Below, in pieces: positions 1-64,000 of a stretch of 64,000 nucleotides of DNA (position 1 is its first letter; the number at the start of each line of letters is the position of its first letter). The notes under the pieces were generated by a model. That model was not told the origin of the DNA. It saw only the letters and a list, made by a program, of their open reading frames with translations, and ran no database searches. The stretch spans positions 23,002,001-23,066,000 of the forward strand of contig OZ038526.1 in NCBI GenBank assembly GCA_964036665.1. Reading direction: 5' to 3'. The translations under genes and the position numbers were made by a program. Source of the DNA: Gordius sp. MW1. Its lineage: Eukaryota; Nematomorpha; Gordioida; Gordea; Gordiidae.

Positions 1-654
1 TGAGGACATATTCTTTTTTAATTTTTTTCACTAATTTTTTTTTGTAGTATTATATTGAATTTATTTTTTAGTGTTTTAATCTTATTATATTAAACTAATT
101 TAATAAAATGTAATTATAACCCATGTATTTTTATTTTCCAATGCCCAAAATAAAATGTATAGATCGTATTATTGCCCATTTTAACCACGCATTCGTTCTG
201 ACATTAAAATGGCTAAAAATAAAAGTTTAAGAAACCTATATCATCGACTGACATTTACTAAGCCGGAATGGCCCAAGCCTGTCCCAAAAATATGAAATTT
301 CTGATATTTTATTGTTTTTAAATATAAATCTCTTTTTATCGATATATGAAATGTTCGATAATAATCATTTAAAAATTAGCAATAATTCCCGGTCTTAAAC
401 GGTTTCTTTTCTTCAGGACCGCAGTTTGAATTTATTTCATTAGTGGCACATGCAACCGGGTACATAAAATGAAAAACACAAAATTTGGAAACCTCAGGGT
501 TAAATTTTTTATATAATTATTAATTCAAACATATTTAAAGATCTCACATATAATTTGATAAGTAAATAATGGGATAAAATCGATATTGATTAAATCATAA
601 TTGGAAACATCCAATAATTATAAAATTTCAAAAAATATTTTACTACTTACAAAA

Positions 655-865
655 ATAAAAATGCAATTTATTTTACTGCCCGGAGGCGGGTCTTATTTAA
701 TTTAGCCCCGGCTTGAGCCCGCTGGGTTACCCTACTACCCGTCCAGGCCCCATGCCAGACTGTGCGGGTCTCTAATATAATTTGTACCCTTTGGGTTGGA
801 ATCTTAATATTGTTTTTTGGTCGACCTTGGCCCAAAAACATACTATGGGTCGGGGGGTTTTGATT
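655..865. repeat. GC-rich hAT-like terminal fragment, degenerate
   Basis: A GC-rich island in AT-rich intron, made of CCCG/CGGG-type words and containing GTGCGGGTCTCTAA. The same word style, ending in GCAGGTCTC or GCAGACCTC, recurs near 28.0, 30.8, 34.3, 34.6, 46.2, 54.8 and 55.6 kb. At 33.6-34.4 kb these words are the ends of an element with an 8-bp TSD, so this is probably a decayed hAT relative. No TSD was resolved for this copy. Confidence 0.4.
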
Positions 866-990
866 TATCATAAAATATGTATCTAACTATGTATAAGATT
901 AATATTTATAGTCTTCTGGTTAAAGGTATTTGTTTTGCTAAATTATTCTTAATACATGCTTTCATGCATGAATGTAAAAAATTTGAATCC

Positions 991-1236
991 GGGTCAAACG
1001 TTTTCAGGGTCAAACGTTATAAAAACAACTAAAAATAACTAAAATAACTAAAACCTTACCCTAACCTTAACCCTAACCCTACCCCTATATAGAGAACCCT
1101 AATTATGTATAAAACCTTCAGATCTACCTAAATTAAAAGCTTATATCATACTTTTTAAAGAAATTTTCCGTTATTTTTAGTTGTTTTTAGTTATTTTTAG
1201 TTGTTTTATAACGTTTGACTTGAGAACGTTTGACTT
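991..1236. repeat. Inverted-repeat element with telomere-like centre
   Basis: Arms of about 65 bp (991-1055 and 1168-1236) are near-perfect reverse complements. Each carries two GTCAAACGTT words followed by runs of CTAAAAATAACTAAAA. The spacer starts with irregular CCCTAA/CCTTAA repeats (about 1052-1082). The form is that of a foldback or MITE insertion. No clear TSD was found. Confidence 0.6.
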
Positions 1237-1948
1237 GGTACCAAAAAATTTATCGCTCTGGGTCGAATATCGAGTGACATTTAACGTTTAAATGTTCAGT
1301 GCTTTTGTCTTAGTAAAGATATTTTTTCCCTAATTTAGTCAACTAGTTGAAGTTGACTTTGTAGTCTATTAGCCTACAAGGATTTAGTTTCTTTAATTTG
1401 GCTAAGAATTATACTAAGTTTAATATAATTACGAGACTTATTCGACTTATAAATTATTATTACTCAAGTAATTATAATCCTTGACCGGGCTAGAAAAGTG
1501 TAATATATGACATCTTGAGTTAAACTAGCCCTTTTTTAAATTTATTGAAAATTTTATTTTAGTTTTGTATTCAAATACTGACTTCTAAATACATTTGTTA
1601 TTTAAAACCCTATTATCACGGCTTAAATACATCAAGTAAGTAATACATAAATTGCATAGCAATCAATAATAATATCCTTCATGATCATGGGATCCAGAGA
1701 GAAAAACGTTTATAGTCTCACATAATGGCATTTAAATATCGATCTCACACGCCATTGGCAATGAATGAATACAAATTAAATAAGATAATTAATTTAAAAT
1801 CTTTGGCGTTTGCTGCTGCCAAACATATACGTATATATGCCTTAATTATGAAACGTAATTTATGTTCATTTATAAAAGTTGGTATCGATCTCGAGACTTG
1901 ATGAATGATGATATTTATCAATTAACACCACGTTAAATGTATGTGCAG

Positions 1949-4900
1949 GGTTGGATCAATGAATTAACCGTAGCCTACGATTTTGAAACATATCGCGTGC
2001 AGCAAACGCGAAGCGTTTACGTAACCCTCGAAGGCAGATTCCTCAAAATGTCAATCCCCAAGGTCATTTGCATATATACCGTTCCCAACACTGTGTTGTA
2101 AAAAGGGTTGGATTTTGTTTGGTCTCCCTTCGGTTTTAGTCGAGTAAAATATAAACAAACCTACTAAGGTTCCTTTGGTCCGTTTATGTTAACTCGACTA
2201 AAACAAGGGTCGTCCAAAGAAAACCCAGCCGTTTTTACGACACCATTCCCAACAATGTGTTGTCATTCAATAGATTGAGGTTTTTATTTTTGGGGCTCGA
2301 ATGGACACACACAAGAAGATATTCTTGTCATAACCCTGTAGAAACTAGGAATCGATTTTCCTTAAAAATGAAATAATATTCTTTTTTTAACAATAATTTA
2401 TTTACCTTTCTTTTATAGAACAAGGTTTCAAAGAGATCGGTTTGGGATGAAAAACCGATAGACATATCCACACTGGCATTCACCGATCACCGCTACTACG
2501 ATTTGAGCGAAAGTCTCGTTTACTTGCAACCCCAAGGTAACACCATCACCTTTAACTCCCTCCCACCCAAATACATCTTAATACATCTTTGCTCATACGA
2601 TAAGAAGTTATTTTATATTGAAAACCATATGATAGATTTGCCTAAAAAAGTGTATTGGAGCAAGAAATATCCCATAAGCATAAAGCTTTTCCACAAAACT
2701 CCCTTGCAGCGAAAGCCGATGGATGATGGAAGCGTTCCCCTTCCACCAAGCCTACCACCCAAACAGCCCGTCTCTATCGGGGTGTCCGCACATTACCCTA
2801 ACCTTAAGACGGGCCCTTCTTCCCCCTTCAAAACCAATTATTCAAGTGTGGCTTCGGATATAGGGGCTAAACTGAAGGGGAAAATAGGCAAAACTAATAA
2901 TTCCACTTTGAATTCGGGCTTTGTGGGGGTGAAAGGAGGAAGCGAAAGCCTGAAAGACTATATGCTCCCGATCACCGATCGAGATGAGATACAAATGAGA
3001 GAAGTGAAGTCTAGCCTTGGAGTGGGGGGCGAGAGTGTGGGTAGCAAGTCTCGGAGTCCCTCTCCCATCGACAAGCACGCTAAGGATGATTTGGTCTCCA
3101 AAAAGGGCGTTAGATTTAGGTTATAGCCCATACCCTTATTTGATTGTTTGTTTATATATGCTTTGTAAAGCTCTCTAGTACAAGAATAAAGTTTAAATCA
3201 TATATATTTCTACCCTTATTAGCAAAGAAACGAAGTTTGAGCTGAAGGAAGCTAAAATTGACGATGGCTGTAAAGAAGAAGCAATACAAAATGAAGAGAG
3301 GAAAAAGGTTAAGGAGCCCGAGGTGTTGCTGGGCGACGTATATCTACACCTATTCACCCGCACCAATCGCGATAAAGAGGAATGGTTCTGGAGATTTTTA
3401 CGAGCCAGTCAAGGGGCAGGGAGCACTTCTCAAAGTAGTGTCAAGAGATGGTTGAATCCTTGTGGTGGTTCTTTTGCTACAACTTTAGATCCTCGCTCAT
3501 CTACAGCTGTTTGGACTTCGGCCGGAGGAGGCTTAGATGGTGAGCCCGATTGTGGAAGTGTTTTCGTTGCAAAGCATAATGCTGCCTCGACGATGGATAA
3601 ACCTGATGGGATATATTTTGATGCGGATCTATATACTAACATTGTAAGAATGCGTGTTTTTACATCTATATATACATATGATGTTGTTAAATTTGATGTG
3701 ATCATTTTTAGCAAGACCTTCGCCTCTACCTTACTCCCGCGATATTTGATGAATTATTGACGCCCGATGGCCTCGCTAGTGATGTTGCGGAAACGCGTTT
3801 TATGTTTGCAAATAAGGGTGACAAAGATTGTTATACTTCATCCACGTCTACCACATCGATGCCGAATGCTGAATTAGGATCTAAGAAGGATAATTCTGCT
3901 GCTTCGAACGGGGAAAAATTGAAAAAGAATCCTCACAAAAACATAAATTCGGACCATCAAACTACGGCTCCCTTCAAAGAAAATCGGGGCCAAAATCGCG
4001 GTATATTGACCTATGCACTCGTTCGTGAACTTAACTCGCTCCGTATCCACCCGGAGCTGTGTTGGCTCAACGCGTTCATACAACGTTTGGCTTGGGATTT
4101 TTTCAAGCATAAATTCATGGCGCAAAACATTGTAAACAAACTCAAGCGGAAACTCAACAAAGTCAAGGTAAGAATCACATAGATTGGGCTAAGTTTTTAG
4201 GATTTGTGGTTTTGGCTTAGACTATAGACTGCTCATGCCATATGTTGAATATGGGTAATTGTGTGTCTAATTTTCCTCTATTTTGAAGAGTGTATTTGGT
4301 GTATTTTAACCTGTATTTTTGCCCTATAACAGTCAATTTACCTTCCTCATTAGTTTATAAATTAAAAAACGTCAATAAATTAATATTGTACAAAATATTG
4401 ATGGCACTATATAATTATTAAACAAACTTTAATCGCAGTTTGTACATTTTTTAATTTTTATGTATTTTTTAAATGATATTTATTTTAAAATGCTGTTTTT
4501 GATATCTACCCACTTTAATATTTTTTTATTTACCTTTTTAAAATTATTTAATTTGCGAAAATTACCAATTTCTATATGCTCACAACGTTACAATCCTCGT
4601 TTCAAAATGGTGGAAAAAAGGGTACACATTTTGTGCGTTGATGAGCAGTCTATCTAGTCTATGGGTTTTGGTTATACCCGCTGTTTATATTATCTTTTAA
4701 ATATTTAAAGTTAACATAAAATGTCATCGTTACCAATAATCTTAAAGCTAAATTTATAATAAAAAAATGAATGATGGGTCACAGGGCGTAGCCAGGGGGC
4801 AGCAGGGAAGGGCGGCTGCTCCCCTCTAAATCTAGAAAACATTTTAAATTTTATATAATTATGGCTATATTTTCACAAAATTATCATTATGCCCCTCCCA

Positions 4901-7900
4901 AAACCCTTATGAATCAAATCCTAGCTACGCCCATGTGATGGGTTATCATTTTATTTTATTAATTTGTGTATGTTCAGTTGCCTTATTTTGTGGAGCCTCT
5001 CTCCTTGCTAGACCTAGATTTTGGTTCTATCCTTCCTTCGGGTCGCTTAGCCACGCGCCCATGGACTAATGAACGGGGCATATGGACAGAAATTGTGATT
5101 AGTTTCACGGGTACCGTCAGTTTGACTTTATCTACGAAGGTTAACCTCATGAAATTGAAGGCCGGAAATCCGGAATGTATGGAAGTTAGTGGTGAACATT
5201 TAGCCCTTCCACACTCCCCCCATCGGCGCCGGAAACACGTGACACAACCCCGTATTAAGATTGATTCTGGGAACGGGACAGAACCAGTAGATGCCTTAAC
5301 AAATTACATTTAGCTATTAACTTACATTACGCTAGGCAATAAAAATATTTTCTTTCTCAAAATCATTCTTATTCCCGCTGATTTATAACGTTACTCGGCA
5401 TTAGTTTAAAACATCGCAACATTTGGCAGAAAGCGACATATGATTTGATTAACACCTCAGTATTTTATTAGCACATCCCGGCAGTGTTTAGGAAGACTAC
5501 TAGGTAATGTTAATTTAAACCAAACCCACCCTGCCCTTATAAGGGCTTGTCTTAATATCGGATTCAGATTCAAATGGCGCGAATTTATCTTTATCAAATA
5601 TCCGATTCAATTTTATGTGTCAAACTCGGTTGTAATAATTAATCTTTTGATTTTTGATAGTTAAAAACGTTTTTTTGTTCATTTCAACTCTCGAGATTAA
5701 TCGCTGTTATATTAGCCGTCTGAAATGTAAATCTGCTGTGAATTCGTAGTTAAGACACGGCTATGTTATAACCCGTACAACGATTTTTGCTATTAAGACA
5801 CCCTAAGTATAAATGAAACAACTTAAGTCCCTAAACATTCTCAGAGACTTTAGATGTGTTATGCAATATCGATGCAGGGTCCTTCCTTGGATAGATCTGA
5901 TTCTGAACAAGACATTCCTCTGCTCGAAGAAGAATGTGGTAGCTCAAAATTAGATGGGGAAGACATTGTGGTTCAGGGTGAAGAGGCTATGCCCTACTTA
6001 AATCAATCATTCAATCTATGCCTGCCACCATCTTCTCATCTCACCAAACGACGGAGGTGTCTATTTATTTAATTACATCTACAGCTTGATTTTCATCAAA
6101 AGATGTTTGTATTTATCTTCTATCCATTTTTAATCGTTATTGGATAGTTTGAATTCGGGTATTTTAAGTATATATATTTTAAGGGGTTAGATTTATTCAA
6201 CGTGAGTTTATGCAATAAATCATGATTTTGACACAAAGACGATAAAATGATGAGTAAGGCTAATTCAAGCTTGGAAATCTAAAGGATTTCTCAGTTTTGT
6301 AAACCTTGTAGGAATTCTTAGAAGTGTCAATGCTTGACTTATTTAAGTCTTGAATTTGTAATAAATAAAGGTATTTATTTATTGTTTGTTTATTTATTGT
6401 TTATAGGACTTGGGCTTCGAGGGGCTCAGAATCTGAAGACAGTCCCGAGTCCTCAGATGAGGAAGGCGAAATGAGCGACAACTCTGCAAAAGGTGTTTCC
6501 GTTAAAAGTTCGGGAAAAGAAGTCGGAACTTCTACCAATCAACATAGGTATTGATCAATATATTACTTCCTTTCTTCGCGCATTTACTTTTAAATTATCA
6601 CGTTATTTATTTGTGAAAGTGCAATAAATTCATCTAATCCACCCCCATCACCCAACATGGGCCACCAAAGTACCGGAAAAAAAATTCTCAAGATGGTCGA
6701 TAAGATTGCCAATTCAAAGTAATTCCTAAATTGCGGATAATACATAATCAATGTTCATATTATGATCGTGGTATTCTAATTTTTTATGGTACAATTACAA
6801 ATAAAATTATTAAATATCGTTAAGATTTAATAAAATTAAATATATATATATATATATGAAGACCGAAATTGATATAACATATGCAAGTTGTTTGAGCTTA
6901 TTTAAAACACTATGTATCTGTTTGGGTTTTCTAAACCCTCAGCAAGCACGTTTGTTCATACAGCCATAAGATAAATTATAATAAAAAACAACGTGTTATA
7001 CGTGTAGATATTTTCAACAAGCCGCTGAAATGAAGTATATTAAGAGGGGCATGGAAGCCGTTTCAAACACGCCCATAGTATTGACGGTTGAATTAACGCA
7101 TTTCGAAGGCATCATGGCTCTCAACATTCCCGAACCACCCTCCGATCGTTTATGGTATTATTACTTTTTATTATAGTTTATAACTATTTTTAATTATTTT
7201 TCTACTTATTATGATTAATATTTTGGTTCTTCTTCTTTCTTTGGCTGTTTGTCACCTAGGCTGGTGCCTGGTGGTCAGTCCTTTCAGCATTCGTTTCCAT
7301 TTGTCTCTATATTTACATCTAGACCTTTTCTTATCTTGTGGACTTTCATATCGTGCCATATTTTATGGGTCTAGGTAAGCTTGGTGTCTTCTTCTCCTTC
7401 GTTTTCCTGCAAAATTTATCATCTCGATTTTTTTTTCGACGTAGCTATCGTCCCTTCTTTCGACATGGCCATACCATCTTAATCTGTTTGTTAGAAGCTT
7501 TGTTGTAATAGATGTAGTACCCACAGTTCTTGTTATTTCTTCATTTCGCTTGTGTTCCTTTTTGCTTACTCCTAGCACCCATCTTAGCATTCTCATCTCC
7601 ATGGCCGCAAGACGCTGCTCTTCCCTTTTACGTATAGCCCATGATTCCGAGCTATACAGGACTGTTGGCTGTATGATGGATTTATACAGTGCGCCTTTTA
7701 GTCTTCTCGGAATGTTTTTGTAATTTTTTGGTATATTTATGCTTCACTCATTAGGTACGGGTTCAGACCTAAGCCCGAAATGAAATTGGCATCGAAACCG
7801 AAACTGGGTGCCAAACACGTTAATATCACCCAAGTTACGGATTGGATCGAAAAGACTTTGTTATCCGAATTTGAGGTATCTAAATTTTAATATATTTTTA

Positions 7901-8348
7901 AGCACGTCTAGAAAGATAGTTAAGTACAAACCCCGTTTTAAGGTTTTTATATTTTGGCGTAAAAAATGTTTATACCTTAATCAGCAAATTTATTGTTTCA
8001 TATTTTAAAATTTACATATATATAAGGCATGAGGTGGCATGATCAATAGAAATGTTTTTTTGCGTCATATTGAGGTTGTTTTAAACAAGTATACATTGTT
8101 TTTAGAACTTCCCAACTTTAAATAATTTTTTATAATGTACATAATGAATTTGAACAAACATTTAATTAGGGTTTGCTTAATTTTGTATTAAAGCGTTTGT
8201 ACAAACCTACTAATTGTAATTTGATTAACACATTGCATAAACATTATATGTTATTTAGAAATTGCTGGTCATACCCAATATGGATGATGTAATCGTTCCT
8301 ATTATGATGTCTGGTCAAATTTACCCTCCACTCAGCCAAACACCTTAA
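1949..8348 (+). CDS. TEX2: TEX2-like SMP-domain lipid-transfer protein, 3' eleven exons
   Basis: Testis-expressed-2 proteins are ER membrane proteins that carry lipid at organelle contacts through an SMP domain. The exons read are 1949-2062, 2419-3119, 3223-3643, 3712-4167, 4978-5286, 5878-6056, 6407-6547, 6620-6718, 7008-7154, 7755-7875 and 8259-8348 (stop TAA). All junctions are GT..AG and keep phase, giving 925 residues. Exons 1-3 give the PH-like region (GWINEL; KEEWFWRFLRAS). Exons 4-5 start the SMP domain (WLNAFIQRLAWDFF; KLPYFVEPLSLLDLDFG). Exon 6 and exon 7 form an acidic Ser-rich linker, and exons 8-11 finish it (KMVDKIANSKYFQQ; SNTPIVLTVEL; YGFRPKPEMKL; VIPNMDDV). Human TEX2 is about 1,130 residues, so the N-terminus is missing upstream. 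The donor of exon 5 is ambiguous (5287 or 5239, both phase 0). The family match is from memory of TEX2 and is very strong. Confidence 0.92.
2082..2263. repeat. Foldback insertion in TEX2 intron, flanked by 18-bp direct repeats
   Basis: 2095-2241 is an imperfect palindrome: arms 2095-2145 and 2192-2241 pair, and pairing continues into the loop. It is bracketed by TTCCCAACACTGTGTTGT (2082-2099) and the same word with one mismatch (2246-2263). It lies wholly inside the intron 2063-2418 and leaves the splice sites intact. Confidence 0.65.
4780..4935. mobile_element. 156-bp hAT-type MITE in TEX2 intron
   Basis: Ends CACAGGGCGTAGCCAGG and CTAGCTACGCCCATG are inverted repeats. The element is flanked by a perfect 8-bp duplication TGATGGGT (4772-4779 and 4936-4943), as expected for hAT. 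The interior word GCAGGGAAGGGCGGCTGC is shared with copies at 42002-42130 and 54960-55130. It sits in the intron 4168-4977, about 40 bp before the acceptor of exon 5. Confidence 0.85.
7215..7740 (-). mobile_element. Antisense LINE 3' fragment in TEX2 intron
   Basis: The minus strand at 7363-7602 encodes MEMRMLRWVLGVSKKEHKR, then RLRWYGHVERRDD, the tail that follows the reverse transcriptase in RTE-like LINE ORF2 proteins. The upstream minus-strand sequence continues the match with stops (SSESWAIRKREEQRLAAMEMR type). It fills most of the intron 7155-7754 and ends about 15 bp before the acceptor at 7754. It is a different subfamily from the LINE copies at 9.5 and 61 kb. Confidence 0.8.
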
Positions 8349-9480
8349 AATTTGAACACATATATATGCAGTCTAACTTATTAAATAATACTCCAAAAGC
8401 ATTTGGCATCCTTGATATGTCATTATACCAAAGGTATTATAAAGAGTTTATACTTTTTGACCCTAAATAATTTTTTTAATATTGATATCTATACGGGATT
8501 TATATAAAACCGAATATGCAGAAATATTATGCTAGTCTTGTATTAAACATTTCCTTTAAATAAAATTAAATTATAATATTTCGTAATAAAATAACTAATG
8601 TTTTACCAATGTTACTTGCCACAGAATTAACAGATGACTAATACTTATTAATTGTTTTGTACTTGAAATATTTGTGTACATTTATTTTAATCGCACAGTT
8701 GATGTTAAATGTAAGTTGTGTTAATTGCTATACTATCATTCCTAATAAATTTCTGTATTTTTTATAACGTTTTAAGGTAATTTATAATTATACTACTTTT
8801 TTATATACAAAAATTTTTTTGACCCATATAACGGATTTTGTTAACTTTCCTGAAGAGATCCTTCGTTCTTATTTATTTCTTTTTTAAACTTAAAAACAAG
8901 TATTGATAGCTAAAAATAATAAAATTAGCATGATCCCTGAATGTCTAAAGTCATTTCATCAATTTACTCATTTAAATGTGACCTATAGTAAACGAATTTA
9001 AGTAAACATGTTAGGTTATTTCATCTTTTAGATTATTACGTTTGCAAAAATGACTAAACAAAGAAATAATTCTTTTTACTTGAGTCCTTGAGCATTCGCC
9101 ATAATGAAATTCAAGTGAAAAATTTTAATCAATGGGAGCTACTAAATAGTTGTACTAAATTAAATAATAAAATTAAATTCGAAAATATTTTTTGGGTTTT
9201 GTAGAGAGAAGGGATATTTCTATTAAAATTTGATTATTGAATTCAAATATTAAGGATAAGCAAGCAAAATATTAATTATGGCGACCCAGCAATAAGAATA
9301 CAAATAGCTGTGTTCTTGCTAATTCACATATTTATTTCTCTGTCGTAAAAGCCTGGAACCAACCCTGTCTTTTTTTACGTTTTCGGGAAAGAAGTCATCA
9401 TGACACGACGCTATTATCTCCTTTAGGCCTAATAATGGCTGTTCTCTTCACATAATACAGTTTCTTTAAGATTTCTATGA
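8349..9480. other. TEX2 3' UTR and intergenic DNA
   Basis: Follows the TAA at 8346-8348. Candidate polyadenylation signals AATAAA lie at 8559-8564, 8585-8590 and 8744-8749; the sequence cannot tell which is used. The rest is AT-rich, with no exon or recognisable repeat. Confidence 0.5.
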
Positions 9481-9927
9481 CCCCATGTTGTGGAAATAGC
9501 GCTTCCGCGCCCCTCTTTCCTTCGTCCCGTCCCGTCGAACGTTTTAACTCTATAAAGGACCGTCATTGCGCTCTTCCCTGCTCTTAATTCATTATCGCGC
9601 ACCTCATCTGCGAATAATTATGTTGGTAGAAGCTGACGTTATTTGCGATACTGATATAATACATTATGGAATATCAACATGCATAGCCTTATCAACATTG
9701 CTGCGCACTATCACAACACTAACGGTCCCAAGTTCGTGTGCAAAATGTGGAGGGTTGGCGTGTCAGAAACCGGTTGTAAAAATCTACTCCTGATAGTTTG
9801 AAATTAATCTACAACAGAAAGCTAGGGCGTCCTCTACAAACAAAGTGTACTGCATATCCCGCCTGTGCAATGAGAAAAAGACATGGGTTAGCACCTGACG
9901 AACAACGACGGCGGTTAAGGGAATCGA

Positions 9928-10188
9928 TTGTGGATAGAATACACGTGCTGGAATGTTGACACGTTGACGGGAAAGAGCATCGAGGTCGCACAAATGCTAA
10001 AACGAAAAAAGTTGCACATGGCCTGCCTACAAACGACGAGATGGAATGGAAATAAAGCACGGGATTTAGGAGAGGGATACAAGCTATTCTACAATGTGTC
10101 ACTAAATCGTAGAAACGGGGTCGGTATCGTTTTAGCGAATCATTTAATGACAAGGTGCCGAAAGTCAAGCGTTGTTCTCACAAGTTAA
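9928..10188 (+). pseudogene. LINE ORF2 endonuclease fragment, N-terminal
   Basis: The frame reads WNVDTLTGKSIEVAQMLKRK, then LQTTRWNGNKARDLGEGYKL and NGVGIVLANHL. This is the start of the apurinic endonuclease domain of RTE-clade LINEs, often annotated as craniofacial development protein 2-like. Catalytic landmarks present are the N of CWN and a Q/T/RW motif in place of QET. The reading continues after the hAT insertion and then decays, so this is a dead fragment. Confidence 0.8.
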
Positions 10189-10196
10189 TGTGGGTG

Positions 10197-11294
10197 CAGG
10201 CGCTTAGCCAGGATTTTCTGCCGGGGGGGGGGGAAATCTCCAAAAAAAATTTATAACATTTTTATTTCAACATCAAAATTATAAAATTTGGTATAAAACA
10301 TAAGGAAAGTTATTATAAATAATTTCATATTTTCTTTTTCCCAGCGTCATCTGGTGATGGCAATTTTAGAGCTCTTTTAAGGTACCGTGCTACTACTTAA
10401 GTCCTCACTTTCAAATGAGGTTATATTTTGTAATGACCTAATTGGTGTGCTCGATTTATTGACTCTTCTACATTAACAATAAAAGAAGATTTTTTACAGT
10501 TTGTGATACGACTGGAAGAGGTCTAAGCGACATAATTATAAAGAGCATATAAATTTGTTAAAAGGCCAGGGATATTATGGGGCAGTTTTAGTTGAAATGT
10601 TGTCAGAAATGGAAGATAAACCATATAAGGAGAAATTGAAGCAAGCTGGTATGATCACGATGTTGCAACAGAAGCTGCAACTTTAAAGGACCTAGATCTT
10701 CAGCAAGTTAGACAGTTAGCAGAAACTTTAGTTATAGTAGTCGAACCTAAGGCTAAGTTGTGTGATTTTGAACTTAAGAAACCTCGATATGCAAAGAAAA
10801 TGAACGGTTTTTGGACAAGAAACGAGTTTTGGCAAATTTCCAAATAATCCTTTGGACACCCTATCAGATTATAAAATATTGTAATCTTTGCCCAACATCA
10901 CAACTCTTCTTTACCTATTAGCTTTTATATAAGTACTATGTCAAAAAATGGATTGGCCCTTTTTTATAGCATTTTTATTTCAACATTAGAATTAAATAAA
11001 GAAAGTCATTATAAAATAATTTTATATTTTCTTTTTCCCAGCGAAATTATATCAAGAACTTCATCTGGAGTGGGAGCTAATTCCCGATGAATCGCTAAAA
11101 GGGCCAATCCATTTAATCTATTTTTCGACATAGTATTTCTTATATACGTTTTAAGCCTCCTCAACGTTGAGAAACTTCTTTCATTGGTGCATGTAGTGAT
11201 GGGAAGACAAGCTTTAGATCTAAAATAATTTTTTTTCCATAAAAAATACCGGGGGGGGGGGAATTTTCCGTCCCCCCCCGTATTTACGCCACTG
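10197..11294 (-). mobile_element. hAT element inserted in LINE copy A, perfect 8-bp TSD
   Basis: The ends CAGGCGCTTAGCCAGG and CGTATTTACGCCACTG are inverted, each next to a G or C run. The TSD TGTGGGTG is perfect (10189-10196 and 11295-11302). Removing the element restores colinearity with LINE copy B. The interior holds a transposase C-terminal remnant on the minus strand and a repeated block (10256-10345 and 10967-11041 are similar), so it is rearranged and not autonomous. Confidence 0.9.
11050..11225 (-). pseudogene. hAT transposase C-terminal (hATC) remnant
   Basis: The minus strand reads LPITTCTNERSFSTLRRLKR, then NTMSKNRLNGLALLAIHREL with a stop in between. This is the hAT dimerisation domain signature of the ZMYM1-like subgroup. 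A short forward fragment of the same coding words lies at about 10930-10965, showing an internal inversion. The first two thirds of the transposase are missing or unrecognisable. Confidence 0.75.
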
Positions 11295-11392
11295 TGTGGG
11301 TGAAGATTGCAGATTAATAACTAACCGTTATGTGCGCCTATGCTCCCCAAATTGGCTGTATGGTATCAGAGAAAAAGACATATTCTTCGATT

Positions 11393-11817
11393 TGAAGAAG
11401 ATAATAAATATCCCATTTAGGATTGCCACAATAAACTTAAAAGTACACTCTAATTAGTGCCATCTAGAGGCAATTTTAATTAGAGACTAATTTGACTATA
11501 TATATCTTTATCTTTTTTAGCATGTAACTCGAAAATGATAACAGACATATAACGTTTTCGCTGTTATTAGAGCTCATCAGTATGCCATTGTTAATATTCT
11601 AGTCACATTCTAAGCGAGTTAGGTATATATAATGGTCAAATTAGAAACCCATTCTTATGGTGGTTAAGGAATAACCCTGATAATTATGGTTTATAATAAT
11701 TATTTTATTATGTTATATTCGAAATTGATTATTATATTACGGGTTTGTTAATAATTTGAAGACGATAACCCCATTTAGGAGTGCCGCAATAAACTTAAAA
11801 GTAAACTCTTATTAGAT
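11393..11817. repeat. Insertion with 60-bp direct terminal repeats
   Basis: 11395-11457 and 11758-11815 are similar direct repeats (GAAGA.GATAA..CCCATTTAGGA.TGCC, AATAAACTTAAAAGTA). The block interrupts the LINE endonuclease between words contiguous in copy B. Its right part, with TTCGAAATTGATTATTATAT, recurs at about 38975-39070. The class is unresolved. Confidence 0.5.
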
Positions 11818-11832
11818 TGAAAAAGGAAATAC

Positions 11833-12036
11833 ATGGAATATTACAGGGAAAGGCTAGTTATTGGGGCTGATTTCAACGCCCACGTAGGGAAAGATCCCCT
11901 CGGAACGAAATCATGGAGGCTATGGGCATGGCCTGAAGAACAAGGAAGCGGTAAAACTTCTAGAAGTCTTTTAAGCATACGACATGGCGGTTACCATTTA
12001 TTATCAAAAACGCGGATGTCATATTGTGACTTATAG
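11833..12036 (+). pseudogene. LINE ORF2 endonuclease fragment, central
   Basis: The frame reads ERLVIGADFNAHVGKDPLG, the conserved GDFNAH motif of the endonuclease (here GADFNAHVGK), followed by degraded sequence (MSYCDL from the SHLVTY-type motif). It continues the fragment at 9928-10188 after the two insertions. Frameshifts follow it. Confidence 0.75.
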
Positions 12037-12235
12037 AATTGAGAAGCATTTTAATCAAATTGACTATTTGCTCATACGGAGAAAGGATTTATAAAAAAGT
12101 AAAGATTGCAAAGTAATACCGCGAGACAAAATCGCCAGGCAACATCGTCCACGTCCACTCGTGATGGATCTTGAAAAATAATTATTTCCTAGAAGAAGAA
12201 GGGTTTTTGAACCTCGAATTCGATACGAAAAGTAT

Positions 12236-12409
12236 TGAATTTTCAGAATTACAAAAACGAAGACTGGTTACTTATCATATAAGTTTTGTTTATATATGGT
12301 AAAGTTGCGTGATATTGGGGTGATACGCGTGATAGTGGAATGATACGCGTTAAGGTGAGAAGATACAAATTAGAATTTGAATATGACCGTGCTAATGCAG
12401 TCTATAACA
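12236..12409 (-). repeat. Gypsy LTR 1 (3' LTR of copy 1)
   Basis: On the plus strand it runs from TGAATTTTCAGAATTAC to CAGTCTATAACA, so on the coding strand it is TG...CA. It matches the LTRs at 17377-17559 and 21383-21631, with repeated GTGATACGCGTGATAGTGGA words. The outer flank AGTAT does not match the flank of LTR 3. Confidence 0.9.
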
Positions 12410-12424
12410 TCTCCTACCCCCTTA
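12410..12424 (-). promoter_or_regulatory. Polypurine tract of gypsy copy 1
   Basis: On the coding strand AAGGGGGTAGGAGA lies directly before the 3' LTR, the usual position of the plus-strand primer in LTR retrotransposons. The equivalent site in copy 2 is just after 17559. Confidence 0.7.
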
Positions 12425-15000
12425 ATTTATTCCATAACTTTCTACAGATTTTCGGATTCGTGTTGATCGCCGGACAGTTATTTCGGGTGAAGGTATAAAT
12501 GATTCCGGCGAGTCCGTAAGCTGGGGTATGGGTGAGAGTGGGGGTGTGATGGAAACTGGTATATTATCGCTGGCTTCATCATGTGGCAGATTAAGCTGTT
12601 GCGGAATGGTGGCGTCAAGTAAATCACTGGGTTCATTTTGTGGCAAATTAACCGGTATTGCGTTCGAAATGTCAGCCAATAGTTTTTCATTGTTCTGTTT
12701 GTCTGCGTTATCTAAATATTTCCTAATATGATCACTATGTCTCTTCGATAATTAGTGTTTCGATTTCGTCTCGGTCTCGAAAACAAAATCTCGTCCCGTC
12801 TCGGGAGCGATTAAGAAAATCTCGATCTCGTCTCGGTCTAGAAAAATCTCGGTCTCGTCTCGTCTCGACTTTTAAAAAAAAATATATTCGGAATAAAAAT
12901 TTCTCCTGTTTTATTAAAAATATAAATAAGTGTTCAAAAATCCAAATGGCAAATTTTATATTTTTCGAAAAACTTTAATACATAAACTTTTTAAAGATTT
13001 AGCGGGACACGACATCTCATTGACAATATAAAGATATGAATTAACTCATAAATATAACATTTTCTATAAAAAGTGCAGACTAAAAAAACTATAAATAAAT
13101 TTGAAATATAAAAAATTAAATTTTATTGTTCTAGCAAATTATAATATTTGTATTAAATTCACTGTGTCTGTCAACTATAAATGGACTTCGAAAATTATAA
13201 GTTCGCTTATAGTTGATTTAGTTGCATAATTGAGCAAAATGAGACCCTTTATTAACCTTTGCTAATGCTTCAAAGTAGACCTTAACATATTTAAGGCAAA
13301 TGTTTAAGTCCATTTATATAACCATCATTAATTTAGCCCATAGTGTTTATTGCATGTTTACTATAGCGCTATAAACCACAAAGTGCGTGACATTTAATGA
13401 TGTTAATATTATTTACAGAATTGATAACTAGTTGCACAAATTAAAACGTTGTAAAAAAACAATAAAAGCAGCATTATTATAGAATAAGAACATAAAATTT
13501 AAACTTTAAATTAATGAATACGTATTTAAATGTATGACAAAAATCAACCATACTTAGGTAAATGATTGCCAAATTTTAATTTTTTTTGCAAAAATATATA
13601 ATATTAATTACACTTGGGATTTTCTTTAATATCAAATATATTCCATACATATTGATTTACACTTAATACCTTAAATGTAAATTAAAATACACAATAATTT
13701 ACTAAAATTTAACGATCAATAAAAAGTCGAGATCTCGCCGAGAAAATCTCGTATCGTCTCGTCTCGACCTCAAAATTCTCGTCTCGATCTCGACTCCATT
13801 TTTCAAATTCTCGTCTCGTCTCGTCTCGGTTTTTCGAGACGAGACGAGACGAGACCGAGATTTTTATCGGTTTTCCGCATCACTATCCATAATGCACCAT
13901 TATCCATTTCGACCATGTACGATACTGAGCCTACGATTTTTGCTATTTTTCCTGGCACCCATAAGTTTTCATTAGTTGTAAAGGTTCTAACCCACACTTT
14001 ATCTCCAATTATAAATTTCCGTTTGATTGGTGCCAACTCATCTTTTTCAAGCCCTGAAACATGTGGTTTGAGTAAGTTTAACGGACCGATTGGTTGGATC
14101 TTGATAATAGTAGCAGGAGATAATCCACTTGTTGGGTGAATGATGTTCCTATAAAAAAAAACAGAAAATTATATAATATGTTGTTTTTAAAATTCCTAGT
14201 TTTGTTCAAAAACTCTTTAAATGTTCGGACAAAACGTTCAGCTTTTCCGTTGGATCGTGGATAAGGCTGGAGTATGCGTTACGAATATTTTTGTTTTGCA
14301 ATATTTTTTAAAATCTGCACTTGTAAATTGAGGTCCATTATCTGTAGCCAGGATATTAGGTACTCCGAATCTTGGGAAAATAGATTCGAGAGCGTTTATA
14401 GTGCTTGACGTCGTTATCGTTGTCATAGGAACATTTGCTGTAGGCGTCAATTAAAATTAGATAGTAATACCCATTAATTGGTCCACCAAAATTTGCATGT
14501 AACGTAGACAATGATTTTCCAGGGTTTTCCCATTTTTGAGTGGCTAATTCTGTTGTACCAGTGAACCATTGTTGACAATCCGTAAAATTTTGAACATAAC
14601 CTTCTATGTCTTTATCAATACCCGGATACCAGAGATGTTGTCGAGCCAAGATTTTTGAGCGACTCATGCCTGGGTGTCCTAAGTGGATTAGTTTCAAGAT
14701 GTTTTGCCTTAAACCTTGAGGAATAATAATTCGGTATCCCCAAAATATGCAGCCTTTTAAGGTGGTGAGTTCTTTTTGCCTTTGTTGGTAATTTATTAGC
14801 TCTGGAGTAACTTTCTTCGGCCAGCCATGGAGTACATAGTTATAGACTTGACCCAGGATAGGATCTTTACAGATATGACGCTCTATGTCGGCGGATGTAA
14901 TGGAGAAATGTTGAAATGGTTCTTCATAAATGGTGTATATATCTTCCCCTTCCCCTTGTTCTAATGTTTCTTCAGATTGTATCGGAAGTCTAGATAACAT
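12422..15000 (-). pseudogene. Gypsy integrase, copy 1, broken
   Basis: The zinc-binding region at 14356-15000 includes HLGHPGMSRSKILARQHLWY and NFTDCQQW, where the first Cys of the CxxC pair is Phe. The core contains DNGPQFTSADFKKYCKT (14238-14450). The C-terminal part at 13887-14036 includes FIIGDKVWVRTF and PGKIAKIVGSVSYMVEMDNG. The tail at 12422-12679 ends RRSTRIRKSVESYGIN, as in many gypsy integrases. A frameshift in the core and a 1.1-kb hAT (12753-13885) split it, so it is inactive. Confidence 0.85.
12753..13885. mobile_element. hAT-like element with TCTCG-rich ends, copy 1
   Basis: Ends TAGTGTTTCGATTTCG and CGGTTTTCCGCATCACTA (reverse TAGTGATGCGG) are flanked by TCGATAAT (12745-12752) and TCCATAAT (13886-13893), an 8-bp TSD with one mismatch. 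Both subterminal zones are dense in TCTCG/CGAGA words that can pair across the element. Copy 2 of the gypsy element lacks this insertion and preserves the empty site. The 0.9-kb core has no coding potential and is shared with 35546-36952 and 49163-50634. Confidence 0.85.
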
Positions 15001-15022
15001 ATCAGCCCGTGTATTTTCTTTG

Positions 15023-16200
15023 TCATTTTTGTATTTTATGGTATATTGGTGTAGTCAATAAGGTCCATTTCTGAAGTCTCGCTGAAACGGCCTGCGGTAC
15101 ATTTTTGTTAGGATTGAATAGTGATATTAAGGGTTTGTGATCTGTTATTAATGTAAAATAGAGGCCATATAAATATTCCTTAAATTTATTAAAAGCATAA
15201 ATGATGGCTAAAGCTTCTTTTTCAATCTGACTATAATTTCTTTCAGCAGCGTTAAGGGTGCGGGAAGTAAAAGCAATTGGGTGCTGATAACCTTTAATTT
15301 CACGTGCAAGTACCGCGCCGAGTCCTTCAGATGAAGCATCCGTCGAGAGTATTAACGGCAATTCAGGATCAAAATGTTTTAATATCGGGGCTTGGATAAT
15401 TGCTTTCTTAATGTTATTGAATGCATTTGCACAGTCTATAAACCAATTCCAAGCTACCGTTTTTCTTAGCAGTTTATAAAGTGGTTGTGCTCAAGTAGAT
15501 ATGTGGCCATGCCTAAAAAAGATTGTAATTTTTTTATTTTAGTTGGGGCTGGTGCTGTTAAAATTGCTTTCGTGTATTTGTCAGTTGTAAAAATTCCGTC
15601 TTTACTAATGGTATGTCCTAAGTATTCCACTTTTTTTCAGAAATTTACATTTTTCTAATTTTAGTTTTAAGCCTGCTTTTTCCAAGTTTTTAAAAACTTT
15701 TTCTAATTTTGTGGTCCTTTACGTTTTCGCTATAATAATGTCATCTAGGTAAACTACTATTCCCTTATCATTTCTAAATAATGAGTCCATAAATCTAAAA
15801 AATGGCTGGTGCCGAGGCTATCCCAAAAGGTAACTTAGTGTATTTAAAAAGTCCACGATGTGTATTAATGGCTAATAGGTTTTGAGAATTTTCGCTAACC
15901 TTTATCTGAAAGTAGGCGCCCTTAAGGTCCAAAACGGAAAAATATTTAAAACCGCCTAGTTGTGCAAATTTATCTTGAATACGTGGCAAAGGATATTTTT
16001 CAATTAAAAGGTGCTTATTTAAATCACGGAAGCCGCCGCAAATGCTGATGTTTCCATTATTTTTAATAACTGTTACAATGGGTGCAGCGTGTTCGGCATA
16101 CTTTATTGGTTTTAAGATACCTTCTTTAACTAACCTATCTCATTCTTCCTCAATTTTAGGTTTTAACATATAGGGAACAGGTCTAGGACGAAAAAAACGC
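15023..16200 (-). pseudogene. Gypsy reverse transcriptase and RNase H, copy 1, broken
   Basis: RT pieces on the minus strand are PRIQDKFAQLGGFKYFSVLD, then LKGAYFQIKV (15795-15989), and the active-site words VYLDDIIIA near 15735-15760. RNase H at 15023-15361 reads ILSTDASSEGLGAVL, IEKEALAIIYAFNKF and LITDHKPL. Several indels separate the pieces (for example near 15480 and 15790), so no intact polyprotein is possible. Confidence 0.88.
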
Positions 16201-16390
16201 GGTCATTTTTTAATTGAAGCGTTGCCTCATACCCGACTACCCCTTTCAGTTTATTTTTAAACAACAATGGATATTTTTTAATAATATTATTTGTTAAAAC
16301 ATCATCGTCAGTGTGGTTAATCTCATGCAGTTGGAAAGGCTTGTCTCGCTCCCAATCTCCAGCTAGTTGACGTAATGTGTGGGAAAATCC

Positions 16391-16639
16391 TTAACCACTT
16401 TCTCCCCAAATATTTTGCCCGTTCCCATCAACGACATCAAGAAAAAGTTGATAGGTTGCGTCCTGTTCTTGCACGATGACTTTCGCCGTTCCATTTATTG
16501 GTATAGTTGGACCATCGTAACCCTTTAGCACGGTATTGCAAGGTTGAGTTCTCAGGTGAGCCCCATTGTTAGAACTAATTAAGGTTACTGCTGAACCTGT
16601 GTCGATTTCAAAATTTAAGATATGGTCATTTACCTTCAT
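16391..16639 (-). pseudogene. Gypsy aspartic protease, copy 1
   Basis: The minus strand reads MKVNDHILNFEIDTGSAVTL, with the catalytic DTGS followed by ISSNNGAHL. It ends before the RT in a stop and sits between gag and RT as expected. The flap and second half (GTAKVIVQEQDATYQLFLDV) are recognisable. Confidence 0.8.
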
Positions 16640-16678
16640 ACCATAGAATGGGCAGGAAGCTTCCCCTAAATGAATAGT

Positions 16679-17080
16679 TCAATGACGAAACCTGCGGCCT
16701 ATCTTTCCGATATGACCTTGGGTATGGCACTTGTAACATGTCGCAAAACGAAATTTACAGTTGGACTGAAAATGGTTACCCCCACATGCGAAACATTTCA
16801 TATTTAGTACTGGGTGTTTGTTGGACACCGTATGAATGGGTTCCCAATGTTGCGTCAACATATGGCTTTGGAAACTCGCCCGTTCCATTGATCTCGCAAC
16901 ATCTAACGCCCCTTGCCAGGTCAGGTTATCCACAATCAAGAGTCGCTCCACAATCTTATTATTTTGTAAACCAGCCACGAAACAATCCCTTAGGTTCTCC
17001 TCGAGATTTGACCCAAAATTACAATTGATAGAAATACCTTTTAGTCTCGCCGCAAAGGAATCAATATTTTCACCCTCCAA
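16679..17080 (-). pseudogene. Gypsy gag nucleocapsid region, copy 1
   Basis: The minus strand shows capsid-like sequence (SFAARLKGISINCNF, LRDCFVAGLQNNKIVERLL) and then two zinc knuckles. The first is CFACGGNHFQSNC (CX2CX4HX4C). The second, CYKCHTQGHIGKIG, has lost its last Cys. The N-terminal part upstream to about 17300 is degraded. The nucleocapsid binds genomic RNA in the particle. Confidence 0.85.
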
Positions 17081-17359
17081 TTGTTGGCATTTGTGGAATT
17101 TGTATCTACGTTACAATAGCACTAAGCGAGGGGGCAAAAAAACTCTTTAGCTTTGTAACGATTTCATCGAATGATTTTTGTATCGGATCTGATGGTGAGA
17201 GGAGATTAATCAATAGTTCAAAATTTAATGTGCCAATCACAGTAAGGAATAGAGATTTCTTATCCCCCCCCCCCAAATACTTGGTGGTAATGGTTAAATT
17301 GGGATATCTACAGTTCTATGTTATTGGAAGGAGTATATTGGTGGAAATTAAGGGATTCT

Positions 17360-17376
17360 ATCGACCGCACCATTAT
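17360..17376 (-). promoter_or_regulatory. Primer-binding-site-like sequence of gypsy copy 1
   Basis: Two bases inside the 5' LTR on the coding strand is ATGGTGCGGTCGATAGA. The corresponding stretch of copy 2 reads ATGGCGCGGTCGCCATC. Position and the TGG start fit a tRNA primer site, but I do not assign the tRNA. Confidence 0.5.
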
Positions 17377-17559
17377 TGAATCTTCAGAATTACAAAAACG
17401 AAGACTGGTTACTTATCATATAAGTTTTGTATATATATGGTAAGGTTGCGTGATAGTGGGGTGATACGCGTGATAGTGGAATGATACGCGTTAAGGTGAG
17501 AAGATACAAATTAGAATTTGAATATGACCGTGCTATAACCTCTAATACAGTCTATAACA
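17377..17559 (-). repeat. Gypsy LTR 2, shared by both copies
   Basis: A 183-bp LTR, TG...CA on the coding strand. On the plus strand it serves as the right-hand (5') LTR of copy 1 and the left-hand (3') LTR of copy 2. A single LTR between two internal regions is the mark of unequal recombination between LTRs or of tandem integration. Confidence 0.9.
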
Positions 17560-17571
17560 TCTCCTAGCCCC

Positions 17572-18830
17572 TTAATTTATTCCATATCTTTCTACAGATT
17601 TTCGGATTCGTGTTGATCGCCGGACAGTTATTTCGGGTGAAGGCATAGGTGATTCCGGCGAGTCCGTAAGCTGGGGTAGGGGTGAGAGTGGGGGTGTGAT
17701 GGAAACTAGTATATTATCGCTGGCTTCATCATGTAGCAGCTGTTGCGGAATGGTGGCGTTAAGTAAATCACTGGGTTCGTTTTGTGGCAAATTAACCGGT
17801 ATTGTGTTCGAAATGTCAGCCCATAGTTTTTCATTGTTCTGTTTGTCTGCGTTATCTAAATACTTCCTAATATGATCACCATGTCTCTTCCATACTGCAC
17901 CATTATTCATTTCGACCATGTTCGATAGTGGGCCTACGATTTGCTATTTTTCCTGGTACCCATAAGTTTTCATTAGTTGTAAAAGTTCTAACCCACACTT
18001 TATCTCCAATTATAAATTTCCGTTTGATTGGTGCCAACTCATCTTTGTCAAGCCCTGAAACATTTGGTTTGAGCAAGTTTAACGGACCGATTGGTTGTAT
18101 CTTGATTAATAGATTAGCAGGAGTTAATCCAGTTGTTGGGTGAATGGTATTCCTATAAGAAAACAGAAAATTATATAATTTGTCGTTTTTAAAATCCTAG
18201 TTTTGTTCAAAAACTCTTTAAATATTCGGACAAAACTTTCAGCTTCTCCGTTGTATTGAGGATGATAAGGGCTGGAGTATGCGTTACGAATATTATTTGT
18301 TTTGCAGTATTTTTTGAAATCTGCACTTGTAAATTGAGGTCCATTATCTGTAGTTAGGATATTAGGTACTACCTTGAGAATTCGAGAGCGTTTATAGTGC
18401 TTGACGTCGTTATTGTTGTCATAGGAATCACCTCGGGCCATTTGCTGTAGGCGTCAATTAAAATTAGATAGTAATACCCATTAATTGGTCCACAAAAATC
18501 TGCATGTAACCTAGACCATGGTTTTCCAGGGTTTTTCCATTTTTGAGTTCTGTTGTACCAGTGAACCATTGTTGATAATCCGTACAATTTTGAACATAAC
18601 CTTCTATACCTTTATAAATACCCGGATACTAGAGATGTTGTCGAACCAAGATTTTTGAGCGACTCATACCTGGGTGTCCTAAGTGGATTAGTTTCAAGAT
18701 GTTTTGCCTTAAACCTTGAGGAATAATAATTGGGTATCCCCAAAATATGCAGCCCTTAAAGGTGGTGAGTTCCTTTTGCCGTTGTTGGTATATTATTAGC
18801 TCTGGAGCAACTTTCTTTGGCCAGCTATGG
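17572..18830 (-). pseudogene. Gypsy integrase, copy 2, broken
   Basis: The tail 17572-17919 reads MVEMNNGAVWKRHGDHIRKY and ends RRSTRIRKSVERYGIN; here the junction with the GPY-type C-terminal region is intact, unlike copy 1. The core at 18124-18441 shows DNGPQFTSADFKKYCKTNNI. The piece 18369-18587 shows LHADFCGPINGYYYLILIDA with the first catalytic Asp. The zinc region reads NCTDYQQ, where the second Cys is lost, the opposite lesion to copy 1. Confidence 0.85.
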
Positions 18831-18999
18831 AGTACATAGTTATAAACTTGTCCCAGGATAGGATCTTTACTAGTATGACGCTCTATGTCGGCGGATGTAA
18901 TAAGAAAATGTTGAAATGGTTCTTCATAAATGGTGTATTTAATGTTTCTTCGGATTGTATCGGAATTCTAGATAACATATCAGCCTGTGTATTTTCTTT

Positions 19000-20650
19000 G
19001 CCATTTTTGTATTTTATGGTATATTGATAAGGTGTAGTCAATAAGGTCCATTTCTGAAGTCTCGCTGAAACGGCCTGTGGTACATTTTTTAGGATTGAAT
19101 AGTGATATTAAGGGTTTGTGATCTGTTATTAATGTAAAATAGAGGCCATATAAATATTCCTTAAATTTATTAAAAGCATAAATGATGGCTAAAGCTTCTT
19201 ATTCAATATGAGTAAAATTTCTTTCAGCAGCGTTAAGGGTGGGGGAAGTAAAAGCATATGGGTGCTGATAACCTTTAATTTCATGTGCAAGTACCGCGCC
19301 GAGCCCCTCAGATGAGGCATCCGTCGAGAGTACTAACGGCAATTCAGGATCAAAATGTTTTAATATCGGGGCTTGGATAATTGCTTTCTTAATGTTATTG
19401 AATGCATTTGCACAGTCTATAAACCAATTCCAAGGTTTTTCTTAGCAGTTTATAAAGTGGTTGTGCTAAAGTAGAGAAGTTTTTTTGAATTATACGAAGT
19501 ATGTGGCCATGCCTATAAAAGATTGTAATTCTTTTATTTTAGTTGGGGCTTGTGCTGTTAAAATTGCTTTCGTGTTTTTGTCAGTTGTAAAAATTACGTC
19601 TTTACTAATGGTATGTCCTAAGTATTCCACTTTCTTTTCCATAAATTTACATTTTTCTAATTTTAGTTTTAAGTCTGTTTTTTCCAATTGTTTAAAAACT
19701 TTTTCTAATTTTTGATTGTGGTCCTCTACTGTTTTACCCGCTATAATAATGTCATCTAGGTAAACTATTATTCCCTTATCATTTCTAAATAATGAGTCCA
19801 TAAATCTAAAAAATGGCTGGTGCCGAGGCTATCCCAAAAGGTAACTTAGTGTATTTAAAAAGTCCACGATGTGTATTAATGGCTAATAGGTTTTGAGAAT
19901 TTTCGCTAACCTTTATCTGAAAGTAGGCGCCCTTAAGGTCCAAAACGGAAAAATATTTAAAACCGCCTAGTTGTGCAAATTTATCTTGAATACGTGGCAA
20001 AGGATATTTTTCAATTAAAAGGTGCTTATTTAAATCACGGAAGCCGCCGCAAATGCTGATGTTTCCATTATTTTTAATAACTGTTACAATAGGTGCAGCG
20101 TGTTCGGCATACTTTATTGGTTTTAAGATACTTTCTTTAACTAACCTATCTAATTCTTCCTCAATTTTAGGTTTTAACATATAGGGAATAGGTCTAGGAC
20201 GAAAAAAACGCGGTCATTTTTTAATTTAAGCGTTGCCTCATACCCGACTACCCCTTTCAGTTTATTTTCAAACAACAATGGATATTTTTTAATAATATTA
20301 TTTGTTAAAACATCATCGTCAGTGTGGTTCAATCTCATGCAGTTGGATAGGCTTGTTTCGCTCCCAATCTCCAGCTAGTTGACGTAATATGTGTGGGAAA
20401 ATCGTTAACCAGTCTCTCCCCAAAATATTTTGCCCGTTCCCATCAACGACGTAAAGAAAAAGTTAATAGTTTGCGTCCTGTTCTTGCACGATGAATTTCG
20501 CCATTTCTTTTATTGGTAAAGTTGAACCATCGTTACCCTACCTCAAGGTTGAGTTTTCAGGTGAGCCCCATTGTTAGAATTAATTAAGGTTACTGCTGAA
20601 CCTGTGTCGATTTCAAATATTAAGTTATGGTCATTTACTTTCAAACCATA
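19000..20650 (-). pseudogene. Gypsy protease, reverse transcriptase and RNase H, copy 2, broken
   Basis: RT at 19806-20180 runs from EEELDRLVKESILKPIKY through FRDLNKHLLIEKYPLPRIQD to FKYTKLPFGIASAPAIF. It continues at 19490-19801 with GIIVYLDDIIIAGKTVEDHN, the YLDD active site, and VEYLGHTISKD. A single frame break separates the two. RNase H at 19.0-19.35 kb and a protease at about 20.4-20.65 kb (DTGS region) are more decayed. Confidence 0.85.
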
Positions 20651-20685
20651 GAATGGGCGGGAAGCTTCTCCTAAATGAAAATAGT

Positions 20686-21090
20686 TCAATGACGAAACCT
20701 GTTTGGAGCGGCATATCTTTCCGATTTGACCTTGGGTATGGTACTTGTAACATGTTGCAAAACGAAATTTACAGTTGGACCGAAATGGTTACCCCCACAT
20801 GCGAAACATTTTATATTTGGTACTGGGTGTTTGTTGGTCACCGTATGAATGGGTTCCCAATGTTGCGTCAACATATGGCTTTGGAAACTCGCACGTTCCA
20901 TTGATCTCGCAACATCTAACGCCCCTTGCCAGGTCAGGTTATCTACAATCAATAGTCGCTCCACAATCTTATTATTTTGTAAACCAGCCACGAAACGATC
21001 CCTTAGGTTCTCCTCGAGAGTTGCAAAATTACAATTGATAGAAATACCTTTTAGTCTCGCCACAAAGGAATCAATATTTTCACCCTCCAA
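20686..21090 (-). pseudogene. Gypsy gag nucleocapsid region, copy 2
   Basis: Reads SFVARLKGISINCNFATLEE, FVAGLQNNKIVERLLIVDNL and CFACGGNHFGPTVNF. The first zinc knuckle is frameshifted after the His, and the second is lost. It is closely similar to copy 1 (16679-17080), with independent lesions. Confidence 0.85.
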
Positions 21091-21382
21091 TTGTAAGCGT
21101 TTGTGGAATTTGTATCTATGTACAATAGCACTAAGAGAGGGGGCAAAAAAACTCTTTAGCGTTGTAACGATTTCATCGAAGATTTTTGTATCGGATCTGA
21201 TGGTGAGAGGAGATTAATTAATAGTTCATAATTTTGTGTGCCAATCACAGTAAGGAATAGAGATTTCTTATCCCCCCCCCAATTACTTGGTGGTAATGGT
21301 TAAATTGGGATATATAAAGTTCTATGTTATCGGAAGGGGTATATGGGTGGAAATTAAGGGAAGATGGCGACCGCGCCATTAT

Positions 21383-21631
21383 TGAATCTTCAGAATTACA
21401 AAAACGATGACTGGTTACTGATCATATAAGTTTTGTATATATATATGGTACGGTGATAGTGAGGTGATAAGCGTGATAGTGGGGTGATACGCGTGATAGT
21501 GGAATGATACGCGTTAAGGTGAGATGATACAAATTAGAATTTGAATATGACCGTGCTATAACCTCTAGTGCAGTCTACAACATCTGAATTTGAAGATGAC
21601 CGTGCTATAACCTCTTGTGCAGTCTATAACA
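21383..21631 (-). repeat. Gypsy LTR 3 (5' LTR of copy 2), with internal duplication
   Basis: Begins TGAATCTTCAGAATTAC like the others. It carries an extra GTGATAGTGAGGTGATAAGC unit, and the last about 49 bp (GAATTTGA.ATGACCGTGC to AGTCTA.AACA) are duplicated (ending at 21582 and again at 21631). The outer flank ATGTC does not match the flank of LTR 1. Confidence 0.85.
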
Positions 21632-21984
21632 ATGTCTAAGTTGTTTGCAAAACTGTCTATATAATTCATGCAAATTATGATGACTAGTGGTGTTAAATTG
21701 CTAATTAGCTTCAACTCCACGCGCAAGCACGGACACTGAGCTGCTTAATATGCTAGTTAGCACAATGAGTACTCGCTTTTTGGTGCACCAGGCAGAACAG
21801 TTGCATGTAAAAATGCTCGAGTGGCGAGTCAAAGCAGCAAAATCTGTTAAAGCATTGAGCAGATAGCCCGAGCAGTAAACTCGAGCAGATAGCAAATTTA
21901 ATTGCTTTTGCTATAATTTAGTATCTTACAATATTTGCCCCTGAACACCCATCTATATTTGCATCTAATCAAGTTCTGCTTGGA
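21632..21984. other. No gene; short CGAGCAGATAG-type repeats
   Basis: Words such as CGAGCAGATAG and GAGCAGATAGC recur at about 21850-21895. No coding or family match is visible. Confidence 0.3.
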
Positions 21985-22268
21985 GCTTAATTAGGCAAGG
22001 ACAGCCAGAGAGTCTTATAATCCTGAATTTTTGTTATCTTTTTTAAATCAGCAAAGTGTGATCTCTACTAACAACCTTAGATACCCTTTAATGCGTCCCT
22101 ACTAATACTCCACAAATAATGCCTGGGTTTTAATTAGGTAGGGACAGCCAGAATGTCTTATAGTCCTAAATCTCTATAGTCTTTTTTAGATCAGCAAGTG
22201 TGGTCTCTATTAACAACCATAGACACTATTCAATACGTGTCCCTACTAATACTCCATAAATACTGGAT
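21985..22268. repeat. Two tandem copies of a ~144-bp unit
   Basis: 21987-22130 and 22131-22268 align along their length: TTAATTAGG.A.GGACAGCCAGA, TCAGCAA.GTGTG.TCTCTA and CCCTACTAATACTCCA.AAAT occur in both in the same order. Divergence is roughly one base in eight by eye. Confidence 0.7.
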
Positions 22269-22734
22269 GTCACTACATAGAGGTATTTTTTGATATTTAT
22301 ACTACTTAACTTTTTTATTAATTTCATTCACATAAAATAAGTATTTTTTAACTAATAGTAAACTTATATTTATTTATCTAGTAGCATCCCAGGTCCCAGA
22401 AAAAAAGAGAAATCTTGTTTTTCTCCATACCTATATATGACAAGCCAGATGAAGGCTAATTTGATAAACAAATAGTCAAAAAAAATTTTAAACAAATTTA
22501 ATCCAAATGTTGTTGAATTTCAATATAGCAAAATAAATTTATGAATATTTGGAGAGTGACTTGTACAAATTTAAAAATATGTTTTCTACTAATTTTAATA
22601 AGAACATTATTGAATATTCTATATGTTTACTTGTTGAGATTATACTATTTTTAAATACATTCTCAATTTTCAATTAGTCGCCTCGCCTTGCAAACATGAT
22701 TACAAAAGGCACTTGAATGAGATCTATTGTTAAT
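22269..22734. other. AT-rich DNA, nothing recognised
   Basis: No exon, repeat pair or transposon end was identified. Confidence 0.3.
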
Positions 22735-24300
22735 CTTTATAAAATAATTTAATTTATTATATACCCGCCTGCCTAAATCATACTCTTTAACTATATAACA
22801 ACTCTTAAGCACAAACTTAGAGATTTAAGATGGCAATAGGATTATATATATTCATTTGTTAATATTAAGCTTTATATAATTATTTAATTCATTATATGTT
22901 CACCTGCTTAGATCATACTCTCATACTATATATATTTTCTAAATATTAAATTTAACAACTTTTAATCGCAAATTTAGAGGTATAAGATATGATGACAATA
23001 AGATTATATAGATTCATTTGTTACTGTTAAGCTTTATATAATTATTTAATTTAATATATGTAATACAATCGTGCTACCAATAATATGTTCGGACTACCAA
23101 TTTGAATGGTTTATTGTTAAAACAAATATGTATAAGATCCAATGGACGTATCCGCGGTATAATTAATTAAATCGTATAATGATATTTTGGATATAAAGGT
23201 AGATGTTAGACGATTGGCGGAGGGAAATATCTCTGCAACAAATAGTCTGGATTGGGTGAGGACTAATAAGCGGTATTGGGTTAGGGGGCAATTTGGTTCT
23301 TTGGGGATGGTTGCCGCAGGACAAAACGTGTTCTAAGTAGAAAAATAAATATATGATTATATCATGGTAAAATTCCCGCTATTTAACCCTGTCGATGCGC
23401 TTCTCAATTTACACGAGGGATGCCTTACAGCAGGTCAATGTACTGCACATCTCCACTAATATGAGGCATGCCTTTTACATATTTGTCTGCTTCTAATTAG
23501 TGCCCATCTATTCACATTTACATTTTATTCACACCACCCATTACTTTAAACATTATTCCCACCATTAGTCGGCAAGATACAACCATAGACTAAGATACAA
23601 CACGCCATCCTTCCTAGCTCATTTGCGTAAGCTCATCTACGTAGGTTCGTCTAAGTGAACTCTGATGTGTGCAAATTAAATTTAACCACTTAACCAAATT
23701 TATTTACACAACTACAACAATATGTTCACCTGCATAGATCATACTCTCTTACTATATTAATTTATTTTAAATGTTTAATTTAATAACTTTTAAGCACGAA
23801 TTTAGAAGATGGCACTCAGATATTTATATATTTGTTAATACAAAGCTTTAATTCATACTTATAGCTTATATGTGTTGAGGGTTGAAAGATTGTGATTACG
23901 TTGGTGTAATATTTAGATTAATGTATTATTTCATATTGCGTTATTCCTAGTGTAACAATATTAGTATTGTAGTTCCATTGTTCCATTCCCATTGCTCAAT
24001 TTTTACCAATTCGATTAGTTGTCTCGCGCTATCCTTGTAATAAAGTGTTGTTGGTGCTATTGGTGATGTTATTCCATTATTCGTGAATCTATTTCTTCTT
24101 CCTTCCTATCCCTTTTAACAATATGATTCCCGGCTTAAATCTTAATCTCTAACTATAAAAATTAATGTTTTAAATATTTAAATAAACAACTTGTGAACAC
24201 AAATTAGAAGATTGAAAAAAAAAATTAAATGATATCTATTTGTTTATCAATATTGACCTATATATATTACTTATATATTGTCTATTTCACACTACTCTAT
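22735..24300. repeat. Diverged ~120-130-bp repeats, at least five copies
   Basis: Units share, in order, ATATG.TCACCTGC.TAGATCATACTCT, a TAAATATTTAA block, AACTTTTAA.CACAAATTTAGA and GATTATATA.ATTCATTTGTTA. Copies start near 22750, 22890, 23000 (partial), 23720 and 24120. About 650 bp of unrelated sequence (23075-23715) separates the first three from the rest. Confidence 0.55.
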
Positions 24301-24469
24301 ACCAACCTAACATGTATTTCATTAATTTTTAGTGTTTAATATATTATATTAAATATGTACAAATTGTTTATTTTCAATTCTGTATTATTATCATATACAT
24401 ACATTTGTTTGAACGTATGTTTCCATAGTTTGTGTTAATTTTGATTTTAGATTTTATGTCAAATTTGTT

Positions 24470-24625
24470 ACAGTTGTCGTTATTATTAATTGTCGTTATT
24501 TTGAACAGGATTCGATTTGTTTCAACTTATGATAATATGACACATCATACATATAGACATCAGTTGAGAAATTGTCTAGGTATTTGATCATTGCCATTAT
24601 TATTAGCTGTCGTTTTTTGAGCAGA
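24470..24625. repeat. Repeats related to a TIR (TGTCGTTATTTTGAACA)
   Basis: TGTCGTTATTTTGAACA occurs at about 24490-24508, and a decayed copy (CTGTCGTTTTTTGAGCA) at about 24606-24622. The same word is the terminal inverted repeat of the MITE at 52728-53111, so this is probably a decayed relative. Confidence 0.5.
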
Positions 24626-25479
24626 AGCGGGTTAATCATCATTTATATAAACATAAAGGGATAAGGCTCGTCTAAATAAGGCAAATTAAAGTTTCCATTG
24701 TAGATCTGAAAAGATTACTGATATAAATGCTAACGGCAAGCGCTAAATCAAACCCTTAGTATGATGGAAGATGTGCTGGGAGGAAAGTGGCGAGGCTCTA
24801 ACTCGTACTCGCAATTGGAGGTCTGCTAAAATAAGGCAATAACAAAAGTGCGGGCTGGGCTTGGGCTTTGATAAGTAAAAAAATTTGAATTTATTTAATT
24901 TTATACTATAATTATAAGATAGAAACAAAAAAATGAACTTATTAGTTCGATGATAAAAAAACCATGAATTCAAACAAAAATCTGGTGGATTTATATCTGG
25001 CTAAGATTTTATGAAAAAACTTGAAGGTAATATCAAAAAACATATGCTATTAATATGCTCTCACCTTATGAAAAGGCAAGCATCGAGTTAGAAGCGGATT
25101 AGACCAACACTCTATAAAATATTACCCTTTTATACATCATTAAAAAACATCCCAAATTTGTTCCCATCTTCTACGTGTAATGATAATGATATTGTAGACT
25201 TAGATCTATAAATTAAAATCAAGAGCCAAAACTATGCTAATTTTCAAGTTTAATATCGATATTTATTATAAATGATCAACCTTTCTTGTTCCTAAGTTTC
25301 GCACGTTAAAAATGGTAACTGAACATGAAAAAAGCTTCGTAAAAACTACGGTAACAGAATTTTTAAAGAAATCCATGCAAGATGATCCTGTCTTGCATAA
25401 GTCGTTCACCTATGAGCAATCCAGCTCAGATGTGCAACACTAATTATTCTGTAAAAACACCAATTTAAGCTACCAAACT

Positions 25480-25640
25480 TGACAAAATTAGCTATGTTGT
25501 CAATTCCAGCCACCATTGCTACGAGTGGACGCACATTCAGTAAGGCAAGTCGCCTTTAGAACAGAAAAGAACGAAATTATTGCCTGATAGAGTAGAAAGT
25601 CTTTTAATTGCTATGCAATTTATGGGCTCGTTTTTTGGTG
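25480..25640 (+). pseudogene. hAT transposase C-terminal remnant
   Basis: The plus strand reads LTKLAMLSIPATIATSGRTF, then SKASRL, then stops, then NRKERNYCL.E.K(V)ESLLI-like words. It corresponds to the SIPATSASSERxFSKAGR signature of the hAT dimerisation domain. The upstream coding region is not recognisable except for scattered words from about 25300. Confidence 0.75.
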
Positions 25641-25859
25641 TCCGTCGTCCGTCGTCCGTTACCCTCCCTATCTATTTGCATTGGGTATATTAGGTTATCG
25701 CTTTTTTAAATTAATGCATGAGAAAGAAGTGCCCCACCCCTCATCTCTATCTCCCTCGCTTTCGGGCGGGGTCGGGTTTTAATTGCTACGTTAAATTAAT
25801 GCATAAGTATATTATATAATAAAAACATAAATAAAAGTTGTTTACTTTTAATTGCTATG

Positions 25860-27345
25860 CAATTTAACTAGTTATATAATAAACATAAATAAAAGTTGTT
25901 TACTTTTTACTTGCTATGCAATTTAACTAGTTTTGGGGTTAGAATCCCGGAATTTTTTTGACTCTTATGATTGTTCTTGTTACTATCATTGATAATAAGA
26001 ATTTTTGGCCGTCCGCTGGCTGCTGACCAATGAAAAAAATGACCATTGGCCAAAATGTGAATCAAAATTATTTTTTTTCGTTTTTTTTTTACCATTATGA
26101 TTGTTCCTGTTTCTACCATTGCTATTATGACTTTTTGGCCGTCCGCTGGCTGCTGACCAATGTTATATAATAAACATAAATAAAAGTTGTTTACTTTTAA
26201 TTGCTATGCAATTTAACTAGTTTTTGGGTTAGAATCCCGGAGTTTTTTTGACTCTTATGATTGTTCTTGTTACTATCATTGATAATAAGACTTTTTGGCC
26301 GTCCGTTGGCTGCTGACCAATGAAAAAAATGACCATTGGCCAAAATGTGAATCCGAGTTAATTTTTTCGTTTTTTTTTGCCTATTATGATTTTTCCTGTT
26401 ACTACCATTGCTATTATGACTTTTTGGCCGTCCGCTGGCTCCTGACCGATGGAAAAAATGACCATTGGCCAAAATGTGAATCGAAATTATTTTTTTCGTT
26501 TTTTTTTGACTATTATAAATTTATATCCACTTTTACCGTGTCCTGGCTGCTGACCCATGGAAAAAAATGACCATTGGCCAAAATGTGATTCGAAAATTTT
26601 TTTTTCGTTTTTTTTTACTATTATGAATTTATATCCACTTTTACCGTGTCCTGGCTGCTGACCAATGGAAAAAAATGATTATTGGCCAAAATGTGATTCG
26701 AAAATTTTTTTTTCGTTTTTTTTTACTCTTATGAATTTATATCCACTTTTACCGTGTGCTGGCTGATGACCAATGGAAAAAAATGACCATTGGCCAAAAT
26801 GTGAATCCGAGTTAATTTTTTCGTTTTTTTTTGACTATTATGATTGTTCCTGTCCATTGCTATTATGACTTTTTGGCCGTCCGCTGGCTCCTGACCGATG
26901 GAAAAAATGACCATTGGCCAAAATGTGAATCGAAATTATTTTTTTCGTTTTTTTTTGACTATTATAAATTTATATCCACTTTTACCGTGTCCTGGCTGCT
27001 GACCAATGGAAAAAAATGACCATTGGCCAAAATGTGATTCGAAAATTTTTTTTTCGTTTTTTTTTGACTATTATGAATTTATATCCACTTTTACCGTGTC
27101 CTGGCTGCTGACCAATGGAAAAAAATGACCATTGGCCAAAATGTGATTCGAAAATTTTTTTTTCGTTTTTTTTACTCTTATGAATTTATATCCACTTTTA
27201 CCGTGTGCTGGCTGATGACCAATGGAAAAAAATGACCATTGGCCAAAGTGAGCATCAAAATTTTTTTTCCTGTTTTTTTGGCTATCATTGACTTATAGAG
27301 AATCTGTTGGTACTGACCAATGGAGAAAAAATGACCATTGGCCAA
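25860..27345. repeat. Tandem array, ~108-bp units with higher-order structure
   Basis: Eleven units end in the hairpin word CCAATGGAAAAAAATGACC followed by ATTGGCCAAA. The GACCATTGGCC positions are about 26041, 26331, 26460, 26569, 26677, 26785, 26909, 27018, 27127, 27234 and 27333. The usual spacing is 107-109 bp, with longer variants of 124-129. The order of variants A-B-B-C repeats twice, giving a ~449-bp higher-order unit. A larger ~290-bp duplication (25860-26160 and 26164-26460) opens the array. The four-base T/A runs and CCAAT/ATTGG pair are kept in nearly all units. Confidence 0.85.
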
Positions 27346-27714
27346 ATTTTTGATTTTTTTAATTAAAAATTGTTCAAATTCAACAAAAAATTTCTCCCAA
27401 CAATTCTGCAAATTCTTAACATTGTGATGTTTTATAATATAATGTTTGTTAGACCCATAATCACTAAAGGCCATAAAAACTAATATTATACGCAACTAGA
27501 TGCAAACACTAAATCTAACCCTAACCCTTGCCTATATTACATTTTGCCTATATTATATTTTGCCCATAAATGGAAAATTTGCATAAAAATTAATAATTAA
27601 TTAATCATTAGGCATTGAATACCCCCCTATAAGCATCCTCGCCCCTTCCCACCTTTCTCGCCCATAAATTGCATAGCAAATATGATACATTTATACGAAG
27701 TATAGATGAGTCGT

Positions 27715-27785
27715 CCCCCCTTCCCTTCCCCCCTTTCCTTCCCTTCCCCCCTTCCCTTCCCTTCTCCCCTCCCCCTTCCCACGAG
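27715..27785. repeat. CCCTT-rich low-complexity tract
   Basis: Runs of CCCTTCCC and CCCCTTTCC over about 70 bp, inside the hAT element at 24816-28054. Just upstream, TCTAACCCTAACCCTTGCC (27515-27533) gives two telomere-like units. Confidence 0.7.
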
Positions 27786-28344
27786 GGCCGAAGGCCCGAG
27801 TTTTATTTTTAAAGAACAATATTAAATTATAATTTTTTATTAACACCGATTTAGCTAAGTTATCTTTTGAGTAATTCAAAAGGGTTTTTATTGAAATAAA
27901 AAATTATAAACAACGTTGAGTTGTATTTACTAGTGCGGGCCTGCTGCGGCACAATTTTTGGCTTTTTTGCAGGCCGGGTGCAGGCCAAAAAAATAAAATT
28001 GGTACGGGTATAGGCCAGGCCTGAACCTAAAATTTCGGCCCATGCAGACCTCTACTCGCAATTACCTACGACTCCATTTCCCTTTAAACAAAATTAATAT
28101 TCTAGAGAAAACCGTCCGCATGCCATAATCTTATGTAGTTTTTTCCTGAGAATTATCTGTATCAGTTTAAGCAAAATTTGAGCCCTGTGAATTTTTGTCA
28201 ATAGCTCTTAGCTCGGCCCCATGATGCTTATGTTTATGTACTGCCGGTCAGCAAAAAATGACACGTCTTCTGATGCCTAATAATAATTGATGACCGCTAT
28301 GGAAATTTTATTTTTTCTCACCCTTATTTATGGTTTGACTAAGT

Positions 28345-28640
28345 CCCACGTTTAAAATCCTCCTTTTTACTTATTCCCCTAATATCTTATACAAAATTAG
28401 TATGAGGCGAGGGCTACTGCCACATGTGCAGTATTTTCTACAACACTATTGAAGGGAGGGGCCTACTTTATAACATTAATAACACCTCGCCAACACCCCC
28501 TAAGCATATATCAAATGGTACATCAAAGTCTGTATGAAAAAATAATATCTACTGGTCGGTTTGCAACACACCCACATTGAATGTCTTTAAAATTAAAAGA
28601 GACTGTCAATGTGGGTGTGGATATTTTATGCACGCCTTAA
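28345..28640. repeat. Dispersed repeat, copy 1
   Basis: Colinear with 38095-38420. Shared words include CCCCCTAAGCATATATC, TATGAAAAAATAAT, ACTGAATGTCTT and GTGGGTGTGG (TTGGGTGTGG in the other copy). CACACCCACATTGAATGTCT and the later AATGTGGGTGTGG also form a hairpin. No family was recognised. Confidence 0.6.
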
Positions 28641-29404
28641 TATAACTCTAGCAGACCCCAGGCTAGTTTAAGCACATGTTTTGATAATCATTTCTAAAAA
28701 CGTATATGAAATAATGTTACTAAGTGTTCCAATAGTATCAAAAACACTAATCTTTAAAGCAGTGTTTAGATTAAAGGTAGTTTTGTATTAAATAAGCTGG
28801 ACTGAAATATTTGGAAAAACGTGATAACTATAAAACTAATGTCTTTACATTATTAATATCATATTTTAATTCATTGGGTTGGATGCAGAATTTCAAAAAC
28901 CTCTTATATTTATTATTATTGTCTAATATAAAAATTTACGTAACAAGGGAAATTAATTATTTAAAACTTTTTTATGAGAGAACATTGTATATAGATATAT
29001 ATATAGTGTTTAAAAATGTTAAAGTTCATCTTACATCCAAAATAGTTTAAGAAAAAATCTTATTAAACAAATTACAAAAGATAACGGCAAATGAGACCAG
29101 AAATTTGGATTTATTTAATTTTGTCTTAATTTCTAATCAATTGTGCAGATAAGATATTTAATCTAGATTTACGGCAACAATCAGTTGGCTCATTTTACAA
29201 TTGAGTGTGTCCAATTTGGGAAGGGTTCGGGTTTTAAAAGTTACTTTTCAGGTCTCTAGACCCAATTCTCTGTATTTTCAATCACTAATCTGCTGCACTG
29301 TTTGAATGAATACGCTTAAACCGCTAGCTAAATAATATATAATAAAAGCGCTAGTATTTTATTGTTATTGCAGATAAAATAACTACCCCCCCCCCTTTTA
29401 AAAA
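28641..29404. other. AT-rich DNA, nothing recognised
   Basis: Only short open stretches of low-complexity composition. A C-run lies at about 29386-29394. Confidence 0.3.
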
Positions 29405-29690
29405 TAAGGTATAGACTAGATTAACGAAAATTGGCTAAGGTGGTATGGGCATATACTAAGAAGGGAGACGAATGATATAGGTGTCGAAAAGTATTGGACA
29501 TAGATAGGGGAAGAGAGGAAGAGGACGACCTCGTGTCACGCGAAAAGATAAATAGACTTATTGACGAAAACTGTGAAGACAAAAGACATGTCGCTTTCCC
29601 GATCAAGATGGAAAAAACTCATTAAAACAAACCCCACGACTACAGTGAAACCTTTTACATAATATCTTTATATAAGAACCTAATAATTCA
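29405..29690 (+). mobile_element. LINE 3' end fragment
   Basis: The words AAAATTGGCTAAGGTGGTATGGGCATATACTAAGA (RLRWYGHILR type), GAGGAAGAGGACGACCTCGTGTCACG, and GGAAAAAACTCATTAAAACAAACCCCAC match the 3' end of LINE copy B (63655-63835), in summary form. A 5'-truncated copy, as is usual for LINEs. Confidence 0.75.
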
Positions 29691-30764
29691 AATAAAATTG
29701 GTTCCAGGTGTAGAGAGGTAATTGTATTGCGAAGTGCCTCAGGTGATAGGTAAATTACCGAATAGTAGAAGCAATTAAGCACCGTTAATAGGTTCTAATG
29801 TATATTTTCGTTCTGTATACACGATTATCATTCGTACTATTTTTTTATCCCTTCCTAAAGTGGGTTATTATAATATTCCGCGCTTAACACAAAGTAAGGG
29901 GAACAAAAGGGTTTTCATTGCAATTAGATTCATAAAGTTTTGTAAAATTATTTCACACAACACATTAAACAAAGGATCGGAATATATATTATCCCGTTAA
30001 AAATTGATGAGAATTTTTTTACAATATACTAAAGAAAAAAACTTTGGGTTTTAAATCTTTTATAGAGTAAACTTACTTTGTAATTCCCATAAAGCAAAGA
30101 TATAATAACTTAATATAAGATTATTTAGATTAATATTTGTTGAATAAGATAAAGTTAATCTTATTGGAGGAAATATTTTATAAACATCATTTAATTATAA
30201 AAAAAATAAACAATTTGTCGTCGAAGGAGAAGGATAGATTAAATACATTAAAATTGATCCAAACCCACCGATTTTATACTACAATATATACATAAACGGA
30301 TTGACAATTCTTGATTTTATATTTTGGCTAGCGCGTTTAATTTTACTCTTAATGGTGTATCTATATTATTAGTGCTAAATAAACGTCCTTTAAAATAAAG
30401 AATATCCATTTTGCCCAATAGATTTAGGAAATGACTTAATAAATTATCTACCTAATTTTTTTTCAAATAAATTTAAACCTATTACTTTACTGCCATCTAT
30501 ACTACAATAAATAATATTTAATTTCTTAAATAAAATATAACTCCTAAGAATTTTTACAACTAGTAATTTATCCATATCATCACGATTTTTGGATAAACAT
30601 AATATTGCTCATCATTTAACAAGCGGGCAGCTTATTTTTAATACCAAATTTTTAATATATTTAACTTAATATTGGTAAAATGTACAAAAGCCTCTCTTAA
30701 TAATCTATTCAGAACTGATTTGTGAAAGATTTAAACTCTTCAGAATTGATAGTCTTAAACATCT
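29691..30764. other. AT-rich DNA, nothing recognised
   Basis: No exon with splice sites and no transposon end was identified. Confidence 0.3.
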
Positions 30765-30910
30765 GCAACGGGCCGTTTTGAAGAGTGTGCCCGCCCCTAC
30801 CCGTTTTAAAAACTTCAAGGCCTGTCCGAGCCCGCCCATGAATTTTTTAGTCCCGTCCGTAGGCGAAAAAAACGTCAGACCCGTCCAAACCCTTTTATAT
30901 TTTTTTAAAA
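30765..30910. repeat. GC-rich hAT-like terminal fragment
   Basis: GCAACGGGCCG, GCCCGCCCCTACCCG and GTCCGAGCCCGCCCATG are the composition and words of the hAT ends at 33622 and 34366. No TSD was resolved. Confidence 0.45.
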
Positions 30911-31289
30911 TAAATCAGCGCCCCTCCCAATTCATCGATATGATAATGCAGTAAGGTTTCTTTAATACCTTACGATAATAGTAATTTACATTCATTTTAT
31001 TAATTATTTTGAGGCAATACATTTAAGAAGTTTCAATAAAGTTAAATCAAAACATTTAAAAAATTACAGGAGAATATTGAACTTTCAACAAACAATTTAC
31101 TTTTATTTGATTTATTTAAGTTAATGCACTTTATACAATTCAGTATTCCCATTAAATTAAAATAGTTTAATATAATTACATGAATATATTCAACTTTCAA
31201 TAAGCAGTTTAAATTAATTTGACAAATTTAATTCAGTGAATACACCTAAGCTGTATATTAAAGTATTATTAAATTATATAACACTAATA

Positions 31290-31560
31290 ATTACACTGGT
31301 CAACAAATAATAGACTTGTGAAATCAACCGGCAAAGTGTTTGCAGATTCTGGTAGAGTTTTTCACGGTGAACACAAATATGTCTTTAATTATTTCCCTAT
31401 ACGTCAAGTTTTTTAGATATTCGCTGTCAAAGTTGCCAAAAACGCGATTTTAGCGTTTTTTAAACGTCAATAACTTGCAAATTAGTCGGTAAAAATTTTG
31501 TTTAGTATATTTAATTCGTAGATGGAGAGAAATGTATTCACAATTTTTTTTTATCCTAGC
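31290..31560. repeat. Copy of a TIR-element end
   Basis: CAACCGGCAAAGTGTTTGCA, GGTAGAGTTTTTCACGG and GCTGTCAAAGTTG.CAAAAACGC match both ends of the element at 45788-46590. Only one end is visible here. Confidence 0.55.
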
Positions 31561-31784
31561 ACTTTTACTTTTTAAATTATATACAATTTAATTATCCCTA
31601 TCTTTTACATTGACAAATTAAACCAGACTTATCTGTTACAACTAAATAATTAAAAACCGTAAAACATCAAAAATTTTATAATATTAAAAAGACGCGTGCT
31701 CTGTTAAAGGTCTACTTATCTAAACGTTTGACGTGAAAATATTTTTATAATAATCAAAGCGCGCATTAAGAATCACATTTCCTG

Positions 31785-32450
31785 TTTCTAAACCGGATAT
31801 TGGTTATAATCACTATATACCATTTTCAAATTTTAAATTCTTAATTTTATAATTGTTTTTAGAGCTTCACTGCCAACAATCCTTACTAATGCAAATTTGA
31901 AAATTACATTTGTGTTTTTAGAGCTTTATTGACAACAATCCTTATCAATTCTTATAACTTGAATTTTTATCCCTGTGAAGATTGGTTATAATCATCAAAT
32001 AACATTCTCAAATTCTTATATCCCTGTGAAACAAGAGGTAACTCTAATGCAAATTTGAAAATTACATTTGTGTTTTTAGAGCTTTATTGACAACAATCCT
32101 TATCAATTCTTATAACTTGAATTTTTATCCCTGTGAAGATTGATTATAATCATTAAATAACATTCTCACTAATGCAAATTTGATTTACTGCTAACAATCA
32201 TTAGCAATTCTTATATCTGTGAAACAAGAGGTAACTCTAATGCAAATTTGAAAATTATGTTTGTGTTTTTAGAGCATTACTGACAACAATTCTTATAACT
32301 TAAAATTTTTATCCCTGTGAAAATTGATTATAATCATCAAATAACATTCTCAAATTTCTTATATCCCTGTGAAACAAGAGGTAACTCTAATGCAAATTTG
32401 AAAATTACATTTGTGTTTTTAGAGCTTTACTGACAACAATCCTTATCCAT
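31785..32450. repeat. Tandem repeats of ~150-190 bp, four to five units
   Basis: The phrase TTTGTGTTTTTAGAGCTTTA recurs near 31911, 32070, 32262 and 32413. Each is followed by TGACAACAATCCTTAT, TTTTTATCCCTGTGAA and TGCAAATTTGAAAATTA. Units vary in length by internal deletion. Confidence 0.75.
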
Positions 32451-32559
32451 ACTCAAAATCCACCCGAAGTTGGATTAACAGGTTATAGATATATCATTAT
32501 AAATCATATTTTTGCCCACAGACCTGTATACATTTTTAAATTTCTTTTTCTTTGTATAT

Positions 32560-33224
32560 CCACTTTAGTAATTACATGCGCCCCAAGAGAAAATCGATTG
32601 GACGGAGGACACGAAATGCGAATCGAATGCGTAGAGTGCGTACTCTTTGAAGATGAACTACAACTCTGCCTCAGCCACCCGCACGTGCTCAGTCATTACC
32701 CGCAGGCAACCGCCTAGCATTTTCTTACCCATCTAATATTGAAAGTTTACGTCGCCATGTTCTCATTGCATTGGTGTCTATTGTGTGTCCTCATTGCAAT
32801 GCCTTGAAATTTGCTGGAGAAACCACTGGAATGTGTTGCGCATGTATTACCTTATTCTTCATAAGACCTATCATTGATTTACCCTTTATCCATCAACTTT
32901 CCCTTGCAGGTTTTATTTTACTATTTACATCATTTTTTACATTATACTTTCAGCCAAAATCTTCATACAGCTCTTTATTACCCATACATTATTATAAGCT
33001 TTTTATATTTTAATGCTTATATACTCTTATGAGATATTATTAATAAATATTTTATATCACTCTTAAATGAATATTTTGGATATTTATTTGCATTAGCAGT
33101 CGGACCTTTCACATTATAAATTATTTCATATATGACCCCATTTTAGATAAGTCTTATTAATAGGTTATACTTATTTAACCACTTAAGGACTGAGCCAAAG
33201 CAACGCTTGGCCGGGCACAGCTAG
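32560..33224 (+). mobile_element. Helitron fragment with 3' terminus
   Basis: Holds the N-terminal coding start of a Helitron protein (32576-32862) and, after a deletion, a Helitron 3' end. The 3' end has a GCCAAAGCAACGCTTGGC hairpin-like word, then CCGGGCACAG and CTAG at 33221-33224, followed by T. The last ~30 bp match the terminus at 41621 on the other strand. The 5' terminus was not located. Confidence 0.8.
32576..32862 (+). pseudogene. Helitron Rep/helicase N-terminal fragment
   Basis: ATG at 32576 reads MRPKRKSIGRRTRNANRMRR, hits two stops near 32645, and continues in frame to VCPHCNALKFAGETTGMCCA. The N-terminal RRTRNANR words and the CxxC...ALKF..ET.GMCC zinc motif are typical of arthropod Helitron proteins. 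Rep and helicase domains are deleted. Confidence 0.8.
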
Positions 33225-33613
33225 TACTTAATAAATGTTATTGCAATTTATAAGCTTCTATGGTATTAATAGTTATTTTACAATGTATGCCATTGATGGA
33301 TTTTTAACTAACAGAGTAATATGATAGTTGCTATTTTATTCACACAGAATTATATCTATTTTATTAATAAACTTTTGCGATGTTAATTTGTAATATTAAA
33401 CTTACTTATTATTGGTATGTACTCATTTACAAAAAGTATTATAAATTTCAGCAATGTGATTAAATTCTTTTATAGGCACGGGAATATTTTACAAAATTAA
33501 GTACGATTCTAGTTTCTAAATTGTGAAAAAAACTTGAAAGTCCATAATTGTTTGAACCCAGCTTGATAAATATGTGTTATGACTATATACTACTTACAGC
33601 AAACACCTACACA
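33225..33613. other. AT-rich DNA, nothing recognised
   Basis: Spacer between the Helitron end and the hAT element at 33622. No signal seen. Confidence 0.3.
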
Positions 33614-33621
33614 CCTAAGGG

Positions 33622-34366
33622 TAGAGACCTGCAGAATCGATTTTTTTAAGGCCGGGCCCGAGCCTGGAATAAAATGAAGAAAAAATCAAGCCCAGCCTGG
33701 GCCCGAATTTTAGCATCTTTAAAAAAAAAAGGCCCGGGCCTAGCCCAAGCCCGGAATTTTAATAATTGCAGAAATTTAATCACACTCAATTTTGGTAAAA
33801 AATTGTATTAAATAATAAAACGCAAATAATAAATATAAATCGATTTGATGCAAAAAAACACAGGTATCAAAAATTTCCGCATTTAAATTTGTTCTCCGTT
33901 TTTCATAAATCCGGGCCGCTGAAAACACCTCTCACTCGTGGCAGATGAAGCAAGTGTCGAAAAAATCTTTAAACAAAGGAGCTAAACGCCAGTAATTGAC
34001 CACGTCTTTCCATCATTCCAATAATTCTATTTTTTCGTGGATCTTTAACATTATCAAAGGTGTCAATTTCTTAACTTTATAAAATTATTTCTGAATATTT
34101 TAAGCTATTTCCAGCAGATTTTTTTTTGTTCCGTACTTAATTGTTTGTATATTAACAAAAGTGCGAAAATGAATGTTTAACAGATTCAATAACTTGTAAT
34201 TAATTAATTTTTGAAATTTTATAAATTGTTTTAAACATATTAAAAGACTACCTAGGCAACTACTTCTAAATTATTCCGGGCCGGGCCTATAGTTTATGAA
34301 TTAGGCTCGGCCCGGAATTTTAAAGCCATAGGAGCCCGCGCTTTGGATCGCCCGTACAGGTCTCCC
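33622..34366 (-). mobile_element. Deleted hAT element with perfect 8-bp TSD
   Basis: Ends TAGAGACCTGCAG and CGTACAGGTCTCCC are inverted. The TSD CCTAAGGG is perfect (33614-33621 and 34367-34374). GGGCCCGGGCC-type words fill both subterminal zones. On the minus strand near 33890-33950 the words FSAARIYEKRRTNLNAEIFD match the hATC domain, so the element derives from a transposase-bearing parent by internal deletion. Confidence 0.88.
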
Positions 34367-34374
34367 CCTAAGGG

Positions 34375-34740
34375 TCAGGCACGCGCGTGAGAAATTTTTT
34401 TCACGACGAGATATATATACACTTGGGTAGCAAGCTGCTCAACTGGTACATACACTCACTCCGTCTCTTCCGTCTCCTCCTATGAGAGCGCGCAAAAACA
34501 AATGAAGATGGAAAGCTTCTGTAACTGCAAAGTCTCTTTTTTTCAATCGGAACATTACCCAACCCGAAGTTCTTTAAAATTTTTAGCCCGAACCCTACCC
34601 GAAAGTATTTTAAAGTTTTCAACCCAAACCCGACTCGACCTGATGTCAGGCCCGGTCGGGTTTTGTGTCACCTTGGCAGGTCTCCACTGCTGTGCTATCC
34701 TATCGTGCTCTGTCACAGACATGACGCTATCCAGCAGTCA
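34375..34740. repeat. hAT-like GC-rich end with ACCCGAA words
   Basis: 34555-34690 has repeated AACCCGA and ACCCGAA words ending in GGCAGGTCTCCA, the style of the hAT ends above. Similar words lie at 54735-54910 and 55490-55618. No TSD was found. Confidence 0.5.
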
Positions 34741-35537
34741 TTAACTTACCAAGGACTGGACCTCGTTGCAAGCTAATATGCATGACAAAAAATCATGGAA
34801 AAATTTATCGGATACCCAAATTTCTCATCTTCCTCACTAAGTCCGCCTATCTCTCTCCATAATCTAAGGTTTTATGATCAATGGTCATTACTACACGCTT
34901 TAAGTACATTAATATATTATCATGCATATATACACATAACAATTAAATCCTAGTAATAAGGTGGCCTTATGCGTCATTTGGCATAAGAAGGGGCTCAACC
35001 TAAGATGTCACTAAGCTCTTGGGCGTCTTCGGGGCAAAAATACATGCATACAATATGTGTTATCTAAATTATTTATAGCAACAAAAATAGTGTACAATCT
35101 TCTTTCTTATTATAGATTTAAGCATAGTAAATTTTAAAGTATTACGTTTAATATGACAATGTTTTTGGAGAGGGTAAGTGGATTAGTAATGAAAACTAAG
35201 ACGATAAATTAGGACTTGTCCTTACATAATCAAGATAGAAGAAACTTATCAAAACAAAGCCCACGATTTGGAAACAGATTACTTCTCCCTGACAACAGTC
35301 AATTAGTTACAGACACCTTTAATTTAATTGTTCGAAAATCCACAGTTTAATTTCATTTTTAGTATTATATACATAGTTTCTCTGTAAACAAATTTGCCTC
35401 TGTAGCTTTCTAAGGTATATTCAATTGCATAGTTATTAATCTATTATAGATGGCGGTATATATTTTAATAAAATCAAAGCTTCAGGCTTAACTCTAATTA
35501 ATATTTAACATTTAATTATATAAATCTAATAAGGGAG
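34741..35537. other. Intergenic DNA
   Basis: A weak LINE-tail-like word cluster (AATCAAGATAGAAGAAACTT, AAAACAAAGCCCACGA) lies at about 35227-35265. No gene is visible. Confidence 0.3.
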
Positions 35538-35545
35538 TTAATCGT

Positions 35546-36952
35546 TAGTGTTTCGATCTCGTCTCGTCTCGGTCTAGAAAACAAAATCTCGTCTCGGGAG
35601 CGATTATGAAAATCTCGATCTCGTCTCGTCTTGGTCTAAAAAAATCTCGATCTCGTCTCGTCTCGACTTTTCAAAAAAAATATATACGGAATAAAAATTT
35701 TCCTGTTCTATTAAAAATATAAAATAAGTGTTAAAAAATCTAAATTGCAAACTTTTTATTTTTTGAAAAACTTTAATACACATTTTTAACGATTTAGCGG
35801 GACACGACATCTCATTGACAAAATAAAGATATGAATTAATTCATAAAGATAACATTTTCTATGGAAAGTGCAGACTCAAACAACTATAAATAAATTTTAA
35901 GTATAGAAAATTAAATTTTATTTTTCTAGCAAATTATATCATTTATATCAAATTAACTGTGTTTTTCAACTAAAAATAGACTTAAAAAATTATAAGTTCT
36001 CTAATAGTTGACTTAGTTGCATAATTGAGCAAATTGAAATCCTTCTTTAAAACAAAGTGCACGTATTCAATTCTATGACAAAAATCATTATAATCAAATT
36101 GGTATTCTAATTAATTATCTTCCAATCTATAACTTTGCCATTTAATATTAATTTATCTAGTACAGTATAGGTTCGTGTATTTATTTAATATTGCACAATT
36201 ATAGAAATTATAGTAATTAAAATGCACCTGCCCACTCAGCTTATAATGTGAAAAGTAATGCATATGACAAAACTATGTATTCACATAATATGTTATAAAG
36301 GTTCAAAAATTTGGGAGGTATATTATTAGATGAATCATAAATCTTCTAGAAAACTCATAATTTAAGATTCAATTTATTACGGTGTCATTAAATATATTAT
36401 ACTTATGAAATCGTTAGGCTGGTGCTCAAAAATCTCCAGCCACCTTGGCCTAACTTGTTTAATTATTCAAACTGATTGACCACCAATTTATAATAACTGC
36501 ATCGTGCTGAATGAGTAACTGCGAAATTTAAATATGCTTTTAGTAGTATTTACTATTGAATCAGAACTCATATTAAGCCTAACATTTTGTAATATTCAAT
36601 AATGCTATGGATACAAATATGTGATAAATATATTATAAAATTATTCACATACGCCAAGAATCAACCATGCTTGGGTAAATGATTGCCAAATTTTAAATTT
36701 TTTGCAAAAACAATAAAATTTATTACACTTAGAAATTTTTTAAATATCAAATATATTCCATACATATTGATCTACACTTAATACCTTAAATGTAAATCAT
36801 GAAAATTAAAATACACAATAATTTAATAAAATCAACGATCAATAACAAGTCAAGATCTCGCCGAAAAAATCTCGTATCGTCTCGTCTCGACCTAAAAATC
36901 TCGTCTCGATCTCAACTCCATTTTTCGAATTTCTCGGTTTTTCGCATCATTA
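35546..36952. mobile_element. hAT-like element with TCTCG-rich ends, copy 2
   Basis: Begins TAGTGTTTCGATCTCG and ends TTTTTCGCATCATTA. The flanks TTAATCGT (35538-35545) and TATATCGT (36953-36960) agree at 6 of 8 bases. It shares the core (GATTTAGCGGGACACGACAT, TCTCATTGAC) with copies at 12753 and 49163. No coding capacity was seen. Confidence 0.8.
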
Positions 36953-36960
36953 TATATCGT

Positions 36961-38094
36961 AATATAAAATTTGGTCCTTTAAAGTTCCTTAGGGACTTCA
37001 GACCCAGATCTCGTCTGTTTGTTTTTGTTTAAAATTTAAACCAAAACACTTTTATACTGATTAAAAAAGCCGAGATTTAATTTACTATGCAATTCTTAGG
37101 TTTTGCAAACACCCTGATAGTTTTCAATTTTTTATTTTATAAAAATAATATTATTTATTTAATACTGTCAACACAAATTATTTAAATTTTATTTCCACTC
37201 ATCAAAATAATTATACATATTTATACTGCTAATTTTATGTAAATAGTTGTTTGATGGACAATATTTCGCTGAATATCAATGTTAACTTTTTACAATTTTG
37301 TTTTTCTATATATTTTTAATTATTGGAATTTATAAAATCGAAAATAATCTGGGCCTTTTGCAGAATTTATTCCTAAATTATATTTTATTTTAAAATAAAA
37401 ATTTCGAGACGACCAGGCCAATCATCCCGCTGTCTGACAAACAAATTAAAATATGTTCGACACAATAAGGCCAATACTTTAATCAAAAAGCTTATAAGGC
37501 AAAGTTTCCATTCATCCAGCCATCGGACCCAACCTTAGAGAGACGTATGTGGCTGATGGGTCTTCTTTAGTACCATGGAGCAATGACTTCACCTTAATTG
37601 GGAATTCTATTGACCTATTTGCCCCTCAAACAACAACAAGGATTCTTTGGTTGTTGCCCAGGAGCGAAAAACTAATAAAAACCCTTTTATCCTCAAATTT
37701 CTTTTAGTCTATTGGTTGTTCCGTGTTCAGACACTTTTGGCACACAGGAACTAATTTGATAAAGAGTTAGGAAGACGTTCTCTCTCGTCTAAACATTCGG
37801 TACCCTTTTTATTGAAATAAAGACTTGTTGTTTTTTTGAGCCAAATACAATTCTAAATCGATCGCGGATTCATGGAAAATTTTTGAAGATCCGCCTGATT
37901 ATGCTATATGCCATATTATCATAGTTTATTCTTTATTTGACGCATTTTGTTTTATATTACGGCCTAACAATTAAATTCAAAAAGAAATATATCTATCTTA
38001 AGACTAGTGTTTTATAGAGCGTCATTTAAGACCTGGGCTGTTAAAAGGAGTAAAAAGACTGAGTCTTACATGAAATGCTCTTCGCTAGTGTAGG
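36961..38094. other. Intergenic DNA, possible solo LTR
   Basis: 37540-37830 looks promoter/LTR-like: GC-richer, ending with ATTGAAATAAAGACTTGTTG. No second copy or TSD was found, so I do not call it. The rest is AT-rich and featureless. Confidence 0.25.
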
Positions 38095-38420
38095 GTCCTC
38101 TTTTTTACTGATTCTCCCCCCTATGGTCCTAAATTTTGGATAAAATTACTATGGGGCGAGCGTTATTAATTTTATAGCACCGCCACATATATCGTATCTT
38201 ACATGTAATTTGTGAAGCTTAGATTATTATACCTTACTGCAGAGCACAGCACACAGCGTGTTGATAATAACAACTATCTAACACCCCCCTAAGCATATAT
38301 CTAATGCTCCATCAGGGTCCCTATGAAAAAATAATGCACTAGTGGTCGATTTGGAACACATCCACACTGAATGTCTTCAGAAGAAGAGGAGACTAAGAAT
38401 TTGGGTGTGGCTCTTTTATT
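38095..38420. repeat. Dispersed repeat, copy 2
   Basis: Colinear with 28345-28640 (see there). Ends just before a LINE 3' fragment. Confidence 0.6.
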
Positions 38421-38434
38421 GAGACTACAATACC

Positions 38435-38845
38435 ACCTCAGCGTGTTACTCTATAGATGTAAACATGGGCATAAACACCACGGAAGGAAAGCTATTACAA
38501 GCCACAGAGATAAGAATGATAGGGTGGAGCTTGGGGTATAAGCTCGACCATATGACGAATGACCTGCTCATGACTAAAATGGGTATTCAACCTATGGCGG
38601 ACATGATTTAGGAAAATCGGCTAAGGTTGCATGGGCATATACTAAGAACGGACCCGAATGACCTAAATCTAAAAGAACATGGAGGTACCGAGGAAGAGGA
38701 CGACCCGGTGTCCCGTGGAAAGGGCAAGTCGGTAAAGTAATGAAAACAAAAGAGATTAGTCAAGACATGACACTTACCTGCTCTAGATGAAAGAGACTCA
38801 TACAACACACCCCACAAGTAACTGATAAAGAAGAAGTTTGATTTA
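38435..38845 (+). mobile_element. LINE 3' end fragment
   Basis: Starts at GATGTAAACATGGGCATAAA (ETWA-type region) and runs through GACGAATGACCTGCTCATGA, AAAATCGGCTAAGGTTGCAT and GAGGAAGAGGACGACC to a CACCCCACAAG tail, matching LINE copy B at 63510-63850. A 5'-truncated, broken copy. Confidence 0.8.
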
Positions 38846-39715
38846 CTTATAAAAGAAGTTAGCAGATAGTTAATTGTAAAACTCCTAATAATTATCAATA
38901 AGGGCTAACAAATAAACAAATTGTATACATGAGTAATATTAAAAAATTTAAATTTAAAAGAATAAAATAAACATATAGTAAATATTATATTCGAAATTAA
39001 TAATTATATTGCGGGTTTGTTAATAATGAAGAAGATAATAAATACCATTGCGGCACTCTTAAATGGGGTATTTAATATCTTTTTCAAATATAGTAAATAC
39101 ATCACGTTAAGACAGTTAGCATAAACCTATATGATAGAATTTTGTCCATAGTGGTGCTCAAAGAAAAAAATAATATTATAATTAAAAAACACATAAAAAT
39201 AGATTAAGATATTTTATATCTATGTTTATTGAAGAAATTTCATTTATCCAGCAAATCAATGACTTGTTATTATCAATTTTTTAAGGTATACAATTTGCAG
39301 GAAATGTTTTATTAATAATAAGGAACAAACAAAATTAAACTGACATTTTAACTATTATATATTAAAACTAAGACATTGGCTAGTGCTTTGTAGTTTTTTT
39401 CTCAATATTTTATTAAAAAGGAACCAGTTACAGCAACATTGGTACTATACAATTCTTTTATGAAATATTTTAAAAATTTTAAACCACTCCAAATAAATAA
39501 TTTATTAATTTCTGAGGAACCTAAATAAACTAGATAAATAAAAAATAAGACAAAAAATAAATTATGTATTTTTTGCCTTGTCGTTTTAAATAATATTAAA
39601 AAAGTGCTGTCTTTAATTAATTGCGTTTTTTCTTTCTTTAATTTTTTTATGAACCTATTTTAATTCAAATGATTTTAATTTAAATAAAAAGTTAATTTGT
39701 ACGATGACGAAATTA
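38846..39715. other. Intergenic DNA with one dispersed repeat
   Basis: 38975-39070 (TTCGAAATTAATAATTATAT, GCGGGTTTGTTAATAATGAA) matches the right part of the insertion at 11393-11817. It includes a small inverted repeat, ATAAATACC / GGTATTTAAT. No gene is visible. Confidence 0.4.
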
Positions 39716-39717
39716 CT

Positions 39718-40130
39718 TCTTCTTCTTTATAATTCTTTAATCCCACAGTGGTGGGGTATGTTTTGATGAATTTCTTCCACCTTAACCGGGTAAAAGCCCT
39801 GTCTTGACTAATTTCTTTTGTTTCATAACTTTATGGTTTTGCTCTTTCCACGTGACACGAGGTCGTCTTCTTCTTCTATTCCTCGGTACCTGCATGTCCA
39901 GTTCTTTTCGATTTACATCATTCGTCTCCCGTCTTAGCATATGCCCATACCACCTTAGCAGATTTTCTCTTAGGTTGAATGCCCATTTTTGTCATGAGAA
40001 AGTTAGCCGTCTTATGGTCGAGCTTATTATACCTCAAACTCCATCGTATCATTCTCATCTCTGTGGATTTTAATAGCCTTTCTTCCGTGGTGTTTACTGC
40101 TCATGTAAACTCCATTTCGATTGGGCCACT
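39718..40130 (-). mobile_element. LINE 3' end fragment (minus strand)
   Basis: Reverse complement of the same LINE tail: GTGACACGAGGTCGTCTTCT, GCATATGCCCATACCACCTT, TGCCCATTTTTGTCATGAGA. It lies 900 bp from the plus-strand fragment at 38435, in opposite orientation. Confidence 0.8.
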
Positions 40131-40199
40131 TCTAAGAGCGGTTACAAATGACTTGAAGCAATCCCGATCAGCAATTTATGTCTGGGGAGAAGTTACACA

Positions 40200-40735
40200 T
40201 TGCCATAGGCCTCTCTCTCGGCTATGACAACCTACTCTTATTCGTCTGCTATTTCTGCAAACAGTCGGTCCAACTCAATGGACATCTTCCTCTACATTCC
40301 AAATACAGAAAGTCCGCAACCTCAGGCACAGAGTGATCAACAAAATTTTCGACCAGTACTCTAGGAAGGCTGGGGATCCAAACACCTTGGAGCCCGTCGA
40401 CCATAGCACAACCGACAGGAAAGGATCAGACGGCGTCACACTCATTCCATGGTCCCGTGAACTCAGTCTCACTTGGGACTCTTATACGGTCGACATAATT
40501 GACCCATCCAACTCCTCTCTTCACCTTGTAGTCAGTGCAGGGAAAAGAAAGACAACAAAATATTTCCCCCTCGCGGACACATATTTATTCCCGTAGTGCC
40601 AACCACAATCATTAAAGCTCTCGCTTGCTTGAAATAAATTGGAAAAGCGATCTCTAACGTGTCATTAGATTTTAAAGAGTACTTTTTTATTAGGCAAGTT
40701 ATAAAAATGAAAATCGTCAAATCCAACATGATTTC
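40200..40735 (+). pseudogene. Non-LTR element C-terminal tail fragment, copy 1
   Basis: 40333-40596 reads STTDRKGSDGVTLIPWSREL, LTWDSYTVDIIDPSNSSLHL and KRKTTKYFPLADTYLF. This matches the RPDGLTLIPWxxGKxLxWDxTVxDT..KxxKYxxLxxxYxFxP tail seen downstream of reverse transcriptase in some arthropod and cnidarian retroelements. The last words (KIVKSNMISVHGSMPSV) are also found at 44110-44165. Confidence 0.6.
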
Positions 40736-41620
40736 CGTACACGGATCAATGCCATCTGTTTAGTTTTTTAGTCGTGAATGTAATTTTTTCCATTAAATGG
40801 ATTGAATAGAAAAAAAACAATATATTAAATACCTGTGTCTAAAACTTACTTTTGGCTACATAATTAACTAGTAGATATTAGCGCTCGATCCCGCCCTCAA
40901 CATATTTATATTTAATCATTTAAATTTATTTTGAAAATTACTATATAATTTGACATTTTATTATATTGTTTTGCATTAAAATTATTTAAATTTGTTAAAA
41001 TTCAGGTATAGTTTTACCATATTTTAAAATACGAAAAATTGAAAACATTTTAATTGTCTCTTTTAGCTACAATTTGTATTAAATATAATAGGTGTGGGCC
41101 ATAAGGAGTAGTACACTTCAGCTTTTAATTTGGATAAGCGGTATTAAAAGAAAACCTTGTTGTACTCCCTCACCCCCTAAGGATTTTGAAAATAAAATGT
41201 TTATAATATTATATAGAAATATGGGTGCTTTATCTATGTAATTTTTATATCAGAAAACATAGAAAATTAATCTATAGCTTAATATGAATTAGAGAAAAAC
41301 TCAGCTTTAAGCTACATAAACCGATCTTGTTTTGTATAAGTTTTAAATATATATTTGGAAAGTATTAATTCACGAAAAAGGGAGACCGGTGTCAGTTATA
41401 GACCGAGGTTACTTCCTTGTAATTATTTTAAATTAATATTTATGAAAAACAGTACCATTTGTACAATGTGTCATAGGGTAGAATAAAAATTGATTTTGGT
41501 TTGTAAATAATGAGTAAATATTTATAAACCCCGGTTTTTTGTGGGTACACTTTGCAAAATTATGTCATTTGTGCACTTATTGGGCTTTATATTTCGAATT
41601 AAGTTTAATTTTATAAAGGA
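40736..41620. other. AT-rich DNA, nothing recognised
   Basis: No gene or repeat end was identified up to the Helitron 3' terminus at 41621. Confidence 0.3.
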
Positions 41621-42750
41621 CTAGCTGTTCCCGGCCAAGCGTTGCTTTGGCTTAGTTTTAATTAGCTAATTATTAGGAATTAATAGAACATATATGAAAA
41701 ATTTTGGGTGATCTATAGTAGAGTTAATGATGTAAAAAAATACAATGCTATATTAATGAAATAAATATTAGTTTATTTAAATATAGGAAAAGGCATATTT
41801 ACTCATAATTAAATAGATTTGTGATAGTTTAAAATACTTATAGGGTATTTGTTAATTTTATATGTTAAAAAGTGCGATGTTAACGATAATATGCATAGTT
41901 AAGTGGCAACAATTTATAAACCATTGGTGTATAAAAGTTAGTTATAATGTTCGACTATGTATAGAAATATTTTAGTACAACGTTTATAATAGTATAATGT
42001 CCATTGGCGTAGCCAGCGGGGGGGGGCAGGGAAGGGCGGCTGCCCCCCCTCCAAATCCAAATTTGAAAAAATGATCATTTTGTCCCTCCCTAAACCATTA
42101 TCGCCCCCCTCTAATTCCCATGCTGGCTACTCTAGCCTCCTCTTCTTCTTTATCAGTTATTTGGTCCCAGTGTCTATATTATCAAAATGAAGAGATATTA
42201 AAATATCTCCTTCAAATTTGGTTAAAAGAAGGCTTTTACAATATTTGATTTAAATGAGAATAAATTAGGAATTATACAAATTGACGCGAAGCGAAATATT
42301 TATGTATGAGAAAATAAGTTAGTTATATCGTATACCTAGTAAATTTTGATCAGTTGAAGGTGTTAAAGGTGAAATATGATTATTTTTATTTAAGAAAATG
42401 GTTTTAAGTATTGAAAATATTTATTTGTCACAGGCCTATATATTGTAAAGGAAATGGGCGTAGTTGAGTAAATGGAGACTGACACATTAATAGTGGAAAA
42501 ACTTTTAAGGCAATAAGTAGCACCATAATGAAAAACTAACAATAAAAAAGTTGTATCTCTCGTCCGCTAGATGGCGGTAGGCACTTTCAAAAAACAGGGT
42601 TACAGCTGTCGCAGGTCGATAAAAAGTATATATAAACCATCTAGGAGGATGTTAATGGAATGATCTCGCCAAATGTGGTGGCAATCGGTTGAGAACTTTA
42701 GGAGTTATCAGAGGACAAAGAAAACGGAGTTACATTTTTATATATATAGA
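41621..42750 (-). mobile_element. Complete non-autonomous Helitron
   Basis: On the minus strand it starts at 42750 with TCTATATATATAAAAATG preceded by A. It ends at 41621 with the hairpin word AGCCAAAGCAACGCTTGGCC, GGGAACAG and CTAG followed by T. Insertion between A and T with a TC start and CTAG end is the Helitron hallmark. No coding sequence. A hAT-type MITE is nested at 42002-42130. Confidence 0.88.
42002..42130. mobile_element. MITE of the GGCGTAGCCAG family nested in the Helitron
   Basis: CATTGGCGTAGCCAGC at the left and GCTGGCTAC at the right are inverted. The interior GGCAGGGAAGGGCGGCTGCC matches the MITEs at 4780-4935 and 54960-55130. A TSD was not resolved. Confidence 0.7.
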
Positions 42751-43079
42751 TGTACAACTACCGTTCAATTAAATTTTGTTTGCAATGATTCTAGTCATCA
42801 AGGGGTGAGAGCTAGTTATCTTATTGTATTTTAACTTGTAAAGACATATATGACAAGTAAGTTTAATGTTTGAAATACAAATAATAGCTTTATTTTAATT
42901 AATCTGGAGGAGAATTAATAAAATTATTATTTAAAGATTTTTTCCAATTCTGAGTCAGTCTTTTAGGGGTGAATAATGTAAAAAAATAGAATCAACTTAC
43001 ATTTGCATTCATCTGCATGATAAATTAATCTTAATTAATTTAAATTGGTCATATGTAATACATTAAATTCTATCCCCGA
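42751..43079. other. AT-rich DNA, nothing recognised
   Basis: Spacer between the Helitron 5' end and the TIR element at 43080. Confidence 0.3.
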
Positions 43080-44690
43080 AAGGGGTTTTATCTTATAGGG
43101 GAGACCGCGGCTAAATCGCTATAATAGGTTAAATTAGGTTTTAATAAAATTAAAAAAAAAGTTTGTAATATTTTTTTATTGGAATACATTTTAGAGTCTA
43201 TTTCTACTATAGGAAAAACATTGAAAAAATTGTTTATAGCTTTTTCATAAATTGAGTTTAAAAAATTGAAAATTTTAGAATTTTAAAAGTGCCCGGGGCT
43301 TGGTGTAGCCCTGATCAGGGGATAGATCAACCCTGACGTTTTCACTTCTTATTATTGTATGTTAACTCAAATGAATAAAAAGATTGCTCCATTATAAAAA
43401 ACATAGAAGATGCAAATGTAATATGATTATATTTGATGTAATACAAATAAAAAAGGGTCAAGATGACAATCTGACATAAGTAAACTTAAAGGACAGATTC
43501 TGCAAAAGGAAAAAACATTTAGTCGTTTTTTAAAGTATAATCATAGTCTATTTCTATTCCAAATTACACTAAGTTGGATTATAAACAAAATTTTTATTTT
43601 TAAATCTTGTCATTTGTAAGACATAATGAAAAATGGCTAACACTAGCCCCGATCCCTATTTTTATAAACAATTAATAATTCAACCTGTTATATTGCGAAT
43701 AAAAATTTGATCATTAGACGGTTTTTATATAAAAAATATCCTTTTATAAGATAAATTTAATTAGTCCAAACCTTTCCTAACTCACAGGAACCCACAGGTC
43801 TAAGCTCCACTGATGGTAAAAGACCCGACGGCCTAACAATCATCCTGTGGGCTCGTGGCTTAAACGCTTTTTGAGACTACACTGCGGAGGATATATTTGC
43901 AAATCTAACACCTCTGCCGACCTCATCTCTTCTAATGAGAGAAAGAAAGTGGAAAAATAAATATACCTCAGAAATATCATCTTTGTCCCAGTAGGCCACG
44001 ACCCTCGGTAATTTGGGTCCCGAGGGCAGCCAAATCCTCAAACAAATATTAAAATATATTACCTCCATTACACACGACACGATCCCAAAGAATTCTTTTA
44101 CATTATGCAACATGGAAATTGTAAAATCCAATACAATCTCAATTCATGGCTCGATGCCAGCTCATTAATTTAATATATAGCATCTAACATGCACAGTTAT
44201 TTGGAAATAAACCTCTACCGCGCCAAAAAAATATACAGCCAAAAAAAATTTATGAGAAAAACACAAAATTTTGTCAAGGATACTAATAGCCCCAAGGAAT
44301 CGTTTTTCATCTATAAAATCTTAAATTTTATTTTTTCTAAACAATATTTTTTTTACTTATACCTTAGGAAAAAATTACATATGGTTTAAATTCTAATTAT
44401 ACATCATTATTATTTTAAAAAATAATTACAAAGATACTAGTAACCTCAGGCCACGACTAGCCCCTTCCCTATGGGAAAAATCAGAATTTTAAAATTTTTA
44501 CATCATTTTGGACTAAATTCGTGGAAAAACTATTAATTTCTTTTCTCAATATTTTTTCCTATAGTAGAAATAGTGCTTAAAAAGTTGATGACAAAAATAT
44601 TCAATAAATACCCAATTTATTTACACGAAATGATTTTTGATGGTTATTATAGCGGCAGTTTCCCGGATAGGTAAATTTAACTATTAATTT
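43080..44690. mobile_element. Element with ~240-bp terminal inverted repeats
   Basis: 43080-43320 and 44440-44690 are diverged reverse complements. They share CTATTTCTACTATAGGAAAAA, TTTAAAATT.T.AAAATT and CCGC...CTATAATA in mirrored order. The interior contains a retroelement tail fragment (43790-44165). No transposase or TSD was recognised. Confidence 0.55.
43790..44165 (+). pseudogene. Non-LTR element C-terminal tail fragment, copy 2
   Basis: With frameshifts the plus strand reads LSSTDGKRPDGLTIILWARG, then FWDYTAEDIFANLTPLPTSS, then KNKYTSEIS and NLGPEGSQIL, ending VKSNTISIHGSMPAH. It belongs to the same family as 40200-40735 and is nested in the TIR element 43080-44690. Confidence 0.6.
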
Positions 44691-45320
44691 TTGTTGCCTA
44701 ATTATTAATCTGATAAAATAACTTTATAAATAGTTACTTTATTTCCTATTTCAGCATTTTTTTACAACTTAATCATAATTTTCATCGGATTAAAGTACAA
44801 TTTATCCAGCTAGTTATTGTAGACTTCCGAAAAATGCGAGGCGAAAGTGTTTGAAACTTATAAAAATAAATTAATAATTAAATTTGTTAGGTTGAAAGTA
44901 TCAGGATAGTTGATTATAAGGAAATTTTTAAAATCTTGAACAAATGTTATAATAAAATGGATACAAACGTTTGTGCAGTTCATAGTAGAATATGTAATAA
45001 AAATTGTTTCGTATTTTACCCCTACCCCCCCCCCCCCCCCCCATTAAATGTAGTTATATTTTACATGCTTGTGCTTCCCCCCCCCCCCTCCGTATCTTAA
45101 AGTTACAAAACAACATTCCTTATTTTCTCCCTCTCTATTTTTCTCTCTTTTTCTCAGTAATTATCGCAATAACAAGATACATTTTAAACGAAATATGAGT
45201 ACAAATACAAGTACAAAGGATGTTTTAATTAATTTCGGAGAATTTAACGCAAAGATATTTGGTATACGAACATGTTATGTTGTTTTTCATTTGACCTTTT
45301 GTACTCAAAGTCTACGCCCT
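44691..45320. other. Region upstream of the secreted-protein gene, with poly-C tracts
   Basis: C runs of about 19 and 10 lie near 45024-45043 and 45078-45088, followed by a pyrimidine stretch. A short ATG frame at 45195 runs only to 45335 and has no codon signal; I do not call it. Confidence 0.35.
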
Positions 45321-45326
45321 TCTCAC

Positions 45327-45359
45327 TATATATAGAGCCCACTAATTTGAAAAGATTCA
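45327..45359 (+). promoter_or_regulatory. TATA core promoter of the secreted-protein gene
   Basis: TATATATA at 45327-45334 is followed about 32 bp later by an initiator-like TTCATT (A at 45359). The first ATG is at 45379, which would give a 5' UTR of about 20 nt. Spacing fits a TATA-Inr promoter. Confidence 0.6.
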
Positions 45360-45378
45360 TTTATAATTTTTAAATATC

Positions 45379-48319
45379 ATGAATTATATTCAAATATTCT
45401 TACTCGTTGGAGGATTCGCATGCTTCTATGCCCAAGGTGTACTTGATTTTTATAATATTAATCTAATTTTTTTTCGTTTAATATCTAAAACCATACACAA
45501 ATATGTGTGTGTGAACTTTTCAATTATTTTTGCTGGTTTAACCAATAAAAATAGTTTTGATTTCATTTATTATTTAAAATGAATAAATATAATATATCTT
45601 TCTAATTTGTAGCTTTTGCATAATATTTAACTTCTCTAATCACTCATGAATCATAAATTTGAAAATTTAAATCTTTTATTATGGGACAGAAATAATAATA
45701 TGTTTTTTTATAATTGGCATTAAAGTAATAATTTGATTTAAATTTTATGTTCATGAGTTGAAATTTCTCTTTGCTCAATTGTTCTCTAACAAAGTTCAAC
45801 AATAAAAATCTACCGGCAAACTGTTTGCATTTTGGTAGAGTTTTTCGCGGTTTACGAATATGCTTTTACTTTTTAACTATACCTCAAGTATTTGAAATCT
45901 TTGCTGTCAAAGTTGATAAAAAACGCAATATTTGCGTTTTTTAGACGTCAACAACAAATTAACAGGTACAATTTTAATTTAAAAAATTTAATTTATAATT
46001 AAAGGGGATAAATTCCTGTTACCTTAATAAACATCAAATATTTGAAACATTTTAAAAACAAACCTTTGTTCATACTAGTTAAAAGATTATGTAGCGGGCT
46101 TTTATCAGGCCATACGTATATCTATGTCTGACCTGATCCCGTTAGGTTATATTATGGCCCGTCCCGTTGTTTTTTTTAAAGCAGAAGCCTGTCCTAGTCC
46201 GGCTCGCGGGCCGAGCACTGTGGGTCTCTTGAGGATAAGAAAAACAACACACACTTAATTCCTTAATTCCTAGTGTTGGCTACCTTAAGTCTGGGGCAAT
46301 TTGGCAATGTAATAAGATGGAGATAAGTTAGTTTTGAATATATATCAAAATTTAATAGATCGAGGGTAAAAATTTTTTTCCCTCTCCCCGTTTTTATAAA
46401 TCAAATTTATTAAACTGAATTTTACCAATTAATTTGTACTTTGTTATCCCTGTTTTAAGCAACTTTCACAGCAAATATTTTAAAAATTAAAATTATATTG
46501 TGTTCATCGTAAAACCTTTCTAGGATCTGAATACAGTTTGCCTGTTGATTTTATAAGTCCCTTTGTTCATTAGTGTAATTTGTTGATAAATCCATATTCC
46601 ATTAAAAATCAATTTACTCTTTGTAATTGTGTACCTTTATGTTAATTATAAATAACTTAGAGGCTCATACGTAGATATGGCTTAAATGTAACCCAAATGA
46701 AGAAAGTCATAAATTACAAAATAAGAAAAATAGAGTGATAATATCTAATATTAAATGTTTCGTATACACCTTAAGAATAATATAATGATTGAGTAATTTT
46801 TGATTTTACAATTAATATAAATACGTGTTCAAATTATTAGATTAAATATAGTGATTATTTTTATAAGACAAAACATTTAATTTTTAAAAATATTCTAAAA
46901 ATACTTATTTAACGTCCATTTATGTCTTTCGCAGAACCCCTTGATGCTGAGGGTAAGTTATCAGGTTTAACTTCACATATAGTTTTAAAAAGAGAAGAGT
47001 GAAGCAATTATTAATTTTGTCGACGAAGTTCACGCTAATATAATTTGGAACTTATTTCCAGAAAATGAAAAATCCTCTATCACAATATACATGGATGGTC
47101 CTTATAACGGGCTTGTTGAAATGTATACCTTAGAGGTTATATTAATATAACTTAATTTTTTTCCAAAAATTATACTTTAAAAATTACTAAACGATTATTT
47201 ATTAAAATGTTTCGATATTAACTTAAACTAGGTTACTGGGAGGAATAACTCGATAACCTATAAGTTTGCTTATAAGGCTACGTATATTTTGACCATTTTC
47301 ATATCTCATCTCAATGGTGTATCCTTTAAAAAAATAAGGCAAAACATTGTTCAAGGTAAAATAAATATTTAATGTTCGCGTACAAAAAAGTTATTTCTAG
47401 CTAATGGAAAATTGTTGAAAATTAATTTTGTTAAAGTAAATTGTCTTGGAGTATCATATGATTGGCCAGATCTTCCTAATGTTAAATCGCATCAGCTTAC
47501 ATGGTATTCGGGAAACAAAGTTCCATATTATGATACTACCGTGAGATTTGATTTATTAACCTAGACTATATTTTGCTAATTTTTTCTATACAGACATCCG
47601 CCGGCCAAACTAATATGAGCTTAAGTTTTGAACTGGTTGGATTTTATTACCTTGTAATGGAATTTAAATTCTACTATACGTCCAAAACGTTAAGCTTGAG
47701 AACTAGAGTTTCCATAGGTTAATTTATATACTTAATACATGGTTACCAAGATGTATAATCTATTACAATATAGTTTTGCTACCATTCATAAATTATGTTA
47801 CTTTCCTATATCTCATATATATATATATATAACCTGCTAAAAAAACATAAAATTTTATTTTTCTACGAACACGAAAAAATGTTTTCAATTGGAGCTTTAT
47901 TTATTAAAACCTTATAAGAACTTAATTTATAAAGAATTATGTAAAGATTAAACAACCAAGACGTTAATAAATATGTTAATATTACATTGTGTATATTAGG
48001 TATTGAGACATGCCCCATTATAGAACGCAATCTTAATAATGACGGAAGGGTATTAAACTTTAGCTGTAACGCAGTTGAGACGAAAGAGGGCTGTGTCCAA
48101 AATATTATTATGACATATCAGGATAAAGGACGATTTTATCAATTTTTCTACAATATTGAGAAAAAATGCTTTGTAGATATGGAAACCTATATATTGGATT
48201 ATGGCAATTTTACTGAAATAACTGTAGTCAGAAAAAATGGATGTATCAATTTTGAACAAACTTTTAATTTTTCCAATACTGATATCGATGCAGTGATGAA
48301 TGAAATAACTTCAAAATAA
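45379..48319 (+). CDS. Novel secreted protein, seven exons, two tandem modules
   Basis: I do not recognise this gene. The exons read are 45379-45436, 46935-46952, 47062-47135, 47232-47355, 47401-47540, 47594-47717 and 48000-48319 (TAA). All are GT..AG with phases 1,1,0,1,0,1, and sum to 858 bp (285 residues). Residues 1-19 (MNYIQIFLLVGGFACFYAQ) form a signal peptide. Exons 3+4 and 5+6 each make a module bounded by phase-1 introns and split by a phase-0 intron; exons 4 and 6 are both 124 bp and end in a beta-strand-like stretch (ILTIFISHLNG; LVMEFKFYYTS). This suggests an Ig- or PKD-like sandwich duplicated in tandem. The last exon has five Cys and several N-glycosylation sequons (NFS, NFT). 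No transmembrane segment follows, so secretion is likely. It resembles a lineage-specific extracellular protein; the function is unknown. Confidence 0.85.
45788..46590. mobile_element. TIR element in intron 1 of the secreted-protein gene
   Basis: 45788-45850 (CCGGCAAACTGTTTGCA, GGTAGAGTTTTTCGCGG) and the reverse complement of 46500-46585 (CAGGCAAACTGTATTCA) pair over about 70 bp. A further copy of one end is at 31290-31560. The interior holds a GC-rich hAT-like fragment (46095-46240). It lies wholly in the intron 45437-46934 and accounts for more than half of it. Confidence 0.6.
46095..46240. repeat. GC-rich hAT-like fragment nested in the TIR element
   Basis: GCGGGCTTTTATCAGGCC, GGCCCGTCCCG and GGCTCGCGGGCCGAGCACTG, then GTGGGTCTCTTGAG, follow the style of the hAT ends at 33622-34366. 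Confidence 0.45.
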
Positions 48320-48544
48320 TTGTTTTTACATTCATTCCATTGTTATATTTCTTAAAACCCCTTAATATGCACATGATACTGATTGACCTGGTATTGCGAT
48401 CTTGTATTTTTTAAAAAAATTTTATTTGAACTAATAATTGTATTTACAATTTCTTAAAAATTCATTCTTCTATTTTGGTATTGTTATCTTATCGTATATC
48501 CTCTTAATACTGATTCATCTATTTTTGCAAAACAACAAATTATT

Positions 48545-48945
48545 TTCTAAGTATTTTATTCAAATTACTAAGTATTTTTAGCTCATTGCTATATTCATTT
48601 GCTAAGTATTTAATTCGTTTGCGAAATTTTTTAGAATAATTCTAAGTTTTAAATTCAAATGCTAAGTATTTTATTCATTTGCTAAGTATTCAAATAAATG
48701 TTGTCAAGTCTTTTATTGTTTTGCTAAGTATTTTGCTTGTTTACTAAGTATTTTATTAATTTGCTAAATGATTAAATTATATGCTAAGTATATAAATATA
48801 TTATGCTAGGTATTTAAATTATTGCCAAGTGTTTAAATAAATTTTGCCAAGTTTTTAAATTATTTGCTAAGTACTTAAATAAATTATTCAAAGTATTTAA
48901 TTATATGCCAGGTTTATAAATAAATTATGCTAGGTATTCAAAAGA
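48545..48945. repeat. Minisatellite of ~22-bp units, GCTAAGTATTTAA type
   Basis: About sixteen imperfect copies of TTTGCTAAGTATTTAATT. Units drift from CTAAGTATTTTATTCAT at the left to GCTAGGTATTTAAAT and GCCAAGTTTTTAAAT at the right. It begins about 225 bp after the stop of the secreted-protein gene. Confidence 0.8.
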
Positions 48946-49162
48946 TTTTATAAATACAATAAATCTCAACAAAAATGCTATAATGTACAACAATAAAAAT
49001 AAAACAGAATTTTGTTGTACCTGCCAAAATAAGTCAATCAATAAATCAAGATACAACAATCAGAATAGGTAACTGGGCCTCCTGAGGATTTTAAAGCAAA
49101 ATTTTAAGGCCTTGTCCATATCCTTCCTTGAAGAAAGCCATATGTGGCAAAAGGGTCATTGT

Positions 49163-50634
49163 TGATGCGGAAAAACCGAGAAAAATCTCGGTCTCGTCTC
49201 GAAAAGCCGAGACGAGACGAGATGAGAATTTGAAAAATGGAGTCGAGATCAAGACGAGAATTTTGATGTCGAGACGAGACGATACGAGATTTTTTCGGCG
49301 AGATCTCGACTTTTTATTGATCATTAGATTTTAGTAAATTATTGTGCTTTCTGATTTGCAGGATTTACATTTAAGGTATTAAGTGTAAATCAATATATAA
49401 TGTATATTTGATATTAAAAGAATTCCGAAGTGTTGTAAATATATTTTTTCAAAGAATTTAAAATTTGGCAATCATCACCTAAGTATGGTTGACTTTTAGG
49501 GTTTGTGAATAATTGTATAATATATTTATCACATATTTATATCCACAGCATTATTAAATATTACAAAGTTTAAGCTTAGAATGAGTTTTGATAGAATAGT
49601 AAATATTACTAAAGCATATTTGAATTTCGCAGTTACTAATCCTGCATGATGCAGTTATTATAAATTTGAACCTTAATAAGACATTATGTGAATACATAGT
49701 TTTGTCATATATATTACTTTTCACATTACAAGCTGGGTTGGCAGGTGCATTCAAATTTACTATAATTATTATAATTGTGTAAAAAATAAAAACACGAACC
49801 TATATTGCATTCGAAATAACTATTTAAGAGCAAAATTTAGTTAAGATTGGAAGGTAATTATTTGGAATATAAATTTAATTTAATGATTTTTGTCACAAAT
49901 TTAAATACGTGCACTTTTATTTAAAGTTTAAAACCTTATGTTCTTAATCCTATATAATGCTGCTTTTATTGTTGTTTTTATAACGTATTAATATGTACAA
50001 CTAGTTCACTTTGTTGTTTATAAAGCTATAGTGAACATGCAATATACACTATGGGCTATAATGAATGATGGTAATATCAATGGACTTAAACGTTGCCTTA
50101 AATATGTTATGGTCTACTTTGAAGCTTTAGCCAGGGTTAATAACGGGCCATAATTTGCTCAATTGTGCAACTAAGTCAACTATAAGCGAACTTATAATTT
50201 TCTCAGTCTATTTAGAGTTGACAAACACAGTGAATTTGATACAAATGTTATAGTTTGCCAGAACAATAAAATTTAATTTTCTATACTTCAAATTTATTTT
50301 TAGTTTGCACTTTCCATAGAAATATTTTCTTTATGAATTCTATAATATCTTTATGTTGTAAATGGGATGTCGTGTCCCGCTAAATCTTTAAGAAGTTTTT
50401 GTATTAAAGTTTTGAAAAAATATAAAAGTTTGCCATTTGGATTTTTTAAAAACTTATTTAATATTTTTAATAAAACGAGAAAGTTTTTTTTAAAAAGTCG
50501 AGACTAGACGAGAATTCTCGTCGAGACGAGACCGAGATTTTTCTAGACCGAGACGAGACGAGATCGAGATTTTTATAATTGTTCCCGAGACGAGACGAGA
50601 TTTTATACGAGACCGAGACGAGATTGCAACACTA
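49163..50634. mobile_element. hAT-like element with TCTCG-rich ends, copy 3 (inverted)
   Basis: Begins TGATGCGGAAAAACCGAG and ends GAGATTGCAACACTA, so it is reversed relative to copies 1 and 2. The flanks GTCATTGT and GCAATTGC agree at 5 of 8. The core word ATGTCGTGTCCCGCTAAATC is shared in reverse. It contains no gene. Confidence 0.75.
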
Positions 50635-50642
50635 GCAATTGC

Positions 50643-51799
50643 CCCTCATTTCACAATAATTACATTTGCAAGCATATAATAGGATTAACCTTGTTACATC
50701 CCTAAAAGGATATGATTTAAGAATTTGAAGGAAGGGGAATCATCAGGAATCTATTGAAATAATTGAGGGAAGATACTGGGAGATATTGGGGCGATCATAA
50801 GGCATTTAAATTAAGATGAATCTACCGCTTTAAAGGCTGTCCTCCCCAAAGGGAGTAGTTTTAAAGAAGGGAGAATCAGGAGCTACATTTTTATTATACT
50901 AACTGAGAAAAAAATATAATAATTATGAATGAATAAAAATCACACAACTCTCGATACCATATGTTGTGTATAAAAATCAATGATGCGTATTGATGTTGAT
51001 TAATAGGGGAAGAAATAACAAATACGTATAAGCGCGTGGGGGGGGGGGGGGGGTAAAGTAACACACACGTACTGGAAATTAAATAGAAAGTTAAATGTAT
51101 CACATAGTACTATGTTTTTATTAAAATAGGCGGCGAGATCAAAAAACTCTCACAGTCAACGAACTTGCAGTATAAATAAAGGAAGGGTGGGGAATCGAAT
51201 AAGTATGTCTGAGATAAGCAGTTTTACAAGGAATTGGGGGGAAATGCTTAACTTCTATACAATTAAAAATACGCGTACATCCGTATGTATATACGACAGG
51301 GGGGGGTGGTAGAATATGAGTATCTCCGGATGAATATGAGTATCTCCGGATACGACAAGCCTCAACACTAAAAATATGCAAACCCCTTATGGAAGCTAAA
51401 ATTGTCACAATAGAAAAGAAAAGAAGACAGGGAATACCTTCCAAAGCAAAAAAAACTTTGATAGTCCAATAAATATATGTATAAAGCACCCGTTATTATA
51501 ATTATATTTTGTTGTTGAATAAAATCTCCATCAATTATCCTATTAGCTATTTAAATTATTTTATATGTGAGGTTATTATAGAACATGAAGGGTATTTCTT
51601 CACTTACAAATAAATAATTATAATTTTTTTATTCAAATCTAATATAATTTTTTTTATATTATAACGATATAAAATTGAAATATTATAATTTTCAACTATA
51701 AATTTTGGTAGTTCATTAAAATAATTCCCATTAAAACTAAACTTCAAATTTTCAACTTTTTTGTTTCATAAATAAAACTTTGAATCAAAAGAAAACCTA
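50643..51799. other. Intergenic DNA with G-runs and a 20-bp tandem duplication
   Basis: A run of 18 or more G lies at about 51037-51054 and a shorter one at 51299-51306. GAATATGAGTATCTCCGGAT is repeated head-to-tail at about 51313-51352. No gene was seen. Confidence 0.45.
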
Positions 51800-51930
51800 G
51801 CATTTTTAAATTTAAAACCTAGCTCTTTTAAAGATTAAACATCTTTTAAAATAGTTAGCATTTAGATTTAAATACTTAGATTATTTAATAAAATACTTAG
51901 CACTTTAATTAAAATATTTAGCATAAATCC
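51800..51930. repeat. Short inverted counterpart of the 48545-48945 minisatellite
   Basis: AAATACTTAGATTATTTAAT, AAATACTTAGCACTTTAATT and AAATATTTAGCATAAAT are reverse-complement units of the minisatellite 3 kb to the left. The pair could be the ends of one larger element into which the hAT at 49163-50634 inserted. Confidence 0.5.
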
Positions 51931-52727
51931 CAAGCAATTTGTAATTTTTACTTGGCGGTTAAATAACACCCTTTTTGCAATCTTTTCGATTTAATATACT
52001 TTAGTTTGCCTTCCATAGTTTACAAGTTTAGGATTATATGTTGTTAAACCCTATAAAGATTAGTTTATTCTTTATATTTATAGTTTAAGTTACCAACAAC
52101 GGATAATCGCGAAACTGGCTAGATAATTTCCTGCAAATTAATGATGGCCGTTGCTTACTTCCACTTTGGCTGAACCTGGCCAAACACCAAAATCCATTTT
52201 TAATTTTGTGCCTGCAGGTTTTGGGTTTATGGTATCTAAACTTTAAATATACATTTTCCCTGCAAAAAAATTATTTTTTGGGCTAAAAATATATAACCAT
52301 CGTTCGTCTGCCAAAGATGAACCATTATGTTTTTTTCCGGGCCTCTCTTAATTCTTACTTTTTTGTGTATATTGGATAATGTATATATTTATCTGACCCC
52401 CTGCTTAGAGTTTGACCATTGTCACCGCTCCCTTCTTTGCACGTTAATGAAGTGGAAGCGTGTTACTGTTTGTAAACAATAACACACAAATTAACGAACG
52501 CGATGATTGCGCTCGGGAATGGAACGTTTAATAAATGCGTTTTTACATTTTGTTATTTATCACTCTGAATCGAGAATACATAGCCCAGGCCCTCTTTAGA
52601 AGCTCAATTCATTTTTGGCGATTAGACTTTCCTAATGGGATTGCCACTTTACCGACTAAAAGGAAATGCAAATGATGCATGCCTTAAAGTGGAATCAGAT
52701 GCATTGCTTAAAGATATATTACGCTTC
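51931..52727. other. Intergenic DNA upstream of the SLIMP-like locus
   Basis: An ATG at about 52636 opens a 35-codon frame (MGLPLYRLKGNANDACLKVE...) that stops inside the left TIR of the MITE. It could be displaced N-terminal coding sequence, but nothing proves it. Confidence 0.3.
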
Positions 52728-53111
52728 TGTTCAAAATAACGACAGTATCATAATACTGACAACCATTATATGTATAAAATATATAGAATTATATATAAGC
52801 AATTTCTACATACTAATTATAATATATTAAACACTAAATTATATAATTAACAAAGAAAAGTTATTATAAAATTACTTAATCTTATTAAGTGTTATATACT
52901 TGTGCATTCCATGAGGAGTATAGCTTGAAATATATTCAATACTAAATTATATAATTAAGTATTACAAGTTAGTCTGGTAAAGGGTGCTATATAATTAAGT
53001 GTATATAATAAACTATATGTAATAATATAAAAGCAATTTATACATACTTAATATATTAAATACTAATTTTTTATGGTTGTCGTTATTATGATACTGTCGT
53101 TATTTTGAACA
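52728..53111. mobile_element. 384-bp MITE with 38-bp TIRs, abutting the SLIMP-like ORF
   Basis: TIRs 52728-52765 and 53074-53111 start and end with TGTTCAAAATAACGACAGTA and pair with two mismatches in 38. No ORF inside. The last base of the right TIR is the A of the first in-frame ATG of the downstream sequence. A TSD was not resolved. Related ends occur at 24.5 kb. Confidence 0.82.
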
Positions 53112-54391
53112 TGATTCATATATTACCAGATAAGAGTGCGTTAAGCTTTTTTGTTAAACCTCGAATAAATTTTCGAGCAATTTTAGAACAATCCGCTCAA
53201 TATAAAATCAGTATTAATGAAAGAATCAACAAAGAGCATGGCAATGACTTAAATACTATTAATAAAGATGAGTTTGGTGAACTATTAAATTACATCCCTG
53301 CATACCTTGAATTAAAAAAATTATATGAAAAGACTACAAGAAAAGATAAGGGAATATCTCAACTTTGTAATGATATTGATCTTAAAAAGAACTTTAAAAA
53401 TATGGAGAACAAGATTCTTGGGTTGGCTATTAAACTTCCTAATTATTAAATATAAGTTGTCAAATAAAATTAACATTACTCTTAATATAAGTAATCTAAA
53501 AACAAATTTTTTATTTGACTGCCAGGTCAAGAAAACAAATTATATTCAAAATGAAGATGTTTTTATGGAACAATTCGAAGCAGAAAACATTATAACCGAT
53601 TATTTTAATAATATAAATCAACACAATCAGATCAAAAACCATATTATAACTTATTTTCAGGCCCTGATTTTATCAGAAATGAAATATGCAATCTTTGTGA
53701 TATACCACATGACAAAGTTAGTAAAAATTATAAGCTAAATGTAGGATCTTTACAAACCCTATTTAACAATGAAATAACTATTGACTGTCATGATTTAGAC
53801 AATATGCTTTTTAAATCATCTAATCTTATCTTAAGTCCATCTCCAATATATACACATCTTGCCACATTTATAAAATCAGCAACTGTTTGTGATGATTTTC
53901 CACTTGCTTTCTTTAATATTGGAAATATCTACCATAATATAGACACTGGTAACTTTGTACCAAGCCAATATTCAATCAGTGATATCCCATATCGAACACG
54001 AAATGCCAGTATATTTAGTTTGGCTTCTAACTCAGAAGAATCAAGCAAATTTTTAGAAATGTATAATCACATTTTAAATTTTTATAACTCTTTGAACATA
54101 TCTATTTTGACTAAAATTTGTGAACCATGGGAACTGGAAAGAGCTGAATCATTTAAAGTTAATTTTTACCTTAAATATCCAACATCCTCCCATCATATCA
54201 AATGTGGTTATTTATCAGATATAGGGGATTTTTTAAGCAAAAGACTAGCAATCATGGGAAAATATGCCACCCAAGGGGGAATTAATGAAGGAGATGGGAA
54301 AAAGCCTTCATCTTATTTTTTCCTTCATTGTATACATGGTCAAATTGCTAATATTCCTTTAATATCAATGGCTTTAGCAAATAAATTATAA
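53111..54391 (+). pseudogene. SLIMP-like (seryl-tRNA-synthetase-like) gene with two frame breaks
   Basis: SLIMP is a mitochondrial SerRS paralogue of arthropods, without aminoacylation activity, that partners mitochondrial SerRS. Segment 1 (53111-53449) resembles the SerRS tRNA-binding coiled-coil arm ending in KLPN. Segment 2 (about 53450-53640) continues in another frame (EDVFMEQFEAENIITDYFNN). Segment 3 (about 53655-54391) shows the class II fold: FPLAFFNIGNIYHNID, EESSKFLEMYNHILNFYNSL, ELERAESFKVNFYLKY, DFLSKRLAIM and HCIHGQIANIPLISMALANK. The motif 3 Arg (normally GRxLxAxLE) is absent, as in SLIMP. No usable intron explains either break, so this is a decaying gene, a retrocopy, or carries assembly errors. 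No presequence is evident. The family assignment is from memory and moderate. Confidence 0.68.
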
Positions 54392-54734
54392 GCTGTGCAT
54401 GCGTTAAAAGTATTTGCATTATTTATTTTTAATGTTGTCCCAAGGTGTTCTTCTGCCTTTAAACCATATTTAGTTGGGTGACAACTTTTAAAAGTCATGA
54501 TTTTATAACTCTATGGGAAAATTTAAATTTATTTAAGATTAATTCCTAATGGCTCAACCCTGAAAATAACTAACTTGGTATATATTTGTTTAAAAAGAGG
54601 CAAGAATACTGGAAATATTTATATAATAAGGTTCTGGACATGTTAAATAACCTTAGAATTAACTTTAATTAGTTGAAGAATCGGAAAATTGCCCATCACG
54701 CAGAAAAAAGATCGAAATTTAAGTTTATTTTTGA
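54392..54734. other. DNA downstream of the SLIMP-like locus
   Basis: AT-rich, no polyadenylation signal stands out (ATTATTTATTTTTAATG lies at about 54418). No gene. Confidence 0.3.
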
Positions 54735-55618
54735 TCCCATTTTTTCAACCCAAACCCGACCCGAATTTTTTTTTTAATTTTCAACCCGAATCCCACCCGA
54801 AAGCATTTTAAAATTTTCAACCCGACCCGCGAAGGCATTTTATAATTTTCACCCCGAACCCAGCCCGACCCGAAAGCGTTTAAAATTTTTAACCGAATCC
54901 CTTCCAAACCTGTTTCAAATTTTGGTATCCAACGCGAGAGCAAGAAAAATTGCTGCGTGCATGGGCGTAGCCAGAAGGTGGCAGGGAGGGGCGGCTGCCC
55001 CCTCCCTCTAAATCCAGGGAATCTGAGATATTTTATCAAATTACGGCTAAAATTTAAAAAATGGTTATTTTGTTCCTCCATTAATCATTATTGCCCCCCC
55101 CCCCTAATATTAAGCCTTGCTACGCCCATGAGGGTGTTTAAAATTTAATCGACAAATTGTGCGATTTATAAAACTGATACCACAGATTTTGATTACTGAA
55201 TTATCTTTGATATTTATTATAGAGATATATAAATATGATAGCATCTACAATATCGGGTCACATATACTTTGAAATATATAGTTTTGCCAATGAATCATTT
55301 AATAAATTTAAACTTACTCTTATTTATTTTTTAGAAGATTTTTACCCTCATAATCAATGTTCTTCATAGAATTATTATCGGGATTTGTAAATCTATGAAA
55401 AACAATATTTTTATTTGCTTTCTGAATATTAATTAAAAATATTATACATAATAACATTAATTTAAAAGATTTGTCCCGTGTATTTTGCAATGTAAGATTT
55501 ATAAACTTTGACCCGACTAAATCCAACCCGACTTGAAAGCATATTAAAATTTGCAACCCGACCCTACCCGAAAGCATTCAAAAATTTTCAACGGATTTCG
55601 GGTCACCCGTGCAGTTCT
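54735..55618. repeat. hAT-like element with AACCCGA-rich ends, degenerate
   Basis: 54735-54910 and 55500-55618 are rich in AACCCGACCCGAA words. The right end GTGCAGTTCTCTAA matches GTGCGGGTCTCTAA at 767-780. It is interrupted by a MITE (54960-55130) and ends where the intact hAT begins (55625). The boundaries are approximate. Confidence 0.5.
54960..55130. mobile_element. 171-bp MITE, GGCGTAGCCAG family
   Basis: CATGGGCGTAGCCAG and CTTGCTACGCCCATG are inverted ends. The interior GGCAGGGAGGGGCGGCTGCC is shared with the MITEs at 4780 and 42002. The flanking 8-mers do not match. Confidence 0.8.
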
Positions 55619-55741
55619 CTAATGCAGTGATTCTTAACCTAGGGGTCGCGACCCCCAAGGGGGTCGCGAGAAGTTTGCCGGGGGGTCGCCAAATTTTTTT
55701 AGAATAAAATAAAAATATTCAGAAAAGCTTTAGAAAAAATA

Positions 55742-55822
55742 GTCACCTTGCGATTCGAACTCGTTGCATTATGTTTGTTTACATTTACAAGACGTCGCTA
55801 TAACCACTCACACCATGCTGCT
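55742..55822 (-). other. tRNA-like Pol III promoter remnant inside the hAT element
   Basis: On the minus strand TGGTGTGAGTGGTTATAGCG resembles an A box, GAGTTCGAATCGC a B box, and CTTGTAA lies at the anticodon-loop position with a 4-bp stem. The T stem does not pair well, so it is a tRNA-derived relic (SINE-like), not a functional tRNA gene. Confidence 0.4.
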
Positions 55823-56075
55823 ATTAAATTACGTTGTGAAACTTATTATTTATAATGAAAATAATTTTTTGAATGGTAGATTTTTTTGCTGTTTCATAAT
55901 TTATTCATTTTCTAATCTTTAAAATAATTATCTTCATTTAATTTTACAATTCAACAAATTTAACTTCTGAAATTTAAAAATAAAGCGAACTTCTCACCAC
56001 AGACTTTGGATCGCAAAATAGTGCATTATTTCTTATATTGTTTGTTCATTTTAAATAGTTATTATATTCCATATT

Positions 56076-58016
56076 ATGAGCAAAAAGCAGAAAGAAACAT
56101 TGGAAATTTTTTTTGATCTAAATAATCGCGGACCAGGAACTTCAAATATTAGTGAAGGTTCCGATGATGATACAGCGAAAAATGAAACGGAAAAAACCAA
56201 TAGTCCTAAAACTAAAGGTATAAAATCAAGTAACAATAGAATTAGAAAATACTATCGTGATTATATTAAATATGGGTTTGTAAGCATAGAAGTTCGAGGA
56301 ACTACAAAACCACAATGTGTTATATGTGGTGTAGTTCTCTCTAATGAATCAATGAAACCTAATAAATTGTGGAGGCATTTAAATCTTAACCATGATAAAT
56401 ATAAAAATAAAAAGGAAGATTTTTTTATAAGAAAAAGAGATGAATTAAAAAATCAAAAGACGCTCATAAATGTGACAACTACTACCAATAAAAATTTATT
56501 AAAAGCTTCATTTATTGCAGCTTTGTACATTGCAAAAGCAAAAAAACCATTTACTATAGCCGAAGAATTATTAAAACCTGCCATGTTTAATATTTGTAAA
56601 GAGCTATTTGAACCCTTTGTGTCAAACAAAATTAAAGAAATACCTTTGTCAAATGATGCAATTTATAATAGAACTTTATTAATAGCTAATGATCTTCAGG
56701 AACAGTTAACTGGCTATATTAAAAATTCTCCTTGGTTCTCATTACAAATAGATGAATCTACAGATGTTTCTAACAGGAGCATTTGCTTAGGATACATTCG
56801 ATTTATTGATTTTATAAAAATGGATATATCTGAAGAATTTCTCTTTTGCATAGACTTAGAAACAGATACAACAAGTGAAAATATATTTAACAAAATAGAT
56901 TCCTTTCTGAATACTAATGGCTTACTCTGGAAAAACTGTGTTGGAATTTGCACAGATGGTGCTGCCTCTATGACTGGCTGTTATAAGGGCATTACATCAA
57001 GAATAAAACGTATTGCACATGCAAACATAACAACTACTCATTGTTTTATTCATAGGGAACAATTAGCCTCCAAGGAAATGAGTGAAGAATTGAATGAAGT
57101 TTTGATAATTTCAGTAAAGATTATAAATTTCATAAAAGGAAGTTCACTAAAGTCAAGATTATTTTCAATTTTTTGTGAAGAAGTTGGCGCAGATAATAGT
57201 TCTCTTTTATTTCACACAGAAGTGAGATGGCTATCACGAGGAAAAATCTTAACTCGTTTATTTGAATTGAGACTGGAAGTTGAACTTTTTTTAAATGATA
57301 AAAACTCCAGCCTATCAAGCTATTTTGATGACAATAATTGGGTCGCTAAATTGTCATATCTAGCGGATATTTTTACAATTCTAAATCAGTTGAATATATC
57401 TATGCAAGGACCTAAATCTGATATTTTTACTATGCATAACAAAATTGAGGCTATGAAAATGAAATTACAAAGATGGATTCAAAGAATAGACTCAAATATA
57501 TATGAAATGTTTCCATTCTATTCACAACTAATCTCTGATTCAAAATTTCAATTCGAGAAAGAAAATGTAAATTACTTGATTAAATGTCATATTTTAAAAT
57601 TAATTGATAAATTTGAAAAATATTTCCCTAATGATGAAGGTCACATTACAAAACTCTGGATTCAAGATCCATACAACAATTATAAAAATACCAATTTATC
57701 ATCAGATGATGAAGATTCATTATTAGAATTAATAAATGATTGTAATTTAAAATCTTTGTTTAAAACTAAAAGTTTGGCGCAAGTTTGGATACAAATTCGT
57801 GCAGAATATCCTCCATTATTTTCAGCAGCAATGCAAAATTTGCTGCCTTTCGCTAGTACATATTTGTGTGAAAAAGGTTTCTCAACTATGGTGGATATAA
57901 AAACTAAAAAACGCAATCGATTGCGACTAGATTCCTGCATGAGGATAGCATTACAATCAATTGAACCAAGAATTAACAAATTGGTTGATGATGTTCAGCA
58001 GCAGAAATCTCATTAA
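56076..58016 (+). CDS. hAT transposase, ZBED5-like, uninterrupted
   Basis: Cuts and pastes its own element. 646 residues, in line with ZBED5/FAM200-type hAT proteins. A BED zinc finger lies at about residues 60-115 (CVIC at 81-84, HLNLNH at 101-106). The RNase H-like core starts with FSLQIDESTD (D226 candidate catalytic Asp), then CTDGAASMTG (D294) and HCFIHREQLA (CxxH at 323-326). The C-terminal hATC domain at about 580-635 contains LPFASTYLCEKGFSTM with the third acidic residue E599. Both Asp, the CxxH and the Glu are present and there is no stop. The start is the first ATG after the TIR-proximal region. It has no introns. The retained frame implies recent activity, or host co-option. Confidence 0.92.
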   Translation: MSKKQKETLEIFFDLNNRGPGTSNISEGSDDDTAKNETEKTNSPKTKGIKSSNNRIRKYYRDYIKYGFVSIEVRGTTKPQCVICGVVLSNESMKPNKLWRHLNLNHDKYKNKKEDFFIRKRDELKNQKTLINVTTTTNKNLLKASFIAALYIAKAKKPFTIAEELLKPAMFNICKELFEPFVSNKIKEIPLSNDAIYNRTLLIANDLQEQLTGYIKNSPWFSLQIDESTDVSNRSICLGYIRFIDFIKMDISEEFLFCIDLETDTTSENIFNKIDSFLNTNGLLWKNCVGICTDGAASMTGCYKGITSRIKRIAHANITTTHCFIHREQLASKEMSEELNEVLIISVKIINFIKGSSLKSRLFSIFCEEVGADNSSLLFHTEVRWLSRGKILTRLFELRLEVELFLNDKNSSLSSYFDDNNWVAKLSYLADIFTILNQLNISMQGPKSDIFTMHNKIEAMKMKLQRWIQRIDSNIYEMFPFYSQLISDSKFQFEKENVNYLIKCHILKLIDKFEKYFPNDEGHITKLWIQDPYNNYKNTNLSSDDEDSLLELINDCNLKSLFKTKSLAQVWIQIRAEYPPLFSAAMQNLLPFASTYLCEKGFSTMVDIKTKKRNRLRLDSCMRIALQSIEPRINKLVDDVQQQKSH

Positions 58017-58301
58017 ATATATTTCCGAATGCATATCCTTTTTATTATAAATGAATTGTTTTTATGTTTAATTATGAAGTTTTTATGTTGATATTATTTC
58101 ATTATCTATTTAAATTTTAAATAGATAATGAAATAATAAAGTTGTGTTTTATGTTTATTATTTAATAAAATGAAACAATAATAAAAAATCATATAATAGA
58201 TAATTTAACAAATATAAATTATTATAAAAAAAATGGGGGGGTCGCAAAAAAATTATAAAATATTTGGGGGGTCGCATGTATAAAAAGGTTAAGAACCACT
58301 G

Positions 58302-60984
58302 CTTTAAATAATTGATAATACCCCCATTTAGAAACATTTTTGGTAAAAATGTAATTAATCGAATTCTTGACCATCTCTAGCCGACCCCAAACTTTGACGA
58401 TGGAAATCTGATAATGGGTCATAAAGGAGTGCAGTGCACACTGTAAAATTGGTGATTTCATATGGGATCAAAATAGGTTTTTGTGATTTTTCACTTATTT
58501 TACCACAAAATTGACAGCCAAAGTTTGAGGTTTTTTGTTAAATTATTACAGTAGAGAATTTTTTAGGATTAAAATGCACCATAATTTAAGTGAATAACGC
58601 CATTACTTTCAAAATGACGGAAATAGTAAAATCTATAAACGCTCCCTGATTTTGGCCCTTTAAACGTCCATAACTCAAAAAGATTTGCCCAAAATAGCTA
58701 AAATTTTTACAATAAATGGGGCCTATACCCTCACCAAAAATTATCCAAATTTGAGATGGTCAGTCGAAAACGTTGTGATTTGTCATGGAATGGCACATAC
58801 AAATTCTAGCAAAATTTGGTCACTTTGAAAAAATAATAAGGGCTCAGGTGGAGATTATATATAACAATTACACTGGGAAAACGGTTATTTTACATTTATA
58901 AAGTTTTTGGAGGTGAACAAGAATAAGTTTTTCGTATTTTTCCTATACGTAAACATTTTGAAATAACCGAGTTCAAAGTTGCGAAAATGAGCATTTTTGC
59001 CCCCTTATAAAGTTGCATTGCGTACCGGGGTAACAAATCAAAAAATTTGAAGAAAAGATTCTAAGCTATAAACAAAGATAGAGGAAAAACATAAAAAATT
59101 TTGGCTTTAGCTAAATTAATTTTAATATTTACCTAAATTTCATCCACTCCATCGATTTTATAAGGTGAATTCGCCCCAGACCCTTTGTCTCCTTTCCCTA
59201 TTTTACTACCTTATAAATAGTACTCATCTTCTTTCACCCCCCCCCCCCCCCCTCTAAATCCCTATATTTTTTTATTAAAAAATTTTAAATTGCAATTTAT
59301 GGTAATCTATAAGTTTAATAAAAAATAAAAACAAGACAGAAATTTGTAAATTACTCAAATTTTAATTAAATTTTAAAATCAAACAATTATGTTATACGTT
59401 AATCTTGCCGTATTTATCCACTTGGGGGGAAGGGGCAAAAAATGGATAGTGCAAACGAAAAGGGTCTAGAAAATAAGAGGCGGACACAAATTGTACTTCT
59501 GCAAATTTATATCAAACTTTAAGCTTATGATTTTAGATTGTTTTTACCCTAAATTTTAATAATAAAATATTTAGCATAGGCGAAAAGAAAGAGTGGAAAA
59601 GGGGAATTAGGGAGTAGGGAATATTATAATTAATTATTGCGGAACGGGTGAGTTATATTTTCAACAAAAAAATCTGCTTTTAAAACCAACGATTTTTCTG
59701 GTTTAAACTATCAATGCAAAGTTTTATAAGTATTTAAGCGGGGTTCAATCTTGACTTTGTAGAACTTTTTTTAGAAACGTCTGTCGACCAAATTTTTCTT
59801 AAAGTGGGGCAAAATTTGTCAACAACCTTCAGATTTCAGAATAACAGTCAATAAATTTTTCACATCAGGCCATAAGTAATTATTCGATTTGTCTCGGCAT
59901 AGAAATCTCGGTCTCTTATATTGACCTTTAAATTTTTTACACTATATAAATTCTTTTCTTGATTCATTTAAATTAATATATAAATAAATAAAAACGTGAG
60001 AAAAGAAAATTATTTTATTTAAAATTCTTTGATGCACAATCTTTATCTGGAACATGTCATTAATATCAATAGTACACCACCTAACTTCACACGTTAAGGT
60101 AGTTACCAATAAATTACAATAAAGGTTTCAATAGAAAGGCTAGTTTTTTAAAGATTATGAATTATTACATTTGTTTAAAGAATTTGAAATAATGGAAATT
60201 TTAATTAACCCGACATGTGCCAGTGTGACCTACAGGTCACGCAACTTTTAAAGTTCTTTTTTCAGAAACTACTGAAGATAAAAATATGTTTTAAAATTAA
60301 ATTTTGAAAGATTGGATTAGGATAAATCAGCTGATATAATTTCATTATTTCCTTTCCCTTGTTTCTTGAATTATTCTCGTTCAAAAATCGAACATTCCCG
60401 CCCCCATATGCAAGCACATGTGATGGGGGCGGTGGAGGTGAAAGGGAGTAGAGTAAGTAATGGGATGGAGTGATGTAGTATGTACTAAAGTAATCCGTTT
60501 TCTAACCACAGTAGGACGAATTTTAATAAGGGGAAGGGGTAAGGTAAGCCCAAATAAATTTAAATATTGCGGTGAAACAAAAATCTAAAATAATGGACCT
60601 ATAGATGAAACTTTAATCTAGAGAAATAAATTAACATTTTCAGTATAAATTAAAATGCCGTGGCAATATAGCCTTAAAAAAGTTAATATGGGAATTTTTT
60701 GCACCTTCAACCTCGTTTATCTAAAAAATTGATTTGGAAAAAAAACTTAAAACAGATTGTTCAGCGCAAAATTCTTTATCAGAATTATGGATCCGATTGC
60801 AAAATGGATTTTTGTAGACCTGTGTGATTTTTATTCTTTTTCTGCAAAAGTATAGCATTTAGAGGGTAGGGCTAGAATAGTCATTAATAGCTCAAATGTT
60901 TTCCTCTTATATTATAATAATAAGACCAGGAAAGATTAAGGCGGGTATTAATTGCTATACAATTTATGTATTGTGTTGATTTGT
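58302..60984. other. Intergenic DNA, low-complexity tracts only
   Basis: 58480-59060 has long-repeat texture (GGTGAACAAGAATAAG, CCTATACGTAAAC, TTCAAAGTTGCGAAAA) faintly like the TIR element at 31290 and 45788. A C run of about 17 lies at 59236-59252. Nothing else is recognised and there is no exon. Confidence 0.35.
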
Positions 60985-61179
60985 ATTAAGTGGAGGGTTG
61001 GCGTCAGATCGGAAACCGGCTATAAAAACCAACTCCAAAATCATGATAGTTTCAAACAAAAATTTCCAAGAGAAACCAAGGGCGTCCTCCACAAACGACG
61101 TTGCTTACCCCGCCCCTGCAATGTGATAAATACACTAGGGTTCCTGCCCAACACACAACGAAGGCGGTTAAGGGTTGTG

Positions 61180-61640
61180 GAAAGAATGCGAATAACGTGC
61201 TGGAATGTGGGAACGTTGACGTGGAAGTGCATCGAGGTCGCGCAAAGCTAAAAAGAAGAAAGGTACATAGCCTGCCTACAAGAGACGAGGTGGAACGGAA
61301 CCAAAGCTCGGGAGTTAGGAGAATGCTACAAACTATTGTATAGTGGGTCACCAAATCGTAAAAATGTGGTCGGTAACGTTCTAGGCGAATCGTTCAAGGA
61401 CAAGGTGGTGGAAGTCAAGCATTGTTCCTACAGGCTGATGTGAATGAAGATTGCAGATCAAGGGGCTCCACTTATTGGGTGTATGAAATCAGAGAAAGAC
61501 ATATTCTTCAATTCATTGGCAAAAGGAATCGGACAGGAAGAAAGGCTAATTATTGGGGCGGGTTTCAACGCTCACTTAGGGAAAGAACGCCTCGGGTATA
61601 AACGCAATCATGGGGCTATGGTCATGGTGTGAAGAACAAA
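61180..61640 (+). pseudogene. LINE ORF2 endonuclease, copy B, broken
   Basis: Begins VVERMRITCWNVGTLTWKCI, with frame changes at about 61245, and continues with KIADQGAPLIGCMKSEKDIF and ERLIIGAGFNAHLGKERLGY. The GxFNAH motif is recognisable but reads GAGFNAH, so the Asp is lost. It is equivalent to the pieces at 9928-10188 and 11833-12036. Confidence 0.8.
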
Positions 61641-62258
61641 AAGGGGAAAAACTTCCCCATGCTAAGCATATGACATGGCGATCGTTAATACCTATTTGCA
61701 AAAACGCTAAGATCATATTGTGACCTATAGAAGTGGGAAGCATTTCAGTCAAATTGACTATTTGCTTATACGGCGAAAGGACTAATGGAGTATCAAGGGT
61801 TGCAAAGTAATACCGGGAGAAGAAATCGCCAGGCAACATCGTCCCCTTGTTGTGGATCTTGACAGAAGAGTATTTCCCGAAAGAAGAAAGATATATGAAC
61901 CTCGAATTCGATACGAAAGGCTAAAGGATACGTCGACGAACGAAGAGTACCATCAAAAAACCTCCTCACTCTTGGGTGCAAGGAAGTTGCGAAGGGACGT
62001 AGACGACGATTGGGAGACGCTATCTAAGGACATTAAGTGAACAGCAATTCGTGTTCCAGGACAGATCAAAGGATGCAAAGTTATAAATAGGGAACTATGG
62101 TGGTGGGATCAATCGGTAAGGGATTTTATCGAAAGAAAGAAAAATCTATATAAACGGTGGCATAAATCAAAAAGTCGGAGGATTTTTAAGAATATAGGGA
62201 CGCAAAGAGGGCCGCAAAAAAGGCCGTTGCAAAAACGAAGAATGCCGCCTACACCGAG

Positions 62259-63285
62259 ATGGCAAACAAAATGGATCATAAAGGGGGTGATAGGCTTATG
62301 TACAAATTGGCCAAGATAAGGGAGAAGAAAAGTCGCGATGTCGGAGTTCTTAAAATAGTCAAAAACGAGAAGGGTCAAACCTTATTCAAGCCGAAAGAAG
62401 TGATGGAAAGATGGAGAGGATATTTTAAGAAACTTATGAATATTGCAAATGACAAGGATTCCCTTCCCAAAATTGAGCCAAATATAAATATGGTCGAACT
62501 CTTTCAGGAGGATGAAGTTAGGACACAGATGAACAAGATGCAGAAAGGAAAAGCAATTGGCCCAGATGGAATACCTATGGAAGCATTGCTCGGATGTCAT
62601 GAAGAAGGAGTCACCACCATGACGAGCCTCCTTAACAAGATATTGATAGAAAAGCACCCTTATTTAAAGACAAAGGAGACCCTCAAGACTGTGGCAATTA
62701 CAGAGGTATCAAGCTTACTTGCCACTCCTTAAAGCTTATGGAATGGATCTTAGTAACAAGGCTGAAAAACGAGGTGGAAATATCGACTAATCAATTCGGA
62801 TTTGTGGCCGGCAAAATCGACCCAATCTTCGAACTAAGACAAATGATGGTTAAGTATGAAGAGGGAAGACCTACCTACATATGGCCTTTATCGACTTGGA
62901 GAAAGCTTATGACACGGTCCCTTGCGATTTTATATGGTGGTGCCTGAGAAAACAAAATATATCTGACGCATATATCCGGCTTATAAAAAATATTTATGAA
63001 GCCTCAAACTCTTGCGTTAGGACGACAGTTGGAGACTCTAAATCTTTTCGGGTTAAAATTGGATTACATCAGGGCTCTGCTTTAAGTCCCTTTTTATTTA
63101 ATATAATTATAGACACGATAACGAGAAACATTCAAAAGCCATCGCTATGGTGTATGCTATATGCCGATGATATAGTACTATGCGAGGAAACAAGGGAGAA
63201 AGTATTCGAAGAAGCGCAAAAGTGGTCAAAGTACTTAGCTGGATATAGTTTGAAGATGACCGAAAAATGGTATGCATGGAGATAA
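62259..63285 (+). pseudogene. LINE reverse transcriptase, copy B, frameshifted
   Basis: 62259-62732 has the linker and finger region with KMQKGKAIGPDGIPMEALLG. 62738-62947 has FGFVAGKIDPIFELRQMM. 62881-63285 in another frame has motif A AFIDLEKAYDTVPCDFIWWC, motif B GLHQGSALSPFLFNIIIDTI and motif C CMLYADDIVLCEET. Motif order is as in the RTE clade. At least two frame changes break the protein. Confidence 0.88.
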
Positions 63286-63875
63286 ACGTTTGCAGGCCCT
63301 TCATTGCTAGATGACCATCTAAAGTACCCAAAATAGACAGTTTTACATACCTCTGCTCGATGTTACATCAAGTGGGAGGTTGCGCAACAAAAGTCAATGC
63401 CATGATAAAATAAGGGTGGTTTAAATGGCGAAGTATATCCGGTGAAATGTGCGACAAGTAAATGCCAATATGTTTGAAGAGCAAAGCTTACAAATTCATC
63501 GTAAGACAAGTGTTACTCCATGGAAGTGAAACATGGGCATGAAACACCACGGAAGATAAGCTAAAACAAGCCACGGAGTAGAGCCTGTGGTATACTAAGC
63601 TCGACAACATGACGAATAACTTTCTCATGACAAAAATGGGTATTCAACCTATGACTGCATGATTAACGAAAATCGGCAGGTGATATGAAGGGAGACGAAT
63701 GATTTAAATTTAAAAGTACCAGACATGGAGGTACCGGGGAGGAGAGAAAGAAGATGACCCATGTCACATGCGACAAAAGACTAAGAAGATTACCTGATCA
63801 AGATGGAAAAAACACATCAAAACAAACCCCACTTATGTGGGACCAAATACTTGATAAAGAAGAAGGAGAAAGCCT

Positions 63876-64000
63876 GTGCTTTTTATATATTAAATTGCAA
63901 CTAACAGAAAAGTCAGAAGATTAAAAATGTCAACCATAAATTTATAAAGGGAAAAGAAAAGTAAATGGCAAAACAAATGCATAATCTGATTTATGGTTTG
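63876..64000. other. AT-rich end of window
   Basis: Nothing recognised. Confidence 0.3.

Follow-up and report, generated by a model that had tools for sequence, protein, structure and literature searches.

Coding exons that diverge faster than introns in a putative secreted-protein gene family of a horsehair worm

Positions 45379-48319 of a 64,000-nucleotide stretch of DNA (the window, C8:23002001-23066000) can be read on the plus strand as a seven-exon gene for a protein resembling no family known to the first-pass annotation. This raises the question whether such a gene exists at all and, if it does, what has shaped its sequence and what its product might do. The assembly, 211.8 Mb in 12 contigs, was searched with both DNA and protein for copies of the locus, and exons were compared with the non-coding DNA of the same copies.

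Gene model and copies in the genome

In the window copy (W), the seven exons sum to 858 bp and encode 285 codons and a stop, the only one in the frame. All six introns are bounded by GT..AG and the phases are consistent throughout. Exon 1 (45379-45436, 58 bp) encodes residues 1-19 and the first base of codon 20, and it is separated by intron 1 (45437-46934, 1498 bp, GT..AG) from the 18-bp microexon 2 (46935-46952). Exon 3 (47062-47135, 74 bp), exon 4 (47232-47355, 124 bp), exon 5 (47401-47540, 140 bp) and exon 6 (47594-47717, 124 bp) follow, and exon 7 (48000-48319, 320 bp including the stop codon) encodes the C-terminal domain. A conserved upstream region (45107-45378, plus strand) comprises the promoter and a presumed short 5' UTR and contains TATATATA at 45327-45334, with the ATG 52 bp downstream. 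The N terminus, MNYIQIFLLVGGFACFYAQ, is hydrophobic and signal-peptide-like, a judgement made by eye only on MNYIQIFLLVGGFACFYA. The protein has five N-X-S/T sequons (residues 55, 145, 199, 249 and 269) and seven cysteines (residues 15, 106, 184, 202, 211, 236 and 261).

The splice junctions of W were deduced from the sequence and from a paralogue, L020. On its own, the length of the open run is modest evidence against chance, as AT-rich DNA allows gene models to be drawn by eye: the longest stop-free plus-strand run of 124 codons was matched in 13 of 2000 simulations (first-order Markov, 3 kb). The decisive evidence that W is more than a chance model is L020, a second intact copy at C8:0.81 Mb, 22.2 Mb from W on the same contig. 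It has all seven exons, all six GT..AG introns and one frame of 288 amino acids. Net exon length differences between W and L020 are 0, +12, 0, +6, -12, 0 and +3, all multiples of three (exon 2 is 30 bp in L020), whereas introns 2-5 differ by +1, -26, 0 and +1. W is thus very probably a real gene. The exon model of the first-pass annotation, with its 858 bp, splice borders, phases and stop, was reproduced exactly, and the signal-like start, the glycosylation sites and the cysteine-rich last exon that it described are present. The paralogues that it proposed to look for in related genomes were found in this one, as the intact L020 and further copies.

A second near copy, L019, lies at C8:21.98 Mb and is decayed, having lost the frame-consistent acceptor of exon 3; exon 1 is open in both L019 and L020. 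Similarity between W and L019 spans 43711-49156 of the window, the 5' limit being the end of the fetched stretch, and resumes at 51367-51566. Because it extends so far beyond the gene, the shared block is best read as a segmental duplication and not a transposition. An AT-rich tandem repeat with 20/40-bp periods lies 3' of the gene (48537-48942, plus strand) and is common to L019 and L020. In the 3' region from 48530, W differs from L019 at only 37 of 609 sites and from L020 at only 30 of 431.

The upstream region together with exon 1 was located in at least ten places, nine on C8 and one on C5, which form three groups; there is a short piece on C1 besides. Of the ten, W and L020 alone appear intact, which may mean that the family is shrinking. 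In one further copy (L030) exon 1 contains a stop and similarity to W ends inside intron 1; in another (L031) exon 1 is open, with no convincing later exon within the fetched stretch. A distant copy at C8:32.67 Mb belongs to an inverted pair with broken frames at 32.67 and 32.68 Mb. In this pair (L021 7057-9501 and L032 1-7782; C8:32.671-32.681 Mb) the broken copies face each other, and one seems to be nested in the last intron of its partner, whose exon 7 is found about 8 kb past exon 6. The third upstream-region group comprises L033 (C8:20.737 Mb), L034 (C8:20.758 Mb) and L035 (C5:10.770 Mb), which are 87-90% identical to L034. These three have neither the ATG nor the TATA box of the W gene, and no convincing downstream exon was found in the fetched stretches. 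They may be relics, or they may represent a different gene's promoter.

Divergence of exons and non-coding DNA

The introns, the flanks and the fourfold sites of the same gene copies were taken as the yardstick for acceleration. Over all introns, W differs from L019 at 186 of 1969 sites (0.094) and from L020 at 195 of 1944 (0.100). Intron 1 alone gives 131/1430 and 141/1418, respectively, and the last 300 bp upstream 25/300 and 26/290. Exons 4-7 differ at 133 of 700 sites (0.190) in the comparison with L019 and at 164 of 681 (0.241) in that with L020, exons 4, 5 and 6 each being accelerated. Exon 3 is the most conserved coding exon relative to L020 and shows no acceleration (5/74). Exon 1 differs at 8 of 58 sites from L020, a value not below that of the introns, and at 1 of 58 from L019.

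Nonsynonymous differences in exons 4-7 amount to 168.7/544.2 sites for W-L020, 127.2/534.0 for W-L019 and 135.0/524.8 for L019-L020, that is, 24-31%. They exceed intron differences in all three pairs (one-sided Fisher tests): 37/277 in introns 2-5 for W-L020 (p 9e-9), 27/355 in introns 4-6 for W-L019 (p 6e-11) and 6/88 in introns 4-5 for L019-L020 (p 2e-5). Against fourfold sites, where counts are small (4/31, 4/42 and 7/45 in the same order of pairs), the p values are 0.02, 0.02 and 0.09. When differences were assigned to branches, the exons outran introns plus flanks on the W branch (61/675 vs 55/1203, p 1e-4) and on the L020 branch (96/675 vs 83/1203, p 3e-7), with the weakest acceleration on the branch of the decayed L019 (41/675 vs 47/1203, p 0.02). 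The replacement rate is consequently above the neutral rate as measured by introns and flanks. The NG86 dN/dS ratio of 1.32 for W-L020 is not significant alone, with a bootstrap interval of 0.94-2.00 and 5.3% of replicates below 1. At the protein level, W and L020 differ at 138 of 279 aligned residues, 55 of them by charge class, and all seven cysteines of W are retained in L020.

Judged from these alignments, amino acids of the protein are replaced at two to three times the rate at which the surrounding non-coding DNA changes. As replacements have accumulated faster than non-coding changes separately on the branches of both intact copies, the mature protein appears, with introns and fourfold sites as the yardstick, to be under diversifying selection. 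The divergence pattern looks like the kind left by an evolutionary arms race. That W is a pseudogene or a chance open frame is very improbable. Most copies in the genome have decayed, as such a reading would have it, but two copies 22 Mb apart both retain seven exons, splice sites and frame, and decay would give divergence like that of introns, not divergence twice as fast.

The excess in exons could also arise without selection, through gene conversion or block replacement from paralogues, or through conversion that restrains the introns. The NG86 synonymous divergence of W-L020 (0.25) is indeed higher than the intron divergence, and the near copies all lie on one contig. However, where codons agree in their first two bases, divergence at fourfold sites is like that of introns (4/31 vs 37/277), so the surplus of NG86 synonymous divergence may be a product of path counting in codons hit more than once. 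From exon 4 onwards, replacements show no significant clustering either (104 runs vs 113.6 expected, with 11% of shuffles at or below the observed number), and genome searches found no additional intact near copy that could have served as donor. Conversion is accordingly a quite improbable source of the pattern.

Database searches and predicted structure of the last exon

No Pfam-A family was found for full-length W or L020 at E values up to 10. When exon 7 alone was searched for four copies, TolB_like appeared in one of the four (E 0.0061, 16.4 bits against a cut-off of 29.2) and DUF6733 likewise in one (E 0.029); neither full length nor exon 7 alone reached the curated cut-off of any Pfam-A family. 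NCBIfam gave a single chance-level row (E 0.051, one of two proteins). The full protein matched no PDB sequence and had no match at E <= 1 in the protein database, in which nuclear proteins from other hairworms may be missing. Within the scope of these searches, the family would be undescribed and lineage-restricted.

The same searches bear on the suggestion that the gene encodes a transposable-element or virus protein, for which remains of transposons in the window might speak. Pfam detected no transposase, integrase or reverse transcriptase domain in W or L020, and patterns from the N terminus gave no confirmed match in viral contigs. The copies are few, are segmental duplicates and share extensive flanks, and the gene is interrupted by six introns, which makes this origin scarcely credible. 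A transposon-encoded protein was considered and rejected on the missing domains and the few, segmental copies. Elsewhere in the window, a 646-codon open frame at 56076-58016 has hAT-like matches (DUF4371 and Dimer_Tnp_hAT, both below the curated cut-offs) and is possibly a recent transposon. Remains of a Gypsy-like retrotransposon occupy 12300-21700 on the minus strand, with an integrase zinc-binding domain at 14356-15000 and other pieces recognised by eye, and CGAGACGAGACGAGATTTTTC-type repeats occur in several places and in both orientations (13743-13835, 35553-35665 and 50522-50623).

The first-pass annotation had assigned the protein to no known family, and no convincing relative emerged from Pfam, NCBIfam, PDB sequences or the protein database. 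A clear match to a transposon protein, which it had named as evidence against its reading, was looked for in Pfam, and no transposon family was found. Its proposal of a lineage-specific extracellular effector or adhesion-type protein holds in part: an undescribed, secreted and lineage-restricted product agrees with the present results and an effector role has become more likely, whereas the adhesion type has no support of its own.

Five cysteines of exon 7 are invariant across four copies. The exon-7 models consist of a six-stranded beta meander followed by a C-terminal helix, with strands and helices in matching order for W and L020 (mean pLDDT 84 and 83). The exon-7 product is thus predicted to be a cysteine-stabilised six-strand meander with a C-terminal helix. 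The Foldseek matches listed for the exon-7 fold included several lipocalins, at E values of 0.25 or worse and TMq of about 0.22-0.27. Lipocalins are eight-stranded barrels with characteristic lipocalin sequence motifs; the W and L020 models, which cover exon 7 alone, have six strands. The p32/gC1qR (C1QBP) fold is counted among the closest known systems; membership would require the fold to match across the entire domain, clearly above background.

Probable role and comparison with known systems

The 14,798-bp contig C12 is the mitochondrial genome. Its COX1 is 95% identical to that of Gordius sp. VVA-2019, 87% to Gordionus alpestris, 81% to Parachordodes pustulosus and 80% to Gordionus wolterstorffii, and next among the 120 matches listed are arthropods at up to 67%. 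Perfect inverted repeats of 108, 95, 53 and 47 nt lie in coding DNA within C12:1-10000 (examples at 3264-3499, 6700-6889 and 2727-2833). In the accessible part of PMC10380579, such repeats in mitochondrial coding DNA are described as exclusive to Nematomorpha, horsehair worms as parasites of arthropods, and molecular data on the phylum as scarce. The COX1 identity of 95% and the inverted repeats together identify the animal as a horsehair worm near Gordius. Of five contig ends read, three have TTAGGG-type telomere repeats; at the other two, the right ends of C8 (L056) and C5 (L058), repeats of the GGACAACGGAC and AAGTTAAAGTT types are found in their place.

With a parasitic horsehair worm as the source and diversifying selection apparently acting on the mature protein, an effector becomes a more likely reading. 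We consider it probable that the gene is functional and that its secreted product acts extracellularly, the arthropod host interface being the most likely site; the effector role itself is one we infer from sequence. The product would enter the secretory pathway, become disulphide-bonded and N-glycosylated, and act as a soluble extracellular protein. Outside the worm it would meet a fast-changing partner, most likely an arthropod haemolymph or tissue protein encountered in the parasitic stage. Segmental duplication would provide gene copies in which selection then swaps residues, cysteines and fold being retained and the signal sequence changing less, and copies out of use would decay.

The main alternative, unlikely but to be weighed seriously, is a reproductive protein of seminal fluid, sperm coat or egg coat whose rapid evolution would be driven by sexual conflict or by gamete recognition. 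Secretion, glycosylation, cysteines and diversification are equally typical of such proteins, and no observation here links the gene to the parasitic stage. Nothing direct speaks against it, but parasitism of arthropods, as described in the accessible part of PMC10380579, makes the host interface the likeliest source of the selection. A defence or immune recognition protein tracking the worm's own pathogens would share the secreted, duplicated and diversifying signature; such a role is improbable, with no known immune domain found in Pfam at E values up to 10. More tentatively than the host-interface reading itself, we suggest that this may be a secreted family confined to hairworms, containing a small disulphide-stabilised beta-meander domain without a clear relative among solved structures, engaged in an arms race with arthropod hosts and belonging to the molecular means with which Nematomorpha inhabit and steer them.

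Hairworms are textbook host manipulators. Older proteomic work is said to exist on infected crickets and grasshoppers, and horizontal gene transfer has reportedly been studied in Chordodes. A literature search found nothing combining Nematomorpha, positive selection and secreted proteins, and the titles among the matches listed for hairworm effectors, secretomes or excretory products included no hairworm secretome. A gene flagged by the genome itself as diversifying could be taken directly into tests of expression, localisation and host binding, and the comparison of exons with introns could be extended genome-wide to list all such genes.

In schistosome micro-exon genes most internal exons are tiny and multiples of three. 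Like W, whose product is putatively secreted, these genes encode secreted, fast-evolving parasite proteins with short exons, but they belong to a different phylum and no sequence relation was found. W has a single microexon of 18 bp, and none of its other six exons, at 58-320 bp, has a length divisible by three; with internal exons of 18, 74, 124, 140 and 124 bp, it was not assigned to this class. Fast-evolving secreted families are well known from venoms and parasites. In manner of evolution W resembles snake venom-type and other host-interface multigene families, in which, as in W, non-coding DNA is conserved and the mature part accelerated, in a small duplicated family that keeps its cysteines. 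Accelerated evolution of venom genes is the topic of PMC6062510 and PMC2711939, as far as their accessible parts indicate. No sequence or fold relation to these families was found, and only two intact copies of the present family were seen. Within the searches' reach the family is new, and the kind of gene that it represents, a fast-evolving secreted family, is already known.
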